Assembly (NCBI RefSeq): GCF_031082295.1
Contig: NZ_JAVHLD010000003.1
Location: 62,001 to 126,000 of the forward strand
Length of the DNA: 64,000 nucleotides
Direction of reading: 5' to 3'
Source of the DNA: Humidesulfovibrio sp.
GTDB taxonomy: Bacteria; Desulfobacterota; Desulfovibrionia; Desulfovibrionales; Desulfovibrionaceae
Part shown: positions 1 to 64,000 of the stretch, piece after piece
How positions within the stretch are numbered: position 1 is the first letter of the stretch
Layout of the letters: each line of letters starts with the position of its first letter
Program-made: the position numbers and the translations under genes
Notes under the pieces: model-generated
Told to the model about the DNA's origin: nothing
Seen by the model: the letters and a program-made list of their open reading frames with translations, nothing else
Database searches by the model: none

Positions 1-14
1 ACCCGCGGCAACAG

Positions 15-37
15 AAAAAAAACCTTGTCTCAGACAA
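15..37 (-). terminator. possible intrinsic terminator of the leftward operon
   Basis: Read leftward, TTGTC-TGA-GACAA (33-37 pairing with 25-29) is followed by GG and eight T (complement of A15-22). It lies about 150 bases beyond the stop of the methyltransferase at 184. The stem is only 5 bp, so termination strength is doubtful. The rest of 1-183 shows no coding potential. Confidence 0.4.
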
Positions 38-183
38 TCCGGGGCATGCCAATAACACACCGACAGGACAGGTGTAATGCTTTGCCGACCACTACCTTCC
101 ACTCCCATGATGGACGTGGCCGAACCCTAGCCCACGTCTCTAAACTCGTCAAAGAAGATATACCTAATGACTCTAGACGATGC

Positions 184-1068
184 CTAAGTCGCTGACTTTC
201 CGGCTCCACCCCTTTCCGCCACAACGAACATGCCTCCGGCCGGGACAACGAACCGGCGACGCAGCAAGGCCTCGGGCAGCAGGCCCAGGGCCGCGCGCGC
301 AGCCCAGCCCAGGCCCGGCAGCGGAAAGCGCACGAAATGAAGCAGCACATACTCCGGTGAAAGCGCCTTCTTCGCCCCGCCAAGCTCGCGAACACTGAAC
401 CCGGTGCGGGAGAGCGCGGTCCGCATGGCGCGCGCGGTGAAGCAGAACAGGTGCTCGCCCTTGAACTCCACCCAGCGCGAGCCCAGCAGCCGGGCCGAGA
501 GACTGTCCAGGCTGGGCGTGACCATGAGCAGCTTGCCGCCGGGGCGCAGGCTGCGCCGCAAGCGCGAGAGCGTGTCCAGCGGGTCGCGCATGTGCTCGAT
601 GACATCCAGCAGCACGCAGGCGTCAAAGCCCGCCTCGGCCAGCTCCAGTTCCTCGGGCACGCCGCAGCGCACCCGGCCCGGCCCCACCAGGGCAGCGGCA
701 GCGGCCACGGAGTCCGGGGCGATGTCCGCGCCAAACACGTCGAAGCCCGCGGCCTGGGCCTCGGCAAGGAAATGCCCGCGCCCGCAGCCGAGCTCGAACA
801 GCCTGGCTCCCGGCGCGACGTGGCGCTTCAGGATCTCAAGCGTGAGCCGGGCGCCGTGGCGCTTCATCTCCACTATGGCCGCATCCTGCCGGGGATCGCC
901 GGTGCCGATGTGGTAGTCCTCGCCGTAGATGGCGCGCAGGGCCTCGTCATCGGGCTGCGGGTCGATGAACACCGCGCCGCAAGCGCCACAGCGTGCGCGC
1001 AGCAGGCCCTCGCGCTCGAACCAGGGCTCGGCGGCCCGTTCGCACAAGGGGCAGTTCCGGCTCGCCAT
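184..1068 (-). CDS. zinc-ribbon class I SAM-dependent methyltransferase
   Basis: About 294 residues. The N-terminus carries two CxxC pairs (CPLC at 6-9 and CGAC shortly after), a small metal ribbon often found ahead of sugar/surface-glycan methyltransferases. A Rossmann methyltransferase domain follows, with the glycine loop LFELGCGRGHF, the acidic motif-II region (FGADIA) and a DVIEHMRDP segment typical of this family. I start at ATG 1068, after GAGGCGG; the frame stays open to 1098, which would overlap the upstream gene. It is the last gene of the leftward operon starting at 5230, 16 bases after the radical-SAM gene. The substrate cannot be read from sequence; the GT-C-like and GT9 neighbours suggest a glycan or glycolipid intermediate (inference). 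Confidence 0.85.
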   Translation of the reverse strand: MASRNCPLCERAAEPWFEREGLLRARCGACGAVFIDPQPDDEALRAIYGEDYHIGTGDPRQDAAIVEMKRHGARLTLEILKRHVAPGARLFELGCGRGHFLAEAQAAGFDVFGADIAPDSVAAAAALVGPGRVRCGVPEELELAEAGFDACVLLDVIEHMRDPLDTLSRLRRSLRPGGKLLMVTPSLDSLSARLLGSRWVEFKGEHLFCFTARAMRTALSRTGFSVRELGGAKKALSPEYVLLHFVRFPLPGLGWAARAALGLLPEALLRRRFVVPAGGMFVVAERGGAGKSAT

Positions 1069-1084
1069 CCGCGTCACGGCCGCC

Positions 1085-2506
1085 TCACTTAAGCACATGC
1101 CGGGCGTTGGCCAGGGCGAAGCGCAGGGTTTTCCAGAAGCTGCGCCGCTCGCTCTTCAGGTACAAGAGGAAGTAGACGAAGCCGAACCAGAGCTGAAAGA
1201 GCACGTTGGGCCGCAGGCGGATAAGCCGTCTGATGAGCGGCAGGGTCCAGGGCCAGAGCACCGCCGTCTGGAAAAACTTCTGCAGGTTCTGCATCTCGCG
1301 CACATGGGGCATGTTCAGGGTGGACTCGACAAAAAAGCTCTCGCTCATGTCGTCCACCGAGAAGGTCCCCGGCAGCATGCCCTGTCGGATGGCCAGGGCG
1401 GCCAGCGGCGTGCCGGGATACGGCGCGAAGATGGAGCACCAGGGGTAGTCCGCCTTTATGCGGATGTTCATCTCCACGGTGCTGAGCGCATCGTCCAGGG
1501 TCTCCCCCGGCAGGCCAAGGATGTTGTAGGTGCGGAAGCGTATCCCCGCCTCGTGCAGGCGGCGCGCCGTCACCAATATGTCCGCGTCGGACAGGCGCTT
1601 GTTCAGGACCTCGTTGCGCAGGCGCTCGCTGCCCGTCTCGATGCCGAAGAACACCGACTCGCACCCGGCCTCGGCCAGGCGGCGGGCGTAGTCCTCGTCC
1701 CGGGCGACAACGTCGGCCCGCGCCAGGCAGACGAAGGGCAGGCTGACCTGGGCCTTGTACGCCTCCAGGAACGGGTACAGCCACTTGCGGTCCACTCCGA
1801 AGCAGTCGTCTGCGAAGTAGATGACCTGCGCCCCGCGCTCGCGCTTGAGCATGAGGCACTCCTCGATGACCTTCTCGGCGCTGCGCACGCGCAGCATGCG
1901 GCCCTTGCCAGCGTAGAGCTTGCGCATGGAGCCCTGGAAGCAGAAGGCGCAGTCGAAGGGGCAGCCGCGCGCGGTGAGCACGCGCTGCACGCGGGTGTCG
2001 CGCCGGGAGCCCAGCACCTCGTAAAGCTCGCGGTCGGCAAAGGCGATCTCGTCCAGGTCGTCCACCAGGGGGCGCACGGGAGTTTCCAGCACCTTGCCAT
2101 CCACCCGGCAGAGCACGTTGGGGATGCCCTGGAGGTCCTTTCCCGCGGCCAGCCGGTCCATGATCTCGACCGTGGCGGCCTCGCCCTCGCCGCGCAGAGC
2201 GGCGTCCAGGGCCGGATGCGCCGCGACATCGGGAAAGAAGGTGGGGTGCGGCCCGCCCATGAGGGTCGTCAGGCCATAGGCGGCCTTGACCTTGGCGGCC
2301 ATGTCCAGAGCCCACACGTGGCCCCCGGTCATGATGGAGAAGCCGACGGCCTGGGGCTGGAACGCCTCGATGACGGGCGCGAACTCCTCCAGGCTGCTGC
2401 CCACGGCCAGACGGCATTCGTGCCCGGCCCGGCGCAGCTCGGCGGAGATGTACATGGGCCCGAGATACTCGGCCTCATGATTTTGCAGGAACAACAGCCG
2501 CGCCAA
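1085..2506 (-). CDS. B12-binding-type radical SAM protein
   Basis: About 473 residues. The N-terminal ~150 residues look like the Rossmann-like cobalamin-binding fold that precedes the radical-SAM core in class B enzymes (MYISAELRRAGH, then GGPHPTFFP and GEGEAA), but the classical DxHxxG cobalamin motif is absent, as is common in this class. The 4Fe-4S motif is CPFDCAFC (Cys 182, 186, 189), followed by a TIM-barrel-like region with FFADDCFG-type and GIETGSE segments. A TTG start at 2506 is chosen because AGGAGGGA ends 5-6 bases before it and the protein then opens MARLLFLQN like its relatives; the frame is open to GTG 2533. It lies 10 bases behind the membrane-protein gene. Methyltransferase or other radical chemistry on a lipid or sugar is plausible but unproven. 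Confidence 0.88.
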   Translation of the reverse strand: MARLLFLQNHEAEYLGPMYISAELRRAGHECRLAVGSSLEEFAPVIEAFQPQAVGFSIMTGGHVWALDMAAKVKAAYGLTTLMGGPHPTFFPDVAAHPALDAALRGEGEAATVEIMDRLAAGKDLQGIPNVLCRVDGKVLETPVRPLVDDLDEIAFADRELYEVLGSRRDTRVQRVLTARGCPFDCAFCFQGSMRKLYAGKGRMLRVRSAEKVIEECLMLKRERGAQVIYFADDCFGVDRKWLYPFLEAYKAQVSLPFVCLARADVVARDEDYARRLAEAGCESVFFGIETGSERLRNEVLNKRLSDADILVTARRLHEAGIRFRTYNILGLPGETLDDALSTVEMNIRIKADYPWCSIFAPYPGTPLAALAIRQGMLPGTFSVDDMSESFFVESTLNMPHVREMQNLQKFFQTAVLWPWTLPLIRRLIRLRPNVLFQLWFGFVYFLLYLKSERRSFWKTLRFALANARHVLK

Positions 2507-2516
2507 TAAATCCCTC

Positions 2517-3812
2517 CTAGACCTTCTCGCCACGGACCTGGGCCTTCAGCGGACCAAGAAGCGACCCTCCCACGGCCACGGCCAGGGCCAGCAGGATCGC
2601 CTCGGCTGGCAGGATGTAGCGCAAGGAATAGACCCCGGCAAGCAGGATGACGCCGTAGCTCAGGCAGGAATGCAGCGCCGCCAGGGCATACAGCTGCGCC
2701 GAACGCGACCCGGTGCCCAAGCTGAAGGCCAGGGCCAGCGCCCCTGTGATGAGCACCAGGGCGTAATAGAAGGGCTGGCCATCGTAGGCCTTGCGGGCCA
2801 GCAGCCCGAGGAACCGGACGGGCATATGATTGAGCAGGGGCACGGCTGCGGACATGGCAAGCCTATCCTGTCGCAAGGCCTGACCCGCTGATCCTCCACC
2901 TGCCTCAGGGCCGACAAATTCCCCAAGCGTCGGACGGACCACTTCAAAGACAAGGCCCTCCATTGCCACGTCGAAGTGCGAGCGGCTCTTGTCCCAATGG
3001 GCGCGTGTGAGTTGCCGGGCCTCGGCCTTGGCGAAGGCGGCAAGGAACAGCTCCCGGGCGGCGGGCTCGCGGATGGCGGCGGCGTCTGCCGGGTCGGAGA
3101 TGTAGAGCAGGCTGGACAGCAGGTGGATGCCCCCCGAGGAGGCCGTGGAGAAGGTGTCGTAACGCATCTGGTTGTCGGCCCCGCGCAGGGCCACAGTCCC
3201 TATCATGACCAGAGCCAGGAGCGCCAGGCTGGCAAGGCTGGCCCTGTCGCGACGGCAAACCGTGCGACCCAGCAGAAAGAGGCCCAGGAACACCGGCAGG
3301 AACAACAACTGCGGACGCAACAGAAGTCCCAGGCCACACAGCAGACACAGCCAGACGCGGCGGCTGCGACCAAGCAGGACATCCTCCGCCAGGAGCGCCC
3401 AGAAAACGATGAGCAGGGTGAAGCCAAGGGGCTCTGTGAGAAGCACCGCCGCGAACTTGAGTCCCGGCAGGGACAGCATCAGAAAAAGCAGGCAGCGCCA
3501 GGGCAGGCTCAGGTCCAGGGCGCGACCAACGCGCGACGCAAAGAAAACACTGGCGGCCACAAGGCTGGCCGTCTGCAGGCGGGCCACCCAGATCGCCATG
3601 CCCTCGCCAAACAGCGCCCTGAACAGGTCGAGAAAGTAGGGGTACAGAGGAGCGCGCTCCGGGGAATGGCCAAGGTAGGATGCAGTATCCGGCTGTATCT
3701 CTGGAGGCAGGGCCAGCAGTGCCGCCGCCGTTGCCACGCAGCACGCGACCCCGACAAAACCAGCGAGGCGGGCAGCGCCCGGACCCGGCATCAGCGGATG
3801 CGCGGCGGCCAT
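2517..3812 (-). CDS. polytopic membrane protein, GT-C glycosyltransferase-like
   Basis: 431 residues with many hydrophobic segments (for example ~16-36, ~95-115, ~130-150, and a long helical region to the C-terminus). The first large loop carries an acidic residue in QPDTASYL followed by RAPLYPYF. That arrangement resembles the ArnT/PMT (GT39, GT-C) class, where a loop aspartate acts on a polyprenyl-phosphate sugar. I infer an inner-membrane glycosyltransferase, but similarity is limited to topology and these motifs; hypothetical membrane protein is the cautious name. ATG 3812 shares its A with the TGA of the upstream radical-SAM gene (TGATG), with GAGGACG as ribosome site, so the two are translationally coupled. 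Frames running further upstream to 4463 are antisense-type shadow. Confidence 0.78.
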   Translation of the reverse strand: MAAAHPLMPGPGAARLAGFVGVACCVATAAALLALPPEIQPDTASYLGHSPERAPLYPYFLDLFRALFGEGMAIWVARLQTASLVAASVFFASRVGRALDLSLPWRCLLFLMLSLPGLKFAAVLLTEPLGFTLLIVFWALLAEDVLLGRSRRVWLCLLCGLGLLLRPQLLFLPVFLGLFLLGRTVCRRDRASLASLALLALVMIGTVALRGADNQMRYDTFSTASSGGIHLLSSLLYISDPADAAAIREPAARELFLAAFAKAEARQLTRAHWDKSRSHFDVAMEGLVFEVVRPTLGEFVGPEAGGGSAGQALRQDRLAMSAAVPLLNHMPVRFLGLLARKAYDGQPFYYALVLITGALALAFSLGTGSRSAQLYALAALHSCLSYGVILLAGVYSLRYILPAEAILLALAVAVGGSLLGPLKAQVRGEKV

Positions 3813-5230
3813 CAGGACGTCCTCCCTGCCTGGCGGTTTCGCCTGAGCAGGGTCAGCCCCTGGCGCACCTGATCCAGCAAGAGTTGCGGGCGGGAGAGCA
3901 GACGCAGCGCAGTTCGCGCCAGATAGCTCGGCCGGGCGTAGAAGCGGCGGTTGCAGGACCGGCGCAGGCGCAGAATCTCCTCGGCGGACATGCTGTCGCT
4001 GGCGAGCACGCATTCCTCGCCGCTCTGGTCCATGGCCTCGCAGCCTTCCGGCACAAGCCCGCTGGCGGACATGCCCTCGCGCAGGCCCGTGCCCGCACGG
4101 GGCACCGCAGTGTGCACCGAGAGGTAGTCGGGGTCCATCTCGAGAATCAGGCGCATGGTGTTCTCCACGTCCGCCGGGCTTTCGCCGGGCAGACCCACGA
4201 TGATGGTGGCCACAGTAGAAATGCCCGCGGCGTGGCAGGCCGCAAAGGCCTCCCTGGCCTGCTGCGGGGTGAATCCCTTGCGCATGGCCAGCAGGGTCTC
4301 TGGCTTGGCCGTCTCCACGCCCATGATGGCCGTATGGCACCCCTTCAAGGCCATGCGCCGCGCCAGGTCCGCGTCGAGGCGGTCGGGCCTGGTGAAGCAG
4401 GTCCAGCCCATGCCCTGGCTCGTGTGGGCGTCCGGCAGCACGTCCAGAAATTCCAGCGCCCACTCCCGCTTCGCCGCGAAGGTCTGATCCCAGAGCATGA
4501 ACTCGCGCACGCCCAGGGCGTTCAGGTGGCGAATCTCGGCCGCCACCTCGTCCATGGGCCGCCGGTGGTAGACAAGCCCGGACATGACGCAGAAGCTGCA
4601 GGAGAACGGACAGCCGAAGTCGGTGAGCACGCCCGCGAAGGGGCGGCGGCGGGCAAAGGGGTAGCGGTAGCCGTAGTCCAGAAACAGCTCGTGGGGGGGC
4701 AGGCCCACGGCCACGCGCTGTTCCCTCGGCACCGGCGCTGACAGGATCTGGTCGCCGAAGCGGCCCGTGATGCCGGGCAGCGGCCCCGGAGCACCGCGGG
4801 CAAAGTCAGCCATTGAGGCGAGGGAGAAATCCAGCACCGCCGCGTTTAGGGTGCCCTGCTCCACCCAGGCCTCCGCGCCCTCCAGCAGCACGTCGCCGCA
4901 GCCCATGACCACCACGCCTGGGAACCGGGCAACCAAAGCGTTGAGAAAAACTCTGTCTCCTGCTACGGATACAGCGCCAACCAGGGAAAAGACGACATCC
5001 GGCCTCAGGCTGGCGATGCGTTTAAGGCATTCGTCCTCGGAGAGTCCGAGAGCGATGGAGTCCAGGGCCTGGACCCGGAACCCGCCCGCGGCGAAGACCG
5101 CCCCGGCGTGGAGCAACGCGATGGGGGCGAACAAGTACCCCGTGCGCGAGGTCTTGCTGCAGAAATAGTCGCGGATGATGGCGCCCTTGCCCGGAGGGTT
5201 CAGCAGGAGCACAAGTGGAGAAGACGGCAA
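3812..5230 (-). CDS. B12-binding-type radical SAM protein
   Basis: About 472 residues. It opens LVLLLNPPGKG with the cobalamin-domain-like fold (CGDVLLEGAEAWVEQG region), again without DxHxxG. The radical-SAM motif is CPFSCSFC (Cys ~207, 211, 214), followed by MGVETAKPETL and IVGLPGES, both standard in this superfamily. I prefer TTG 5230, eight bases after GGAGG; the frame also reaches GTG 5239, which sits directly on that ribosome site, and a GTG at 5212 is a third option. First gene of the leftward operon. It overlaps the start of the divergent GT9 gene, leaving no room for a separate intergenic promoter. Confidence 0.86.
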   Translation of the reverse strand: MPSSPLVLLLNPPGKGAIIRDYFCSKTSRTGYLFAPIALLHAGAVFAAGGFRVQALDSIALGLSEDECLKRIASLRPDVVFSLVGAVSVAGDRVFLNALVARFPGVVVMGCGDVLLEGAEAWVEQGTLNAAVLDFSLASMADFARGAPGPLPGITGRFGDQILSAPVPREQRVAVGLPPHELFLDYGYRYPFARRRPFAGVLTDFGCPFSCSFCVMSGLVYHRRPMDEVAAEIRHLNALGVREFMLWDQTFAAKREWALEFLDVLPDAHTSQGMGWTCFTRPDRLDADLARRMALKGCHTAIMGVETAKPETLLAMRKGFTPQQAREAFAACHAAGISTVATIIVGLPGESPADVENTMRLILEMDPDYLSVHTAVPRAGTGLREGMSASGLVPEGCEAMDQSGEECVLASDSMSAEEILRLRRSCNRRFYARPSYLARTALRLLSRPQLLLDQVRQGLTLLRRNRQAGRTS

Positions 5231-6459
5231 CGGGGGCACCTCCGAAAGGCCGCAAGGCCGTGAAAATGAAAACCCTGCAGGCCGTCGAGCGGCTCTGCGG
5301 CGGCATCGCGTGCAGCGTCCTCGGCTGTCTTGCGTGGCTGCTACCCGCAGGCCCGGTGCCGACGCAAAACGTCCGCCGGGTGCTGCTGGTCAAGTTCTGG
5401 GGCATCGGCAGCCTGGTGCTCGCCGCGCCGCTCTTCAAGAAAACCCGCGAGACGTTTCCTGGCGCGGAAATCATCCTCATGACCCTATCCGCCAACAAGG
5501 GCGTTGTCAAAATGCTCCCCGGCATCGACCGGGTTGAATTTGTGGATCTTGGCGGCAGCCTGGCCTCGGCCGTCTGGGCGTATCTGCGCTGCCTGCACCG
5601 CGCCTTCCGTCTCGGGCCCGACATCATCTTCGACATGGAGTTCTACACCAAGGCTTCAGCCATCCTGAGCTTCTTCGCTCGCGCGCCCATGCGCGTGGGC
5701 TACCACTCCCCCGGCGTGTGGCGCGGCAACATCCACAATTACCCCATCGCCTTCAACGTCTACTGGCACGTCTCGAGCAACTTTCTGTCCATGCTGGAGC
5801 CCTTTGGCGTGGCGCCGGACAGCGCCCCAAGGGGTTCCGAATTGCTGGGGCTGGAACACTGCCAAGGCCAGGCGCGTAACGTGCTTTCGCGGCTGGGCCT
5901 TAAGCCGGGCACATACATTCTGATCAACGTGAACGCGGGCGAGCTCGCGGTGGAGCGACGCTGGCCGCGGGAGCGGTTCGCCGAACTCAGCGCCAAGTTG
6001 TGCGAGACCTACGGACTGCCTGCGGTTTTTGTGGGGTCGAAAGCGGAGACGGACTACACCAGCCAAGCCTGGGCCCTGGCCGAAGAAGCCGGAGCGACGG
6101 GGCGGAACCTGGTGGGAGCGCTCAGCCTGGATGAGCTGGTGGGATTATGTGGACTGTCCTCGCTGGTCATCACCAACGACTCCGGCCCGCTGCATCTCGC
6201 GGTGGCGGCGGGCGCGCGCACAGTGTCCTTCTTCGGGCCGGAGACTCCGGTGCTCTATGGCCCCACCGGGCCGGACCACCTCGTCATGTTCGCGGACATC
6301 CCGTGCTCGCCCTGCATCAACGCCGAGCACGGCAAGCGGACCTTCTGCTGGCGCGGCACGCTGCACTGCCAGTTGGGCGTCAGCGTGGGCCAGGCCCTCG
6401 AGTCCATCGCCAGGCGCTTCGGGGACACCCTGAAGCAAACCCCGCCGCAAGCCAACTAG
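5215..6459 (+). CDS. glycosyltransferase family 9 (heptosyltransferase-like)
   Basis: 414 residues from GTG 5215, which has AGGAG five bases upstream; ATG 5266 is an alternative. GT-B fold of the ADP-heptose transferase family: an N-terminal LLVKFWGIGSLVLAAP loop (residues ~57-72) and a C-terminal nucleotide-sugar site with ITNDSGPLHLAVAAG (~318-332) followed by SFFGPETPVLYGP. The family transfers heptoses, or in some cases other sugars, onto lipopolysaccharide core at the cytoplasmic face. A hydrophobic N-terminal stretch (VLGCLAWLLPAG) may help membrane association. No other LPS core gene is adjacent on this strand, so acceptor and donor are unknown. The divergent operon with radical-SAM and GT-C-like genes hints at a shared glycan. 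Confidence 0.9.
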   Translation: MEKTATGAPPKGRKAVKMKTLQAVERLCGGIACSVLGCLAWLLPAGPVPTQNVRRVLLVKFWGIGSLVLAAPLFKKTRETFPGAEIILMTLSANKGVVKMLPGIDRVEFVDLGGSLASAVWAYLRCLHRAFRLGPDIIFDMEFYTKASAILSFFARAPMRVGYHSPGVWRGNIHNYPIAFNVYWHVSSNFLSMLEPFGVAPDSAPRGSELLGLEHCQGQARNVLSRLGLKPGTYILINVNAGELAVERRWPRERFAELSAKLCETYGLPAVFVGSKAETDYTSQAWALAEEAGATGRNLVGALSLDELVGLCGLSSLVITNDSGPLHLAVAAGARTVSFFGPETPVLYGPTGPDHLVMFADIPCSPCINAEHGKRTFCWRGTLHCQLGVSVGQALESIARRFGDTLKQTPPQAN

Positions 6460-6491
6460 CTCCCGCCGCAGTCCCGCCAGTCGCCGGGCAC

Positions 6492-6529
6492 AAAAAAAAG
6501 GAGCCGGGCAGGCCCCCCACCTGCCCGGC
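6492..6529 (-). terminator. strong intrinsic terminator, leftward
   Basis: A perfect 10-bp stem (GCCGGGCAGG at 6503-6512 with CCTGCCCGGC at 6520-6529, 7-base loop) is followed in the leftward direction by TCC and eight T (A6492-6499 on the plus strand). In the rightward direction no T-tract follows, so it is not a canonical terminator of the GT9 gene. Confidence 0.65.
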
Positions 6530-6590
6530 AGACACGCCGGTCCAACCGACGCGGCCGCCGGGAACGTTGCCGCCCGGCGCACGCCACTCC
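6492..6590 (-). ncRNA. candidate leftward small RNA (~100 nt)
   Basis: Read leftward from about 6590, the sequence contains two consecutive GC hairpins, the second ending in UCC plus eight U, as a terminator-ended sRNA would. No leftward gene lies to the right for more than 9 kb, so this terminator has no obvious protein-coding client. Upstream, an AT-rich -10-like stretch (complement of 6595-6603) sits beside the palindrome TTCCAATTTGGAA, which could be an operator within the promoter. Short open frames here have poor starts and arginine-rich shadow composition. Purely a prediction from structure. Confidence 0.35.
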
Positions 6591-6604
6591 TCTATCAATA
6601 TTCA

Positions 6605-6617
6605 TTCCAATTTGGAA
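6605..6617. promoter_or_regulatory. 13-bp perfect palindrome, operator candidate
   Basis: TTCCAA-T-TTGGAA is an exact inverted repeat in the AT-rich part of the gap, between the candidate sRNA and the sigma-54-type regulator gene. It could serve either direction. No cognate factor can be named. Confidence 0.35.
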
Positions 6618-6715
6618 CCACTCAAACAACTTCTTGTATTGCAACGAATTGCGCGCGTTTCCCACCTTTTTCCTAGCCAAATCCAGCTGCCCGTGCTACG
6701 CTCCGACCAGAATAT

Positions 6716-6733
6716 TTCCGGCTATTCCAGAAT
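6716..6733 (+). promoter_or_regulatory. upstream copy of an 18-bp direct repeat flanking the regulator gene
   Basis: TTCCGGCTATTCCAGAAT lies 26 bases before the GTG of the regulator at 6760. A copy with 16 of 18 identical bases occurs at 8189-8206, at the very end of the same gene. The half TTCC(A/G)GAA is near-palindromic. It may be a binding site used for autoregulation. Confidence 0.35.
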
Positions 6734-6759
6734 TTCAGTCGTTTTGATCGGGGGCAGAC

Positions 6760-8208
6760 GTGGCCAAAATCCTGGTGGTGGACGACGACGAGCTCATCCG
6801 CGAGTTGCTGGCGGACGCCGTAAGCAGGCGCGGCCACACGGCCCTGTGCACAGGCACCCTGGCCGAAGCCCGGCGCATCCTGGCGCGCGAGGAGCCGGAC
6901 CTGGTCTACATGGACGTGCGCCTGCCCGACGGCTCGGGCATCAACGCCCTGGAGGAGATCCGCGCCGGCAAGAGCGCACCCGAGGTCATCATCATCACCG
7001 GCCAGGGCGACCCGGACGGCGCGGAGCTGGCTCTGCGCTGCGGGGCCTGGGACTACATCGAGAAGCCCACCTCCGTCGACCGCATGGTGCTGCCGCTGCT
7101 GCGCGCCCTGGCCTTCCGCGACGAAAAACGGCGGCGCAGATCGCCAACCCTGGCCGCCGGGTCCGGCATCGTGGGCACCAGCCCCAAAATGGCCGCCTGC
7201 CTGGCCCGCGCAGCCATGGCCGCCGCCAGCCGCGTCGACGTGTTCATCAGCGGGGAGACCGGCACCGGCAAGGAGGTCTTCGCCCAGGCCATTCACCAGA
7301 GCGGACCGCGCGCCGCCAACCGCTTCGTGGTGGTGGATTGCACCACCCTGCCCGGCAACCTGGCCGAGAGCGAGCTCTTCGGACACGAGCGCGGCTCCTT
7401 CACCGGGGCCGACCGCCGCCAGACCGGGCTCATCGCCCAGGCCGACGGGGGCACCCTTTTCCTGGACGAGGTCGGCGAGCTGCCCCTGCCCCTGCAGGTG
7501 AAATTCCTGCGCGTGCTCCAGGAACGCCGTTTCCGGCCCCTGGGCGGCGAGACGGAAATCAAAAGCGACTTCCGTCTTGTGGCCGCCACCAACCGCGACC
7601 TCTCGGCCATGGTCCGGCGCGGCGAATTCCGCGAGGATCTGCTCTACCGTCTGCGCGCCTTCCGCATCGAACTGCCCCCCCTGCGCCAGCGCGAGGGCGA
7701 CATCCAGGCCTTGGTGGAGGCCCATCTGGCCAAGGCTGCCGAGCGTTTTGGCGGGACCGTGCGCGAGGCCAGCCCAGAATTCCTGGAAATGCTCGCTACG
7801 CACGACTGGCCGGGAAATGTACGCGAACTTTTACAAACTGTGGACATGAGTCTGGTTTCAGCGCATGATGATCCGGTTCTCCTTCCCCAGCACCTGCCCC
7901 TTGACCTGCGCGTTCGGCTCATGCGCCGCAGCGTGACTGATCGGGCCGAAGCGGGGCAGGGGCAAGCGGCGGACCAGGCCGACGGACAGCTTGCGGAGTT
8001 CCGGCCCTGGCGCGAGCACCGGGCGCAGTTGCTGGACAAGGCGGAATACGCCTATTTCTCTGCTCTTTTGCAACAGGTTGACGGCGATGCCGCCCAGGCC
8101 GCGCGGCTCTCTGGCCTCAAATCGGCCAGACTGTACGAGCTGCTGGCAAAGCACGGGCTGCTCAAAGCCAGCCGCAGGAAGACCAGGATTCCGGTTATTC
8201 CGGAATAG
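6760..8208 (+). CDS. sigma-54-interacting response regulator (NtrC family)
   Basis: 482 residues from GTG 6760, with a GGGGG ribosome site. Three domains: a receiver (1-~115) with phospho-acceptor Asp 52 in YMDVRLPDG; an AAA+ sigma-54 activator domain with Walker A GETGTGKE (165-172), the sigma-54 contact loop as GSFTGA (~212-217) and Walker B GGTLFLDEVGEL (~230); and a C-terminal Fis-type helix-turn-helix (GDAAQAARLSGL). The complete catalytic set implies it activates RNA polymerase-sigma54 promoters after phosphorylation. No histidine kinase is directly adjacent on this strand; the hybrid kinase at 8742 is the nearest candidate partner. Target genes are unknown; I saw no clear -24/-12 element immediately around it. 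Confidence 0.95.
   Translation: MAKILVVDDDELIRELLADAVSRRGHTALCTGTLAEARRILAREEPDLVYMDVRLPDGSGINALEEIRAGKSAPEVIIITGQGDPDGAELALRCGAWDYIEKPTSVDRMVLPLLRALAFRDEKRRRRSPTLAAGSGIVGTSPKMAACLARAAMAAASRVDVFISGETGTGKEVFAQAIHQSGPRAANRFVVVDCTTLPGNLAESELFGHERGSFTGADRRQTGLIAQADGGTLFLDEVGELPLPLQVKFLRVLQERRFRPLGGETEIKSDFRLVAATNRDLSAMVRRGEFREDLLYRLRAFRIELPPLRQREGDIQALVEAHLAKAAERFGGTVREASPEFLEMLATHDWPGNVRELLQTVDMSLVSAHDDPVLLPQHLPLDLRVRLMRRSVTDRAEAGQGQAADQADGQLAEFRPWREHRAQLLDKAEYAYFSALLQQVDGDAAQAARLSGLKSARLYELLAKHGLLKASRRKTRIPVIPE
8189..8206 (+). promoter_or_regulatory. downstream copy of the 18-bp direct repeat
   Basis: TTCCGGTTATTCCGGAAT overlaps the last codons (encoding the IPVIPE end) of the regulator and contains the exact palindrome ATTCCGGAAT (8197-8206). 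It pairs with 6716-6733. Because it is coding, chance or codon constraint cannot be excluded. Confidence 0.3.
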
Positions 8209-8347
8209 CGAACACGGCACGACCATGGACGCCAAAGAAGATTAACCATAAGAACACGTTAGCACCTCGGCTCATTATGGAACGCTTCTTGATTACCTGA
8301 ACCTCTGCGGCGGGATAGAACCGCCCCAGCTTTCGAGGAGAGTGCTC

Positions 8348-8713
8348 ATGGCCAAGATTCTCATCGCCGAAGACGACGCCCTGTCACAGAAGTTCGTGGC
8401 CACGGTTGTTGAACGCATGGGCCACTGCCCCTTTGTGAGCCCCCACGGGCGCCACGCCTGGGAAGCCATCTGCGCGGAGAACCACTTCGACATGCTCATT
8501 ACCGACATCATGATGCCGGGCATGGACGGCACGGCGCTCATCCGCGCCATCCGCGAGAGCGAACGCCACGCCAAGATGCCCATCGTCATCATGTCCGCCT
8601 TCATCGGCGTCAATGACATCGCCGAACTGCTCAAGATCGGGGCCACCTGGTTCATGGCCAAGCCGGTGGAGCGGGCCATGCTCGAGGACTACATCAACAG
8701 GGCCGTAAAATAG
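8348..8713 (+). CDS. single-domain response regulator (CheY-like receiver)
   Basis: 121 residues, receiver domain only: acidic pair in IAEDD (8-10), phospho-acceptor Asp 53 in LITDIMMPGMDG, and the conserved Lys in WFMAKPVE. ATG 8348 follows GAGGAGAG; the frame extends two codons further to a GTG. Single receivers act as phosphorelay intermediates or by protein contact. It lies 28 bases before the hybrid kinase and is probably cotranscribed, so a role as phospho-acceptor for that kinase is the simplest reading. A small GGCGG/CCGCC hairpin (8309-8325) precedes its ribosome site; the 139-base gap before it holds nothing else I can identify. Confidence 0.93.
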   Translation: MAKILIAEDDALSQKFVATVVERMGHCPFVSPHGRHAWEAICAENHFDMLITDIMMPGMDGTALIRAIRESERHAKMPIVIMSAFIGVNDIAELLKIGATWFMAKPVERAMLEDYINRAVK

Positions 8714-8741
8714 CGCGGCTGGCCCCCGTGCGGAGCGCCTC

Positions 8742-11700
8742 ATGCCAAGCGACCCGCCTCTGGCCACAAGCATGGCCCGGACCTGCCCTGTCGGCGCAGA
8801 GCGTCCGGCACTTGGCGGCCTGTCCAGCGGCATGATCCTGCGCCTCTGCCTCGCCCTTCTGTTTCTCAGCGGCCTGCCGACCCCCCCTCTCGACACGGCC
8901 CTGGCCGCCTCCAAGGCCCGCCAGCAGAAAGAACTGCTCGCCGCGGCCCCGGCCAACCTTCCGCCCTTCTACGCTCCCGCCGCCGACGGACAGCCCGGCG
9001 GCTTCGCCATCGAGATTCTGCGGCGCGTCGCGGAGAATTCCGGCTACGCGTTGCGCGTGCTGCCCACGGCCTCCGTGGCCGATGCCGAGCGGCTGCTGCG
9101 CCAGGGCAAGGTTCACGTCATACCGGGCTTGGACGCCAGCCCGGCTCGGGAACGCGCCATGGGCTTCACCAGGCCCTTCGATATCCTGCCCGTGCACATC
9201 TTCTTCCGCTCCGGGTCGCCGCCGCTGGAGACCCTGGCAAGCCTGGATGGCAAGCGCCTGGCGCTGGTGGCGGGCACCATCCCCGAAGATCACCTCATGG
9301 GCCGGGTGGAACTGCACATCCGGCTCACCCAGACCCTGGCCGAGGCCATCTTCGAGGTGCTCTCCGGCCAGTCCGACGCCCTGATCCATCTTGCGCCGGT
9401 GGTTCGGCAGGCCGCCCAGGCGGCAGGGGTGGAGCACAAGCTCCAAGGCAGCGCGCTGCCCCTGTACGAGGTGGGGCAGGCCATGGCCGTGAACAGGGAC
9501 ATGCCTCAACTGCTCGCGCAGCTGGACAAGGGGCTGGAGGACTTCCGCGACACACCGGACTTCCGCGAACTCTACCGGAAGTGGCACCCCGCGCCCGCCA
9601 CGCCCCACTTCACCAGCGTCGCGCTGTGGACCATGGGTGTCCTGGCCGTGGTGCTCAGCGCAGCGCTTCTTGCCTGGCGCTACGTTTCGCTGCTGCGCGT
9701 GAACCGCAGGCTCATGCTTACCGTGGCCGAGCGCGACCGGGCTCTCGCGGCCCAGTGCCTGACGGAAGACCGCTTGCAGGCCCTGTTCACGCTGGCCCAC
9801 ATGGGCACCGCCAGCACCGAGGAGCTCGTCGAGTTCGCGCTGGAGCAGGGCGTGCGCCTCACCGGAAGCAGCAACGGCTACCTCATCTTCGTCGAGGAAA
9901 AGGGCGATGGAGAGGTGGAGGACCGAGGCCGCGCCGTCTGGTCCAAAACAGCAAGAGAGCGTTGCACGCTGCTGCCGGATATGCACGCCGACGCGACCTT
10001 CACCCTCAGCCGGGCCGGGCTGTGGGCCAACTGCCTGCGCGACGGCGTCCCTTCCATCGTCAACGACTATGCCGCTCACCCCGGCCGCCGCCCCCTGCCC
10101 GAAGGGCACGCCCCCATCGCGCGGCACATGGGCGTGCCCCTGGTGGAGAACGGGCGGTCCTTGGCCATGTTCGGCGTGGGCGACAAGCCCGAGCCCTACG
10201 ACGAAACCGACGCCCGGCAGTTGCAGCTCTTCCTCTCCGGCCTGTGGCGCGTGCTGAAGGCCCGCCGCGACGCCGACGCCATCCGCCAGGCAAAAGACTA
10301 TGCCGAAAGCCTGCTGGAAGGCGCCAGCACCCTGATCGTCGGCCTGGACAGGGCGGGCCGGGTGACGGCCTTCAACGCCGCCGCGGAGAAGCTTATCGGG
10401 CGCGCCCGCGGCGAGATGCTCGGGCAGGACTGGATCAGCAGCATGTACCCGCCCAGCCAGGCTTCGGCCATCACCGCCCGCTTCCGGCGCATCATGGACG
10501 GCGACTCGAACATCCCCCTGCAAAACGAGTCCACCCTGAGAACCAGCAGCGGCGAGGCGAGGCTCATCTCCTGGCAGAACAGCGTGCTCCGCCAGGGCGG
10601 CGAGATCACCGGACTCATCGCCTTCGGCCTGGACATCACCGAGCGCAGAGAGGCCGAAAAGGCGCTGAAGACGCAGAACCGCGAGAACATGACCCTCCTG
10701 AACGGCGTCCCGGCGCTCATCTTCTTCAAGAGCCTGGACAACCGCATCCTGCGCGCCAACGAGGCCTGGTTCAAGACCCTGGGCCTGGACGAGTCCATCC
10801 TCGGCGTGCCGCTCGACCAGGTCTTCCCGGCGGAATTGGCGACCAAGTTCCACCGCGACGACATGGAGGTCATCCAAAGCGGGCGGGCCAAGATGAACAT
10901 CATGGAGGTGGTCGCCACGCCACAGGGCACGCGCCGCTACATCACCCACAAACTGCCCCAGCACGACGCCTCGGGCACGCTCAGCGGCATCATCTGCATC
11001 GCCACCGACGTCACCGACCTGCACCTGGCCGAGGAGGCCCTGGCCCAGAGCGAAGAGAAGTTCCGCACCCTGGCCGAAGACTCTCCGGCCCTCATCTGCC
11101 GGTTCCTGCCCGGCGGCATCATCACCTACGTGAACAAGATCTTGTGCTCCACCTTCGGCCGCACGGCCGAGCAGCTTCTGAACACCTGCCTGCTCGAACA
11201 CGTGCCCGAGGAGGACCGCCCAGCCCTGCTGGCCCGCTTCGCCTCCCTTACCCCGGAGGCCCCTGTCATCATGGCCGAGCAAAGGGTCTTCCTGCCCGGG
11301 GGCCGGATAGGCTGGCTCAACTGGACCGACCGCGCCTTGTTCGACGCGGACGGCAACATCACGGCCTACCAGAGCGTGGGCATGGACATCACCGCCCGCA
11401 AGCTCGCCGAGCTGGACTTGAGGCGCCTGCACCGGGCCATCGAGCACGCCGCCGAGGGCTTGCTCATCACCGACAGGAGCGGCGCCATCACCTACACCAA
11501 TCCGGCGCTGGAGCGCATGACCGGCCTGAGCGGCGACAAGGTCAAGGACTCCGGCCTGTTCATGAACGAGGTCCTGCCCATCATCCTGCGGCACCAGGAT
11601 TCTCAACCCCGCCAGGGAGAAGACGGCGGCGTGTGGCGCGGCAACAGCTCCCTCACCCAGCCGCACGGCCAGACCGTGGAGGTGGAGTTCACCGTCTCTG

Positions 11701-12938
11701 CCACGCGCAACCCCAGCGGAGAGATCAGCAGCTTCGTGGCCGTGTGCCGCGACGTCACCGAAAAGCGCTTGCTCGAGCGCCAGCTCTGGCAGGCCCAGAA
11801 GATGGAAGCCCTGGGCACGCTGGCCGGGGGCATCGCACATGACTTCAACAACATCCTGGCCTCCATCATGGGCTTTACCGAGCTGGCCCTGGACGACATC
11901 CCGGCCTCCAGCCGGGCCAAGGGCAGCCTCATGCGCGTGCTCAAGGCCAGCAGCCGCGCCAAGGAGCTGGTGCGCCAGATCCTGACCTTCGGCCGCCGCT
12001 CCGACCGCGAACAGCGCGCCCTGGACCCCGACCAGGTCGTCAACGAGGCGCTCCGGCTCATGGAGGCCTCCCTGCCCAAGGACATCGAGATCCGGGCCGA
12101 GCTTGAGGCCAAGGGCTGCTTCATCCTGGCCGACCCTTCGCAGGTCCACCAGATCGTCATGAACCTGTGCACCAATGCCGCCCAGGCCATGAAGGACGGT
12201 GGAGGCATCCGCGTGGCGACGCGGGTGGTGCGCCTGGACGAGGACTCCCCGTCCCCGGAGCACAGCCTTCAGACTGGAGAGTATCTGTCCCTGACGGTCG
12301 AGGACTCCGGGGCCGGCATCGCGCCGAACATCATGGGGCGCATCTTCGACCCCTTTTTCACCACCAAGGACTCCGGCGAGGGCACCGGGCTTGGCCTGGC
12401 CGTGGTGCACGGCATCGTCTCCAGCCTCGGCGGCGCCGTCTTCGCCCGCAGCGAGCCGGGGCAAGGGGCACGGCTCACCGTGCTGCTGCCCACCGCGCAA
12501 GGCGGCCACGCGCAGGAGCCAGCGCACAGCCAGCGCAACACCAAGGGCAGCGAGCGCATCCTGCTGGTGGATGACGAAACCGACCTGCTGGACCTGATGC
12601 GCCTGACCCTGGAGCCCCTGGGCTACCAGGTGTCCACCCGCAGCCAGCCCGAGGCCGCGCTCAAGGATTTCCTGTCCAGCCCGCAGTCCTTTGACCTCGT
12701 GCTTACCGACCAGAGCATGCCCCGGCTCACCGGCGTCCAGCTGGCCACGCGCCTGCGCGAGGCCCGCCCGGATATGCCCATCGTCTTGTGCACAGGCTTC
12801 AGCATGGTCATCCCCCCTGATCGCCTGCAGGCTCTGGGCGAGGCCTGGCTTCTGCCCAAGCCCTTCTCCACGGACGAGCTGGCCGGAGTCATCCGCCAGG
12901 CGCTCGCAAACTCCAGGGGGGGACCGGATGCCACATAG
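8742..12938 (+). CDS. hybrid sensor histidine kinase with periplasmic solute-binding domain
   Basis: 1398 residues. In order: a hydrophobic signal segment (~31-55); a family-3 solute-binding-protein-like domain (~60-285, with PPFY, GFAIEILRRV and PARERAMGFTRPF); one transmembrane helix (~290-315); a GAF-like domain (~345-500); four PAS-type domains (~525-1005); HisKA with His 1033 in GGIAHDFNN; HATPase with NLCTNAAQAM, DSGAGI and GTGLGLAV; and a C-terminal receiver with Asp 1323 in LTDQSMP. It senses a periplasmic ligand, probably amino-acid-like, plus cytoplasmic cues through GAF/PAS. The start at ATG 8742 follows GGAG at good spacing; ATG 8832, just before the signal segment, is an alternative. 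The end overlaps the next receiver gene by 11 bases. Confidence 0.93.
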   Translation: MPSDPPLATSMARTCPVGAERPALGGLSSGMILRLCLALLFLSGLPTPPLDTALAASKARQQKELLAAAPANLPPFYAPAADGQPGGFAIEILRRVAENSGYALRVLPTASVADAERLLRQGKVHVIPGLDASPARERAMGFTRPFDILPVHIFFRSGSPPLETLASLDGKRLALVAGTIPEDHLMGRVELHIRLTQTLAEAIFEVLSGQSDALIHLAPVVRQAAQAAGVEHKLQGSALPLYEVGQAMAVNRDMPQLLAQLDKGLEDFRDTPDFRELYRKWHPAPATPHFTSVALWTMGVLAVVLSAALLAWRYVSLLRVNRRLMLTVAERDRALAAQCLTEDRLQALFTLAHMGTASTEELVEFALEQGVRLTGSSNGYLIFVEEKGDGEVEDRGRAVWSKTARERCTLLPDMHADATFTLSRAGLWANCLRDGVPSIVNDYAAHPGRRPLPEGHAPIARHMGVPLVENGRSLAMFGVGDKPEPYDETDARQLQLFLSGLWRVLKARRDADAIRQAKDYAESLLEGASTLIVGLDRAGRVTAFNAAAEKLIGRARGEMLGQDWISSMYPPSQASAITARFRRIMDGDSNIPLQNESTLRTSSGEARLISWQNSVLRQGGEITGLIAFGLDITERREAEKALKTQNRENMTLLNGVPALIFFKSLDNRILRANEAWFKTLGLDESILGVPLDQVFPAELATKFHRDDMEVIQSGRAKMNIMEVVATPQGTRRYITHKLPQHDASGTLSGIICIATDVTDLHLAEEALAQSEEKFRTLAEDSPALICRFLPGGIITYVNKILCSTFGRTAEQLLNTCLLEHVPEEDRPALLARFASLTPEAPVIMAEQRVFLPGGRIGWLNWTDRALFDADGNITAYQSVGMDITARKLAELDLRRLHRAIEHAAEGLLITDRSGAITYTNPALERMTGLSGDKVKDSGLFMNEVLPIILRHQDSQPRQGEDGGVWRGNSSLTQPHGQTVEVEFTVSATRNPSGEISSFVAVCRDVTEKRLLERQLWQAQKMEALGTLAGGIAHDFNNILASIMGFTELALDDIPASSRAKGSLMRVLKASSRAKELVRQILTFGRRSDREQRALDPDQVVNEALRLMEASLPKDIEIRAELEAKGCFILADPSQVHQIVMNLCTNAAQAMKDGGGIRVATRVVRLDEDSPSPEHSLQTGEYLSLTVEDSGAGIAPNIMGRIFDPFFTTKDSGEGTGLGLAVVHGIVSSLGGAVFARSEPGQGARLTVLLPTAQGGHAQEPAHSQRNTKGSERILLVDDETDLLDLMRLTLEPLGYQVSTRSQPEAALKDFLSSPQSFDLVLTDQSMPRLTGVQLATRLREARPDMPIVLCTGFSMVIPPDRLQALGEAWLLPKPFSTDELAGVIRQALANSRGGPDAT

Positions 12939-13341
12939 AATCTTGGTCGTTGACGACGACGCGGATGTGCGCGAAATGGTCTGCCGCATCTTGGAATCCA
13001 ACGGCTACGTCGCCATCCCGGCCGCAGGCGGACGCCAGGCCGTGGAACGCCTGCAGACCGACACCCCGGACCTTGTCATCACCGACGTGGTCATGCCCGA
13101 GGTGGACGGCTTCGAGGTGCTGCTGAAGCTCCGGCTGCTCACGCCGGGCGTCGGCGCGCTGGTCATGTCCGGCGGCGGACGCCTTGAACCGGAGGCCTAC
13201 CTGGGCATGGCCACCAAGCTGGGCGCGTACGACATCCTGCGCAAGCCCTTCACCAAGGCCGAAATCCTCAAAGCCGTCAAGCGGGCCCTCATCTCACGAA
13301 CCTCATACCCCCTGAAGGAGCTTTCATGCCCACGGACCTGA
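12928..13341 (+). CDS. single-domain response regulator
   Basis: 137 residues, receiver fold: VVDDDAD (8-13), phospho-acceptor Asp 53 in VITDVVMPEVDG, and Lys in ILRKPFTK. The ATG at 12928 follows GGGGGG and lies inside the last codons of the hybrid kinase, so translation is probably coupled. No output domain. Together with the receiver at 8348 it brackets the kinase, suggesting a phosphorelay with two diffusible receivers. The frame is open further upstream to 12691, but that part is antisense to kinase coding composition and is not used. Confidence 0.92.
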   Translation: MPHRILVVDDDADVREMVCRILESNGYVAIPAAGGRQAVERLQTDTPDLVITDVVMPEVDGFEVLLKLRLLTPGVGALVMSGGGRLEPEAYLGMATKLGAYDILRKPFTKAEILKAVKRALISRTSYPLKELSCPRT

Positions 13342-13829
13342 CCCCGCCCCCCCTGGAGCCCTTGGCCCTGGCCTTTCTGCACCAGTCCCTGGCCTCGGCC
13401 CGCAACCGCGTGCGCGCCCAGAAGGCCGCCCAGGACGGCCATGCCCAAGCGGCGAAAGCCCTGCGCGCCCTGGCAGAGGCCCAGGAGGTGCAGGCCAAGA
13501 AGAGCCTGACCTTCCTGCGCGGGCGCATCGGCTCAAGCGCCGAGAACCTGGCCCTGGCGCTGCAGGAGGCCCGCGAGCTTGCCGTGAGCGCGCTGGACTG
13601 GACCCTGGCCTCCGAGCAGATGGGCGACAAGGCCGCGGGCTCGCTCTTGACCCAGATGGCCCGGGCCGTGGAAAGCCACCTGGGCCTGCCCGGCCTGTCC
13701 GGCCGGGAATCGGCCCCGGTGCGCTACCACGTGTGCGTCATCTGCGGGCACGTGCACGCGGGCGATGCCCCGGAGCGCTGCCCCGTGTGCCACGCCGTGC
13801 CGGAAAAGTTCAGCGAGGTGGAGGCCTAG
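13326..13829 (+). CDS. rubrerythrin-like protein with rubredoxin-type C-terminus
   Basis: 167 residues, overlapping the receiver gene by 16 bases. Residues ~10-125 are predicted to be a helical bundle aligning by eye with rubrerythrin (an ARNR segment, then an AEAQEVQAKK segment where rubrerythrin has E-x-x-H). The C-terminus has CVIC (137-140) and CPVC (152-155), the rubredoxin-like metal site. The usual diiron ligands of the first helix pair seem replaced (Gln-x-x-Gln in place of Glu-x-x-His), so the peroxidase site may be lost and only the rubredoxin-type site kept. Possible roles are redox sensing or electron transfer beside the two-component genes; function not established. Confidence 0.7.
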   Translation: MPTDLTPPPLEPLALAFLHQSLASARNRVRAQKAAQDGHAQAAKALRALAEAQEVQAKKSLTFLRGRIGSSAENLALALQEARELAVSALDWTLASEQMGDKAAGSLLTQMARAVESHLGLPGLSGRESAPVRYHVCVICGHVHAGDAPERCPVCHAVPEKFSEVEA

Positions 13830-13835
13830 ACGTTC

Positions 13836-14627
13836 ATGCTGGCTGAGGCCGTCAAATACGCCGCCGCGCGCCTGCGCGGCCAGGGCGACCCGCACGGGCA
13901 CCTGGCCCAGCAGGTGGCCATCTGGGCGCGGCACAAGCGCCACAGCGCCGCCTGGGAGCCGCATCTCGCGCGCTGTCGCGGGCTTGCGCTGTCCGCTGCG
14001 CGGGCCTGCCCGGAGGGCTCGCGACGCACGGCCCTGGTGCTTGGCCCGGGCCTGTTGCTCGATGTGCCACTTGACGAACTTTCAGCCCTGTTTCAAACAG
14101 TGGTTCTGGCCGATATGGCCTTTGTACCAGAAGTGCGCGCCCGGGCGAACCGCCTGGGCAACGTGCAGATCTTGCAGGCCGACCTCACGGGATGCCTGGA
14201 CAGGCTGCCCGAGGCCGGGACACAGCCGCTGGCGGATGTGCTGGCAGAACTTGCGGCGGGCCTGCCCGGGGTGGACTTCGCGTATTCGGCCAACCTGCTG
14301 TCGCAGCTGCCGCTGTTCGCCCTGGACGCGCTGCCGCCGGAGTGGGGCGAGGAACAACGCGCGGGGCTTGCGGCGGCGCTTGTGCGCCAGCACCTGCAAG
14401 GACTGGCGGCCCTGCCCTGCCCTGCCTGCCTGGTCACGGACGTGATCGAGCGAGGACTGCGCCAGGGCGAAGTGGAATACGAGGCCGACCTGCTCTTCGG
14501 GGTGGATGTCGGGCTCACGGGCGAGAACTGGATTTGGGACATGGCCCCCGGTGGGGAGGCCGTGCCAGGATTGGATGTTGAACGGGTGGTTCTGGGCGCT
14601 TCAACGGTCCGGCCTGCACTAGCCTGA
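13836..14627 (+). CDS. hypothetical protein, possibly methyltransferase-like fold
   Basis: 263 residues, six bases after the rubredoxin-tailed protein. The middle (TALVLGPGLLLDVPL, then VLADMAF and NVQILQADLTG) spaces like the beta1/beta2/beta3 strands of a class I SAM-binding Rossmann fold, but the glycine loop is GPGLLL rather than GxGxG. No other family is recognised. The N-terminal ~50 residues are helical and histidine/arginine rich. Position between the rubredoxin protein and a kinase suggests cotranscription with the signalling genes. Confidence 0.6.
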   Translation: MLAEAVKYAAARLRGQGDPHGHLAQQVAIWARHKRHSAAWEPHLARCRGLALSAARACPEGSRRTALVLGPGLLLDVPLDELSALFQTVVLADMAFVPEVRARANRLGNVQILQADLTGCLDRLPEAGTQPLADVLAELAAGLPGVDFAYSANLLSQLPLFALDALPPEWGEEQRAGLAAALVRQHLQGLAALPCPACLVTDVIERGLRQGEVEYEADLLFGVDVGLTGENWIWDMAPGGEAVPGLDVERVVLGASTVRPALA

Positions 14628-14639
14628 CCCGAGGGAATA

Positions 14640-16058
14640 ATGAGGAGCGAGGACAGACCGACGCACACGGACGAGAGGCTGGAGCCGGACCAGAAGACCG
14701 TTTCCAGGCCGCTCCTGCCGCCGGACCCGGCCCAGTGTCTGGAGAACGACCCCGTACGCAGCGAGGCCGTGACCCGGCGCGTGCTCCAGAAGCTTGAGGA
14801 CTCTGAAACCTACGCCTTCAGCCCGGACCAGCTGCGCATGCTCACCGTGTTCTTCGAACTGGCCCAGGAGTTCGACACGCGGCGCGACTTCCTGAGCCTC
14901 TGCGTGCAACTGCCCATGCTCTTTTTCGACCAGGACTGCCGCCTGTATCTGCGCACCGGGCCGAGCGCCTGGAAGCTGGCGCGCTGCCTGCGCATGCCCG
15001 ACGTGCTGCCCGAATCGGAACCGCCGCCAAGGGCCGCTGTGCGCGGAACCAACTTCTACGCCCCGATCTACGGCCGCAAGGACACCACCGACATCCTGGG
15101 CTACAGCCTGCCCGACAACGTCATGGGCTGGCTTGAGGTGGTGGGCGGGGCCGGGTTGTCGCGCCACACGCAGCTCTACTTCGAGAAATTCGCAGGGCGC
15201 ATCGGCTTCCAGCTGCACACCCGCATGGCCCGGTCCAAAAGCCGCGAGCACCTGTCGTTCATCCAGAACCTGGTGGAAGACATCGGCCACAACGTCATCG
15301 TGCCGAACATGGTCTTCAAGCTCTTCTTCAACCGCCTGAACGCCTCCATCGGCGCACTGGCCCGCTGCGTGGCAGAGGCCCCGCCGGAAACCCCGGCCGA
15401 CTTCACCGCCAACCTCAACTTCCTCCAGGCACGGCTGTCCGACCAGTACGCGGAGATCAGCAGCCACTACGCCCAGACCAGCCTGTTCCTGGAAACCCTG
15501 CTGCGGCGGCGGCACTTTCAGGAGGGCCGCTACGTGCTGGAGAAGCGCCGCGTGAACCTGTTCAAGCAGATCGTGGCCCCGCAGGTGGAGCGCTACCGTC
15601 CGCGCTTGGAGGACCGGGGCATCGCCATCGACCTGTCCATGGGCGGCATCCCGGACGAGCCCGTGCACCTCATGGCCGACCTGGGGCTCATCGCCCAGGT
15701 GTACGCCAACCTGTTCTCCAACGCGGTGAAGTACACGCGCACCATCACCGGCCCGGACGGGCTGCCGCTCAAGTTCATGGCCTATGGCTGGGAGCTCCTG
15801 CCCGATGCCTTCGGGCCGGGGCGCAAGGGCGTGAAGCTCAACGTCTTCACCACCGGGACCCCCGTGCCGGAGAGCGAGCGCGAGGGGCTGTTCCAGCCGG
15901 GCTTCCGCTCCCTGTCCACCCAGCGCGAGCACGGCACGGGCCACGGCCTGGCCTTTGTGAACCAGGTGGTGGAGCTGCACGGCGGCCTGACCGGCTACGA
16001 GGCGCACGAGATGGGCAACAACTTCTACATCGTGCTGCCGCTGGAGGAGGAAGAGTAG
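14640..16058 (+). CDS. cytoplasmic sensor histidine kinase, atypical ATPase domain
   Basis: 472 residues from ATG 14640, after GAGGGA. No membrane segment is evident. An N-terminal sensory region (~60-190) lacks a recognisable family. A HisKA-like helix has His 217 in EDIGHNVIVP. The C-terminal HATPase shows an N-box (ANLFSNAVKYT) and a G2-like box (GTGHGLAFVNQVV), but the G1 motif DxGxG is replaced by a TTGTPVP segment. It may therefore be a kinase with weak ATP binding, or act mainly as a scaffold or phosphatase. Last gene of the rightward signalling block, 18 bases before the convergent polyamine operon. Confidence 0.8.
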   Translation: MRSEDRPTHTDERLEPDQKTVSRPLLPPDPAQCLENDPVRSEAVTRRVLQKLEDSETYAFSPDQLRMLTVFFELAQEFDTRRDFLSLCVQLPMLFFDQDCRLYLRTGPSAWKLARCLRMPDVLPESEPPPRAAVRGTNFYAPIYGRKDTTDILGYSLPDNVMGWLEVVGGAGLSRHTQLYFEKFAGRIGFQLHTRMARSKSREHLSFIQNLVEDIGHNVIVPNMVFKLFFNRLNASIGALARCVAEAPPETPADFTANLNFLQARLSDQYAEISSHYAQTSLFLETLLRRRHFQEGRYVLEKRRVNLFKQIVAPQVERYRPRLEDRGIAIDLSMGGIPDEPVHLMADLGLIAQVYANLFSNAVKYTRTITGPDGLPLKFMAYGWELLPDAFGPGRKGVKLNVFTTGTPVPESEREGLFQPGFRSLSTQREHGTGHGLAFVNQVVELHGGLTGYEAHEMGNNFYIVLPLEEEE

Positions 16059-16076
16059 GAGGGGCTTGAACCGGGT

Positions 16077-16460
16077 CTAGGGAAACGCCGAAAACTGGTC
16101 GGCCACGGCCCACCAGCGGCCGTTCTCGCGCACCAGGAAGAACAGGTCCCGGCCGTCCAGGGTCAGTTCCGCCCCGCCCATGCGGCAGCGCAATTCATAG
16201 AAATACGTCACCACCGCGGCATCGCCGAAAAACCGCACCGTGTGCCCGCGCTCAACCCAGGACCGGATCTTCGCGTTGCGGGCGAACCCGGCCCAGCCCG
16301 CCACGCAGGCCTCCCGCCCCACGCGCGGCTCACGCTCCACAGGCGTCACCGCAACCATGTCCTGGTGAAAAAACTCGCGCAGCTCCTCAGGATCGCCTTC
16401 GGTCCAGCAGGCGTTCAGCCGGGCGATGAACTCCAACACTTCAGCTTCGAGGGACTGCAT
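16077..16460 (-). CDS. SnoaL/NTF2-like domain protein
   Basis: 127 residues with the cone-shaped NTF2 fold signature: FIARLNACWTEGDPEELREFFHQDMVAV at the N-terminus (described in parts: a helix, then the FHQDMV strand) and a VTYFYELRC strand later. Members bind small molecules or act as isomerases or hydrolases, and many are of unknown role. GGAGG precedes ATG 16460. Last gene of the leftward polyamine operon, 24 bases after agmatine deiminase. A direct role in polyamine metabolism is only suggested by position. Confidence 0.75.
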   Translation of the reverse strand: MQSLEAEVLEFIARLNACWTEGDPEELREFFHQDMVAVTPVEREPRVGREACVAGWAGFARNAKIRSWVERGHTVRFFGDAAVVTYFYELRCRMGGAELTLDGRDLFFLVRENGRWWAVADQFSAFP

Positions 16461-16484
16461 GGCGGCCTCCTGCAGCGGCGGGTT

Positions 16485-17552
16485 CTAGGCTGCGGGCTCC
16501 TGCCGGGTCAGGCAGTGGATGGTGCCCAGGCCCCAGACCAGGTCCACGGCGTGGATGCCCACCACCGGACGGTCGAAGCACTCGGACAGGATGCCCAGCG
16601 CCACGCGGTCGTTCACGTCATTGAAGGTGGGCACCAGCACGGCAGCGTCGGTGATGAGGAAGTTGGCGTAGCTGGCCGGCAGGCGCAGGCCGTCGAAATA
16701 GAGCGGCGCGGGCATGGGCAGGCGGACGACATCGGGCCGCGAGCCGTCCTGAAGCCTGGCCGCCTCCAGCAGCTCGCGGTTCTCCTCAAGGATGGCGTGG
16801 TTCGGGTCGCCTGAGTCCTTCTCCTCGCAAAGCACCAGCGTCGTCGGGTTCACGAAGCGGCAGAAGTCGTCCACATGGCCGTGGGTGTCGTCGCCTTTGA
16901 TGCCGTTCGCCAGCCAGATGGTGTTGGTGATGCCGAGGCTCTCTGCGAACACGGCCTCGTAGTCGGCGTGGCTGAAGCCGGGGTTGCGCACCTGGATGTC
17001 GGGGTGCAGGCAGCATTCCTCGGTGGTGACGAGGGTGCCGCGCCCGTTGATGTCCAGCGCCCCGCCCTCGAAGACCACCTGGCGGCCCTTGTAGACCACG
17101 GGCTCGAGCGGCAGGCCGGTGAGGCGCGCCACTGTGGCCGGGACCTCGGCGTCCAGCTCGAACTCCGGGTACTTGCTCCAGGCGTCGAACCCGAAGCCCG
17201 CGATGGCGAGCTCGGCGTTTCGCTCCACGAAGCAGGGGCCGCAGTCGCGCATCCAGCCGCGGTCCGTGGGGATGACGAGGAAGTCCACACGAGAGAGGTC
17301 CACGTGGGCCTTGGCGAGCTGCCTGCTGGCGCGGTGCAGCACCTCGGCAGAGCCCACGAGCACGCGCACGCGCTCGCCGCTCTCGGCGCCCGCGATTTTG
17401 CGGATGATCTCGGCGAAGGCCCAGGGCATGGGCTGAAACTTGCCCGGCCAGTCGCGCGGGTTCTGCGGCCAGGTGATCCAGGTGGCGGCGTGGGGCTCCC
17501 ACTCCGCCGGCAGGCGGACTGCCCCTTGAACAGCGCTTAAAGCCGCGCTCAT
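16485..17552 (-). CDS. aguA: agmatine deiminase (agmatine iminohydrolase)
   Basis: 355 residues, the usual length. It converts agmatine to N-carbamoylputrescine plus ammonia in the cytoplasm. Family marks: WPxEWEPHAATWITWP near the N-terminus, RDCGPCFV (substrate-binding Asp), FEGGALDINGRG, GDDTHGHVDD (catalytic His/Asp), and the nucleophile Cys 347 in GTIHCLTRQEP, where relatives have G-N-I-H-C. It lies seven bases behind the deoxyhypusine-synthase homologue and downstream of arginine decarboxylase, which supplies agmatine. N-carbamoylputrescine amidohydrolase (AguB), needed for the next step, is not in this window. Confidence 0.93.
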   Translation of the reverse strand: MSAALSAVQGAVRLPAEWEPHAATWITWPQNPRDWPGKFQPMPWAFAEIIRKIAGAESGERVRVLVGSAEVLHRASRQLAKAHVDLSRVDFLVIPTDRGWMRDCGPCFVERNAELAIAGFGFDAWSKYPEFELDAEVPATVARLTGLPLEPVVYKGRQVVFEGGALDINGRGTLVTTEECCLHPDIQVRNPGFSHADYEAVFAESLGITNTIWLANGIKGDDTHGHVDDFCRFVNPTTLVLCEEKDSGDPNHAILEENRELLEAARLQDGSRPDVVRLPMPAPLYFDGLRLPASYANFLITDAAVLVPTFNDVNDRVALGILSECFDRPVVGIHAVDLVWGLGTIHCLTRQEPAA

Positions 17553-17559
17553 GGCCGGC

Positions 17560-18690
17560 CTACTTCTTGGCGGCGGGCTTCTTGGCCGCAGGCTTCTTGG
17601 TGGCGGGCTTCTTGGCCTTCTTGGCCAGGCGGTCCTGCAGGCCCTTGATGAGAATGGGCCAGGCCATGGTGGCGTCGGCGTGGACCTCCGCGAACTGGCC
17701 GCCCTCGGCCGGGGGCACGAACTTGCCCCAGGAGATGCCCTCCTGGTAGGTGCAGCCGGACAGGCCGCCCCAGTGCACGGGCTCCGGGCAGATGCGGATG
17801 GCGTAGGTGAAGCGGCGCTCGGGCAGGTCGCGCTCCAGGCGGTCGCTCATGACGTCGAAGAACGGGCCGATCTGCTGCGCCCAGTTGCGCGGCACGCCCC
17901 CGCCGATGGTGAAGATGGCCATCTTCTTGGCCCCGTACATCTTCTTGGAATAGCTGAAGAGGTCGAGGAAGGGGTTGAACTGGAAGGGCAGGGCCTCGGG
18001 GCCTTTCTCGCCCAGCAGGTGGCCGAAGTCCTTCGCCAGGATGGAGCAGGCCACGTCGAGCGCCAGCTCGGAGTCCGTGAAGGCCGGGATGTAGACCGGC
18101 ACGCCCTTCTTATAGGCGCTCTTCAGGATGCCGGGGCCGTTGTACTTCTCGCTCAGGTGCTTGCCGATGGCCTTGCAGATGAGCTCGGAGGACAGGTGCG
18201 TGACCTTGTCCACGTCCATGAGCTGGTGCATGACCTCGCGGACCACCAGCTCGGCCTGGGCGAAGTTGGCCTCGGGCTCGAGCGTGTCGTAGACGCGGTT
18301 GTACCCGGCCTCGAACAGGTCCTTGTCGTTCATGCGCGCGGGTTCGTACTTGAAATGCTTGAGCCCGATGGACTCGATGAAGCCGTGGGCCATGAGCGCG
18401 CCGGTGGAGACCACCACGTCGAGCCAGCCCTCGTCGATCATCTTGATCAGCAGTTTGCTCTGCTTGGCCACGGTCATGGCGCCGGAGAAGGTGCCCACCA
18501 CAACGCAGTCCGGATCCTCCACCATGGCCTGGAGCACGTCCAGCGCCTCGCCCAGGCTGCGGCCGCCGAAAGCGGTGCGGCCCATGGCGGTCAGAAGCTC
18601 GTCGAAGTCGCCGATCTTGTCGGGGTCGAGCGTGGTGAGAGGGGTGAGCCGGTCCTTGACGCCGTCGTGCAGGGTGCGCTTGATGGCCAT
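17560..18690 (-). CDS. deoxyhypusine synthase-family protein (probable homospermidine synthase)
   Basis: 376 residues. It matches the deoxyhypusine synthase fold along its length (VVVGTFSGAMT, TGALMAHGFIE, TIGGGVPRNW) and keeps the catalytic lysine (about K323) in SWGKF with the following HADAT segment. Bacteria lack eIF5A, and bacterial homologues are known to transfer the aminobutyl group of spermidine/putrescine to make homospermidine or related polyamines; that is the likely role given arginine decarboxylase upstream and agmatine deiminase downstream. The last ~20 residues are a Lys/Ala/Pro repeat (KKPAA units), unusual for the family and reminiscent of histone-H1-like tails. AGGAA precedes ATG 18690. 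Confidence 0.88.
   Translation of the reverse strand: MAIKRTLHDGVKDRLTPLTTLDPDKIGDFDELLTAMGRTAFGGRSLGEALDVLQAMVEDPDCVVVGTFSGAMTVAKQSKLLIKMIDEGWLDVVVSTGALMAHGFIESIGLKHFKYEPARMNDKDLFEAGYNRVYDTLEPEANFAQAELVVREVMHQLMDVDKVTHLSSELICKAIGKHLSEKYNGPGILKSAYKKGVPVYIPAFTDSELALDVACSILAKDFGHLLGEKGPEALPFQFNPFLDLFSYSKKMYGAKKMAIFTIGGGVPRNWAQQIGPFFDVMSDRLERDLPERRFTYAIRICPEPVHWGGLSGCTYQEGISWGKFVPPAEGGQFAEVHADATMAWPILIKGLQDRLAKKAKKPATKKPAAKKPAAKK
17564..17623. repeat. 15-bp tandem repeat encoding the KKPAA tail
   Basis: Three near-perfect 15-base units (TTCTTGGCGGCGGGC, TTCTTGGCCGCAGGC, TTCTTGGTGGCGGGC) and a diverging fourth, in frame, so copy-number change would lengthen or shorten the basic tail of the deoxyhypusine-synthase-like protein without a frameshift. 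Confidence 0.8.
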
Positions 18691-18710
18691 GGGATTTCCT
18701 TGTGCCTAAA

Positions 18711-18745
18711 GCCCCCCGCCCCCTGTTTTCAAGGAGGCGGGAGGC
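18711..18745 (-). terminator. intercistronic hairpin, possible attenuator
   Basis: In the leftward transcript GCCUCCCGCC (18736-18745) pairs with GGCGGGGGGC (18711-18720): ten pairs, one a G-U, with a 15-base loop, followed by only three U (CUUUAGG). It sits between the arginine decarboxylase and deoxyhypusine-synthase-like genes. The weak U-tract suggests partial termination or mRNA 3'-end protection. Confidence 0.4.
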
Positions 18746-18775
18746 CCTGGACGTGGTTCTGTTGGGCGGGCCGTC

Positions 18776-19330
18776 TTAAAAGATGAAGACGACCGCGGAC
18801 ACGGTGGTGGTCCACATGTTGGAGGTGCCGATGGCGGAGATCGGGGCGGAGATGGAGTCGATGATCTTGCCGCTCATGAGGTACACCTCGCGGCGCTCGT
18901 CGTAGCCGATCTCGGGATCGAAATCGACGCCGAGCGTGGTCGCCAGCATGGTGGAGGCCAGGTCCTCGGCGAAGTCGCCCAGCTCCTTCTCCTCCTCGCC
19001 GAAGCTGTGGTGCTCGGAGATGTAGCCGTAGTGCTGCTTGTCGGCCGGAATGGCCATGCCGCAAGCGCTGCCCACCAGACGACCTTTCTCGTTGGTCTGG
19101 TTGCGCGCCATGACGCAGAAGGTGATCTGGCCGGGGTGCAGGGCCTTGACGCCCTCCTCCAGGCTCACCAACTCGCAGTTGGGCGGGTAGATGCTGGACA
19201 CGTAAACAAGATTCTGTTTCTCGATGCCGGCCTCGCGGAGCGCCAACTCGAAGGATTGCAGCTTGTTTTTGTGGACGCCCACGCCTTTGGTGAAGAAGGC
19301 GCGGGTGGGAACCATGGGATAATTGGCCAT
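18776..19330 (-). CDS. pdaD: pyruvoyl-dependent arginine decarboxylase
   Basis: 184 residues. It decarboxylates arginine to agmatine using a pyruvoyl group made by self-cleavage. The processing site is YVSSIYPPNC, Ser45-Ser46 by analogy with the archaeal enzyme; the active-site region GMAIPADK, EHHSFGEEE and a C-terminal GTSNMWTTTV segment also match. ATG 19330 is chosen because GGAGG lies eight bases upstream and it gives the canonical VPTRAFFTKGVG opening; the frame continues to 19384. First enzyme of the operon leading through agmatine deiminase to putrescine. The 113-base gap to rlmN contains a small hairpin in its leader. Confidence 0.95.
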   Translation of the reverse strand: MANYPMVPTRAFFTKGVGVHKNKLQSFELALREAGIEKQNLVYVSSIYPPNCELVSLEEGVKALHPGQITFCVMARNQTNEKGRLVGSACGMAIPADKQHYGYISEHHSFGEEEKELGDFAEDLASTMLATTLGVDFDPEIGYDERREVYLMSGKIIDSISAPISAIGTSNMWTTTVSAVVFIF

Positions 19331-19357
19331 GTGGTGACCCTCCTGGGCTGGTGATAG

Positions 19358-19373
19358 CGTCGGTGTCCCGACG
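19358..19373 (-). promoter_or_regulatory. leader hairpin upstream of arginine decarboxylase
   Basis: CGTCGG-4 bases-CCGACG is a perfect 6-bp stem 28 bases before the decarboxylase start, just downstream of an AT-rich stretch (ATATATTTTTTT) that could contain the promoter. No known riboswitch is recognised. Confidence 0.3.
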
Positions 19374-19443
19374 AAAGACGGCATATATTTTTTTGGAAGG
19401 GCTGGCTACTATTAAATCGGGGCGGTCCTGGCAAGCTCTTTTT

Positions 19444-20556
19444 TCAGGCCGCGCCGCCGTCGCCCTGCTCCACCCCTTCCGCTGGCCCCGCCAACAGCTT
19501 CAACTGGCCGCACGCCGCGGCGATGTCCTGGCCCATGCTGCGCCGGATGAACGTGGTGATGCGCTTGCTGCGCAGATATTCCTCGAAGGCCAGCACCACG
19601 CCCGGTTCCGGCGCTCGGTAGGGCGGGTTCGGGCTCACCTCCGGCGGCGGCGGGTTGTAGCCGATGAGGTTGACCTTGCAGCGGCGCTGGCCCAGCAGCT
19701 TCACCAGTTGCTTGGCGTGCGCCAGCGAGTCGTTGACCCCGCCGAGCATGATGTACTCGTACGTCACGCGCTCGCGCGACTTCAGCGGATAGCGGTCCAG
19801 CGCGCCCAGGAGCTCGTCCAGCGGCACGCGCGCGGCCTTGGGCATGAGCTTCTCGCGCAGCTCCTGGGTGGGCGCGTGCAGGCTGATGGCGGGCACGGCC
19901 AGGCCGGAATCGCCCAGAATCTTGAGGGCCGACGGAATGCCCACGCTCGACACCGTGGCCCGGCGCGAGGCGATGGAGATGCCCTCCGCGCTGCCCAGCG
20001 TCTCCAGGCTGCGCAGCAGCTCCGTCAGGTTCATGAGCGGCTCGCCCATGCCCATGAACACGAGGTTGCGCACCAACGGCAGCCCGGCTCTCGCCAGGTG
20101 CTCGCGCCCCACCAGTATCTGGCCCAGGATCTCGCTCATGCTCATGTTCCGCGTGAGGCCCAGCTCCCCGGTGGAGCAGAAGGAGCAGGCCATGGCGCAG
20201 CCCACCTGGGTGCTCAGGCACTGGGTGTAGTGCTGGCCCATGGGGATGAGCACCGTCTCGATCTTTTCGCCGTCGGCAAGGCTCAGGAGCAGCTTGATGG
20301 TGCCGTCGCGGCTGGTGCGCGCCACCTCGACCACCGGGCGGGGCATGTGCGCCCGTTCGGCCAGCTTCGCCTTCAGGTCCTTAGAGAGGTTGGTCATGGC
20401 CGCGAAATCCCGCACGCCCCGCTGCCACAGCCAGTGCCAGAGCTGGTCCGCGCGGAAGCGCGGCTGGCGCATGTCCTCCACCACGAACGCCTCAAGCTCC
20501 GAGCGCGTCAGGTTCAGGAGGTCCACTTTGGACGGGTTTTGTGCGGCGTCACTCAT
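19444..20556 (-). CDS. rlmN: 23S rRNA (adenine2503-C2)/tRNA (A37-C2) methyltransferase RlmN
   Basis: 370 residues. Radical-SAM dual-specificity RNA methylase: Fe-S cysteines 120, 124, 127 in CAMACSFC, the GQHYTQCLSTQVG lead-in, FMGMGEPLMN, SISLHAPT, and near the C-terminus the second catalytic cysteine in GQDIAAACGQL. I start at ATG 20556 (MSDAAQNPSKVDL); the frame runs on to 21564 but that region is antisense to yggS. It is divergent from yggS across about 100 bases and 113 bases ahead of the polyamine operon. Confidence 0.96.
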   Translation of the reverse strand: MSDAAQNPSKVDLLNLTRSELEAFVVEDMRQPRFRADQLWHWLWQRGVRDFAAMTNLSKDLKAKLAERAHMPRPVVEVARTSRDGTIKLLLSLADGEKIETVLIPMGQHYTQCLSTQVGCAMACSFCSTGELGLTRNMSMSEILGQILVGREHLARAGLPLVRNLVFMGMGEPLMNLTELLRSLETLGSAEGISIASRRATVSSVGIPSALKILGDSGLAVPAISLHAPTQELREKLMPKAARVPLDELLGALDRYPLKSRERVTYEYIMLGGVNDSLAHAKQLVKLLGQRRCKVNLIGYNPPPPEVSPNPPYRAPEPGVVLAFEEYLRSKRITTFIRRSMGQDIAAACGQLKLLAGPAEGVEQGDGGAA

Positions 20557-20605
20557 CGTCAAAGCATGTACCAGCACCGCTCCCAATGCACAAGGGCGCT
20601 GGAAC

Positions 20606-20641
20606 GCCCCCGGCCCAGGCTCTTCCCTGTGGGGGCTTTTT
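20606..20641 (+). terminator. terminator-like hairpin just upstream of yggS
   Basis: GCCCCC (20606-20611) pairs with GGGGGC (20631-20636), with an inner CAGG/CCTG helix, then TTTTT (20637-20641). It faces rightward, 18 bases before the yggS start, though no rightward gene precedes it for 4.5 kb. It could be an attenuator of yggS or end a short transcript. Confidence 0.5.
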
Positions 20642-20658
20642 GGCGTAGGTGTCGGCCC

Positions 20659-21396
20659 ATGGCAGCACAGATCAAGATCAATCCGGCCCGCGCCCAGAAG
20701 CTCGCGGCCAACCTGGCGAAGGTCAAGGCCCGCGTGGCGGCGGCCTGTCAGCGCTCGGGGCGCGACCCCGAGAGCGTGCGCCTGGTGGCGGTGAGCAAGT
20801 TCCACCCGGCCAGCGACATCCTGGCGCTGGTGGAGGCGGGCCAGCGCGACTTCGGCGAGTCGTACGTGCAGGAGGCGCTGGCCAAGCAGGACGAGCTGGT
20901 GGGCCAGGACATCCTGTGGCACTTCGTGGGCGGGCTGCAGACCAAGAAGGCCAGGCAGGTGGCCGGGCGCTTCGTGCTGGTGCACAGCGTGGACAGCGAG
21001 AAGCTGGCCATGGAGCTGGCCCGCCGCGCCCAGGCCCAGGGCGTGCTGCAGAGCGTGCTCATCGAGGTCAACATGGGCGAGGAGCAGAAGGCCGGCGTGG
21101 ACGAGGCCGAGCTGCCCGCCCTGGCCGAGACCGTGCTTTCCCTGCGCAAGGACGGCGTCGGCCTGGACCTGCAGGGGCTCATGTGCCTGCCGCCGGTGTT
21201 CGACTCCCCCGAGGAGGCCGGGCCGGCCTTCGAGTACCTGCGCGAGCTGCGCGACGGGCTCCAGGCCAGGCTGGGCGTGCCGCTGCCGCACCTGTCCATG
21301 GGCATGACAGGCGACTTCGAGGCCGCCATCGAGGAAGGCGCGACGATCATCCGCGTGGGCACGTCCATCTTCGGGGCGCGTCCGCCGAAGTCCTGA
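20659..21396 (+). CDS. yggS: YggS-family pyridoxal phosphate homeostasis protein
   Basis: 245 residues, alanine-racemase-like TIM barrel without the C-terminal racemase domain. PLP lysine is K47 in VAVSKFHPA; further marks are DFGESYVQEA, WHFVGGLQTKKA, VLIEVNMGEEQKAGV, GLMCLPP and LSMGMTGDFEAAIEEG ending in VRVGTSIFG-type RVGTSIFGAR. It binds PLP and modulates vitamin B6 and amino-acid pools. Start at ATG 20659 after a weak AGGTG; the frame stays open leftward to 19351 only because it is antisense to rlmN. Confidence 0.94.
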   Translation: MAAQIKINPARAQKLAANLAKVKARVAAACQRSGRDPESVRLVAVSKFHPASDILALVEAGQRDFGESYVQEALAKQDELVGQDILWHFVGGLQTKKARQVAGRFVLVHSVDSEKLAMELARRAQAQGVLQSVLIEVNMGEEQKAGVDEAELPALAETVLSLRKDGVGLDLQGLMCLPPVFDSPEEAGPAFEYLRELRDGLQARLGVPLPHLSMGMTGDFEAAIEEGATIIRVGTSIFGARPPKS

Positions 21397-21463
21397 CGGC
21401 TTTCTCCGGCATGCGCGGCGGCCGAACATTCTGCGGTTTGCTCCGGGCGACCCACGCCCGCCC

Positions 21464-21492
21464 TTGCGCAACGCAACAGCCGGTGCTATTCG
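21464..21492 (+). promoter_or_regulatory. possible sigma-70-type promoter for the DUF4390/NtrY-like pair
   Basis: TTGCGC (21464-21469) and TATTCG (21487-21492) with a 17-base spacer, 66 bases before the DUF4390 start in an otherwise featureless 162-base gap. Match to consensus is moderate. Confidence 0.3.
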
Positions 21493-21558
21493 GCGAAGTG
21501 CGCAGGCGCGACACGCAACCGCCCAAGCGCCAACTTCTGACCCTGGACGCCGCCGCCC

Positions 21559-22137
21559 ATGCACCGCACCCGCCGCACGCCCAAGGCCGCAGCAACGGCC
21601 ATGCTCCTGGCGACCACCCTGGTCCTGTGGACCTCCGTGGCGGCTGCGCAGTCCCTGGTGCTCTCAAACCTCGTGGTGGACAACAAGGCCGGCAGCCTCA
21701 TGGCCCGCTTCGGCGTGTCCGTGGACGGCGTGGCCGAACTGACCGAGAGCCTGCAGAGCGGCGTCACCATGGCCCTGACCTGCAAGGCCAAGCTCAACCG
21801 GAAGAGCGGCCTGTTCGGCAGCCCCCACCTGACCGAGGCCGAGAGCACAAGCCGCCTGAAGTTCGACGCCCTGACCAAGGAATACACGCTCTCGCTGCCT
21901 GGCCGCGAGGCCCCGCTCAGAAACGCCAACCTGCAAGACCTGCTCGTTGCGGGCTGGGGCGGGCTGACCCTGGGCCTGGGCTCGTGGACCATGCTTGAGC
22001 GCGACAAGGAATACACCCTGACGCTGGACATCCGGCTGCAGCAGACGGACATCCCCAACTGGTTCAGGCGCACCCTGCTCTTCTGGACCTGGGACGTTGC
22101 CCCGTCGGCCTCCTACCAGCTGCACTTCAAGTACTAG
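21559..22137 (+). CDS. DUF4390 exported protein
   Basis: 192 residues with an N-terminal signal peptide (TAMLLATTLVLWTSVAAA, cleavage after ~AAA at 28-30) and a beta-rich mature part ending ...YQLHFKY, as in the DUF4390 family. The family is usually encoded directly before an NtrY-like sensor kinase, as here (15 bases apart), so a periplasmic role in signal input is likely but unproven. No clear ribosome site precedes ATG 21559. Confidence 0.8.
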   Translation: MHRTRRTPKAAATAMLLATTLVLWTSVAAAQSLVLSNLVVDNKAGSLMARFGVSVDGVAELTESLQSGVTMALTCKAKLNRKSGLFGSPHLTEAESTSRLKFDALTKEYTLSLPGREAPLRNANLQDLLVAGWGGLTLGLGSWTMLERDKEYTLTLDIRLQQTDIPNWFRRTLLFWTWDVAPSASYQLHFKY

Positions 22138-22152
22138 GACCGGGCGGGACGG

Positions 22153-24429
22153 ATGCCGAGCATGGACCAGGACCCCGGGTCGCCGACCAAGGATTCCGCG
22201 ACGCCCTATCATCTCCTCTCGCCCGAGGCGAGAGAGCGGGCCAGGCGCAAGCGCGAGGTGGCCATCGCCCTCATCGGCGTGCTGCTCATCGTGGTGCTCA
22301 CCTGGGTGGAGCTGAAGCTGCTCGGCGTCAACTCCTACCTCTTCCTCGGCCTGTTCAACCTCAATTTCATCCTGCTTCTGGTGGTGCTCTTCGTTGTGGC
22401 CAGAAACGGGGTCAAGCTCGTGCTGGAGCGCCGCCGCAACGTGCTCGGCTCGCGTCTGCGCTCGCGCCTGGTGCTGGCCTTCATCTTCCTGTCGCTGGTG
22501 CCGGTGGCGCTCATGTTCTACGTCTCGGCCAAGTTCGTGCAAACCAGCGTGGACTACTGGTTCAAGACCCAGGTGGAAGACTCCATGGAGCAGTCGCTCG
22601 AAATCGGGCGGGCCTTCTACCAGTCGGCCCAGGCCCGGGTGGAGCAGCGCGGCCGCGAGGTTTTGGCCCAGATAGCCAGCAACCACCTGACCTGGGGCGG
22701 CAAGAGCATGGACGCCCACTTGGCGGACTCGCAGCGCGAGTACGGCCTGGCCGTCATCGGGGTCATCACCCCGGAGGGCCGCGACCAGAACAAGCACCCC
22801 CCGCAGGTCTTCGACCGTGTCTGGGGCGAGGCCCGGGGCAAGATCGACATGGAGGGGCTGAAGAAGGCGCCGCACTATGTGTCGGTGGTGCTCTCAAGCG
22901 CGGGCAACGACCTCATCGTCGGCATCCTGCCCGTGGACGACGGCAAAACCGGCTTCCTGGTGGTGGGCGAGAGCATCGGCAGCGGGCTCATGTACAAGCT
23001 CGACCAGGTGGTGCGCGGCCTGGACGAGTACAAGAAGCTCCGCAAGCTCAAGTACCCCTGGAAGATGAACCTCTACCTGACCCTTGGCGTCATGAGCCTG
23101 TTGATCGTGCTCGGGGCGTCCTGGTTCGGCTTCCGCCTGGCCAAGGAGATCAGCGCCCCGGTGCAGGCCATGGCGCTCGGCACCGAGCGCATCGCCAAGG
23201 GCGACCTTTCCGTGCGCCTGGACGACGCGGGCGACGACGAGCTCGGCTCCCTGGTGCGCTCCTTCAACCGCATGGCCGAGGACCTGGAGGCCGGGCAGAC
23301 CCGCCTCATGAGCGCCAACGAGCGCATGGCCCAGCAGTACGAGGAGCTGGAGCGCCGCGGCCGCTACATCGAGGCCGTGCTCGACAACATCACCTCCGGC
23401 GTCGTCTCCACGGACGCGTTCGGGCGCATCGGCACCGTGAACAAGGCTGCGGAGGCCATGCTCGGCATCCGCGCCGAGCAGATCCTTGGGCTCAAGGCCC
23501 AGCATCTGGTGCAGGGCGATTTCTCGGACCTCTTGAAAGAGGCGCTGGTGCAGATCACCCGGAACCCCGCGGCCCAGTGGACCCGGCAGATCGACCTGCC
23601 CCTGCAGGGCCGCAGCGCCCGCTTCCTGGTCAACGTTGTGGGGCTGTCGTCGGGCCATGGCGGCCTGGCCGGCCCCACTGCCCAGGGTGGCCCGGCCGGC
23701 CAGGCCGAAGGCACGGGCCTGGTGGCCGTGTTCGAGGACATCACCGAGCTTGAGAAAATGCAGCGCCTGGCCGCCTGGCGCGAGGTGGCCCAAAGAATCG
23801 CGCACGAGATCAAGAACCCGCTGACGCCCATCAAGCTCTCGGCCCAGCGCCTGCTGCGCAAGTTCGGCCCGCTGAACGCGGACCCGGCCTTCAACGACTG
23901 CGGCCAGCTCATCGTGCGCGAGGTGGAGCGCCTGCAGCAGCTGGTGGCGGAATTCTCAAGCTACGCCAAGCTGCCGGAGCCGGAGATGCTCGTGGCCGAC
24001 CTCGGCCCGCTGCTGGAAGAGGTGGTGGGCACCTTCGCCACGGCCCACCGCGACATCGCCTGGACGCTCACGGCGGACCCGGCGCTGCCGAGCTTCCCCT
24101 TCGACGCCGAGGGCATGCGCAAGGTCTTCATGAACCTCCTGACCAACGCCGCCGAGGCCCTGGAAGGCCGCGAGGACGGCACCGTGGACGTGTGCTCCGA
24201 GCTGCTCGGGGGCGGGCGGGTGCGGGTGTCCGTGGCCGACAACGGGCCGGGCTTCACCCAGGAGGAGCGCGCGCGCATGTTCGAGCCGTACTACTCGCGC
24301 AAGAAGTCCGGCACGGGCCTGGGGCTCACCATCGTGCGCTCCATCGTCACCGACCACAAGGGCGTGGTGCGCGTGGAGGCGGCAAAGCCCAAGGGCTCGG
24401 TGTTCGTAGTGGAGCTGCCGCTGGGGTAG
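22153..24429 (+). CDS. NtrY-like transmembrane sensor histidine kinase
   Basis: 758 residues. Three hydrophobic segments near the N-terminus (~36-58, ~65-85, ~110-130), a periplasmic domain (~131-303), a fourth helix (~304-328), HAMP (~330-385), PAS (~395-510), HisKA with His 551 in QRIAHEIKNPLTP, and HATPase with NLLTNAAEAL (~660), DNGPGF and GTGLGLTIV. The architecture equals NtrY of the NtrY/NtrX system. The usual partner, a sigma-54 regulator of NtrX type, does not follow; the next gene is convergent. It may signal to the regulator at 6760 or to one elsewhere. ATG 22153 follows GGGACGG. Confidence 0.92.
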   Translation: MPSMDQDPGSPTKDSATPYHLLSPEARERARRKREVAIALIGVLLIVVLTWVELKLLGVNSYLFLGLFNLNFILLLVVLFVVARNGVKLVLERRRNVLGSRLRSRLVLAFIFLSLVPVALMFYVSAKFVQTSVDYWFKTQVEDSMEQSLEIGRAFYQSAQARVEQRGREVLAQIASNHLTWGGKSMDAHLADSQREYGLAVIGVITPEGRDQNKHPPQVFDRVWGEARGKIDMEGLKKAPHYVSVVLSSAGNDLIVGILPVDDGKTGFLVVGESIGSGLMYKLDQVVRGLDEYKKLRKLKYPWKMNLYLTLGVMSLLIVLGASWFGFRLAKEISAPVQAMALGTERIAKGDLSVRLDDAGDDELGSLVRSFNRMAEDLEAGQTRLMSANERMAQQYEELERRGRYIEAVLDNITSGVVSTDAFGRIGTVNKAAEAMLGIRAEQILGLKAQHLVQGDFSDLLKEALVQITRNPAAQWTRQIDLPLQGRSARFLVNVVGLSSGHGGLAGPTAQGGPAGQAEGTGLVAVFEDITELEKMQRLAAWREVAQRIAHEIKNPLTPIKLSAQRLLRKFGPLNADPAFNDCGQLIVREVERLQQLVAEFSSYAKLPEPEMLVADLGPLLEEVVGTFATAHRDIAWTLTADPALPSFPFDAEGMRKVFMNLLTNAAEALEGREDGTVDVCSELLGGGRVRVSVADNGPGFTQEERARMFEPYYSRKKSGTGLGLTIVRSIVTDHKGVVRVEAAKPKGSVFVVELPLG

Positions 24430-24445
24430 GGCCCGAAACGACTCA

Positions 24446-24484
24446 GGCCGGGGTTCCGGGACACATGCCCCGCACACCCCGGCC
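24446..24484. terminator. hairpin between convergent genes
   Basis: GGCCGGGG (24446-24453) pairs perfectly with CCCCGGCC (24477-24484), with an inner CGGG/CCCG helix. It lies between the ends of the NtrY-like kinase and the convergent methyltransferase. There is no T-tract on either strand, so it is not a classical intrinsic terminator. Confidence 0.35.
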
Positions 24485-24516
24485 CGATTGCCGACATTTC
24501 ACTCAGACGGATTAGG

Positions 24517-25641
24517 CTAGTAGACTTCGCGCCCGCAGGACGTGTCGAGCAGCCTGTTGGCGTCAACGTTCACCATTTCGAAGAAGAGCCCGGTTTCGCC
24601 CTGAAGCTTGTCCAGGGCCTCGAAGATCTCAACGGCAAAGGTCGAGACGATGATAACGAGGTCGGGCTTGAGGGCGGGAATGTCCTTGGGATTCACGATG
24701 GGGTATCCCGCAATGGTCTTGCCCCACTTGGCCGGGTCGTTGTCCGCAACGCCGACGATGGCGCCCGCCGGAACAGATTGCCGCAGTTCCTCCTGGAGGC
24801 CCTCCAGACGGCCTCCAGCGCCGAAGAACAATATCCTCTTGTAGCCCTTCATGTCCTCCTTGTGGCTGGACAAGTCATACCAGCGGTTGGCGTCCCAGTC
24901 CGGGGCAAGCTTGAAGTTCGTGATCTTTTTGGCCGCCCCGGCCATGGTGGAGCCCTCTTCGTGCACCTGCTGCTTGAAGACCTTGAAGCCCGCTGTGGCG
25001 AGCCAGTCGTTCAGGCACAGCAGGTTCGGGATGTACCAGTTGCTCCATACATTCGCGTGGCAGCCACGGGAGAACAGCGTCAGTGGAATCTTGTCCACTA
25101 TGGCCATGAGCTCGGGCTTGTGCTTGGCCATGAGCCCGTCGATATTGTAGCTGTACTCCAGGATATGCCCGCTATAAAAGACGGTCCCTTCGTCGTTCAG
25201 GACGTTGTAGATGTTCTGGAAGGCCAGAAGCGGATGCAGAATGTGGTAGTAGACGCCGAGAAACATGACGATGTCGTACTTCCCGTGATCCTTCGGGTTC
25301 AGGTACGTTACGTCGCACTGGATGTGCTTGGCCTTTGAGTTGTTGATCCTGTGCGCCACGGCGAAGCCGGTGCGGTCCTTGTTCTGGATGTCCATGGCGG
25401 TGACGCTGGCTCCGCGTCTTTCGATCTCGAAGGTATATGCCCCGTCCCAGGCGCCGATCTCAAGCACGCGCTTGCCCGTCAGGTCCTGAGGGAGTCCGTA
25501 ATAGTCAAGGAGCATCTTGGCGTCGATGGGCATCCGCCCCGGCGTCATGACACCAGGAGATACCTCGTACCTGTGGTACCAGGTACGTGACGCGACAAGC
25601 TCAAGAATCTCATCTTTCGACAGCACTTTATCATCGACCAT
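24517..25641 (-). CDS. class I methyltransferase fused to a C-terminal Rossmann module
   Basis: About 374 residues. The methyltransferase core spans ~45-230 (VLEIGAWDGAYTFEIERRGA, MDIQNKDRTGF, FLGVYYHILHPLLAF). The last ~110 residues form a second Rossmann-like unit (ILFFGAGGRLEGL, then VADNDPAKWGKTI and VIIVSTFAVE), a module often attached to sugar methyltransferases and nucleotide-sugar enzymes. The paralogue at 29486 has the same two parts in reverse order. The start is one of three consecutive ATGs (25647, 25644, 25641); the last has the best spacing to GGGGGA. It is the terminal gene of the leftward island operon, 76 bases after the DUF115 gene. Substrate unknown. Confidence 0.85.
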   Translation of the reverse strand: MVDDKVLSKDEILELVASRTWYHRYEVSPGVMTPGRMPIDAKMLLDYYGLPQDLTGKRVLEIGAWDGAYTFEIERRGASVTAMDIQNKDRTGFAVAHRINNSKAKHIQCDVTYLNPKDHGKYDIVMFLGVYYHILHPLLAFQNIYNVLNDEGTVFYSGHILEYSYNIDGLMAKHKPELMAIVDKIPLTLFSRGCHANVWSNWYIPNLLCLNDWLATAGFKVFKQQVHEEGSTMAGAAKKITNFKLAPDWDANRWYDLSSHKEDMKGYKRILFFGAGGRLEGLQEELRQSVPAGAIVGVADNDPAKWGKTIAGYPIVNPKDIPALKPDLVIIVSTFAVEIFEALDKLQGETGLFFEMVNVDANRLLDTSCGREVY

Positions 25642-25717
25642 CATCATTCCCCCAATGTCGTTGTTTTGCTATTGCTGCCCTGAGTGGCGCAACGTTTCTT
25701 GCTCTCGCTCCACATCC

Positions 25718-27514
25718 TCAGCCCAGGCGCGACAGCTGTTCTCTCAGCACGGCGTCAAAGTGCCGGGCCATGCGCAGCACATGCTCCAGATAGTAGCGCA
25801 TGCCCCAGACCTTCTCGCTCTCCTCGTCCGACCGGAACACAGCCGCGTGGAAGCGCTGGTTGTCGAAGTTCTCGAAGCGCTGCACAAGATAGGTCACGTT
25901 GCCCTGGTCGAACTGGTCCAGGGCTTGGAAGGCTGCGGCCATGAAGTCCGCTCCCTCGCGAGCCAGGATGCCCTCCACCCCAACGCCCACGGACTCCCAC
26001 ACCGCGAGGTCGCGCCGCAGGTGCGCCAGCACGGGCTCGCGCGGACTCTCCGACGCCCGCGCAGCGGCCACGCGGCCCAGCCTGCGACCCAGCCTGCCGG
26101 TGTCCTCCACCGGGCAGTCGGGGATGTACTCCACCCCGGCGCCGCTGATGATGCTCTCCCCGGTGACGCTGGCGCAGGGGATGGCCGAGGCGCGGATCTC
26201 GTCGCGCAGCCAGTGGGCCGCATCCAAGAAATTCAGCGTTGTGTAGCGCGTGCTGCCGTCCAGGGTGGTCACGGGCACCAGCTGCGGCCAGGCGTTGGTG
26301 AGCGGGCGCTGTTCCTCGGATTCGGCTTCGTGGATGCTCCCGCGCGAGTAGCTGAGCTTCCAGGGGTCCGGCGAGCAGAGCTGCGCCCCCACGAACACGC
26401 AGCGCGCGCAGCCCATGTAGCGCGCCAGCGAGAACGCCGTGGTGATGACCGAGCCGTGCAGCCGCAAGTCGGGCCTGCGGCCGAAGAGTTCCGGCAGGTA
26501 GTTGCCGAACAGGTACTTGCGCCCGAACACCGCCCCGCCCAGGTCCGTCAGGCAGTGGCCCACCAGGGACACGTCGGCCAGGTGCTCCAGGCCCTCCCAG
26601 GAACGCCCGGTGTGCACGGAGGTGTCGTTGGCCACCACGAAGTGCGGCCGCACCCCGGCGGCCAGCATGGGCTTGAGCGCGTTGTTCACGGCGATGACGA
26701 GGGCGCGGTCGCGCACAGAGCGCAGGTAGTCCATGCGCCCCGGCAGGTCCGGCCCGGCGGCCACCAGCACGGCGGTCTCGCCCTGGAAGGCCTTGCGCAG
26801 GGGCTGGATGTCCGGCCAGCGCAGGCATTCTGCGGCGTTGACGTAGGAGTGGTGCTGCTGGTCGAAGAACAGGCCGCGCGTCAGGGGCCGGATGGGCATG
26901 CTGAAGACGTTGCCCTGGCCGCTCAGGTGGTACACGCGGTGGCGGTAGAACAGCACCTCCACCAGTTCCACCAGCCGCGCGGCCTCGGCGGTTCCAGCCA
27001 GCTCCGGCAGGCCGTAGAACACCGGGAACCCCAGGCTGAAGAGCTCCGGCGGCAGCAGCTGCGACACCGGCGGCAAAAAGCCGTCCGGCTCGCCCAGCAG
27101 GATGAGCGCGCGCTTGGCCAGCCTGGCCGCGGGCACCCTGGCGGCGAACTGGGCCAGGCGCCGGGCGTCGGGCTCAAGGATCAGCAGGAACGCGTCGGCC
27201 TGCTCCAGGCAGCGGCGGAAGACCGGGGTGTCGGCCGCGCCAAGGAAGACCACCAGCCTGGTCTTGGCCAGCACCTGCTCCACCCCCAGGTCGGGCGGCA
27301 GGATCTCGTAGACTGGCTTCAGGCCCTCGTGGGCAAAGGGATAGACGTAGTACGGGTGCTCAAAGGCCCACAGCGGAGTGTGCGCGTCAAAGGCGTGGTC
27401 CAGGCCCGGTGCCGAGGGGCCGTAGGGCGGCAGTTCGTCTATCTCGCCCGCGCCGGGCGCCTCGAAGAGCACGCCGAGCTCGCGCAGAACGGAAAAGAGG
27501 ACCTTCGTGGTCAT
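25718..27514 (-). CDS. DUF115 / Maf-type glycosyltransferase (flagellin nonulosonate transferase-like)
   Basis: 598 residues. The central DUF115 domain begins near AVLVAAGPDLPGRMDYLR (~250-268) and continues through VIAVNNALKPMLAAGVRPHF and VANDTSVHTG; flanking N- and C-terminal helical regions are as in motility-associated-factor proteins. Characterised Maf proteins attach pseudaminic or legionaminic acid to flagellin in the cytoplasm. That fits the pseF/pseG/NeuB genes of this island and is the main reason to call it a flagellin-glycosylation locus. The start overlaps the upstream radical-SAM stop (ATGA). Confidence 0.82.
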   Translation of the reverse strand: MTTKVLFSVLRELGVLFEAPGAGEIDELPPYGPSAPGLDHAFDAHTPLWAFEHPYYVYPFAHEGLKPVYEILPPDLGVEQVLAKTRLVVFLGAADTPVFRRCLEQADAFLLILEPDARRLAQFAARVPAARLAKRALILLGEPDGFLPPVSQLLPPELFSLGFPVFYGLPELAGTAEAARLVELVEVLFYRHRVYHLSGQGNVFSMPIRPLTRGLFFDQQHHSYVNAAECLRWPDIQPLRKAFQGETAVLVAAGPDLPGRMDYLRSVRDRALVIAVNNALKPMLAAGVRPHFVVANDTSVHTGRSWEGLEHLADVSLVGHCLTDLGGAVFGRKYLFGNYLPELFGRRPDLRLHGSVITTAFSLARYMGCARCVFVGAQLCSPDPWKLSYSRGSIHEAESEEQRPLTNAWPQLVPVTTLDGSTRYTTLNFLDAAHWLRDEIRASAIPCASVTGESIISGAGVEYIPDCPVEDTGRLGRRLGRVAAARASESPREPVLAHLRRDLAVWESVGVGVEGILAREGADFMAAAFQALDQFDQGNVTYLVQRFENFDNQRFHAAVFRSDEESEKVWGMRYYLEHVLRMARHFDAVLREQLSRLG

Positions 27515-29400
27515 TGCCCACCCTGTCGTTCACCCACGACGGCTTCGCCCACTCCGCCGGGGAATATGCTCAGGTACAGGTGCTCCATGGGATCAAGCTG
27601 CATTCGGCTCGCGGCGTTCAAGGCGGGCTCGCGGCATTCGCGCAGCAGCCGGGCCTGGTCTTCGAAAATGCGGGCCATGCGCGGATCGCCGTCCAGTTCA
27701 TAGCACAGGGCGGCCCAGTCGTGCATGTAGGGCGCGGCGGGGCTGAACTTCATAGCCACCCGTATCGTCTCCTTGGCACGGTCCGGATAACCAAGGGCCA
27801 AGTGCAGGCTGGCCAACAGGATGACCACCACCGTGTGCTGGCGGCTGATCTCAAACAACACGTTCAGTCGGTCGAGGGCCTCGTTGAGCCGACCGGCAGC
27901 GCGATGCTCCAGCGCCTGCGCGAAGAGCGACAGCACCTCGGCGTTGTGCTTCACCGGGGGCAGACGCAAGGGGATGTCGTAGCTCCTGCCACAGCTGGAG
28001 CACGGCAGCCGGTGCGCCATGCGGTCGCCATGCATGGCCCGCGACTCCATGTTCGCGAACTCGGTCTCGGCCCCGCAATTGGGGCACTGGCAACGAGCCA
28101 TGGCGGAGCAGTCGGGCTCGACGCCCGCCGCCAGCAGACGCCCGGGCCAGAGCAATCCCTCATGCATCACCCACACGCGCTTGAGCATGTCCATGAACTC
28201 GGCTTCAGGCATGTGGGTCATGTTGATGAGGGGGCAGCCGGCCTTGATGAACCCGATCTTGTTCCGCACGATGCCGCGCCGCACCGATTCATGGAAGATG
28301 TTCGTTCCCGGCCAACAGTCGATCTTGCCGAGGTTCACAAAATATTTGCGGTGCTTCACCCACCAATCGAGGGTTTCCCAGGCGGTCTCCGTGGTTTCCG
28401 CCGGGTCGCCGAAGATGAAGTTGCCGAAGGAGTCCATGCCGCTCTGGAAGGTCAACTCCAAGGCATGCTCGATCTCTGAGGGCTTGAGCTTCTTGTTCAT
28501 GCTCTTCAAGACCACCGGAGACATGCTTTCCAGACCGTAGAACACGGTGCAGCAGCCCGTCTCGCGCATGCGCGCCAAAAGCTCCGCGTCCACCACGGAG
28601 CAGCGCATCTGGGCGTACCAGGTGATCTTCAGGGGCGCCACCTTGTCGCAGAACTCAAGGATGCGCTCCTTGCGCAGGGCGAACACCTCGTCCATAAGGC
28701 CGACGCAGTTCACGCCAAAGCGGTCCATCAGGTACTTGATCTCGCGGATGACATAGTCGATGGAGTGGGCCCGGTGCTTGCCGCGCCCCAGCGCGCTGTA
28801 GCAGAACGTGCAGTGGAACGGGCAGCCGCGGCTGGAGATCATGTCATGCGTGCCCACGTTCTTGTAGCAGATGTCGAAGTTGAAACCCTCGTAGTCGGGG
28901 ATCGGAACCTCATCCAGGTCTTCGATGAAGGGCCGGGGCGCGGTCCGTACGGACTTCCCCTCGGCGTCGCGATAGATGATGCCCTTCACTTGGCCAAGGT
29001 CGCCACCTTGTTCCAGCGTGCGCATGAGGTCCACCGCAGCGGCCTCGCCCTCGCCGACAACGCCGACGTCCGCCCCGATCTGGTAGAACATGTCCGGCTC
29101 GCTGCCCAGAACGCCCCCACCCACCACAGTGGTCACGTTCGGCAGCATTTCCTTGGCCGTCTGGAACATCCAGCTAACGAACTTGAAGGACGGCGTGAGC
29201 GCGCCCACCCCCAGGACATCCGGCCTCTCCTCCGCCAGCACCCGTCTGAAGGCGCCCTGCCAGTCCTTCTCCAGCGCGTTGTTGTGGCAAACCACCTGGA
29301 AGCCGTGCTTCTTGAGCATGGAGGAGACATAGGCGATGCCAACGGGGAAGTAGTAATTGCTGAGCAACGCATAGGGGGGTGCGACGAGAAGGATCTTCAT
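27511..29400 (-). CDS. B12-type radical SAM protein with zinc ribbon and TPR tail
   Basis: 629 residues. Cobalamin-domain-like N-terminus (MKILLVAPPY ... VVGGGVLGSEPD ... VVGEGEAAAVDL) without DxHxxG; Fe-S motif CPFHCTFC (Cys 193, 197, 200); FYGLESMSP and FIFGDPAETTE in the core. Unusually, the C-terminal ~200 residues add a four-cysteine zinc-ribbon-like segment (CPNC ... CSSC, ~435-470) and TPR-like helices (~480-570: ALEHRAAGRLNEALDRL, ALGYPDRAKETI). ATG 29400 gives the canonical opening; the frame upstream to 29790 is not coding. The tail suggests docking to a protein or multienzyme complex. It precedes, and is coupled to, the DUF115 transferase. Confidence 0.86.
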   Translation of the reverse strand: MKILLVAPPYALLSNYYFPVGIAYVSSMLKKHGFQVVCHNNALEKDWQGAFRRVLAEERPDVLGVGALTPSFKFVSWMFQTAKEMLPNVTTVVGGGVLGSEPDMFYQIGADVGVVGEGEAAAVDLMRTLEQGGDLGQVKGIIYRDAEGKSVRTAPRPFIEDLDEVPIPDYEGFNFDICYKNVGTHDMISSRGCPFHCTFCYSALGRGKHRAHSIDYVIREIKYLMDRFGVNCVGLMDEVFALRKERILEFCDKVAPLKITWYAQMRCSVVDAELLARMRETGCCTVFYGLESMSPVVLKSMNKKLKPSEIEHALELTFQSGMDSFGNFIFGDPAETTETAWETLDWWVKHRKYFVNLGKIDCWPGTNIFHESVRRGIVRNKIGFIKAGCPLINMTHMPEAEFMDMLKRVWVMHEGLLWPGRLLAAGVEPDCSAMARCQCPNCGAETEFANMESRAMHGDRMAHRLPCSSCGRSYDIPLRLPPVKHNAEVLSLFAQALEHRAAGRLNEALDRLNVLFEISRQHTVVVILLASLHLALGYPDRAKETIRVAMKFSPAAPYMHDWAALCYELDGDPRMARIFEDQARLLRECREPALNAASRMQLDPMEHLYLSIFPGGVGEAVVGERQGGQ

Positions 29401-29485
29401 GCCTGCTTGTCCTCGCTGATTAATTGTCCAGCCCACCGGCAAAACACCGCTTCCGGGCTCATGGCCGTCCTGTCCCAGCCTCTGC

Positions 29486-30544
29486 CTACCGTCCCGCCAA
29501 AGCCGGAGGCAGCACGATGTGCTCCAGGGGGACCTCGGAAATCTTTTGCGCGACCACGTAGCCCCGCCTGCCCAGTTCCACCAGGCTGGCTTCCAATGGC
29601 TTGAACCCGCTGCTCTCAACCCAGTGGCGCAGGCAGGCCAGGTTGGGCACCCACCAGTTGCTCCACTCCCGTTCATACTCGCCCCGAACGAAATATCCCA
29701 TGGGGATGTCGCGCACACGCTCGATGACGTCCTCACGTCCGGCCCAGTAGGCGTCCACCTGGGGTGCGCCCTCCAGGATCGCGCCCTCAACCAGCAGCAG
29801 GCCGCCTGGGTTCAGCACACGGTTGATGTTGGACAGGGCCAACAGCGGATCCTTCAGGTGGTAGTAGACCCCGAAGAAGGTCACCAGATCAAAGGTACCG
29901 TGTTCCTCCGGGTTCAGGTTGTAGACGTTGGCGCAGATGTGGCCCGCGTCCAGGTTGTTCACCCGGCGCATGGCGTCGAAGCCGGAATGCGTGGCCGGCT
30001 GGATGTCGAAGCCGGTGACGGAGGCGCCGCGGCGCGCCATCTCCAGGGTGTAGGGGCCGTCCCAGGCGCCGATATCCAGAGCGCGCTGGCCTTTCAAATC
30101 CGCCACCAGGGAGTGCCCCAGCAGCCAGGGTTTGTAGGCTACCACGCCGGGAGTCACCACGCCCGGCAATATTTCAAAACGGTGATGCCACCAAGGAACC
30201 GCGCTCAACTCGGCCAGCTGCCCGGCCGTCAGCAGATGAGCGCAGCAGGCGAAGCAGAGGGTGGGCGCAGGCGCGATGCGCTCCGCCGGGATGCCCAGGC
30301 TCAGCGCCTGCTGGCGGATCTCGGCGAAGAAGGCGCTGGCGATAGCGATTTGGTCAAAGTCCGCGCCGGGAGAGAGCGCTGCCGCGGCCTCCGGGCTGAT
30401 GACCGGCTTGCCGTGAAACTGGCTGCCCTGCCGGGCGGAGTTGTTGTCCACGAAGGCCACGACATCGTGCGTGGCGTGGGGGAACTGGGACATGATCATT
30501 CCGGCTTGGCCGCCGGTGCCCCAAATGAGCAAACGCTGCATCAT
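29486..30544 (-). CDS. Rossmann module fused to a class I methyltransferase
   Basis: 352 residues. Residues 1-~95 are a Rossmann-like unit (LLIWGTGGQAGMIM, then VVAFVDNNSARQGS and GKPVISPEAA); residues ~125-330 are a methyltransferase (ALDIGAWDGPYTLEMARRGA, FDIQPATHSGFDA, FFGVYYHLKDPLLAL, SNWWVPNLACLRHW). The methyltransferase half is closely similar to that at 24517, but the accessory module is at the opposite end. Start ATG 30544 overlaps the glycosyltransferase stop (ATGA). Probably modifies a sugar nucleotide or glycan of the island; no direct evidence for substrate. Confidence 0.85.
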   Translation of the reverse strand: MMQRLLIWGTGGQAGMIMSQFPHATHDVVAFVDNNSARQGSQFHGKPVISPEAAAALSPGADFDQIAIASAFFAEIRQQALSLGIPAERIAPAPTLCFACCAHLLTAGQLAELSAVPWWHHRFEILPGVVTPGVVAYKPWLLGHSLVADLKGQRALDIGAWDGPYTLEMARRGASVTGFDIQPATHSGFDAMRRVNNLDAGHICANVYNLNPEEHGTFDLVTFFGVYYHLKDPLLALSNINRVLNPGGLLLVEGAILEGAPQVDAYWAGREDVIERVRDIPMGYFVRGEYEREWSNWWVPNLACLRHWVESSGFKPLEASLVELGRRGYVVAQKISEVPLEHIVLPPALAGR

Positions 30545-31671
30545 TGCTCCTTGCAGTGAACCATGCCCGCCGCCTGGGCCAGCGGATCGGGCAGGATCTT
30601 GAACTTCACGCTCATGGGCGTGTAGCGCTTCATGCGCCACTGCTCCATGACCAAGCGCCAGTAACGCCAGAGCGGTTTCGGGAAGGCCCGGGGGTACGCG
30701 GCCGCGAGGCCGGGCAGCTCGGAAAGCTTCACCAGCCGCAGCAGGAACTTGACCAATCCCGTGCCCATGAAAATTGGATAGAACATGTCGAAGTTGTCCA
30801 GCACGTGCCGGATCATGGTCCAGCGGAACAGGTCGTGGGGCGGGTGCTTGTCCAGGTTGCCCACGCTGTTGATGTTGCCCAGCACCGGGTTGGTGCCGAA
30901 GTTGTTGCCCCCGTGGCGGCGGTAGCAGCCGTGGATGGTGGGGATGAGCAGGCTGTCGCCGATCAAGTGGCAGAAATGCGCGATGTAGTAGTCCGCGCAG
31001 ATGCGGAACGTGGTGCCGTCCAGCGGCATGATGAGCTCCACCGTGCTGCGGCGGAAGACCATGCTGGAGCTGGTGGCCCAGATCCACAGGCCGTTCTGGA
31101 AGCTGGTCTTCTGCACGTGGCGGTAGTGGCCCTTGGACTGGTGGTCCATGTGCTGGCCGCCGATGATCTCGCCGTGCGCGTTGATCTGGTACTGGTTGGA
31201 GCTGGTGAAGGCCACGGTGGCCACGGACAGGTGCGCGCGCATGTGCGCCTCGAGGAAGTCCTCCAGCAGCACGTCATCGGCGTCGAGCATGCACACGAAG
31301 GCGCCCGTGGCGAGCTTCAGCCCGTCGCGGAAGGCTTCCATCTGGCCGCCGTTCTCGGCGCGCTGGATGAGCTGAAAACGCCCGCCGGACTCCGGGCTGT
31401 CCACGAAGGCGCGCACGGCGGCAACGGTGCCGTCGGTGGAAACGTCGTCCACCACGATGCATTCCCAGTTGTCGTAGGTTTGCCGCGTCACCGAGCGCAG
31501 GCACTCCACGATGTACTTCTCGTAGTTGTAGCTGGTGACGATGAAGCTCACCTTGGGCTTCAGCATCCTGGCGCGGTCCAGGCGCTGGTCCAGCAGCGCT
31601 TGCGGCAGGGCCACGGGCTGCTGGTCCGGCGCAGGCTTGGCGCGCCTGGCGATGAGGTCGTGGATGGACAT
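30541..31671 (-). CDS. glycosyltransferase family 2
   Basis: 376 residues. GT-A fold: VSFIVTSYNYEKYIVE (41-56), IVVDDVSTDGT, and the metal-binding MLDADDVLLED (~128-138), followed by an acceptor-side domain with a HMDHQSKG segment and an ADYYIAHF motif. No transmembrane helix, so it probably acts in the cytoplasm, adding a sugar to a growing or protein-bound glycan. GGGAG precedes ATG 31671. Lies between a radical-SAM pair and a methyltransferase in the same leftward operon. Confidence 0.9.
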   Translation of the reverse strand: MSIHDLIARRAKPAPDQQPVALPQALLDQRLDRARMLKPKVSFIVTSYNYEKYIVECLRSVTRQTYDNWECIVVDDVSTDGTVAAVRAFVDSPESGGRFQLIQRAENGGQMEAFRDGLKLATGAFVCMLDADDVLLEDFLEAHMRAHLSVATVAFTSSNQYQINAHGEIIGGQHMDHQSKGHYRHVQKTSFQNGLWIWATSSSMVFRRSTVELIMPLDGTTFRICADYYIAHFCHLIGDSLLIPTIHGCYRRHGGNNFGTNPVLGNINSVGNLDKHPPHDLFRWTMIRHVLDNFDMFYPIFMGTGLVKFLLRLVKLSELPGLAAAYPRAFPKPLWRYWRLVMEQWRMKRYTPMSVKFKILPDPLAQAAGMVHCKEQ

Positions 31672-31694
31672 GCGGGTTCTCCCTGGCTGTACCG

Positions 31695-32900
31695 TTACAG
31701 CGCCCAGGCGGCGTCTTCGGGCTCGACGACCTTGCGCTGCGCGTTGATGTAGTGGCGCGGGTCGACAATCGGACCGGGCACCACGGCGGCCGAGGCGATG
31801 GCCTGGGCCTCATCGGTGCCGAAGAAGGCGGCGTAGTCGCCGTGGAACCCGTCGCAAATCTGACGCATGCCGCAGGCCGCGCAGGCCGGGGTCTCGCGGT
31901 AGCCGCAGTGCTCGCGCGAACGGATGAGCGCGCTGTGGCGGTACTCGTCGTCCACGCTGATGGCGGGGTCGGCAAGGTAGTTTGGCCAGCTCTTGTACAT
32001 GGGCGAGCGGAAGTTGGCCTCGCGCAGGCTGATGAGCGGCGAGAGCCCGCCCTCGCGCATGCGCTGGGGCTTCATGTCCGTGAACGACCAGGAGGCGTAG
32101 TCCCATTCGTGCAGGTCGTAGGGCAGCTGCTGGAAATTGTAGAGGTGCTGGCGGTAGTCTTCCGGCACCTGGCACAGCGGGAAGTAGCGCACGTTGACCT
32201 CGATGTCCGCGCCGCGCAACACGTCCATGGCGGCCAGGAGCGGCGGGGCGACCTCGGAGTAGGCGGCCACGTCGTCCAGCGACCGCTCGCCCTTCTGCTG
32301 GTCCTCGAAGGGGTTGAAGGCGATGAAGTTCACCGCGCGCGCGCCCACGCTGACGGCAAGCCGGGCCACGTCGGCCAGGTGCGGCAGGGAGGACTTGGTG
32401 AGCACGCAGTTGAAGCGCACCGGCATGCCGATGGCCACGCAGTTGTCCAGCGCCTGCATCTGCAGCTTGTGCGCGCCGGGCACGCCCACCACGTCGTCGT
32501 AGTTGGCGCCCAGGCCGTGCACGCTGACGAGCAGGTCGCGCACGCCGGAGTCCTTGAGCCGCTGGCAGGCGTCGCGCTTGGCCAGCACAAGGGCGTTGGT
32601 GATGAGCGTGGGCAGGAGCCCGATCTTGGCGCTGTGGCTGCACAGTTCCTCAATGCCGGGGAAAATTGTCGGCTCGCCGCCCTGGATGTCAATGGCGTTG
32701 TTGCCGTAGTGGTTGCGCAGGATGTCGAAGATGCTCTTGGCCTTGTCGAGGCTCATGAACGGATGCTCGGGGTGGTCCTTGGCCTCGATGCGCGTCTGGA
32801 AATAGCAGAAGCGGCAGCGCAGGTTGCAGGTCTGGCCCAGCCAGATCACGCCCCTCTTGGTCAGCACGCGTCTGGTCGTCTTCTGGATGCTTGTGCTCAT
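31695..32900 (-). CDS. radical SAM protein with C-terminal cysteine cluster (SPASM-like)
   Basis: 401 residues. Fe-S motif CNLRCRFC (Cys 25, 29, 32), then DIQGGEPTIFPGIEEL and LITNALVLAKRD. The C-terminus has CGYRETPACAACGMRQIC, the kind of cluster that binds an auxiliary Fe-S centre in SPASM/twitch enzymes. No cobalamin domain. ATG 32900 overlaps the preceding radical-SAM stop (ATGA). Such enzymes catalyse dehydrogenations, peptide cross-links or sugar oxidations; in a glycan operon a sugar or amino-acid-linked radical step is possible. The substrate is not deducible. Confidence 0.85.
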   Translation of the reverse strand: MSTSIQKTTRRVLTKRGVIWLGQTCNLRCRFCYFQTRIEAKDHPEHPFMSLDKAKSIFDILRNHYGNNAIDIQGGEPTIFPGIEELCSHSAKIGLLPTLITNALVLAKRDACQRLKDSGVRDLLVSVHGLGANYDDVVGVPGAHKLQMQALDNCVAIGMPVRFNCVLTKSSLPHLADVARLAVSVGARAVNFIAFNPFEDQQKGERSLDDVAAYSEVAPPLLAAMDVLRGADIEVNVRYFPLCQVPEDYRQHLYNFQQLPYDLHEWDYASWSFTDMKPQRMREGGLSPLISLREANFRSPMYKSWPNYLADPAISVDDEYRHSALIRSREHCGYRETPACAACGMRQICDGFHGDYAAFFGTDEAQAIASAAVVPGPIVDPRHYINAQRKVVEPEDAAWAL

Positions 32901-33793
32901 TTGGCGCTCCCGGCGCACGCGCCGTTGGTTTCTTCCGCCGCCAGGCGTTCGGCGATCTTCTCGCGATACTCAAGCTCGGTCTCGCGCTCCACTTCGCTCA
33001 TGTACCAGTTGGGGCCGGGGTTCCAGTCCTCGGCCAGGCCGCCGCCGTAGATCTCCACGCGGCCGCGCTGGGCCTTGGGCGAGCGGATGGCCAGGAGGGC
33101 CTCCAGGTTGCCGGGGCTCACGTCGTCGATCTCCTGGGCGCTGGGCCTGCGCTTGAGCGGGATGGCGCAGCCGCACCTCGGGCAGGCGCGCCTCTTCTGC
33201 TCGTCAAAGTCCGCAGGCACGCGCTTCCACCAGCCGGGCTCCACCGGCCAGCCGCCGGGACCGTCGAAAAGCATGTCGAAGCTGGCCGCCACCTCGCAAA
33301 AAAACGCGCCCTTGGGCGTGATGGAGGCCGACCAGTACTTCTGGATCCAGCAGTCGTCGATGAGCCGCCACATCTCGTCCTTGTCGGCCACGACCTCCTC
33401 CGCCGCCACCAGCAGGGGCTGGTGCAGAATCTGGTCGACGCTGTGGTCGTTGAAATAGAAGTTGCCGTACACCTCGCGGATGAGGGTTCCGTACTTTTCG
33501 CCCTGTGCCTTGGGCACCGTGGACCACAGGCCTCGGCGCTTCTTGTCGGTGATCCTCGAAGCGAGGTACTCGGCCATCTCCGCGAACTGCGGGTGCAAGA
33601 GCGGCTCCCCGCCGATCATGCCGACCATGCCGGGGAAGTCGACGAGGGAATCCACCGCGCGGCGGAAGGTCTCCATGTCCATGAAGAACGGCTTGCGGTG
33701 GTGGCCGGTGAAGCGCGTGCAGTTGGAGCAGCGGTTCATGCAGGCGTTGGTCACGTCGATCTGGATGATCTGCATCTCGGACAGGGCAATCAT
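32897..33793 (-). CDS. radical SAM protein with auxiliary cysteine region
   Basis: 298 residues. Fe-S motif CMNRCSNC (Cys 18, 22, 25), followed by GMIGGEPLLHPQF. The second half has CW...SITPKGAFFCEVA and CPRCGC, a layout seen in SPASM-type auxiliary cluster domains (a strand with G-x-x-x-C-E, then a CxxCxC). AGGAGG precedes ATG 33793 at seven bases. Its partner at 31695 is translationally coupled behind it, so the two may act successively or as a complex. Confidence 0.85.
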   Translation of the reverse strand: MIALSEMQIIQIDVTNACMNRCSNCTRFTGHHRKPFFMDMETFRRAVDSLVDFPGMVGMIGGEPLLHPQFAEMAEYLASRITDKKRRGLWSTVPKAQGEKYGTLIREVYGNFYFNDHSVDQILHQPLLVAAEEVVADKDEMWRLIDDCWIQKYWSASITPKGAFFCEVAASFDMLFDGPGGWPVEPGWWKRVPADFDEQKRRACPRCGCAIPLKRRPSAQEIDDVSPGNLEALLAIRSPKAQRGRVEIYGGGLAEDWNPGPNWYMSEVERETELEYREKIAERLAAEETNGACAGSAK

Positions 33794-33811
33794 GAAACAG
33801 CCTCCTGACTG

Positions 33812-33841
33812 CGCCGGGCCTGGATGACGAGCGCCCCGGCG
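33812..33841 (-). promoter_or_regulatory. intercistronic hairpin before a radical-SAM gene
   Basis: CGCCGGG (33812-33818) and CCCGGCG (33835-33841) form a 7-bp stem with a 16-base loop in the only sizeable gap (97 bases) of this part of the operon. Its position ahead of the ribosome site of 33793 suggests mRNA processing or translational effect; no T-tract follows. Confidence 0.3.
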
Positions 33842-33890
33842 ATTTCGACTTTACCGCGATGGCAATGAGATGTCTTTGCAAGTTTGATGC

Positions 33891-35270
33891 TCAAGAGGCT
33901 CTCCACAGACTGGCGTCCACGCCGATCATGTCGAAAACACCGCCGCAGACCGTGAGGTCAAGGCCCAGGGCCGCCATCTCGTCCCTGCGCGCGCTCGCGA
34001 CACGCTCCAGGTCGCGGATGCTGCGGGTGAAGATGCGCTCCCAGTACAGGTCGTGCAGGGGGTTGCGGCGCGGGTCGAAGCCTGGGCCGCGTCTTGGGCG
34101 GGTGAAGCGCACATAGTCGCTCGAATCCGCGTCGATGATCTGTATGCCCCGGGGCCCGACCCTGATGGCCCAATCAAGAAAGAGCGACGCCTCATGGATG
34201 TTCACGGGCGTGGCCAGATACTTCAGGGTCAGCTTCTCCGGCGCGATGGCCGCCACGCGCCGAGAGAAGGCGTGGGCACGTTCGACGTTCAGCCCGGTCA
34301 GCACCTTATACGTCTGCGGGGTGTGCCCGTAAAGGCTGACCACCATGGAATCAAACGCGCAAACGGCCCTGTCGGCCAGCTTCCCAGGCACGTTCCCGTT
34401 GGTGACGAGCGCAAGCGCCGTCTGTGGAGAAGCTTCCCGCAAGGCGGCGCACAGTTCGAAGATGCGCTCCTGAACCAGCAACTCGCCCCCCTGGAGATAA
34501 ATGCTGGCGGGCCGCAGCCGCTTCACCAGGGCGATGATCTCCGGATACAGGGAATAGTCCGGCTGTTTGAACTCCGCCGTGTACTCGGGCGCGTGCACGC
34601 AGCACATGGCGCAACGCGAATTGCAGAACAGCGACAGCTCGATGTTCAGCGTCCTGATGCAAACGGCCTCTCCGGCCACCGCCGGGCGGAATATGGAATT
34701 GAAGCTCCAGGGCTCGCACTGGCAGGTACGTATGTCGAAGTCCTGCAGACGTTGCATGAGGTCCGCATCGCCCAGGTGGCCGATGCGCTTGGCTGGATCG
34801 CTCCAGGTAAGGCAGCCGGGAAACACCTCCCCGGCGTGATTGATGAACATGTCCTCGAAATGGCAAGGGCGCACGCGCTTGCCCGTGGCGCCCCTCATGG
34901 TCTCCAGTGAGGTTTCCGGCTCGTGGTCAAACAGCGTCAGCACCGGACGTCGGCCCAGGTCAAGCGTGTCTTCCAGACGGTTCAACACAGCCGCGTAGTG
35001 CCTGGGGGAAACCGCCAGCACAACGGCGTCACAGTCGACCTCCTGGCCCTTGAACAGGGTGTCGGAGTTCACATAGCCCGTGACCATCGCGCCCAGGGCC
35101 AGACGGACCGCGGCACCCGTGCCTTGGTTGACGCCGTAGAGCAGCACACGCCTAGCGTCCAGGGACTCCAGTTCGCCACGCAAGCTCGCCGCCTGTGGCA
35201 CGCCCAGCACACCGGTTTCCACGACCTGCCGGTACAGCGCATGTTCCCAATCCAGGTGTTTGAGATTCAT
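33891..35270 (-). CDS. radical SAM protein with SPASM-like segment N-terminal to the core
   Basis: 459 residues. Residues ~40-110 look like a Rossmann module (VLLYGVNQGTGAAVRLALG, then AVVLAVSPRHYAAVL). Next comes a cysteine-bearing stretch (Cys 136 in PCHFEDMFINHAGEVFPGC, Cys 153, Cys 183, Cys 185) that resembles a SPASM auxiliary-cluster strand. Only then comes the radical-SAM motif CNSRCAMC (Cys 216, 220, 223), with LQGGELLVQERI as the GGEP-equivalent. In ordinary SPASM proteins the auxiliary domain follows the core; here the order appears reversed. The start overlaps the previous gene's stop (ATGA). Function unknown. Confidence 0.8.
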   Translation of the reverse strand: MNLKHLDWEHALYRQVVETGVLGVPQAASLRGELESLDARRVLLYGVNQGTGAAVRLALGAMVTGYVNSDTLFKGQEVDCDAVVLAVSPRHYAAVLNRLEDTLDLGRRPVLTLFDHEPETSLETMRGATGKRVRPCHFEDMFINHAGEVFPGCLTWSDPAKRIGHLGDADLMQRLQDFDIRTCQCEPWSFNSIFRPAVAGEAVCIRTLNIELSLFCNSRCAMCCVHAPEYTAEFKQPDYSLYPEIIALVKRLRPASIYLQGGELLVQERIFELCAALREASPQTALALVTNGNVPGKLADRAVCAFDSMVVSLYGHTPQTYKVLTGLNVERAHAFSRRVAAIAPEKLTLKYLATPVNIHEASLFLDWAIRVGPRGIQIIDADSSDYVRFTRPRRGPGFDPRRNPLHDLYWERIFTRSIRDLERVASARRDEMAALGLDLTVCGGVFDMIGVDASLWRAS

Positions 35271-37081
35271 GCGCCCTCCTCCGCAGGCGAGGCAAAGCCC
35301 AACCGCGCCAGAACGGCCAGCACCGCGGCATACAGTTCGTCCACGTCAAGTTCATAGTGCCGCACGTGCATCTCCACCGACCAGTCCTCGGCCACGGCGG
35401 ACACCGACAGGTTCAATGCTGGGTTCTCACGCGGGAGCGAGGCCACATTCCCAGGCCCCGCAGGCAGCAGGTAGGCGTCCATGATGTCGCTCCCGCCATG
35501 GAACACGCCCGGCACGTTGGCAATGCCGAGGAACGTCGCTCCGCTGCCCAGGGGCGAAATGTGCAGGGTCACATGCGCGGCCAGGTGGATCGTGTCCGAG
35601 ACACCAAGCCCCAGGGCGTCTAGCCAGGGCAAAGCCGGAGGCAAGGCGGACGTGATCTCCCTCATGCGCTCCCGCTCGTTCTCAAGGCCGTCGAACACCA
35701 CCACCAGATCCGGATACTCCCGGTGCAGCCGCGTCAGCAGGTCGACGAACCCGGCGTTCTGCGAGGTCCAGGCGCGGGTGGAGCGCAGGGTGATCCACAG
35801 GCTCAGCCGGGCCTGGGCGCAGGCCTGGGCCAGTTCCCGGGCACGCTGGCTGGCGCGGCTGGCCGCCAGCGCGAGGACGCGACGGGCCAAGGCCTCCTGA
35901 AAATCCCCACCGTAGTGGAGCATAACTGGCAGCAGGTTTTCCTCAAGGGGCAGCCGGAAAGCCTGGTCGGTGAGGCGCGCCTCGTCCAGTCCGGTCAGGC
36001 GGCGCAGGGGCGGCAGCTCGGGGAACAACGCGGCCATGTCCAACAGGTCGCTCAGGGTCACCAGGGCGCCCTGAAAAACTTCGCCAACGCCAGCGGCCAG
36101 CACGGCCTGGATGCCGGCCAGCTCGTTGCGGATCTGGTGCCCCAGGTTTTTGTAGTTGCCCAGAAGGGCCAGAGGCTTCTTGCCGGGAGCCTGCGGAGCC
36201 GAATAGCGTTCCACCTCTCCCCAGGAGCGCAGGCAGAGGAGCTTGAAGCGCTCGATGAGCCTGGCGAGCTGCGCGGACTCGAAAAACATGTAGCGCATGG
36301 ATTCTTCAAGCGGGCGTGCATTCAGGAACGCCTCGCGCGCGGGCAGATACAGGCCCACCAGGATCGGCAGGGTCTTGAAGAGGTAAAATTCCTCGTGCTC
36401 GGGGCAAACGAAACGGTGCGCGGTGACGAAGTGCAACTCTGGCTGGCGCAACAGAAAAGCCTGGTCCGACACCAGCGCGCGCCCGCAACAGGGGCAGGCA
36501 CACAGGGCCGTGCGGTGCTCCAGCAGTTGGGCCTCAAAGCCAGAAAACACCTCCGCGAACTCCGGCGAAAGGGCCTGCACCTCGGCATTCCGGGCCAGCT
36601 CGCGCACCGGCTCAGGCCAGCCCTGCGCAAAGCTAAGCCGCAGGGCCTCCAGATCCAGTCCCAGCTCCGACATGAAGGCCAAGTCCGCCTCGCCCGGCTC
36701 CGCCAGGTCCGCGAAGCGCAAGGCGCGACGGGCTCCCAGGATGCAGGCGTCGGAGGCCGTGTCCAGCACGTTGATCACACGCGGGGGCGGGGTGCGTTGG
36801 TGGGCCTGGTACAGCAGGTCGGTGGCGGCGGCGTCCACGCCCCAGCACAGGATGACGTCCACGCTGTCCAAAAACTCGTGCACGTCTCCCAGGTACGGCA
36901 GACCCTGCCGGTTCACGTCCGGATCAGGGTGGTGCAGCCCCGCCACGTCGAATCCCGCCAGCAACTCGCCGATATTTCCAGCGAAACGGCCGTAGTCCGC
37001 TGGATACACACCCACCCTGCGCCCCTTCAGATCGGCGGCCAGGGCGTCCAGGCGAAGGCGGATGGCTTTTAGTATCTCCAT
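35267..37081 (-). CDS. large protein of unknown function, possible GT-B-like fold
   Basis: 604 residues; family not recognised. The N-terminal ~110 residues look Rossmann-like (RRVGVYPADYGRFAGNIGEL, VDVILCWGVDAAA, VINVLDTAS). A central CACPCCG followed about 30 residues later by FVCPEHEEF may bind a metal. The C-terminal ~200 residues (SLWITLRSTRAW, YPDLVVVFDGLEN, HISPLGSGATFLGIANVPGVFHG) resemble the nucleotide-sugar side of GT-B glycosyltransferases such as GT9. ATG 37081 is five bases after the methyltransferase stop; the frame upstream to 37525 is shadow. The operon position suggests a glycan-assembly enzyme (inference). Confidence 0.65.
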   Translation of the reverse strand: MEILKAIRLRLDALAADLKGRRVGVYPADYGRFAGNIGELLAGFDVAGLHHPDPDVNRQGLPYLGDVHEFLDSVDVILCWGVDAAATDLLYQAHQRTPPPRVINVLDTASDACILGARRALRFADLAEPGEADLAFMSELGLDLEALRLSFAQGWPEPVRELARNAEVQALSPEFAEVFSGFEAQLLEHRTALCACPCCGRALVSDQAFLLRQPELHFVTAHRFVCPEHEEFYLFKTLPILVGLYLPAREAFLNARPLEESMRYMFFESAQLARLIERFKLLCLRSWGEVERYSAPQAPGKKPLALLGNYKNLGHQIRNELAGIQAVLAAGVGEVFQGALVTLSDLLDMAALFPELPPLRRLTGLDEARLTDQAFRLPLEENLLPVMLHYGGDFQEALARRVLALAASRASQRARELAQACAQARLSLWITLRSTRAWTSQNAGFVDLLTRLHREYPDLVVVFDGLENERERMREITSALPPALPWLDALGLGVSDTIHLAAHVTLHISPLGSGATFLGIANVPGVFHGGSDIMDAYLLPAGPGNVASLPRENPALNLSVSAVAEDWSVEMHVRHYELDVDELYAAVLAVLARLGFASPAEEGA

Positions 37082-37086
37082 GCGCG

Positions 37087-38049
37087 CTACCGGGGTCTCC
37101 AGACCACGGCGGAGTAGCCCTCGATGTACAGGCTGCCCACGTTGGTCCGCTGGGCCTTCAGAATCTCCACCTGGCCCAGAGCCTCGCGCCGCCTGAGCTC
37201 CAGCAGGAAACCGCTCAGGTAGCCGCGCTTCTCGAAATAGCGCAGGCTCAAGTAATCCAGCAGCCGCTCCGGGTCGAGGAGCTCGCCGACGGGCTCTATG
37301 TGCACACACACCGAGGGCCGGTTGTCCTGCAGATAGTCGAGGAAGGGCCGGAAGCCCTCCCCAACCTGCTCCAGCGAAGCCACTGTGTACACCGCCGCGC
37401 CCGGCTCCAGGCGCATGGCTGTGTCCGGCTCGAAGATATTGAAGCGCCTGGCCTCCACCTGGCCCAGCAGCCCGCTCTCCCCGATGGCCGCAACCAGCCT
37501 GTTGGAGGAGCCCGCCCAGTCGCAACCGTAGAGCCTGGCCACTGGGTTCACCCGGCGCACGCGCTCCAGGTTGTGGCCGGTGCCGCAGCCGAACTCATAG
37601 ACCGCTGGCGCTTCTGCCAGCCAGGCGTCGAACAGCCAGTCCTCCAGGGCGGCCAGCATGTTGCGCTCGCAGTCCGGGCTGGCCGGGGCCACCAGTTCGC
37701 CGTTCAGGCGCAGGGCGTCGTACTTGCCGAAGTAGCCTGGCACCAGCGACTGCGCGCAGGGCGTTGCCAGAAAGCGGTCCAGGTTCTCCTGCCAGCCGTT
37801 CTCCCAATCGCCCAGGCGGCGCTCTCCGGCCTTGGACAGCTGGGCTTCCAACAGCGTGGCCGCGATCTTGCGCAGCCAGCCGTCGCGCTCGGCCAGGGGC
37901 ATGCGTCGGCAGCGGATGCCGTAGGCGGCCACGCGCTCGGCCACATGGGCCGGGATCGTTTCGCCGAAGGCCTGGGCGAATTCCGCCGGGCCGCAGTCGA
38001 ACACGCCGGTCACTTCTTTGTCCCCTGTCATTTCTTTGCCGCCACTCAT
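37087..38049 (-). CDS. class I SAM-dependent methyltransferase
   Basis: About 320 residues. A helical N-terminal region (~20-130) precedes the Rossmann core with VYEFGCGTGHNLERV (~154-168), LYGCDWAGSSNRLV and VYTVASLEQVGEGF. ATG 38049 overlaps the stop of the epimerase gene (ATGA), supporting it over the longer frame to 38085. Probably a sugar- or glycan-specific methylase of the island; the downstream gene begins 5 bases after its stop. Confidence 0.8.
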   Translation of the reverse strand: MSGGKEMTGDKEVTGVFDCGPAEFAQAFGETIPAHVAERVAAYGIRCRRMPLAERDGWLRKIAATLLEAQLSKAGERRLGDWENGWQENLDRFLATPCAQSLVPGYFGKYDALRLNGELVAPASPDCERNMLAALEDWLFDAWLAEAPAVYEFGCGTGHNLERVRRVNPVARLYGCDWAGSSNRLVAAIGESGLLGQVEARRFNIFEPDTAMRLEPGAAVYTVASLEQVGEGFRPFLDYLQDNRPSVCVHIEPVGELLDPERLLDYLSLRYFEKRGYLSGFLLELRRREALGQVEILKAQRTNVGSLYIEGYSAVVWRPR

Positions 38050-38972
38050 GCTCCGCGCACCTTCGGGTAATTCGACAAAAACCACTCCACGGTCTGCTCC
38101 AGTCCCTGGCGCAGGGGGGTAAACTCAAAATCCGGCAGGTAGCGCTTGAGCTTGGCCGTGTCCGAGGGCTTGCGCAGCTGGCCGTCGGGCTTGGTGGTGT
38201 CAAAAATCAGGCGACCCTTGAACTCCATCACGTCCGCGAGGGTTTCAGCCAGCTCCATGATGCTGACCTCGATGCCGCTAGACAGGATGATGGGCTGGTC
38301 CTCGTTGTAGTTGTCGAGCAGCCACAGCGTGAGCCGGGCCACGTCGTCGGAGAGGATGAACTCCCGCAGGGGCTTGCCGCTGCCCCAGAGCACCAGGTCC
38401 TCGCCACGCTGCTTGGCCAGGTGGCAGCGGTGGATGAGAGAGGGGATGACATGGCCGTCGGTGAGGCTGAAGTTGTCGTTGGGGCCGTAAATGTTGGTGG
38501 GAATGGCCACGATGTAGTTGCAGTTCCACTCGTTGCGGTAGGCGGCGCTTTGCACCTCAAGCATGCGCTTGGCGTAGGCGTAGCCGAAGTTGCTGGGGTG
38601 CGGCGGGCCGTTGTGCAGATGGGCCTCGTTCAGCGGATACTGGCAACGGTCTGGGAACACGCAGGTGGACATGAAGGAGATGAGTTTCTCCACACCGGCT
38701 AGGCGCGCGGCCTCCAGCACGTTCAAATTCATCATGATGTTGTTGCGGAAGTATTCGCCCGAATGGATCATGTTTCCGCCCAGGCCGCCCACCACCGCTG
38801 CCAGGTGAATGACGCGCCGGGGCTTGAGCAGGGAGAACATGGTGCTGGTGGACCCAAACTCCGTCAGGTCCGCGTGCTCGCGGGTGACAAACTCCGTGTC
38901 CGAGAGGTTCCGCTGCCGCAGGGCATGTCCCACCAGACCGGCGGCGCCGGTGACGAGCAGGTCTGTCTTCAT
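38046..38972 (-). CDS. NAD(P)-dependent sugar epimerase, GDP-L-fucose synthase family
   Basis: 308 residues. SDR-extended fold with GAAGLVGHAL near the N-terminus, FMSTCVFPD (catalytic Ser plus the Cys typical of GDP-fucose synthase), and the YAYAK active-site Tyr/Lys. HLHNGPPHPSN and TNIYGPNDNFSL also match that family. It would perform a C3,C5-epimerisation/C4-reduction of a 4-keto-sugar nucleotide. No GDP-mannose 4,6-dehydratase is in the window, so the substrate may be another 4-keto-deoxy sugar made with the dehydratase-like enzyme at 38969. The start overlaps that gene (ATGA). Confidence 0.88.
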   Translation of the reverse strand: MKTDLLVTGAAGLVGHALRQRNLSDTEFVTREHADLTEFGSTSTMFSLLKPRRVIHLAAVVGGLGGNMIHSGEYFRNNIMMNLNVLEAARLAGVEKLISFMSTCVFPDRCQYPLNEAHLHNGPPHPSNFGYAYAKRMLEVQSAAYRNEWNCNYIVAIPTNIYGPNDNFSLTDGHVIPSLIHRCHLAKQRGEDLVLWGSGKPLREFILSDDVARLTLWLLDNYNEDQPIILSSGIEVSIMELAETLADVMEFKGRLIFDTTKPDGQLRKPSDTAKLKRYLPDFEFTPLRQGLEQTVEWFLSNYPKVRGA

Positions 38973-40018
38973 GCGTCTCCCTTCTCCGCAGCCGTGAGCA
39001 TGCGAAGCCATTCGATGGTGCGCTCAAGCCCCGCAGCGAGCGGGACGAAATCCGTCTTGCCGAAATCCTGGCGCAGCCGCGCAAGGCTTAAGCTGACCTC
39101 GCCGGGGGAGCCCGTGAGCGTGGCCTCGGTCTGCGGGAAGATGACGGGCGCGCCGGTGAGCTGCCCGATGCTTCTCGCCAGGTCAGCAATGGTGGTGCGC
39201 GAAATGCCGCCCACATTGTACACCACCTGCTCCCCGTCCAGCAGGATGCGCCAGAGGATTTCGATGGTGTCCGCGACGTAGCAGTAAGTCCGCAGGGCGT
39301 GGCCGTGGTCGGCCAGGGTCACGGAGCCGGAAAGTCCGCGCAGGATGAAGGTGTTGAGCACCCGGGCGTCGTCCAGGCGCACCCCCGGCCCGTAGGCCAG
39401 GGCCACGCGGGCTGCGCGGGCGCGCTTGCCCGAGGCCGAGGCGGCGTGGCAGATGACCTCGCCCGCGCGCTTGGCGTCGATGTAGCTGGCCCGGGGATGG
39501 TCCGTGTTGGTGGTGCCGATCTGGGTCTCCACGTGCTCTCCGGGCGGCAGGCCGGAGTAGACCTCCGAGGTGCTGAGATAGAGGAACCCCCCGCCGGGCG
39601 CCAGGCGAGAGAGCAGGTCCAGGCTGGCACACACGTTGAGCGCCATGGTGCCCAAGGGGTCGGCCAAAAATTTTCCAGGCTGGCCGTAGCCCGCGGCGTG
39701 GACGACATGGTCGGCCGCAGGCAGTATGCGGCGGAAGTCTGCGTCCCCCAGGTCGCCAGAGAGAATGCGCGCGCCCTTGCGTTCTGCCAGGAGCGCGAAA
39801 TATCCCGTCGGTCGGCTACGCGTAACAACCGTCACTTCCGCCGGGCGCGTCGCCGGGTCTTCTGGCAGGCTGGCCAAAAGCCACTGGCCGATGAGCCCGC
39901 TGGCCCCGGTCAAGAGCACCCTCTTGCCCGCCAGGCGCGCAAGCCCCACCCGAACGCCCACGGGCAGGGCGCCGTCCAGGATGCACCGGGCCAGCCGCTC
40001 CGACGTGTCACTGCGCAT
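38969..40018 (-). CDS. NAD-dependent epimerase/dehydratase family protein
   Basis: 349 residues. Extended SDR with VLLTGASGLIGQWL (~33-46), the active site STSEVYSG (Ser/Thr) and YIDAKRAGE (Tyr/Lys), and NVGGISRTTI in the C-terminal substrate domain. It most resembles UDP-glucuronate decarboxylase or dTDP-glucose 4,6-dehydratase relatives. It overlaps the transketolase gene upstream by 11 bases and the GDP-fucose-synthase-like gene downstream by 4. The pair plausibly makes a deoxy- or keto-sugar nucleotide for the glycan. Confidence 0.85.
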   Translation of the reverse strand: MRSDTSERLARCILDGALPVGVRVGLARLAGKRVLLTGASGLIGQWLLASLPEDPATRPAEVTVVTRSRPTGYFALLAERKGARILSGDLGDADFRRILPAADHVVHAAGYGQPGKFLADPLGTMALNVCASLDLLSRLAPGGGFLYLSTSEVYSGLPPGEHVETQIGTTNTDHPRASYIDAKRAGEVICHAASASGKRARAARVALAYGPGVRLDDARVLNTFILRGLSGSVTLADHGHALRTYCYVADTIEILWRILLDGEQVVYNVGGISRTTIADLARSIGQLTGAPVIFPQTEATLTGSPGEVSLSLARLRQDFGKTDFVPLAAGLERTIEWLRMLTAAEKGDA

Positions 40019-40898
40019 GGATGAGCCTCACGAGACGCTGCCTGATGCCGTCGGCGTCAAGACCCAGGATCGCGTCATGCTCCCGGGCCTTGCCGTAATT
40101 GCGCGAAAAATCCGTATCCTGCCCGGCGAAGTCAACCAGCACGGGCCTGGGGTACAGAGCCTTCAGGATGTCCGGCGCCAGGGCCCCGCCGAAGTAGGGC
40201 TCGCAGAGCAGCACCTTGCCCGAGGGGCAGTTGGCCGCCAGGGTCGCGGCGTCGAAGGGCACCACCGTGGTGGCATAGAGCAGGGTCACGTCCTGGCCCT
40301 CGCAGGCGGCCAGGGCGGGTTCGAGCATGGGGCCAAGGGCCAGAACCGTGGCCTTGCCGCCGCGGCGCAGCACAAGCATCCGCCCGAACTCCACGGGCTG
40401 TGTGGCGCCATTGCCCGTCTCGCTCAGGCGAAAATAGGTGGGGTGGCCGTTGGCGTAGGCCTGACGGAACAGGCTGGCGAACTCCTCGCCGCAGCCCGGC
40501 AGCACGATCTCCATGCCGGGCAGGTTCTTGAGCGCGCCCACGTCGCCGGGGCAATGGTGCGTGCAGCCGAGCGCCGCGTAGTCGTGCGAGGCGCCCACGC
40601 TGACGAAGTTGCCGCCCAGGCCCTGGTAGCAGAAGTCGATCTTGAGCTGCTCGAAGGCGCGCTCCACGATGAACGGCGCGATGCTGTGCACCACCGGGAC
40701 GAGCCCTGCGGCTGACATGCCCGCGGCTACGCCCATGGTGGCCTGCTCCAGAATGCCAATGTTCAGCACCCGGCCCGGATGATCGGCGAAGCCCTGGCGG
40801 AAGCCCCAGACCCCGATGTCGCAGAGCAGCACGGCCAGGCGCTCGTCCTCGGCCAACAGTTCCAGCACGGTCCCGGCAAAGGCCTGGCGCATGTTCAT
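40008..40898 (-). CDS. transketolase-like protein, C-terminal half
   Basis: 296 residues. Equivalent to the pyrimidine-binding and C-terminal domains of transketolase: NIGILEQATMGVAAGMSAAG (with the glutamate that activates thiamine diphosphate) and VGASHDYAALGCTHHCPGDV. It pairs with the N-terminal half encoded just upstream (ATGA overlap). Split transketolases are found in many sugar clusters and can transfer two-carbon units to unusual aldose or keto-sugar acceptors. The frame to 41378 is antisense-type shadow; ATG 40898 is used because of coupling. Confidence 0.88.
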   Translation of the reverse strand: MNMRQAFAGTVLELLAEDERLAVLLCDIGVWGFRQGFADHPGRVLNIGILEQATMGVAAGMSAAGLVPVVHSIAPFIVERAFEQLKIDFCYQGLGGNFVSVGASHDYAALGCTHHCPGDVGALKNLPGMEIVLPGCGEEFASLFRQAYANGHPTYFRLSETGNGATQPVEFGRMLVLRRGGKATVLALGPMLEPALAACEGQDVTLLYATTVVPFDAATLAANCPSGKVLLCEPYFGGALAPDILKALYPRPVLVDFAGQDTDFSRNYGKAREHDAILGLDADGIRQRLVRLIHAQ

Positions 40899-41668
40899 GC
40901 CAACTCCTGAAGCATGGCGCAAAGCTCCTGTTCCTTGGGGGCGCGGTGGTGCCAGGCGGGGTTGTTCTCCATGTCGCTGCAGCCCCGGCCCTTGACGGTC
41001 TGGGCCAGCAGGGCCAGGGGCCAGTCGCCGGGCTCCTGGCTCAAGGCCTCGCGCAGGGCCTGGTGGTCGTGGCCGTCCACGCACTGCGCGTTGAAGCCAA
41101 AGGCCGCGAACTTGCCCGGCAGGTCGCCAAGATCCAGCGCCCGGTCCGTGGAATGGTTCACATCCACGATGACGCAAAGGTTGGTGAGCCTGTGGTGCGC
41201 GGCCAGCAGCAAGGCCTCCCATACCGAGCCCTCGTTGGCCTCGCCGTCGCCGATGAGCGCGAACACGCGCCCGGGCATCCCGCGCAGGCGCAGGCCCAGG
41301 GCCAGCCCAACGGCCATGGGCAGGCCGTGGCCCAGGGACCCGGCGGAACACTCCACCCCGGGCACCTTGAGGCGGCATGGATGCCCGCCCAGCATGGCCC
41401 CAAAGGAGCCGAAGCGCTCAAGCTCGGCCTCCGGAAAATAGCCCTGCCTTGCCAGCACGGCGTACAGCGCCAGGGAGGCGTGGCCCTTGCTCAAGACGAA
41501 GCGGTCGCGCTCCTCCCAGCCGGGGTTGGCGGGGTCGTGACGCAGCACCTGGCTGTAGAGCACCCACAGGATGTCCAGCACGGAGAAGGCGCTGGGCACA
41601 TGGCCCTCGCCAGCGTTTGCGGCTGCCCGAAGGATGGCGCGCTTCATATGGCGGATCACTTCAGGCAT
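40895..41668 (-). CDS. transketolase-like protein, N-terminal half
   Basis: 257 residues, the thiamine-diphosphate PP-binding domain: SKGHASLALYAVLA, GSLGHGLPMAVGLALG and the GDGEANEGSVWEA ... N motif that binds the Mg-diphosphate. It forms a two-subunit enzyme with the next gene. In an operon with epimerase, fucose-synthase-like and methyltransferase genes, formation of a branched or chain-extended sugar is more likely than the pentose phosphate pathway (inference). Confidence 0.9.
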   Translation of the reverse strand: MPEVIRHMKRAILRAAANAGEGHVPSAFSVLDILWVLYSQVLRHDPANPGWEERDRFVLSKGHASLALYAVLARQGYFPEAELERFGSFGAMLGGHPCRLKVPGVECSAGSLGHGLPMAVGLALGLRLRGMPGRVFALIGDGEANEGSVWEALLLAAHHRLTNLCVIVDVNHSTDRALDLGDLPGKFAAFGFNAQCVDGHDHQALREALSQEPGDWPLALLAQTVKGRGCSDMENNPAWHHRAPKEQELCAMLQELA

Positions 41669-41721
41669 GGCAAGTCCTTCCGCATGGGAGTGCGCTATTC
41701 AAGTGGGCTGGCGGCACGGGG

Positions 41722-44277
41722 TCAACCGCCGAGCTCGTAGAGTTCCAGACCATCATGATAGTCAAGCAGGGCCAGCACACCGGTGCCCTGCATAATGTGG
41801 ATGTTCTGCACGCGCTTCTGCCCCAGACTGAATGTTCCAGTGGTGCAGAAGTCCATGTCCGTTTGCTTCAACCAGTGCTCCTGCCGTTCCTGTGCCAGAG
41901 GCTCATGCTCACAGGTCACGACGTACACTGTTTTTGTGGCGTCGTGAATATCCAGCGCGTAGGGGAAAACGAGATCGATACCCGAGGCATAGAATTGCTC
42001 GCCACCATCCAGGGGTGAACGTCCCAGGAGATGCTGAAATCGCATGCTGCTATAGAGCGTGCCATCGCAAACGCGGAAATCGGAAACAAACGGCGTGGTT
42101 TCGTTATGCACTACCTCCAACTCCGCCATGTCCTTTTTTCGCAAACAAACAATGGATTGCGTGAGGATGTCGATAAAGAACAGACGGGTGGCATCCCCAT
42201 GCAGGCAGCAGGGCAGATAACGCTGCCGTCCCCCTTCAAGCACGAACGGGATGCGCTCCACCAGCACGCCTTGGGAATCGTAGATGTCCAACCCGGGTGC
42301 CACGACATGGCCCTCAGCATACTGGGCGGCGTAAAGAAGCTTCTGTCCAGCGTCAAACCACAGCCCGGAGTACGCATGCCCCTGCGCAAAAGGCTCCAGG
42401 CCGCCGTTACGCAAGTCCTTGATGAACAGCCCTCCGCTTAAGTCCACCTCATAGGCCGAAAGATACAGGCGCGACACCCCATCCGAGGTCAGGACGCGCG
42501 TCGGCAATGTCGGCAACGGCCCGACCACCGTCCTTTGGGCAGGCCTGAATGCGCCCTGCTTCCGGTTCTCCGCGGCAGTCAGGATCCGCTGGAAGGCCAA
42601 GGCCACCTCGCGGCTGGCCTGCCTGAGGGCGTACAGGTTGCCCATGGCCTGCCCGATAGTGGGCCCCAGGCTCAGGTCGTGCTTGCGCGCTTCGGTCTGG
42701 CGGCCGGACAAGGTGTCAAGAAGCCCATGCCGCCACAACGCCTCCTCAAGACTGGCGTCCACGAGGTCAAACGCGCTACGGATTTCAGCTTCAAGTTCCG
42801 GTGTGGGCCGTATGGAGAACTGGGCCACATCTGCAGCCAAGGCTTCCAGGTCGAGTCGCACCCCATCCCAGGCGCTGCGGAAGATCCACTGGGCCTTGCA
42901 AGGGCCCCCCGCCGGGGCGCACGGAGCGCTCGAGGCGACACCCTCCTGCGCCAAAAAACCTGCGCAGCGCTCTGATCCTTGGACCGCTACGCCGAGGTCC
43001 GCCAGGACGGCATGGTACTCCATTTCCCCGCTAATCTTGACCATGTCCGGGCCTCCGAGGTCGAGCCTGGCGACCGCATCGCATGGCCGGACACCCATGA
43101 GCGCGGAGGCACGGCCAGCCGCCAGCGCGCCTGATGGTTCTAAAAGTTCAGGAAAGTCCTGGCGGTTGCAGAGGGGCTTGCCTGTGAGCTTGCACAGGCG
43201 CTGCATGGTCTTGACCTCAATGTCCCAGAGGCTCTCGCCTAACTCTGCGGGTTCGAAGAAATCGCACTCATCCCCGCCATCCGCCAGAACACATACCACC
43301 ACCGCGTCAGCATCCACGGCGTTGGGGACCTCGAATACCAGTGGGCTGGCGTCGGCCTGACGCCCATGAAGCGGGAATGCGCACCCTTCCCCGGCGAGGG
43401 AGCCGCGCACCGGCCACAGGCGCAGCACCGCCCCCAGAGGCAGGCTGGTCGCGTCCACAGAGCACCTGACCATGCCGTCCGCCTGGCAGAGGTCCACCGG
43501 CACGGCAGAAGGGGAAAGGCTGGCGGGCAGGGCCTTGCATGACTTCCTCGCGCTGGCTGGCGCCGGAAGCACAAGCCGCGCATGCTCCTGGTCCGGCCTC
43601 AGCAGGACACGGCACAGCGCTCCGGGGACGGCATCGCCCGGGCCGATCACGGGATGAGGGAATAACTGGGGCGAACGTTCACCGCGAGCCATGACGAACA
43701 TTTCCGCCCCGCTTGGCGGCAGGCGGTAACGCTTCCATTCGAAAGGGAAAGGCCGGCTGAGGCCGCAGGCCCCGTGGGACGCCTCCGCATCGGGGAACAC
43801 CAGCAGGTCCACGCCCACGATGCGATAGGGCACATTATGCTGGACCGGGTGATCGCGCACCAACTGCATGCTGGTCCCGACCTCAGGCCCAGGGCCGCAG
43901 GCGAACTCCCAGGCCTTCGCCAGCGTCTTGCCCTGGAGCAGGGGGAAGCGCCAGTCGGCCAGCACCACAGGCTCCTCGGCTCGCAGCAGTCCGGCCTGGA
44001 TCAGATCGGCCAAGGCGGCCGCCCCCCCCAGGGGAAGCAGGGCGTTGGGCTCCAGTCCAGAGGCGGCAGCGACCGGACCGGCAAAAAATACCGGGAGTCC
44101 CTGCGACTCCAGCACGGCCCCGAGCCGCTCATCCCGAACGTGCACGTGGACCACGGCTCCAGGCAGGGCGCAAGCCGTCCTGGCAAGCTCCCCAGCCAGA
44201 CAGCCGCCCGGGAAGGGCCTCATGGCTAGAAGCTCCTCCGACTCGGAGACACATGCGACGGGAATGACGACCTTCAT
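41722..44277 (-). CDS. large fusion: degenerate cytidylyltransferase-like N-terminus plus beta-propeller-like C-terminus
   Basis: 851 residues, no clear family. Residues 1-~170 have strands and spacing like the NeuA/KdsB nucleotidyltransferase fold (MKVVIPVACVSES, ALLPLGGAAALADLI, EPVVLADWRFPLLQG, IVGVDLLVFPD) but lack the ARGGSK nucleotide loop. The centre (~170-620) is unassigned. The last ~240 residues contain repeated beta-strand units (LYLSAYEVDLSGGLFIKD, LLYAAQYAEGHVV, LFFIDILTQSIVCL, LYSSMRFQHLLG, VYVVTCEHEPLA) suggesting a propeller. ATG 44277 overlaps the stop of the cytidylyltransferase gene (ATGA), so the two products are made together. Inferred role: glycan-specific binding or scaffolding. 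Confidence 0.6.
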   Translation of the reverse strand: MKVVIPVACVSESEELLAMRPFPGGCLAGELARTACALPGAVVHVHVRDERLGAVLESQGLPVFFAGPVAAASGLEPNALLPLGGAAALADLIQAGLLRAEEPVVLADWRFPLLQGKTLAKAWEFACGPGPEVGTSMQLVRDHPVQHNVPYRIVGVDLLVFPDAEASHGACGLSRPFPFEWKRYRLPPSGAEMFVMARGERSPQLFPHPVIGPGDAVPGALCRVLLRPDQEHARLVLPAPASARKSCKALPASLSPSAVPVDLCQADGMVRCSVDATSLPLGAVLRLWPVRGSLAGEGCAFPLHGRQADASPLVFEVPNAVDADAVVVCVLADGGDECDFFEPAELGESLWDIEVKTMQRLCKLTGKPLCNRQDFPELLEPSGALAAGRASALMGVRPCDAVARLDLGGPDMVKISGEMEYHAVLADLGVAVQGSERCAGFLAQEGVASSAPCAPAGGPCKAQWIFRSAWDGVRLDLEALAADVAQFSIRPTPELEAEIRSAFDLVDASLEEALWRHGLLDTLSGRQTEARKHDLSLGPTIGQAMGNLYALRQASREVALAFQRILTAAENRKQGAFRPAQRTVVGPLPTLPTRVLTSDGVSRLYLSAYEVDLSGGLFIKDLRNGGLEPFAQGHAYSGLWFDAGQKLLYAAQYAEGHVVAPGLDIYDSQGVLVERIPFVLEGGRQRYLPCCLHGDATRLFFIDILTQSIVCLRKKDMAELEVVHNETTPFVSDFRVCDGTLYSSMRFQHLLGRSPLDGGEQFYASGIDLVFPYALDIHDATKTVYVVTCEHEPLAQERQEHWLKQTDMDFCTTGTFSLGQKRVQNIHIMQGTGVLALLDYHDGLELYELGG

Positions 44278-44972
44278 ACGGCTCCAAAATCGAAGAGTCC
44301 GCAACCCACTATCATTTGGGCCAGCCGCAAGTCTTCATGGGTATCAATGTCAATGAGCATCACAGGATCGTCGAGGTAGTGGACGTAGGTGCCACGGTAC
44401 GCTGGGGTCAGCCTATCCCCGGTGAGCACGCCGTAGGGCCGGCAGGTGCGGCTGCAGGGAAGCTGCTGCGTGGACACGGCATGGGTCAGGCCTGTCACCG
44501 CGTCAAGCACCCGGTAGCCCCGCTGCGTGGCTGGAATAGCGCGGGCCGTGATGATGTGCTGGTACCCCTCGAACAACTTGCCGATCATGAAGTCCACTAA
44601 CCTGGGGTTGCGAAACGGCGATGTGGGCGAGAGGTGCACGACGCCCTGGGGCATGTAGCCGCTCTCCGCCAGGCGCGCCTTGGTGTACTTCAGGCTGTCA
44701 CCCAGGTCAGAGTGATCCTGGGCCAATTCCGCAGGGCGCAGGAAAGGGACCTCGGCCCCATAGGCGCGCGCGACCTCGGCGATCTCCTCATCCTCGGTGG
44801 AGACCACGATCCTTGTGATGTGGCGGCTTTTGAGCGCGACCTCGATGCTGTAGGCGATGAGCGGTTTGCCGCCGAGCAGGGTGATGTTCTTGCGCAAGAT
44901 GCCCTTGGAGCCGCCGCGGGCAGGGATTACGGCCAAGATGTCATGCATTCCGTGAGGAATGTGCGGCTCCAT
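44274..44972 (-). CDS. CMP-acylneuraminate-type cytidylyltransferase
   Basis: 232 residues. NeuA/PseF-like fold: VIPARGGSKGILRKNI (CTP loop; relatives usually have G-I-P-R-K-N), GKPLIAYSI, VVSTEDEEIAEVA, FLRPAELAQDHS, LSPTSPFRNPRLVD, and IDIDTHEDLRLA (second metal-binding aspartates). It would activate an acidic 9-carbon sugar, or a related acid, as its CMP derivative. It is distinct from pseF at 46084, so the island may activate two different sugars. AGGAGG six bases before ATG 44972 fixes the start; the frame continues to 44990. Confidence 0.85.
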   Translation of the reverse strand: MEPHIPHGMHDILAVIPARGGSKGILRKNITLLGGKPLIAYSIEVALKSRHITRIVVSTEDEEIAEVARAYGAEVPFLRPAELAQDHSDLGDSLKYTKARLAESGYMPQGVVHLSPTSPFRNPRLVDFMIGKLFEGYQHIITARAIPATQRGYRVLDAVTGLTHAVSTQQLPCSRTCRPYGVLTGDRLTPAYRGTYVHYLDDPVMLIDIDTHEDLRLAQMIVGCGLFDFGAV

Positions 44973-45125
44973 TTCCTTCCTCCTTCTCACCAGCGGCAGG
45001 CAAGCCTCTGCACGTCAGTTCGAGCGCGCCGGACAGCCTCAGGGCCAGCCTTCAATCCTTGAGCGATTCTTTGCAAGAACGGCACCAATGGCGGCCTCGC
45101 AGCAGCGTTGCCGTGACCTGCAGCC

Positions 45126-45737
45126 TCAGCTCTTCTTGAGCAAAAACCAAAAGTTGTCGCCTCCGGGAAAGTTCTTGTCGCGCCTGTAGAAGAAGCCGTT
45201 GTCGACCAGTTCCACGCCGGGGTGGCGGTCCATGAGTTCGCCAGCGAAATCCCGCTTGAAAAGCACGCCGGAATGCCCCCGGTAGGGCACCTCGACAGGA
45301 TCGGGATTGTAGTACTCAATGACGAGCAGATACTTTGCGGAGGCCTGCACCATGGTGTCGTACACCTGGGGCAGGAACTCAGGCGCGAGATGGATCATCA
45401 GCCCGCTGGTCATCACCAGGTCGTAGGTCTTGGCCGGGACGTAGTCCAGGACCGACCCGTGGAACACGTCCTGTATGAACGGCCTGGCCCGGAGGGCCTT
45501 GACAGCCTTGGCGTTGATCTCCACGGCGTCCGCCGTGACCCAGGGCAGCAACGCGTGCATGGCCTCAAGTTTGATGCCGATATTGGCCGCGAGTTCCAGG
45601 ATGGTCCGGATGCCTGGGACCTTTCCCATAATTTGCGAATACACATACAGTGCGATGGGATAGAGATCCTGACTGCGGTCGATGTAGTCGTCTCTGAACT
45701 TGCCCGCCCAAAACTCGTCCTGCTTCGTTTTGTACAT
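45126..45737 (-). CDS. pseudaminic acid biosynthesis-associated methylase
   Basis: 203 residues. Matches by eye the methyltransferase family that accompanies pseudaminic-acid clusters: opening QDEFWAGKFRDDYIDR, ILELAANIGIKLEAM (glycine-poor SAM loop typical of this group), AVEINAKAVKAL, VLDYVPAKTYDLVMTSG and a C-terminal FWFLLKKS. It probably methylates a nonulosonic acid or its precursor; the position is unknown. First gene of the long leftward operon, divergent from pseF across a 346-base regulatory gap and ~150 bases ahead of the second cytidylyltransferase. Confidence 0.88.
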   Translation of the reverse strand: MYKTKQDEFWAGKFRDDYIDRSQDLYPIALYVYSQIMGKVPGIRTILELAANIGIKLEAMHALLPWVTADAVEINAKAVKALRARPFIQDVFHGSVLDYVPAKTYDLVMTSGLMIHLAPEFLPQVYDTMVQASAKYLLVIEYYNPDPVEVPYRGHSGVLFKRDFAGELMDRHPGVELVDNGFFYRRDKNFPGGDNFWFLLKKS

Positions 45738-45920
45738 TCGCTATGTTCCTCTGCAAGGACACAGACCCGATCACGACCGACCCCAGCGCCTTGGGCAAAT
45801 AATTCAAAACTCGTACAAGCCATCCTGCCAACAAAAAACTTGTCATATCCACACATAAGACAATCGAAACTTAGTTAATATCCGCTACTCAGGCTATCCC
45901 AGCACATGTGGATTATCAAG

Positions 45921-45947
45921 CGGTATCGGTGCCGGCAAAGGATACCG
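45921..45947. promoter_or_regulatory. inverted repeat in the pseF divergent region
   Basis: CGGTATC-13 bases-GATACCG, perfect 7-bp arms, about 35 bases upstream of the pseF -35 candidate. Position suits an operator or activator site. Confidence 0.35.
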
Positions 45948-45977
45948 GCCGACCACGGCCTGACTCGATGCCTTCCC

Positions 45978-46007
45978 TTGACCGCAAGAAATCCGTTCGC
46001 GTATAGA
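45978..46007 (+). promoter_or_regulatory. sigma-70-like promoter for pseF
   Basis: TTGACC (45978-45983), 18-base spacer, TATAGA (46002-46007), about 77 bases upstream of the pseF start. The best consensus match I saw in the window's intergenic sequence. Confidence 0.5.
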
Positions 46008-46083
46008 ACAAGCCGACACTGCCCCGGATACGGTTCGCGAGCTCCATGCACGGCGGCCTGGGCAAGTCCCGAGAGGCAGATCC

Positions 46084-46779
46084 ATGAACATCGCGATCAT
46101 ACCCGCCAGGGGCGGCAGCAAACGAATCCCCGGCAAGAACATCAAGCCCTTCGCGGGCAAGCCCCTCATCGCTTACTCCATCGCGGCCGCGCGGGCATGC
46201 GGCCTGTTTGACCGCATCATCGTCTCCACCGACTCCCCGGCCATCGCCGAGGTGGCCACCGGCCTGGGCGCCGAGGCGCCCTTCCTGAGGCCCGCAGAGC
46301 TGGCCGACGACTTCGCCAGCACCGATTCCGTCTTTCTGCACGCGCTTGGCTGGGTGGACACGGAGTCCCGCGTGCCGGACTATGCATGCTGCATCTACGC
46401 CTCGGCCCCGCTGCTCCAGCCCGAGGCCCTGCTCCGGGGGCTGGCCCTGCTCAAGGAGCAGCGGGCGACCTCGGCCTTCTCGGTAACGACATTCCCCTCG
46501 CCTGTCTTCCGTGCGCTGCGCCTTGACGAGCGCCAACGGCTGTCCATGGTCTGGCCGGAATATCATGGCAGCCGGTCGCAGGATCTGCCCGAAGTCTATC
46601 ACGACGCCGGGCAGTTCTACTGGGTCGACGTTGTGAAATACCGGAGCGAGGGCCGCATCTTCTCGTCCGACGCCGTGCCGGTGCGCATTCCCCGCCATCT
46701 CGTGCAGGACATCGATACGCCTGAAGACTGGACCAGGGCGGAACTCATGTTCCGCTGTCTCACCCCGGGCGCTGGCTGA
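46084..46779 (+). CDS. pseF: pseudaminic acid cytidylyltransferase
   Basis: 231 residues. CMP-pseudaminate synthase: IIPARGGSKRIPGKNIKPF (CTP loop), GKPLIAYSI, VSTDSPAIAEVA, YASAPLLQPEALLRGL, DAGQFYWV and VQDIDTPEDW (metal aspartates), all in the PseF pattern. It activates pseudaminic acid for the transferase (the DUF115 protein at 25718). GAGAGG precedes ATG 46084. It is the only gene of its transcript; its last 20 bases overlap the end of the convergent glycosyltransferase gene. The other cytidylyltransferase is at 44274. Confidence 0.93.
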   Translation: MNIAIIPARGGSKRIPGKNIKPFAGKPLIAYSIAAARACGLFDRIIVSTDSPAIAEVATGLGAEAPFLRPAELADDFASTDSVFLHALGWVDTESRVPDYACCIYASAPLLQPEALLRGLALLKEQRATSAFSVTTFPSPVFRALRLDERQRLSMVWPEYHGSRSQDLPEVYHDAGQFYWVDVVKYRSEGRIFSSDAVPVRIPRHLVQDIDTPEDWTRAELMFRCLTPGAG

Positions 46780-48700
46780 AATATCCAGACGATGCCGCCG
46801 AGGCCATGGGCCTCGCGTCCGAGCGAGGCAGAGCCACATCTTCAACTACATCGAGAATGCGCTCACAGGCCTTTCCATCCAGGGGGCCCAACATCTGCTC
46901 GGTGAAATCCCGCTGGCGTGCCAGCACGGCCTCGCGCATGTCGCCGCCCGGCAGCACCGAGGCGACCATTCCGGGCAGATCGGCAGGGTCGTCCAGCGCG
47001 AACACTTCCGCGACGCTTCGCCACCATTGCAGCATCTCCGACAGCTGCACCGCGCAGAAGATCACCGGGATACCCACCAGCATGGCCTCGTGGATCACCG
47101 TTGTGGGCTGGCTCAGCACCACGTCGCAAAGTTTCAGGAAAGGCATGACTTCAAGCTCCGACCCGATGACCGTGGTCACCCGGTGGCGGGCGGCGACAGC
47201 GCGAACTGGCTCCATGTTGGTCACCGGATGGGCACGGATCAGCACCTGGCAGCCCGGCACCTTCTCAAAGCCCTTGTACAGCGCCTCAAGGAGCATCTCG
47301 GGGTGGGTTATCATCTGGTCCATGCCGCCCCCCACCATGCAGAGCAGGAGGCCAATGACCGGCCGCTTGGGGTCGAGCTTCAGGCGGGCAGCGTGCTGCG
47401 CGGTCTCCGCAGCGGCGAAACGTTCCAGCAGGTCATCGAATTGCGGATGCCCCGCCATGGGGAAGCGTTTCTCCGGGCTGCCGGTACAGGTGGTGTGCCA
47501 GCGCTGCGTGAGCGGCCCCCACACCGTGCAGGTGTCGGAATGACCGTCGGCCCAATAGTCGGGATCCGGCTGCTGGTACAATGTCCCGTGCAGGATGCAC
47601 ATGGCGGGAATGCCCAGCGATCTTGCCGAATATATCCAGCAGTTGTCGAATATCGTCGAATCCGCCATGGTCAGGACAAGCCTTGTCCGCATGCGCCGCA
47701 GGGTGTGCAGCGCAGTCAGGACCCGCCCCAGCACTTGCGGAAGACCCTGGTCCAGAAACCAGTCGTATTGAAAACGCACAAGAGGCCAAAGCGCATCGCC
47801 CATGTCCCCCGCGGTTGCGAAGAATTGGGCCAGCCGTCTAAAAAAGCGCTCTCGTGTGTTCCTGGCGGTTTCCACCAGATCCGCCACTTCTTGGGCGGCT
47901 CGCGGCTCAAGGCACAAGTAGGGGTCGAACAGTTTGCTCCCAAGCCCAAGGAGCCGCGCGCGGACAGAATCGTTCATGTCCATCGTGGCATAAAGCATCA
48001 GGTCCGGGTGCTCATGCTGGGCAAGGCGGAACATGCTGCCCAGGAGTTCTGCGTGCCGCCCCTGGCCGAAGAACAGCACACGCTCCGCAAGCTCGTCCAG
48101 GCGCTCCTGCCCGCCCAGGGAGGCGTCCGGGACTGGCGCTGTCCAGGTCAGCGGCGGCTTCTGCCCTGAGCTTGGAGCTTGCGCCGGTCCAAGGACCTGC
48201 ACTTCGATGCCCATCTGGCGCGCGGCGGCTTCCAGGGCCCGGCGCGTGGGATTGACGAAGATTCCGCACCAGAAATCGCCCTCGGGCTCTGCAGCGGGGC
48301 CAAAGCGCACCAGAGCGGGCTGCTCCACCTCCAGCAGACGCCTCGAAATGCGCAGAGCGCTCTCGGCACCGCAGATCACGTGCGAGAAGACCATCTCCAG
48401 GCAATACCCCACGGGCACACCGTGATAGTTGATCAGCCAGGGGTAGATCTCCTGGGCCTCGGCATCGCGCATCCAGCCCGTGGCCAAACGTTTAGTCGTC
48501 TGATTGTTCTTACTGACATCACCGAAGCTTTTATACTTTTCAAAGTAATCAAAAGCCAGGCCGCGCTCGCGGCAGGCCGCTGCCCCGGCGTGGGAGGTAA
48601 CGATCAGGCGTCGCCCTTCCAGGGCGCCCCCTGCGAAGGTGTCGTGGGCCGCAAGAGCGTCCAGGTCGGCCGGGCCGTCAATGACATCGATGAGGAGCAT
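46760..48700 (-). CDS. GT-B-like surface-carbohydrate glycosyltransferase
   Basis: 646 residues. The C-terminal half carries a capsule/CDP-glycerol-transferase-like arrangement: CILHGTLYQQPDPDYWADGH-type segment, VWGPLTQRWH, AGHPQFDDLL, VIGLLLCMVGGG, VLIRAHPVTN and LSQPTTVIHEAMLVGIPVIF (acidic residue plus nucleotide-side loop). The N-terminal half is divergent and unassigned. It probably transfers a sugar from a nucleotide donor in the cytoplasm. Three bases behind the radical-SAM gene at 48704; overlaps pseF tail-to-tail. Confidence 0.75.
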   Translation of the reverse strand: MLLIDVIDGPADLDALAAHDTFAGGALEGRRLIVTSHAGAAACRERGLAFDYFEKYKSFGDVSKNNQTTKRLATGWMRDAEAQEIYPWLINYHGVPVGYCLEMVFSHVICGAESALRISRRLLEVEQPALVRFGPAAEPEGDFWCGIFVNPTRRALEAAARQMGIEVQVLGPAQAPSSGQKPPLTWTAPVPDASLGGQERLDELAERVLFFGQGRHAELLGSMFRLAQHEHPDLMLYATMDMNDSVRARLLGLGSKLFDPYLCLEPRAAQEVADLVETARNTRERFFRRLAQFFATAGDMGDALWPLVRFQYDWFLDQGLPQVLGRVLTALHTLRRMRTRLVLTMADSTIFDNCWIYSARSLGIPAMCILHGTLYQQPDPDYWADGHSDTCTVWGPLTQRWHTTCTGSPEKRFPMAGHPQFDDLLERFAAAETAQHAARLKLDPKRPVIGLLLCMVGGGMDQMITHPEMLLEALYKGFEKVPGCQVLIRAHPVTNMEPVRAVAARHRVTTVIGSELEVMPFLKLCDVVLSQPTTVIHEAMLVGIPVIFCAVQLSEMLQWWRSVAEVFALDDPADLPGMVASVLPGGDMREAVLARQRDFTEQMLGPLDGKACERILDVVEDVALPRSDARPMASAASSGYFSQRPG

Positions 48701-48703
48701 ACG

Positions 48704-50116
48704 TTACTTCACCTCCGCCGCGCTCTGCGAAGGGGTTACCTTTGCGCGGTAGTATTGCGTCTTGATGAGGGTCTTTTCGAGCCCCAGGCCCAGGGCCTCG
48801 TTGCAGCGCCTAGCCCCCTCGAGCACGTGGCGCTGAAATTCCTCGTTGGTCATGCTGGTCATGTTGACGTAAAGGTCCTGCCTGTCCCCGATGTTCATAA
48901 GATATTCCTCCTCATCTGGGATGAAACCGTGGTTCCGGGCGTAGTCGTACATCACCGAGCCGGGCTGGGGCAGCAGGTAGCCGATGGACGGGTAGACGCG
49001 GTTCTCGATGCACAGGTCAAAGGTGCGGGCGATGGTCTCCGGCGTCTCCTGGGGGAAACCGAACACCAGGCTGGTGAACACTGGCATGCCAACTTTCTTG
49101 AACAGCCTGGTCTGGTGGGTGAAGGCCTCGGGCGTGATGTTCTTGTTCATGGCCTTCAGAATCTCCGGGGAACTGGACTCCAGCGAGTAGCCCACGCGCA
49201 TGCAACCGGCGTCCACCATGTCCTCGATGAGGCCCTGGTCCTCATCCATGTCGAAGAGCGTGGCCCGGCAGTTGGCCTCCCAGTAAAATTTCCGGCTTGA
49301 CTGACGTACAGCCTCAACAAAAGCACGGGTTTGGGCCTTGTTGAAGAACGTCAGATCGTCTGAAAACGCGATGAGGTTGGCCCCGTAGACGTCCACCAGG
49401 TGTTCAATCTCTGCCACGATGGACTTGGGGGAGCGCACCCGGTAGGGCTTGCTCTTGAAGGCGTGGTAGCAGAACGTGCATTTGGCGATGCACCCGCGCG
49501 AGGTGCTGATGTACAGCATTCTGGCCTCATCGCGGGGGATGGGTATGGATTCGTCCACTTGGTCGCGCGTGTTCCCAATGTACAGGTCGATGTCGAACAG
49601 ATCGTGCTTGATCCAGGGCAGGGAGTCGAGATCCTCAATGGGCGGCCTGTCTGGGGTGCACAGCATCTTACCGTCGCGCAGGAAGCGCAGGCCCTTCACC
49701 TGCGCCGGGTCGCCGCCATCGCGCAGGGCGTGCAGCAGTTCCACGATGGTCTCGTCTCCTTCGGAGATGACCAGATAGTCCGCCTGGGTGTTGGCCAGCA
49801 GATGCCCGGAGATGGACGAGGCCACTGTATTGCCCACAACGATCCTGGCCCTGGGGTGCAGGCGCTTCACCAGCGCGCACAGGTGCTTCACGTGTCGGTA
49901 TCCCGTCACCACGCAGCCCATGCAGACCACGTCATAGGGCCTGGCGGCGATTGCCGCCTCGACCTCAGCCTCGGAGGGCCGGTGGGCGTCAAGGTCCAAT
50001 AGGTCGAAGGCTATGCCCGCATGGTGCATGGCCGTGGCGATGCTCGCCAGGCCCACGGGAAAGAGCTTGATCTTGGACTTCGGGCGCAGGGAAATATTGA
50101 TCAACAGCACATTCAT
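48704..50116 (-). CDS. B12-type radical SAM protein
   Basis: 470 residues. Opens MNVLLINISLRPKSKIK with a cobalamin-domain-like fold (GNTVASSISGH, ISEGDETIVELL) lacking DxHxxG. Fe-S motif CIAKCTFC (Cys 209, 213, 216); GYSLESSSPEI and FGFPQETPETI in the core, QPGSVMYDYA towards the end. AAGGAG lies 12 bases upstream of ATG 50116. Followed in the same transcript by the GT-B-like gene. Probably a methylase or other radical modification of a glycan intermediate; unproven. Confidence 0.87.
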   Translation of the reverse strand: MNVLLINISLRPKSKIKLFPVGLASIATAMHHAGIAFDLLDLDAHRPSEAEVEAAIAARPYDVVCMGCVVTGYRHVKHLCALVKRLHPRARIVVGNTVASSISGHLLANTQADYLVISEGDETIVELLHALRDGGDPAQVKGLRFLRDGKMLCTPDRPPIEDLDSLPWIKHDLFDIDLYIGNTRDQVDESIPIPRDEARMLYISTSRGCIAKCTFCYHAFKSKPYRVRSPKSIVAEIEHLVDVYGANLIAFSDDLTFFNKAQTRAFVEAVRQSSRKFYWEANCRATLFDMDEDQGLIEDMVDAGCMRVGYSLESSSPEILKAMNKNITPEAFTHQTRLFKKVGMPVFTSLVFGFPQETPETIARTFDLCIENRVYPSIGYLLPQPGSVMYDYARNHGFIPDEEEYLMNIGDRQDLYVNMTSMTNEEFQRHVLEGARRCNEALGLGLEKTLIKTQYYRAKVTPSQSAAEVK

Positions 50117-50356
50117 GACTCATACGCTCCTTCCACTGGCTATATTTGCGAACACGTTCCGGGCCCAGGGAGGCCTAAAGGCGTCGAATAGTCACAAGCA
50201 ATAATCATGCAACGCCGACCACGGATTGCGGCTGGGGTTCGGCCTGTGCGACGCCGAGCCCACGCCGCGGGACGGATGCCCGGTTTCGCCTGGACGGGCG
50301 CAAGCCCCATGCGGTACAAGCAATCTCAACAACGACAAGCAAGGATAGTACGCTCC
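50117..50356. other. 240-base divergent non-coding gap
   Basis: Between the leftward radical-SAM gene and the rightward methyltransferase operon. The open frame from 50207 to 50356 is arginine-rich and lacks family features, so I exclude it. GAAC-AC-GTTC (50153-50162) is a short inverted repeat. No convincing promoter hexamers. Confidence 0.5.
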
Positions 50357-51559
50357 ATGCACTTCTGCAACGTTTGCCACGGCCCGACACAAGGCGCGCT
50401 GAGCCTCAAGGGGTATCCCCTCTTTCTTGGCGTGCTGCCGCCGGACTGCCCCGAGGCTGCTCTCTCCTTCGACCTTGTGCTGCATCTGTGCCCTACCTGC
50501 CAGCACCTAATGAAGGAGGACAACCTCCCGCCAGATATCCAGGACATTTGGTACTCCCAGGAGCAATACGCCGCGCCCTGCCCGGCCCTCTCGGGCATCG
50601 GCGCCCAGCCCATGCTCGACTTCATGGCCTTTCTTGCCCCAAGCCTGCCCCAATCTGGCGTCGTGCTCGAAATCGGCAGCTTCGACGGCTACCTGCTTTC
50701 GCTCTTTCAGGCCAAGGGCTGGCAGGTACGCGGCTGCGACCCCAACCCGGCAAGCGCCATCGCCCGGGAGCGATTCGGCATCGATACGCGCCAGGAGTTT
50801 TTTGCCGCCTCCAGCTACCCCGCGAAGACCTTCGACCTGGTAGTGGTCAGGCACCTGTTGGAGCACATGGCCGACCCCCACGCCCTGGTGGAACAGATCT
50901 GCGCCGTGCTCATCGACACCGGCCTGCTGGCCCTGGAGGTGCCAAACGCCCGGCACATCCTGGCTCTCGGGGAGATCGGCGCCCTGCACCATGAGCACGT
51001 CTCGCACTTCACCACCAAGTCGTTGGCGCGGCTTCTGGAACGACACGGCCTGCGCCTTCTGGCCGTGGAGGATGGCGACGTACTGCGGGTCCTATGCGGC
51101 AAGGCGCCAGCCAAAACGGACCACGCCGACGTCAACCTGGCCGAGATCGATCTGGCGAGCATGCTGGAGCGCCATGCCGCACGAATGGATGACGTGCGCG
51201 CCACCTTCGCCCGCCTGCGAGGGCAAAACGCCCGGCTGGCCATCTTCGGGGCCAGCGGCCACACCACCGGCCTGCTCTCGCTCATGGAGCCCGCGGACCT
51301 GCCGCGCGTGTGCGCGGTGTTCGACAACGACCCCAAAAAACACGGGCTGCGCCTAGGCCCCTTCATGGTGTCCGCGCCCGCCCGCCTGGCCGAGTTCGAA
51401 TTTGACGTCCTCATCGTCTCCTCCTATACGTACCAGTCCGAGATTCTGGAGCAGCTCTTGCAATACTCCGGACGCGACTTCGACCTGATCACTTTTTACC
51501 CGGCCACTCGCCACTACCCGGCGCCTGGCACAGAAGATGGAAATGACACCAGAAGCTAA
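50357..51559 (+). CDS. zinc-binding C-methyltransferase-type enzyme with C-terminal Rossmann module
   Basis: 400 residues. Three parts: an N-terminal zinc site (CNVC at 4-7 and CPTC ~55 residues later), the SAM-binding methyltransferase core (VVLEIGSFDGYLLSLFQ, VRHLLEHMADPHALVEQ, EVPNARHILALG), and a C-terminal Rossmann unit (LAIFGASGHTTGLLSL, VCAVFDNDPKKHGL). This is the architecture of sugar C-methyltransferases such as those acting on 3- or 4-keto-deoxysugars. ATG 50357 starts at the zinc ribbon. It overlaps the ACP gene by 23 bases and has a paralogue at 52867. Confidence 0.87.
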   Translation: MHFCNVCHGPTQGALSLKGYPLFLGVLPPDCPEAALSFDLVLHLCPTCQHLMKEDNLPPDIQDIWYSQEQYAAPCPALSGIGAQPMLDFMAFLAPSLPQSGVVLEIGSFDGYLLSLFQAKGWQVRGCDPNPASAIARERFGIDTRQEFFAASSYPAKTFDLVVVRHLLEHMADPHALVEQICAVLIDTGLLALEVPNARHILALGEIGALHHEHVSHFTTKSLARLLERHGLRLLAVEDGDVLRVLCGKAPAKTDHADVNLAEIDLASMLERHAARMDDVRATFARLRGQNARLAIFGASGHTTGLLSLMEPADLPRVCAVFDNDPKKHGLRLGPFMVSAPARLAEFEFDVLIVSSYTYQSEILEQLLQYSGRDFDLITFYPATRHYPAPGTEDGNDTRS

Positions 51560-51785
51560 CGACGCGCTTACGGCCATCCTGCGCGAGGTCTTTCCCCAGG
51601 CCGGGGGCGAATTCCGCGAGGAATGGGGGCCCGAGGACGTGGAAGGATGGGACTCTCTGGCGCACCTAAACCTCACCATGGCCGTGGGTATGCGGTTCAA
51701 CATCGAGATGGACTTCGAAGTGGTGATGGGCATTCAAACCATCGGCGATGTCGTCAGGCTCGTCGAGCAGAAGGGCAAGCCATGA
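51537..51785 (+). CDS. acyl carrier protein
   Basis: 82 residues. The phosphopantetheine site is Ser 40 in VEGWDSLAHLNL, with the helical-bundle pattern of ACP/PCP domains. It carries an acyl thioester for a neighbouring enzyme. It lies between a C-methyltransferase and the NeuB-family synthase, overlapping both, so it belongs to the sugar pathway rather than fatty-acid synthesis. The AMP-dependent ligase at 56006 and the GNAT at 58025 are candidate loading and unloading partners (inference). Confidence 0.88.
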   Translation: MEMTPEANDALTAILREVFPQAGGEFREEWGPEDVEGWDSLAHLNLTMAVGMRFNIEMDFEVVMGIQTIGDVVRLVEQKGKP

Positions 51786-52837
51786 AGCACGTATTCCCCA
51801 TCGAGAACAGGCTGGTCGGACGCGGCCAGAAGTGTTTCCTTATCGGCGAGGTGGGCTCCAACCACAACCTGGACAAGGGCGTGGTGCGCGGCCTCATCGA
51901 CGCCTGCGCAGAGGCCGGGTTCGACGCCGTAAAATTTCAGATCTACGACGCCAAAGAGGCCTTCAGCTCGCATGTGACCACTGCGGATGTGAAGCTTGAT
52001 CACCTGTACGGCCTGCGCCCCTGGTGGGAGGTGGCCCGCGACAAGATACTCATGCCGCGCGACTGGTTCGGAGAGATGTTCGAATACGCCCGAGCGAGCG
52101 GGCTCATACCCTTCTCGGCCATCCACAGGCTGGAGGACGCCCTGTTCCTTGAGCAGTTCGGCCTGCCGGTGCTCAAGATCGCCTCCATCGACCTGCACTA
52201 CCACCACCTGCTGAAGAAGCTCACGCCGCTGAAAAAGCCCATGATAGTGTCCACCGGCATGGCCTACATGAGCGAGATCGACGAGACCATGCGCATGCTG
52301 GAGGCCGAGGGCCAGGACGAGGTGGCACTCTTGCACTGCGTGTCGTGCTACCCTCCGCGCCCTGCCGAGACGAACCTTCGCAACATCGAAACCCTGGCAG
52401 AAACATTCAACGTTCCAGCCGGCTTCTCCGACCACACGACAGGCATCGCCTGCGCCGTGGCCGCCGTGGCCCTGGGCGCCTGCATGATCGAAAAGCACAT
52501 CACCCTTGACCGCACCTTCCACGGCCCGGACCACCCCTTCGCCCTGGAGCCCAAGGACATGATCCTGATGGCCCAGGCCGTGCGTGAGACCGAAGAAGCC
52601 CTAGGCAGCCGACACCGCGTCATCTCCCCCAACGAAATGGATTCGCGCCTCATGATCCGCCGCAGCGTGGTCAGCCGCGTGGACATCGCCAAAGGCCAGC
52701 CCGTGATCCTGGAAAGCATCAAATTTGCCAGACCCGGCACCGGCATCCCCACCAATGACTTCAGGCTCGTGGAGGGCCGCAAGGCTGCCTGCGACATCCC
52801 GGCGGAAACCATCATCGCCTGGGACATGCTGGCCTAA
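51782..52837 (+). CDS. NeuB/PseI-family nonulosonic acid synthase
   Basis: 351 residues. TIM-barrel synthase condensing phosphoenolpyruvate with a six-carbon sugar: GEVGSNHNLDKG, DAVKFQIYDA, MIVSTGMAYMSEIDE, LLHCVSCYPP, GFSDHTTGIACAVAA and MIEKHITLDRTFHGPDHPFA, then a C-terminal SAF-type antifreeze-like domain (RRSVVSRVDIAKGQPVI ... TGIP). The family includes sialic, legionaminic and pseudaminic acid synthases; PseI is suggested by pseF/pseG but the exact sugar cannot be read. ATG 51782 overlaps the ACP stop (ATGA). Confidence 0.92.
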   Translation: MKHVFPIENRLVGRGQKCFLIGEVGSNHNLDKGVVRGLIDACAEAGFDAVKFQIYDAKEAFSSHVTTADVKLDHLYGLRPWWEVARDKILMPRDWFGEMFEYARASGLIPFSAIHRLEDALFLEQFGLPVLKIASIDLHYHHLLKKLTPLKKPMIVSTGMAYMSEIDETMRMLEAEGQDEVALLHCVSCYPPRPAETNLRNIETLAETFNVPAGFSDHTTGIACAVAAVALGACMIEKHITLDRTFHGPDHPFALEPKDMILMAQAVRETEEALGSRHRVISPNEMDSRLMIRRSVVSRVDIAKGQPVILESIKFARPGTGIPTNDFRLVEGRKAACDIPAETIIAWDMLA

Positions 52838-52866
52838 CCGCCCCAGGCCAGGAGGGTGTCATAGCA

Positions 52867-54087
52867 ATGCTCACGTCCGCCACAAAGGCCTGTCCCCTGT
52901 GCGGATCGTCCGGGACGTTGCTGCTGCTTCACAGGGACTGGTTCCCGTACTTCACCTCGCCCCTGCCCAAGGCGGTCAAGGATGATATTCGGCAAAGCCT
53001 CACTGCCGACCAACTCGGCATGGCATTCGACGTGCGGGCCTGCGAGGCTTGCCGACACTGCTTTCTCGCTTCCAGACCGGACGCGGACACGCTGGACGAG
53101 CTCTACTCCCGCCACCACACCTACCCCTCGGCTCTGGAAAGCGGCATCTGCCCCAGCCGCGACGACGCCTTCCTGGCATGGTTCCGGGCTCATGCCGAGA
53201 GGCACCCCCTGCCGGGGAAAAGCGTGTTGGAGGTGGCCTGCCACGACGGCTACGTGCTGCACCACCTTGGCCGCGAAGGCTACACGGTACGCGGCTGCGA
53301 CCCCAGCCCAGGCGCGGACATCGCCCGGCGGCACGGCGTGCCCGTGGACCGCCGCTTTTTCCGGTGCGACGACTACCTGGCCGAGGAGGCCCGCTTCGAC
53401 GTGGTCCTGGCACGACATTTCATCGAGCATGTGCCCGACCCGGCCAGCCTCACACGCGAACTCATCCGACTGCTGCGACCGGGCGGCCGCCTGATTCTGG
53501 AAACACCCAACGTGCTCTACCATCTGGAGAACGGCCTGCCCGAGGTGTTCTCGCTGCAGCACCTGCATGGCTTCAGCGCGCAATCCCTGGGCGAGGTCAT
53601 GAGCCAGGAGGGGCTTCGCGTGCTCGACTCCGAGCGCACCCCGGCCAATCTAATCCTGGCGGCCAGCGCCATGGGCTCGCTGGCGCTCGACGAGCCGAAC
53701 TTCGGCCCGGCCGCGCAGCGGTTCGGTCGGAAATTGGAGGAGACCGTGGAACGGGTACGTCAAAGCACTTCCTCAGTGTTGCGACGCAAGGGTCGCTTGG
53801 CCCTCTGGGGCGCGGGGAGCTTCGGCTCTGCGGCCATGCGCCTGTACGGCGTGCCTCCAGAAGCCATCGACATGATCATCGACTCCGACCCAGCTAAAAT
53901 AGAGCTGGAATACCTAGAACTCGACGTGCCAGTGATCTCTCCGGCCCAGGCCCAGGCCGACCCGCCGGAACTCATCGTGGTGGCGTCCATGTACGCACGC
54001 GAAATCTGCCAGCGCATCAGGGAACTAGGCCTGCCCTCCGAAGTGCTCTCACTGTACCCCTGCGCCCCGGCTGGCCCCGCGGCCTAG
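52867..54087 (+). CDS. zinc-binding methyltransferase with C-terminal Rossmann module
   Basis: 406 residues, same three-part plan as 50357: zinc site (CPLC at 9-12 with CEAC ~50 residues on), methyltransferase core (VLEVACHDGYVLHHL, ARHFIEHVPDPASL, LETPNVLYHLENG), and C-terminal Rossmann unit (LALWGAGSFGSAAMRL, IIDSDPAKIEL, LDVPVISPAQA). Last gene of the rightward operon, 29 bases after the NeuB-like gene and 25 bases from the convergent phosphatase gene. The two paralogues may methylate different carbons of one sugar. Confidence 0.86.
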   Translation: MLTSATKACPLCGSSGTLLLLHRDWFPYFTSPLPKAVKDDIRQSLTADQLGMAFDVRACEACRHCFLASRPDADTLDELYSRHHTYPSALESGICPSRDDAFLAWFRAHAERHPLPGKSVLEVACHDGYVLHHLGREGYTVRGCDPSPGADIARRHGVPVDRRFFRCDDYLAEEARFDVVLARHFIEHVPDPASLTRELIRLLRPGGRLILETPNVLYHLENGLPEVFSLQHLHGFSAQSLGEVMSQEGLRVLDSERTPANLILAASAMGSLALDEPNFGPAAQRFGRKLEETVERVRQSTSSVLRRKGRLALWGAGSFGSAAMRLYGVPPEAIDMIIDSDPAKIELEYLELDVPVISPAQAQADPPELIVVASMYAREICQRIRELGLPSEVLSLYPCAPAGPAA

Positions 54088-54112
54088 CCGACCAGCCTAT
54101 CCGGCCGACCAA

Positions 54113-54901
54113 CTAGGTCAAGTTCTCGGCCAGGATGCCACGCAGATCGGCATGCACACCGCCGTTGGAGGCGATGAGCAGCGGTTGGTCAAAGGTAAAG
54201 TCCTGCCCGCCCGCTCCGCCGACCTGCCCGCCCGCCTCCTGCACCAGCAGTATGCCCGCCGCGAGATCCCAGGAGAAGAGTCCCCTGGCCCAGAAGCCGT
54301 CAATGCGCCCGCAAGCCAGATAGGCCAGGGCCACGGCCGCCGAGCCGATGCGCAAGGCCCCACGCGAACGGTTGTTCACCGCTCCAAAGGCCATGTACTC
54401 ACTGTCGCGGTTGGCTGAGGCCGAGGACGAAAACGCGCCCACGTAGAGCCCGTTCTGGAAACTGTCCTTGCCGGACACGTGGATGGGGGCGCCGTTCAGG
54501 AAACTTCCCCGGCCACGCGTGGCGAAGAACAGCTCCTCGGCAAAGGGGTTGTAGATGGCGCAGGCCTGCATCCGGCCGTTTTCCTCCAGCCCCACGGACA
54601 CAGCGCACAGGGGAATGCCCTGGCTGTAGTTCACCGTGCCGTCCAGGGGGTCCACGTGCCAGACCAGGGCCGGGTCGCGCTGGTCCGCCGCCCCTTCCTC
54701 GGCCACGATGGAATGGTTGGGAAAACTCTCCCAGATGACCTTCTTGATGCTCTTCTCCGAGAGGATGTCCACCTCGGTGACGAGGTCGCGCAGGTTCGAG
54801 TTCTTCATCCTGAAATCGTGGAGCTTGTCATGATATTCGGTGAGCACCACGCCGCTCTTGCGAACGGCCCGGATAGCGACTTCGAGATACTTGTCGAGCA
54901 T
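54113..54901 (-). CDS. inositol-monophosphatase-family phosphatase
   Basis: 262 residues. Metal-dependent phosphatase: VAEEGA (Glu 68-69), WHVDPLDGTVNY (Asp 84, Asp 87), and FSWDLAAGILLVQEAGG (third metal Asp). The family hydrolyses inositol, fructose-1,6-bis-, histidinol or other sugar phosphates. Here it is the last gene of the leftward PseG operon, directly behind a mannitol-1-phosphate-dehydrogenase-like enzyme, so a sugar- or polyol-phosphate of that pathway is likely rather than SuhB-type function. Overlap and spacing (9 bases) support cotranscription. Confidence 0.9.
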   Translation of the reverse strand: MLDKYLEVAIRAVRKSGVVLTEYHDKLHDFRMKNSNLRDLVTEVDILSEKSIKKVIWESFPNHSIVAEEGAADQRDPALVWHVDPLDGTVNYSQGIPLCAVSVGLEENGRMQACAIYNPFAEELFFATRGRGSFLNGAPIHVSGKDSFQNGLYVGAFSSSASANRDSEYMAFGAVNNRSRGALRIGSAAVALAYLACGRIDGFWARGLFSWDLAAGILLVQEAGGQVGGAGGQDFTFDQPLLIASNGGVHADLRGILAENLT

Positions 54902-54910
54902 GGCCTCCCC

Positions 54911-55993
54911 CTAGAAGAATGTGGAGATGTCGCGGTCGATGATATACTGCCCCAATGGGTCAAAGGCGGGAATGCCGGCAACTTGGCGCAGAACCTCGCG
55001 GTCGCCGATGCTCTGGCGCAAGGTTTTGAGATACACGGCTTCCTCGTCCTTGGGCTCGTCGTATTCCAGGGCCGCCTTCACGCCCATGGCCGTGAACTCG
55101 GGCAGCGGTCCATCGAACAGGGCTAGGCGCAAGCCCAGCACCAGCCGGTTGTCCTTATCCAACTTGCGGATGGGCTGCCGGGCCACCCTGCGGATGGGGT
55201 CGAAGAGCAGCGGGTTGCGGAACCGCCCCAGCTCCTTGTGCATGTACATGCTGGCAAACTCCCGGGTGGCGTAGCCAGCCCGGACCACCCCGGCCGAAAT
55301 CTCCTGGATCGACCCCGTTACCACCCGAGCAATGTCCGGATCGGCCATGGCCTCGTGAATGTAGACGCAACGCCTGAGCCAGCCCAGATACGCGGTGACG
55401 GCATGTGGCGCGTTGTGGATGAAGAACTTGCACATCCAGTGCATGTGCAACTCCTCGGCGCTCACCTGGCTGATCTCTGCTGGCAGGTCGTAGTCTCCGG
55501 CCTCCAGCACCAGATGACCCCGCTCGCTTACGGTCATGAGTGGATCCTCGCGCAGAAGCTCTTCCGGCGCGGTGTTCGAGGTGATGACGTCGGGGATGCC
55601 GAAATAGATGCGCTCGTTGCCGGACAGCTCGCGCAGCCGCAACACCAGCGAGGAGTCATTCTCGCAACAGATGACCGCCCGGGCCGATTTGAAGCGCTCG
55701 GCCAGGTCAAAGCAGTTGTTCGGCCCCACGCAGCAGAAGACTAGGTCGAAGTCCGCCGCGTCCGGCGCCTCGCTCAGCAGATGCGCCCCACCCAGGGGCA
55801 CCTCCAGGCGCTCATAGCCCTGCGCGCCGGTGATGGTCGCCAGATAGGAGCTGCGCCCGCGCAACTGCTCCACCAGGCCAGGGGCCACGTCCACGAAGTG
55901 GACCTCAAAGCCTTGGCGCGCGAGCAACGGCCCGAGGTAGCCCCTGCCAATGGCGCCCGCGCCGAAGATCAGCACCCTGCCCGACTTGCCCAC
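54911..55993 (-). CDS. mannitol-1-phosphate 5-dehydrogenase-like NAD(P) enzyme
   Basis: 360 residues. N-terminal dinucleotide fold with ILFGAGAIGRGYLGP-type glycine loop (residues ~8-20) and FCCVGPNN; C-terminal long-chain polyol dehydrogenase domain with the catalytic region CKFFIHNAPHAVTAYLG (Lys and Asn-x-x-His). The family oxidises or reduces sugar alcohol phosphates. GTG 55993 follows GGAGG. Next to the phosphatase it could make a reduced sugar or polyol for the glycan. The sequence is divergent from true MtlD, so substrate specificity is open. Confidence 0.82.
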   Translation of the reverse strand: MGKSGRVLIFGAGAIGRGYLGPLLARQGFEVHFVDVAPGLVEQLRGRSSYLATITGAQGYERLEVPLGGAHLLSEAPDAADFDLVFCCVGPNNCFDLAERFKSARAVICCENDSSLVLRLRELSGNERIYFGIPDVITSNTAPEELLREDPLMTVSERGHLVLEAGDYDLPAEISQVSAEELHMHWMCKFFIHNAPHAVTAYLGWLRRCVYIHEAMADPDIARVVTGSIQEISAGVVRAGYATREFASMYMHKELGRFRNPLLFDPIRRVARQPIRKLDKDNRLVLGLRLALFDGPLPEFTAMGVKAALEYDEPKDEEAVYLKTLRQSIGDREVLRQVAGIPAFDPLGQYIIDRDISTFF

Positions 55994-56005
55994 GCCCCGC
56001 CTCCT

Positions 56006-57607
56006 TCACCCCTGGCGCACGGCGCTCAGGAGCTCCTGCTCGCGCAACTGACGCTTCAAAATCTTGCCGGAGGGGCCCTTGGGCAGGCTCTCCACGAATT
56101 CGATCTGCGACGGGGCCTTGAAGTCGCCCAGCCGCTCGCGGCACAGGGCAATCAGCTCCGCTGCGTCCGCCGCGCGCCCCTGCTTCAGCACCACAAAACA
56201 CTTCACAACCTCGCCCCACAACGGGTCCGGCTTGCCCAGGGTGGCCACTTCCTCCACCGCAGGATGGGTGTAAAGCACCTCGTCTATCTGCGAGGGCACG
56301 AGGTTCACCCCGCCCTTGATGATGAGGTCCTTGAGCCTGTCCGCATAGTGCCAAAGCCCGTCCGCATCCACAAAGCCGAGGTCTCCGGTCATGAAATAGC
56401 CTTTCCGGAAGCAGGCTGCGAACATTTCCGGCGCTCCGTGATAGGTTTTGAGCAGCGTTGGCCCGCGCACGCCGATCTGCCCCACCTCGCCCGGCGCCGC
56501 CTCCTCGCCGTTGTCGGCAAAGACCTTGGCGTCCACCACGTCAAAGGGGCGGCCGATGTTGCCCGTGGTGCGCCCAGGGCGCCGGGGATCATCGAAGTGC
56601 GTGCCCCCGGTCTCAGACAGGCCGTAGAGGTTGATTACCTTCACGCCGAAGCGGGCTTCGAAAGCGTCCTGCAGTCCCACAGGCAAGGTCGACGAGCCGC
56701 AACCGATGCAGTCGAGGGAGTCCGCCTGCTCCGGTCGGAAATCCGGGTACGGGGTGTTTAAAATGGCGATGAGAATGGAGGGCACCACCTCAACAAAATT
56801 CACCCGGTGCGTGGCCAGCGCCTCCCAGAAATGGTTGCGCACCTTCCAAAAGGATTCGTGCAGTACCACGGTGGAGCCAGTGCAGACGCAAGGTTTGATG
56901 GTGTAGCGCAAAGCCGCAGTGTGGCCCAGAGGCAGAACGCACAGGTGAACCCCGCCCGGACGGGTGAAGCCCCCCCGGAGCATGGACGCCTGCCCGGCGA
57001 TCTGCGCGGCGTGGGTGTATTCGATGATCTTGGGGCTGCCGGTGGTGCCGGAGGAATAATACATCACAGCCGTGGAGTCCGGAGCCACGGACGGTGTGGC
57101 GAAGGGAGCGTCGGCATGGGCGGCCAGCGCGTTCACGAACCCGCCCTCCAGGGCGTCCAAGTTCACCACCGGAACCGGCGCGGCGGCCAGGTCCCTGGCG
57201 TGGGACTTGTGGCAGAAGAGCACCCGGGGGGAAAGGACAGCCGCTTTGTCCAGCACCTCCGCGGCGTTCAAATGCGCGGGAAAGGGATTGAGCACAGCGC
57301 CGCGCCGCAGGCAGGCGAAGTACACAAGGAGGTAGTCCACGGAGTTGCGCAACACCGCCGAGACAACGTCCCCCGGCTGGACGCCCAGGCTCTCCAGGTA
57401 GCGGCAGCAGCGGTTCACCAAGACGTCGAAAGCCGCGTAACTGTACTGCTCCGCACCGCAGACAAGAAAGGTCCGCGCGGGGAAGGCGCGAGCCGTCTGG
57501 CCCAGGACCTCGGCCATGGTCGCGCAGGCGGCCACGGCTTCCGCCATGTGGCGCAGGTCGCCGTCTTGCCAGCCGCCGCGCCCGGCATCCTGCTCGTCAT
57601 TACGCAT
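56006..57607 (-). CDS. AMP-dependent acyl/aryl ligase (ANL family)
   Basis: 533 residues. Adenylating enzyme: P-loop YYSSGTTGSPK (~184-194), NLYGLSETGGTHF (adenine-binding), YFMTGDLGF, RLKDLIIKGGVNLVPSQIDE (hinge), and a C-terminal catalytic Lys in KGPSGKILKRQL. It activates a carboxylic acid and transfers it to CoA or a carrier protein; the ACP at 51537 is the obvious candidate. ATG 57607 overlaps the VOC stop by eight bases; the frame runs to 57628. Acyl substrate unknown. Confidence 0.88.
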   Translation of the reverse strand: MRNDEQDAGRGGWQDGDLRHMAEAVAACATMAEVLGQTARAFPARTFLVCGAEQYSYAAFDVLVNRCCRYLESLGVQPGDVVSAVLRNSVDYLLVYFACLRRGAVLNPFPAHLNAAEVLDKAAVLSPRVLFCHKSHARDLAAAPVPVVNLDALEGGFVNALAAHADAPFATPSVAPDSTAVMYYSSGTTGSPKIIEYTHAAQIAGQASMLRGGFTRPGGVHLCVLPLGHTAALRYTIKPCVCTGSTVVLHESFWKVRNHFWEALATHRVNFVEVVPSILIAILNTPYPDFRPEQADSLDCIGCGSSTLPVGLQDAFEARFGVKVINLYGLSETGGTHFDDPRRPGRTTGNIGRPFDVVDAKVFADNGEEAAPGEVGQIGVRGPTLLKTYHGAPEMFAACFRKGYFMTGDLGFVDADGLWHYADRLKDLIIKGGVNLVPSQIDEVLYTHPAVEEVATLGKPDPLWGEVVKCFVVLKQGRAADAAELIALCRERLGDFKAPSQIEFVESLPKGPSGKILKRQLREQELLSAVRQG

Positions 57608-58013
57608 CTGGCAACTCGATGAGTTCAATGAGTTCGCGGCCCGGTGTGAACAGCCAGGCGGTGCGCACCTTGTGCGCGGCCCCGGGAACCGGCGCCCCCA
57701 GGGGCATAGCCCCCTTGGACTTGAGGTGCGTCAAGGCTGCGTCCAGGTCGGCCACGGCGTAGGCCAAGTGGTGCAGGCCACCTCCGGTCTTCTTCAGGAA
57801 CGCCGCCACCCGGGAGGTCTCGCCCACAGGCTCCACCAGTTCAATGCTTGGCATAGACCCATGTCCGGCGTCCAACAGCTGTACCCGCACCTCATGGGCG
57901 GGCTCGTCAACCACCGGGGTCAACGGCACGCAGCCATAGAGGTCCGCGTAGTACGCACGGGCCGCGTCGACGTCCTTCACCACAATGCCCACGTGCTCCA
58001 GGCGCATCCGCAT
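57600..58013 (-). CDS. VOC-family protein (glyoxalase / methylmalonyl-CoA epimerase-like)
   Basis: 137 residues. Two beta-alpha-beta-beta-beta units: LEHVGIVVKDVDAARAYYADLYG at the start, with metal-ligand His, then SIELVEPVGETS, GGGLHHLAYAVADLDAAL and ELIELIELPDA. This layout is closest to methylmalonyl-CoA epimerase. GGAGAA precedes ATG 58013. Between an acyl ligase and a GNAT, it may isomerise or epimerise the acyl group that is attached to the sugar (inference). Confidence 0.82.
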   Translation of the reverse strand: MRMRLEHVGIVVKDVDAARAYYADLYGCVPLTPVVDEPAHEVRVQLLDAGHGSMPSIELVEPVGETSRVAAFLKKTGGGLHHLAYAVADLDAALTHLKSKGAMPLGAPVPGAAHKVRTAWLFTPGRELIELIELPDA

Positions 58014-58024
58014 CGGCTGTTCTC

Positions 58025-59032
58025 CTAGTAGATTTCCAGGGTGTCGCCCATAGTGAAGTACCATTTCTCGGGCGTCAAGCTGGGGCGCAGACGCTCGCTG
58101 GTCTTGCCAAAGCGGCAGATGAGCGGGCGGCTGGACACCTCCGCGAAGCCATGCTCACGCAAGAGGTTCTGAAAAAACAACGAACCCTGCATCCACAGAT
58201 TGACCAAGCCGCACCCGTGGCCATGCAGCTCGCGCAGGCCGCCGCCGAGCAGCAGACGTCCGGCCTCGACGTCCCCAGGCACGGCGAAGAGGTCCACGAA
58301 ATGGCCGAACAGGGTGTCTTCCCATCTGTAGAGCTTGAGCACGCAGTAGCCCGCCAGCTCCTCTCCCCGGAACACGCCATGGGCAAGGTAACGCACGTCC
58401 GGCCTGGCCATGTAGCGCCAGTTGAGGAAGGCCGCGTCGCGCACCACCACGGCTCCCGGGGCCGGACCATCCTTGGCCGACAGCACGCGGGCGAACAGGG
58501 CGTCGGCCTCGGGGCCGAAGACGGACAAGGCGCGGAAATCGAGTCCCGGCGTGGCGGACGCAGACATGATTGACAAGTCCATCTCCTGGCCATCCAGAGA
58601 TCGCTGCCAAAGCCGCTGCATGCCCACGTCCTCGTATCCCAGGAGCCGGGTGTGCAGGGCGTGGGCGTTCTGGTTGGGATAGCCGTAGGTGAAGGCCCAG
58701 CCAGCCGCGGAGATGTCGGCCAGCACCTTGTCCGCCACGAATTTGATGAGCCCCCGGTTTTGCCACTGGGGCAGGACCATCATGGCCAACGAATGCGAAC
58801 CCCGCGCAGGCTCGCCGCCCACGACATAGCGCATGGGCAGCCCAGCGAAGTGGGCCACTATCCGCCCTTCGTGCTCAGCCACGTACATGATGGCGTCACC
58901 GGCGGGATTGCCGCCCCGATACTTCCAGCGCCAGTTGGCCAAGTCACGCCGGTTCCAGGGATGCTCCTCCACCGCGCGGTCCAGGGCCAGAATCCCCTCC
59001 TCGTCGCCCTCACGAAATGCGCGAATATCCAT
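58025..59032 (-). CDS. large GNAT-family acyltransferase
   Basis: About 335 residues, much longer than PseH. The N-terminal GNAT fold has IRAFREGDEEGILAL, YVAEHEGRIVAHFAGLPMRY and MVLPQWQNRGLIKFVADKVL (acyl-CoA/phosphopantetheine loop, Gln/Arg-x-x-Gly-like), then a second ~150-residue domain. It probably N- or O-acylates a sugar, replacing PseH; donor could be CoA or the ACP. The start is among three consecutive ATGs (59038, 59035, 59032); the last has six bases to AGGAG. Overlaps pseG by 23 bases. Confidence 0.82.
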   Translation of the reverse strand: MDIRAFREGDEEGILALDRAVEEHPWNRRDLANWRWKYRGGNPAGDAIMYVAEHEGRIVAHFAGLPMRYVVGGEPARGSHSLAMMVLPQWQNRGLIKFVADKVLADISAAGWAFTYGYPNQNAHALHTRLLGYEDVGMQRLWQRSLDGQEMDLSIMSASATPGLDFRALSVFGPEADALFARVLSAKDGPAPGAVVVRDAAFLNWRYMARPDVRYLAHGVFRGEELAGYCVLKLYRWEDTLFGHFVDLFAVPGDVEAGRLLLGGGLRELHGHGCGLVNLWMQGSLFFQNLLREHGFAEVSSRPLICRFGKTSERLRPSLTPEKWYFTMGDTLEIY

Positions 59033-60104
59033 CATCATCTCCTTGCGCGTGTTGCGTCCAGTCTTCGCCCCGCCAGATGGCGCAGAGCACGGCGGCGGCG
59101 CGGTTCGCACCCTGGCCGTCCATGAGCGCGCGCGCCCTTGCGGCCATGGCCCGACGAACGGGGGCGTCAACCAGCAGGCGCAGCAGGGCGGCGGAGAATT
59201 CTTCGAAACCGATGTCCGCAGCCTCGCCCAGCAGGTGGCCCAGCCCGGCGGTCTCCACACGCTCGGCAGTCACGCGCTGGTTGGCGTCGATGATGACCAC
59301 CAGCTGCGCCACCCCCAGCATGGCCAGCTCGAACACGCTGCTGCCCCCAGCGGTGAGGGCCACGCTGGCGCTGGACATCACCTCGGCCAAGTCTAGCTTT
59401 CCCACCACGAAGCGGAACCGAAAGTTCACGCAGCCCGCCACGGCCTCGCGATACCGGGCGGTCTGGGCCGGATCGTCCGGCAGGGCCAGATCGACCGCAA
59501 CCGGGCAGGGCAGGGCCGGATCCAAACGGGGGAACATCTCCACCAGTCGCCGCACCCTCTCGAACACATCGCCCCCACCGAAACTCATAAACAGACGGGG
59601 AGCCTGCTCCAGACATCCTCCAGACCGGGGCTTCAGATACGCCTCGCGCAACAGGGCGAAGCGAGGCCCCAACAGCAAGACCGCGCCCGGCGCATTGTAG
59701 ACCAACCCTGCGGCGCCGAGATTCTGATTCAACACAAGGCGGACGTTGAAGCGCCTGTCCGCGAGGTCGTCGATTGCGGCCACGTAAAAACCAGCCTGGG
59801 CAAAAGTATCCATCTGCTCCGGTGTCACATCGTAGTTGTCGTACACGAACAGGCCCGGCAGTGCTGGTGTCACGAAGCGGCTCGGATCAAAAGAAAGCCC
59901 AGGCTCGTCGTCACCCAGGAACTGGAGGACGAAGCCGTCCGCCGTCACGAGGCGTGCGTAGACTTCCTCAACGCCCAGCCGACGCACCAGGAAGGTGGCT
60001 GGCGGCTCACCCCAGCGGCGCAAGGCCTGGGCCAACGCCACGCAACGCATGAGGTGGCCAAAGCCGTAGCCCGGCCCGGCGTCGCAACGCAGACAGACGC
60101 GCAT
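59010..60104 (-). CDS. pseG: UDP-2,4-diacetamido-2,4,6-trideoxy-beta-L-altropyranose hydrolase
   Basis: 364 residues. Opens MRVCLRCDAGPGYGFGHLMRC: the R-x-D-x-G...GxGH-x-x-RC motif (His 17) of the PseG nucleotide-sugar hydrolases; later GGGDVFERV, and SSASVALTAGGSSVFELAMLG in the C-terminal GT-B-like half. It releases UDP from the pseudaminic precursor before NeuB/PseI condensation. GGAGAGGGG precedes ATG 60104; the frame runs to 60167. It sits behind a radical-SAM gene and before the GNAT. Confidence 0.9.
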   Translation of the reverse strand: MRVCLRCDAGPGYGFGHLMRCVALAQALRRWGEPPATFLVRRLGVEEVYARLVTADGFVLQFLGDDEPGLSFDPSRFVTPALPGLFVYDNYDVTPEQMDTFAQAGFYVAAIDDLADRRFNVRLVLNQNLGAAGLVYNAPGAVLLLGPRFALLREAYLKPRSGGCLEQAPRLFMSFGGGDVFERVRRLVEMFPRLDPALPCPVAVDLALPDDPAQTARYREAVAGCVNFRFRFVVGKLDLAEVMSSASVALTAGGSSVFELAMLGVAQLVVIIDANQRVTAERVETAGLGHLLGEAADIGFEEFSAALLRLLVDAPVRRAMAARARALMDGQGANRAAAVLCAIWRGEDWTQHAQGDDDGYSRIS

Positions 60105-60127
60105 GCCCCTCTCCATCCTGGCCCGGC

Positions 60128-61804
60128 TCAGACCGTGAGCCCCAATTCCCGGGCCGAGGCCAGCCAAGTGGCGTCCTCCGCGCAGATGCGCCGGAAAGCG
60201 TCCGCGTGTTCCCGGCTCTTTTCCGCCTGGTCAAGGCTCGCGTAGCCTTGCGCCAGGCAGTAGTGCGCGATGGCGTGGTCGGGCTTGATGAAGGTCACCA
60301 CGCCCTCGAAGTCGCGCACTGCGCGGGCCACATCACGGCCCTGCAGGTTCTTGTTGCGAACGAAGTTCAGCTCCAGATTGCGCTGGGTGATGTAGGCTGT
60401 CATCTCATGCAGGGTGATGCCGCTCAGCTCCTTGAGGTAGTCGTAATGTTTGCGTTGGGTTCCGGACATCTCATACACGTCGAGCTTGAACTCGTTGAGC
60501 AGGTACTTGGAGCTGAAGTCTGGAATGCGCTCCTGGATCTCCTTGAACAGCGGCGTGTTCGGCAGCGGGGTGAAGATGGAGAAGATGTACCAGTCAAGGG
60601 TCAGCTCCCTGGCCACCCGCGCTGTTTCCTCAATGTGCTCCCAGGTCTCGTAGGGGAAGCCGAAGATGAAGTTGCCCTTGACGTAGAGCTCCGGGTACCG
60701 GTTCAGCAGGGCCATCTTCTCGTAGAGTATTTCCACGGTCAGCTGCTTGCGGATCTTGCGCATGATCTCCGGGTGGCAAGCCTCAATGCCCACGCTGATG
60801 AGCCGGAGGCCCGAGTCGATCATCTTCCCCACCACCTCGTCGTCCAGGGTGATGAGCCGGATGCCGTTCAGCAGGTTCCACTTGATGTCGTACTTGCGAG
60901 CGGCCAGCTTCTCCGCGAACTCAATGACGCGGGCACGGTTGTAGGTGAAGTCATCGTCCAGGATCTCAAACTGCTTGATGCCGTAACGGTGGTAGGCCTC
61001 CTCGATCTCCGCCAGCATGGAATCGGCGCTGCGGAAGCGCACCTTGGCGCCGTTGAAGGCCTTGGACGTGCAGAACTTGCAGTTCCCGCCGCACCCGCGC
61101 GAGGTATACATGGTGTAGGTCGGCAGGTTCGGATCGCCGTAGTTGAACACTGAGCCAATGCGCCCGAAGGTATGATAGGTGTCGAAGGACGTGAGCTCCC
61201 AGGCCGGGAGAGGCAAAGTGTCCAGGTCCGTGGGATAGGCTGCATACTCGTTGCACACGATGGCCTCGCCATCGCGGTAGCACAGGCCGGAAACATCGCT
61301 GAGCAAGCGAGCTCCCTCAAGATGCTCGTAGAACTCCGCCATGGTACGGTCGCCCTCGTAGCGCACGATGTAGTCAATGCGCTTCACGTAGCGCATGATG
61401 TCCTCGTAGTACAAAGTGGCGTGGTTGCCCCCGGCGCAGATGACGACGTCGGGCATGACGGCGCGGATCTTCTCCGTGATGCCCAGCACATGCTCCGTGG
61501 ACAGGCCGAAATTGAAGCTGATGTTCACCACGTCCGGCTTAAACTCTTGCAGCACCGGCACGAGCAGATCCTCGATGGGTCCGAGTTTCTGCCGCGATGC
61601 CAGCAGCCCCTTCACGACCTCGAAGTCGTAATCGAATATCCTGTTTTCAAGTTCTGCGGAAAAGAGCTGCCGCGTGCTCGCCGCCAGCAGGGCCGGAGCG
61701 ATGGGAGGGTAAAGAGGGATGGCACGGCGCTTAGCGAAAGCGTAGTCGTAGTCCTCGGGATGGAACGTCGGCAGACTGACGAACAGGGCTCTTTTGATCT
61801 TCAT
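60128..61804 (-). CDS. B12-type radical SAM protein with TPR-like tail
   Basis: 558 residues. N-terminal cobalamin-domain-like region to ~190 (FNFGLSTEHVLGITEKI, CAGGNHATLYYEDI, VRYEGDRTMAEFYEHL) without DxHxxG; Fe-S motif CGGNCKFC (Cys 238, 242, 245); FEILDDDFTYNR, VGIEACHPEIM and FIFGFPYETWEHIEE in the core. The C-terminal ~50 residues (AHYCLAQGYASLDQAEKSREHADAFRR region) look TPR-like. GGGAGGA precedes ATG 61804. Located between the aminotransferase and pseG; role in the sugar pathway unknown. Confidence 0.87.
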   Translation of the reverse strand: MKIKRALFVSLPTFHPEDYDYAFAKRRAIPLYPPIAPALLAASTRQLFSAELENRIFDYDFEVVKGLLASRQKLGPIEDLLVPVLQEFKPDVVNISFNFGLSTEHVLGITEKIRAVMPDVVICAGGNHATLYYEDIMRYVKRIDYIVRYEGDRTMAEFYEHLEGARLLSDVSGLCYRDGEAIVCNEYAAYPTDLDTLPLPAWELTSFDTYHTFGRIGSVFNYGDPNLPTYTMYTSRGCGGNCKFCTSKAFNGAKVRFRSADSMLAEIEEAYHRYGIKQFEILDDDFTYNRARVIEFAEKLAARKYDIKWNLLNGIRLITLDDEVVGKMIDSGLRLISVGIEACHPEIMRKIRKQLTVEILYEKMALLNRYPELYVKGNFIFGFPYETWEHIEETARVARELTLDWYIFSIFTPLPNTPLFKEIQERIPDFSSKYLLNEFKLDVYEMSGTQRKHYDYLKELSGITLHEMTAYITQRNLELNFVRNKNLQGRDVARAVRDFEGVVTFIKPDHAIAHYCLAQGYASLDQAEKSREHADAFRRICAEDATWLASARELGLTV

Positions 61805-61854
61805 TGATCCTCCCGTACGGACTTCTGGTACATGGCCCGCGTTGACTCGCTGGT

Positions 61855-63171
61855 TCACACGTCCCGCGCGGCCAACGCCGACAGTGGGCACTTGAGCAGC
61901 TGACGCGCGTCCTCCATCGACGAGACACCCGCAAGGAGATCAAAGACCTCCTTGTAGATGGAGAGCGTCCTGGCCACGGTTTGCTCGTCGTGGGCCAGGG
62001 ACAAGAAATGGTATCCGCCGTTGAGCACACCGCGCCGGGCAGTTTCCTGCATCCACAGGGTTCGGTAGACATTGGCCTCGACCTCGCCCTGCCCCCGGAA
62101 GGCCAAAACATTGCGCCAGGCAAAGCCCTGCACCTCCGCAAAGGCCACGTTGCTCTCCGCAAGTATCTTCTGAACGCCCTCATAGAGCCGGGCGCCCACG
62201 GCCGAGATGCGCCCGGGGCAGTCCTCGGCCAGGTAGCGCTGGAGCACATGCCGGGCGGCCGCCAGGCTCACGGCCTCGCCCGCGTTGGTCAGGGTGAAAT
62301 AAATCTTCTCGCAGGAACGCATTATCTCCCGCCGCCCGACCAGGGCGGATACGGGGAACCCGTTGCCCAGAGCCTTGCTGAAGCAGGCCAGGTCCGGGGT
62401 GACGCCATGCATCTTCTGTACGCTGCCGCTGGGGCAGCGGAAGCCGGTGATGACTTCGTCGAAAATCAGTAGGCAGCCGTTCTTGGCGCATAGTTTCTTG
62501 ACCGCTCGCAGGTATTCCGCCCCCGGGTCCACCTTGTAGATGGCCTCCATTATCACACAGGCCACCTGGCCGTGGTGCAGGGCGAACTGCTCCTCCAGGG
62601 CGGGCAGGTCGTTGAAGGCGAAACGCACCGAGTTGGCCTTTTCGCATTCCGGAATGCCCCCGGACATGGAAGTCTTGGCCGCATACCAATTCTGCCAACC
62701 GTGATAGCCGCAGAACAAGATCACATCCCGACCAGTGACATAGCGCGCCAGCCGCACAGCCGCAGAGGTGACATCACTGCCGTTCTTACCGAAGCGCACC
62801 AGCTCCGCGCAGGGGATATACTCGCGCAAAAGCTCGGCCACCTCTATCTCCAGGCCGGTAGTCAGCGAGAAGGCGATGCCCTTGACCAGCTGGGCCTGGA
62901 CGCTCGCAAGAAAGGCCCCGTCGCCATAGCCCAGGATATTGGACCCAAGTCCCAGGATGTAGTCGATGTAGCTATGCCCATCCACGTCCCAGACCAGCGG
63001 CCCCTGGCCGTGGTCCAGGCTGAAGGGCGTGATGCCGTAGGCGAACTGCCCCGGCCCCTTGCTGAAAGTGGACGGCCCGGCCAGCGCAGCCTCGGCCCGT
63101 TCGTAGCAGTCAAAGGAGTTCGGCATGTCACTGCCGAGGTAACTGTTCTTGATCTCGTCCTGCTGAGACAT
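61855..63171 (-). CDS. class III aminotransferase (glutamate-1-semialdehyde aminomutase-like)
   Basis: 438 residues. PLP enzyme with HGWQNWY near the cofactor, LLIFDEVITGFR (PLP-pyridine Asp 238) and the Schiff-base lysine K266 in CFSKALGNGFPVSALVGR. Heme biosynthesis hemL normally lies elsewhere, and the operon context (pseG, radical SAMs) points to a sugar-pathway amino transfer. The amino donor at C4 in the standard pathway is the DegT-type PseC, which is absent here, so this could be its functional replacement or act on another position (inference). ATG 63171 follows GGGAGC. Confidence 0.87.
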   Translation of the reverse strand: MSQQDEIKNSYLGSDMPNSFDCYERAEAALAGPSTFSKGPGQFAYGITPFSLDHGQGPLVWDVDGHSYIDYILGLGSNILGYGDGAFLASVQAQLVKGIAFSLTTGLEIEVAELLREYIPCAELVRFGKNGSDVTSAAVRLARYVTGRDVILFCGYHGWQNWYAAKTSMSGGIPECEKANSVRFAFNDLPALEEQFALHHGQVACVIMEAIYKVDPGAEYLRAVKKLCAKNGCLLIFDEVITGFRCPSGSVQKMHGVTPDLACFSKALGNGFPVSALVGRREIMRSCEKIYFTLTNAGEAVSLAAARHVLQRYLAEDCPGRISAVGARLYEGVQKILAESNVAFAEVQGFAWRNVLAFRGQGEVEANVYRTLWMQETARRGVLNGGYHFLSLAHDEQTVARTLSIYKEVFDLLAGVSSMEDARQLLKCPLSALAARDV

Positions 63172-63224
63172 TGGCTTGCTCCCATTCCTTCGGCGTTGCC
63201 GCCCTTGCTGCGTCCCCGGAGCAC

Positions 63225-64000
63225 CTAGTCGCGGTAGGCGATACGACCCTTGTCCTGACTATGGACGTAGCTGTAGACCATGGTGCGGAACTCGATGATA
63301 TCCTCCACCTCCAGGGCGAAGGGCTTGATGAGCGGCGTCTTTGAGTACCAGTAGAAGTCCTCGCAGTAGTAGAGCTTGTCCTGCGGAACCTTGCGCGAGA
63401 AGCAGTTGTGCGCCACGCAGTAGTCATACAGCGGCGTGCCCGGAAATGGCGTGGCCACATGCAACGCCAAGTTCTTGAGCTCCAGGCGCTTAATCATCTC
63501 AAAGGTCTCGCCCAAGGTTTCGCGCGTTTCCTGGGGCATGCCCAGCACAAAGCAGCCGTTGATGCGCAGGTGTTCATACTTCTTGAAAATATCAAAGGCG
63601 CGGTAAATCTGCTCCGAGGTCAGCTTCTTGCCCATGGTCCGGCGAAGCGCGTCCGAACCGGTTTCCACTGCCACGGAGGCCCTGATCCAGCCAGCCCGGA
63701 CGAGAGCATCCACCAGTTCCTCGTCCACGGTCTCCAGAAACATCCCGTGGGGCATGTCGAACTGGATGACGAGGTTGCGGCGCACGATTTCGTTGGCGAT
63801 CTCCACAGCGCGCCGTTTGTTCATGGTGAAATTGTCGTCCATGATGGAAAAGTAGCTCTGCCCGTAGTCGCGGTAGAGGTGTTCGATTTCGTCCACCGTG
63901 TTCTTGGGCGAGCGCGGGCGGAAGCGGTTGCCGTGGACCATGAACAGCGAGCAGAACACGCAGCCGATGGGGCACGAGCGCGAAGTGATGAGGTGGTATG
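63225..64000 (-). CDS. radical SAM protein, partial at the right edge
   Basis: At least 258 residues, truncated at its N-terminus by the window end. The visible part begins just before the Fe-S motif CPIGCVFC (about 63983-63953), followed by RFRPRSPKNTVDEIEHLYRD-type helix, FSIMDDNFTMNKR, VAVETGSDALRRTMGKK, CFVLGMPQETRETLG and TPFPGTPLYDYC. The missing part should include ~180 residues of an N-terminal cobalamin-like domain if it follows the other genes of the island. It is likely the upstream member of the pseG operon. Confidence 0.87.
   Translation of the reverse strand, partial: YHLITSRSCPIGCVFCSLFMVHGNRFRPRSPKNTVDEIEHLYRDYGQSYFSIMDDNFTMNKRRAVEIANEIVRRNLVIQFDMPHGMFLETVDEELVDALVRAGWIRASVAVETGSDALRRTMGKKLTSEQIYRAFDIFKKYEHLRINGCFVLGMPQETRETLGETFEMIKRLELKNLALHVATPFPGTPLYDYCVAHNCFSRKVPQDKLYYCEDFYWYSKTPLIKPFALEVEDIIEFRTMVYSYVHSQDKGRIAYRD

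Follow-up and report, generated by a model that had tools for sequence, protein, structure and literature searches.

A passage of PMC9012708 describes the SPASM and twitch domains of radical SAM enzymes as 'C-terminal extensions', presents the auxiliary cluster of BtrN as a proposed electron acceptor, direct evidence being lacking there, and gives MoaA a cluster bound by three cysteines in which one iron is open. EpeE (YydG, PDB 8ai1) and CteB (5wgg) differ from the family described here in carrying such a segment late in the chain, and they act on peptide substrates; the profile of this family matches EpeE mainly in the core and CteB in the SPASM segment. In lipoyl synthase, an auxiliary cluster domain lies N-terminal of the core. 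The same placement is described for GDGT-MAS/Tes in an extract of PMC9433317, although Tes, according to that extract, bears a further cluster domain at its C-terminus as well as a rubredoxin domain. The resemblance shown between these enzymes and the family is one of domain order. A curated precedent does exist in NCBIfam model NF033640 (N_Twi_rSAM, twitch domain-containing radical SAM protein), whose twitch-like part, as placed by profile matches, likewise precedes the core. Among open-licence PMC papers we found no use of 'N-terminal SPASM' or related N-terminal phrasing with radical SAM, and no mention of circular permutation together with radical SAM and SPASM.

The window, the 64,000-nucleotide stretch of Humidesulfovibrio sp. 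DNA analysed here, contains an open reading frame predicted to encode a 459-aa radical SAM protein with an N-terminal twitch segment (33891..35270, minus strand, as are its parts and the three adjoining genes given below). The start of this frame is well supported: its ATG overlaps the stop codon of the upstream gene as ATGA, and AGGAGG lies 4 bases 5' of it. The upstream gene (35267..37015) encodes 582 aa when read from an internal ATG and has no Pfam family. Residues 1-124 have GC contents of 0.73/0.40/0.77 at the three codon positions, and residues 125-459 of 0.62/0.47/0.83; with these coding-like values, the N-terminal part reads as coding. Directly downstream are two further predicted radical SAM genes, encoding proteins of 298 aa (32897..33793; PF04055, 31.5 bits) and 407 aa (31695..32918; PF04055, 67.7 bits), so that three radical SAM genes stand in a row, the latter two at 31695-33793. 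The 298-aa neighbour contains a CPRCGC stretch, noticed by eye.

The initial annotation placed Cys136, Cys153, Cys183 and Cys185 ahead of a radical SAM motif at Cys216, Cys220 and Cys223, the reverse of ordinary SPASM enzymes, and made the idea depend on SPASM similarity of the segment and on conservation of these cysteines among orthologues. The residues are where it put them, in the order it gave, and in an alignment of 16 sequences from 15 genomes (L025 and L040 being two copies in one genome) all seven cysteines are invariant. They lie at 34863..34865 (Cys136), 34812..34814 (Cys153), 34716..34724 (Cys183-x-Cys185) and 34602..34625 (the CX3CX2C motif). Gly147, Pro151, GGE at 261-263 and other residues are invariant as well, and Cys204 (1/16) and Cys442 (2/16) are not kept. 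The SPASM/twitch motif is CX9-15GX4C. Its GX4C position, the usual ligand position, corresponds to residue 152, which is cysteine in 15 of the 16 family members and glycine (GGC, 34815..34817) followed by Cys153 in the window protein alone, a difference that the initial annotation does not mention.

The segment spans residues 131-205 (34656..34880), as delimited by matches of PF13186 (Pfam SPASM) in orthologues and by a segment-only profile, and so it precedes the core, which begins at residue 211 by Pfam match; the C-terminal position expected of SPASM/twitch is not what we observed. At E<=1, PF13186 finds every one of 13 family members except the window protein, which has no Pfam SPASM match; the best E is 5.2e-8. 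In all seven members with listed match positions (six scanned singly and L040), PF13186 lies N-terminal of PF04055; five of these (L018, L020, L021, L022 and L040) exceed the Pfam cut-off and two (L017, L028) fall below it. When run on 1075 open frames, with 1075 reversed decoys as control, the segment profile recovered all 14 family genes present among them. The next matches were L003 (E 6.3e-4), L009 (7.7e-4) and L011 (1.4e-3), and the best of the 1075 decoys reached E 0.44. The segment match lies C-terminal of the radical SAM core match in L003 and L009; in L011, a protein of 333 residues, it covers 223-259, and the core cysteines are near residue 45. In addition, residues 354-395 of CteB match positions 20-61 of the family profile, and the N-terminal segment of L040 (residues 14-57) is matched by positions 252-295 of the 330-position PapB model. 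On these comparisons, the segment is shown to be homologous to SPASM/twitch segments that are located C-terminal of the core elsewhere.

The similarity is of the twitch type. The segment has four conserved cysteines, or five with Cys152. A full two-cluster SPASM motif has a CX2CX5CX3C block, and this block is absent from the family alignments, which have only CxC in the later part of the segment. With one cluster's worth of cysteines, the segment is predicted to be a twitch and not a full SPASM domain. The initial annotation was right about the similarity, which holds in the family by PF13186 and the segment profile.

Membership of the radical SAM superfamily is predicted from the CX3CX2C motif, present in 16/16 sequences, and from PF04055, the sole Pfam family over its cut-off in the window protein (residues 211-342, 30.2 bits against a cut-off of 29.5). 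Across the family, PF04055 is matched at E<=1 by 12 of 13 members, two of which (L022 and L028) stay under the cut-off. We assigned the core to residues 206-459 (33894..34655) from PF04055 and from structure matches. An AF2 model built from 13 sequences had a mean pLDDT of 67. Ten-residue blocks from 131 to 180 scored 75-91 and the block 181-190, which holds Cys183 and Cys185, scored 56; core blocks were mostly above 80, with residues 217-219 and 223-232 below 50, and nearly all of residues 1-126 fell below 50. VIA-align returned radical SAM structures at Z 11.2-13.7 among the 50 rows shown, including PFL activase, MoaA, BlsE and CteB. The longest PDB hits of the core come from the barrels of a wide range of radical SAM families at nearly equal Z, and so they name no function. 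The matches to this model confirm the predicted core and do not bear on the putative cluster site.

The residues ahead of the segment (1-130; 34881..35270), where the initial annotation saw a Rossmann unit, form a putative domain that looks Rossmann-like by eye, from its sequence pattern alone. It has no Pfam family over cut-off, a model of residues 1-133 alone had a mean pLDDT of 55, and Foldseek with this low-confidence model gave no match at E<=0.001. The window protein has 135 residues before Cys136 as compared to 5-81 in the other 15 sequences, and is the only one of the 16 with an N-terminal part of such length; these lengths vary with the start that is taken, and in L018 and L024 the open frame extends 84 and 133 residues upstream. 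A search of 59 related genomes yielded no credible relative of the domain. The sole hit besides the protein itself was L045 (residues 19-66, E 0.002). Its 704-aa frame resembles, by eye, an aldehyde ferredoxin oxidoreductase, and we treated the hit as a chance match. The upstream protein matched the domain at best with E 1.3. A paralogue in the Lentisphaerae genome G732 (L040, 762-2120, 453 aa) has instead an extra C-terminal domain (PglD_N at E 0.016, below cut-off); its extra domain is thus C-terminal where that of the window protein is N-terminal. The two domains gave no alignment, and the neighbouring methyltransferase at 29489-30526 matched the C-terminal domain of L040 at best with E 4.0. 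The N-terminal 130 residues of the window protein may be an added domain, possibly one that binds substrate.

The family is small and scattered over several phyla. At E<=1e-12, relatives were found in 3 of 348 genomes of the organism's own order, and in 2 of 395 genomes in the phylum sample, the window's own genome being included in both counts. A pattern scan of 84,980 species genomes, which gives a lower bound only, found at least 11 loci, two of them already known, in Spirochaetes, Pseudodesulfovibrio (L028 is from Pseudodesulfovibrio pelocollis), Geotalea, a deltaproteobacterial MAG, Thiodictyon, Lentisphaerae and Omnitrophota. At E<=1e-30, 6 of 296 genomes in the phylum of the spirochaete G728 had a relative, four of them already known, and in the phylum of G732 it was 1 of 240, likewise already known. 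G732 has a second copy of the gene. Repeat finds, such as L016/L019, L005/L015/L028, L018/L029, L021/L030, L024/L031 and L022/L032, were counted once. Plasmid and phage collections held no relative at E<=1e-5, and none of 57 pattern matches in viral contigs encodes one. No curated Pfam or NCBIfam model over its cut-off names this family. The permuted architecture proposed in the initial annotation is, by these comparisons, real and conserved, yet the same order is already catalogued in NCBIfam.

The gene lies in a region (24517..55993, no single strand) with GT2, epimerase, CTP_transf_3, NeuB, methyltransferase, B12-binding radical SAM and transketolase-half genes, in which several open reading frames have no Pfam family. 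This looks like a nonulosonate-type surface-glycan region. Two B12-binding radical SAM proteins are encoded within it (27511-29490 and 48704-50116), and at 40008-41668 transketolase N-terminal and pyrimidine-binding parts occupy two adjacent frames, a TPP enzyme in two pieces with sugar genes around it. Homologues of glycosyltransferases, epimerases or cytidylyltransferases (CTP_transf_3) occur at 8 of the 13 loci compared (the window, L020, L022, L023, L025, L026, L042 and L043). Outside the window, Pfam labels were taken for 10 neighbours in all, from L020, L021, L022, L023 and L042, the others being grouped by BLAST. The spirochaete loci L018, L021, L024 and L027 have instead AMP-ligase, ACT and POR-type oxidoreductase genes as common neighbours, the labels for which were taken for L021 only, and flank lengths differ between loci. 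Apart from the family itself, none of the 25 neighbour groups listed includes L041. With glycan genes near 8 of the 13 loci, a sugar-modifying role is a guess, and because of the spirochaete loci and L041 it may not hold for the family as a whole.

We propose that the protein is a radical SAM enzyme with a one-cluster twitch module placed before the catalytic barrel, and that it uses an auxiliary cluster in sugar chemistry; we put the probability of this reading at about 0.55. Within it, the order of modules, the homology to SPASM/twitch and the conservation of four plus three cysteines are shown at the level of sequence. Cys216, Cys220 and Cys223 would bind the [4Fe-4S] cluster that cleaves SAM, and Cys136, Cys153 (or Cys152 in relatives), Cys183 and Cys185 would bind a single auxiliary [4Fe-4S] cluster packed on the barrel, in the way that BtrN or MoaA packs its C-terminal twitch. 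The 5'-deoxyadenosyl radical would then abstract hydrogen from a carbon of a sugar or sugar nucleotide. The auxiliary cluster could either accept an electron, giving an oxidation as proposed for BtrN, or adjoin a cysteine that returns hydrogen, giving an epimerisation. With glycine at position 152, the window protein may use Cys153 as the ligand or may have a cluster bound by three cysteines, one iron being open as in MoaA.

The strongest alternative is that the family shares its lineage with NF033640, a single permutation having given rise to both, which would make it a divergent branch within a subfamily already catalogued. We regard this as a serious possibility, though with the odds against it. 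The twitch-like part of NF033640 corresponds to about positions 1-77 of the profile and precedes the core in five members over the cut-off, from two genomes (G810 and G845). Four G018 proteins match, below the cut-off, positions within 2-77 C-terminal of the core positions. A profile alignment of the family with the five N_Twi members runs collinearly from twitch to core for 299 columns (E 4.8e-11, probability 97). NF033640 also matches 10 of 13 family members at E<=0.1 (best 1e-8), although HxsC (13) and W_rSAM_matur (12) match as many or more. By score the window protein is not a member: its 17 bits fall far short of the 170-bit cut-off, and 34.7 bits is the most reached by the 3 of 8 relatives that have a match at E<=1e-5. 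The twitch part aligned alone is weak (probability 47), N_Twi segments score E 0.28-2.9 with the segment profile, about the decoy level of 0.44, and N_Twi proteins have CxxC and a longer linker to the core where the family has CxC and a shorter one. We built a 31-row core tree in which the 13 rows taken as ordinary were chosen by hand, L004 was dropped as its frame has no CX3CX2C match, several end branches are long, and N_Twi is represented by just five sequences from two genomes. The 14 family rows formed one group (100/99), as did the five N_Twi rows. In the best tree the family stands beside the ordinary rows L003, L009 and L017_2541 (86/81) with N_Twi elsewhere; holding the family and N_Twi as a joint clade was not rejected (p-AU 0.24). 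Among the NF033640 genes, four are neighbours in G810, and one of the G810 frames (L037) starts with what appears by eye to be a polysaccharide-exporter ABC ATPase. In L034 and L038, of the same G810 and G845 set (L033-L039), roughly 170 extra residues lie between the cysteine motif and GGE.

Core and segment of L003, from the organism's own genome, and of L009, from G018, both match the family profiles, and their cores are among the nearest in the tree; their segment follows the core, whereas in the family it precedes it. A bolder form of our proposal is that the family is an independently arisen second lineage with twitch before core, which would show that module order is free and which acts on surface sugars, the window member having lost the usual ligand cysteine and thus using Cys153 or an open iron site. 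Taken as a whole this is tentative, and unlikely to hold in every part.

It is rather improbable that the enzyme is an EpeE-like epimerase with the invariant second cysteine of the P-C-C pair as its hydrogen-atom donor. EpeE is the best PDB profile match (whole-sequence E 1.1e-8; core stretch i-Evalue 3e-6), TIGR04078 has matches at E<=0.1 in 10 of the 13 members, Cys153 is kept in 16/16 sequences with the adjoining Cys152 in 15/16, and an extract of PMC8326336 gives Cys223 of EpeE as the proposed hydrogen donor. Against this, the PCC stretch alone has an i-Evalue of 20, equating its second cysteine with Cys223 of EpeE assumes a 25-residue tag offset, PCC pairs are present in other SPASM-type segments too, and there is no known epimerase substrate here. 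That the segment is a chance cluster of cysteines or a misjoined reading frame, as the missing Pfam SPASM match in the window protein might suggest, is refuted to the point of being hardly conceivable by the 16/16 conservation, by the PF13186 matches in 12 of the 13 members, by codon statistics that stay coding-like across the joint and by the reversed decoys.

A radical SAM protein with its twitch module before the barrel, as proposed here, has two consequences. A conserved family in the reverse order would escape rules that search only C-terminal of the core. It also provides a natural test of whether the placement of the auxiliary cluster depends on chain order.
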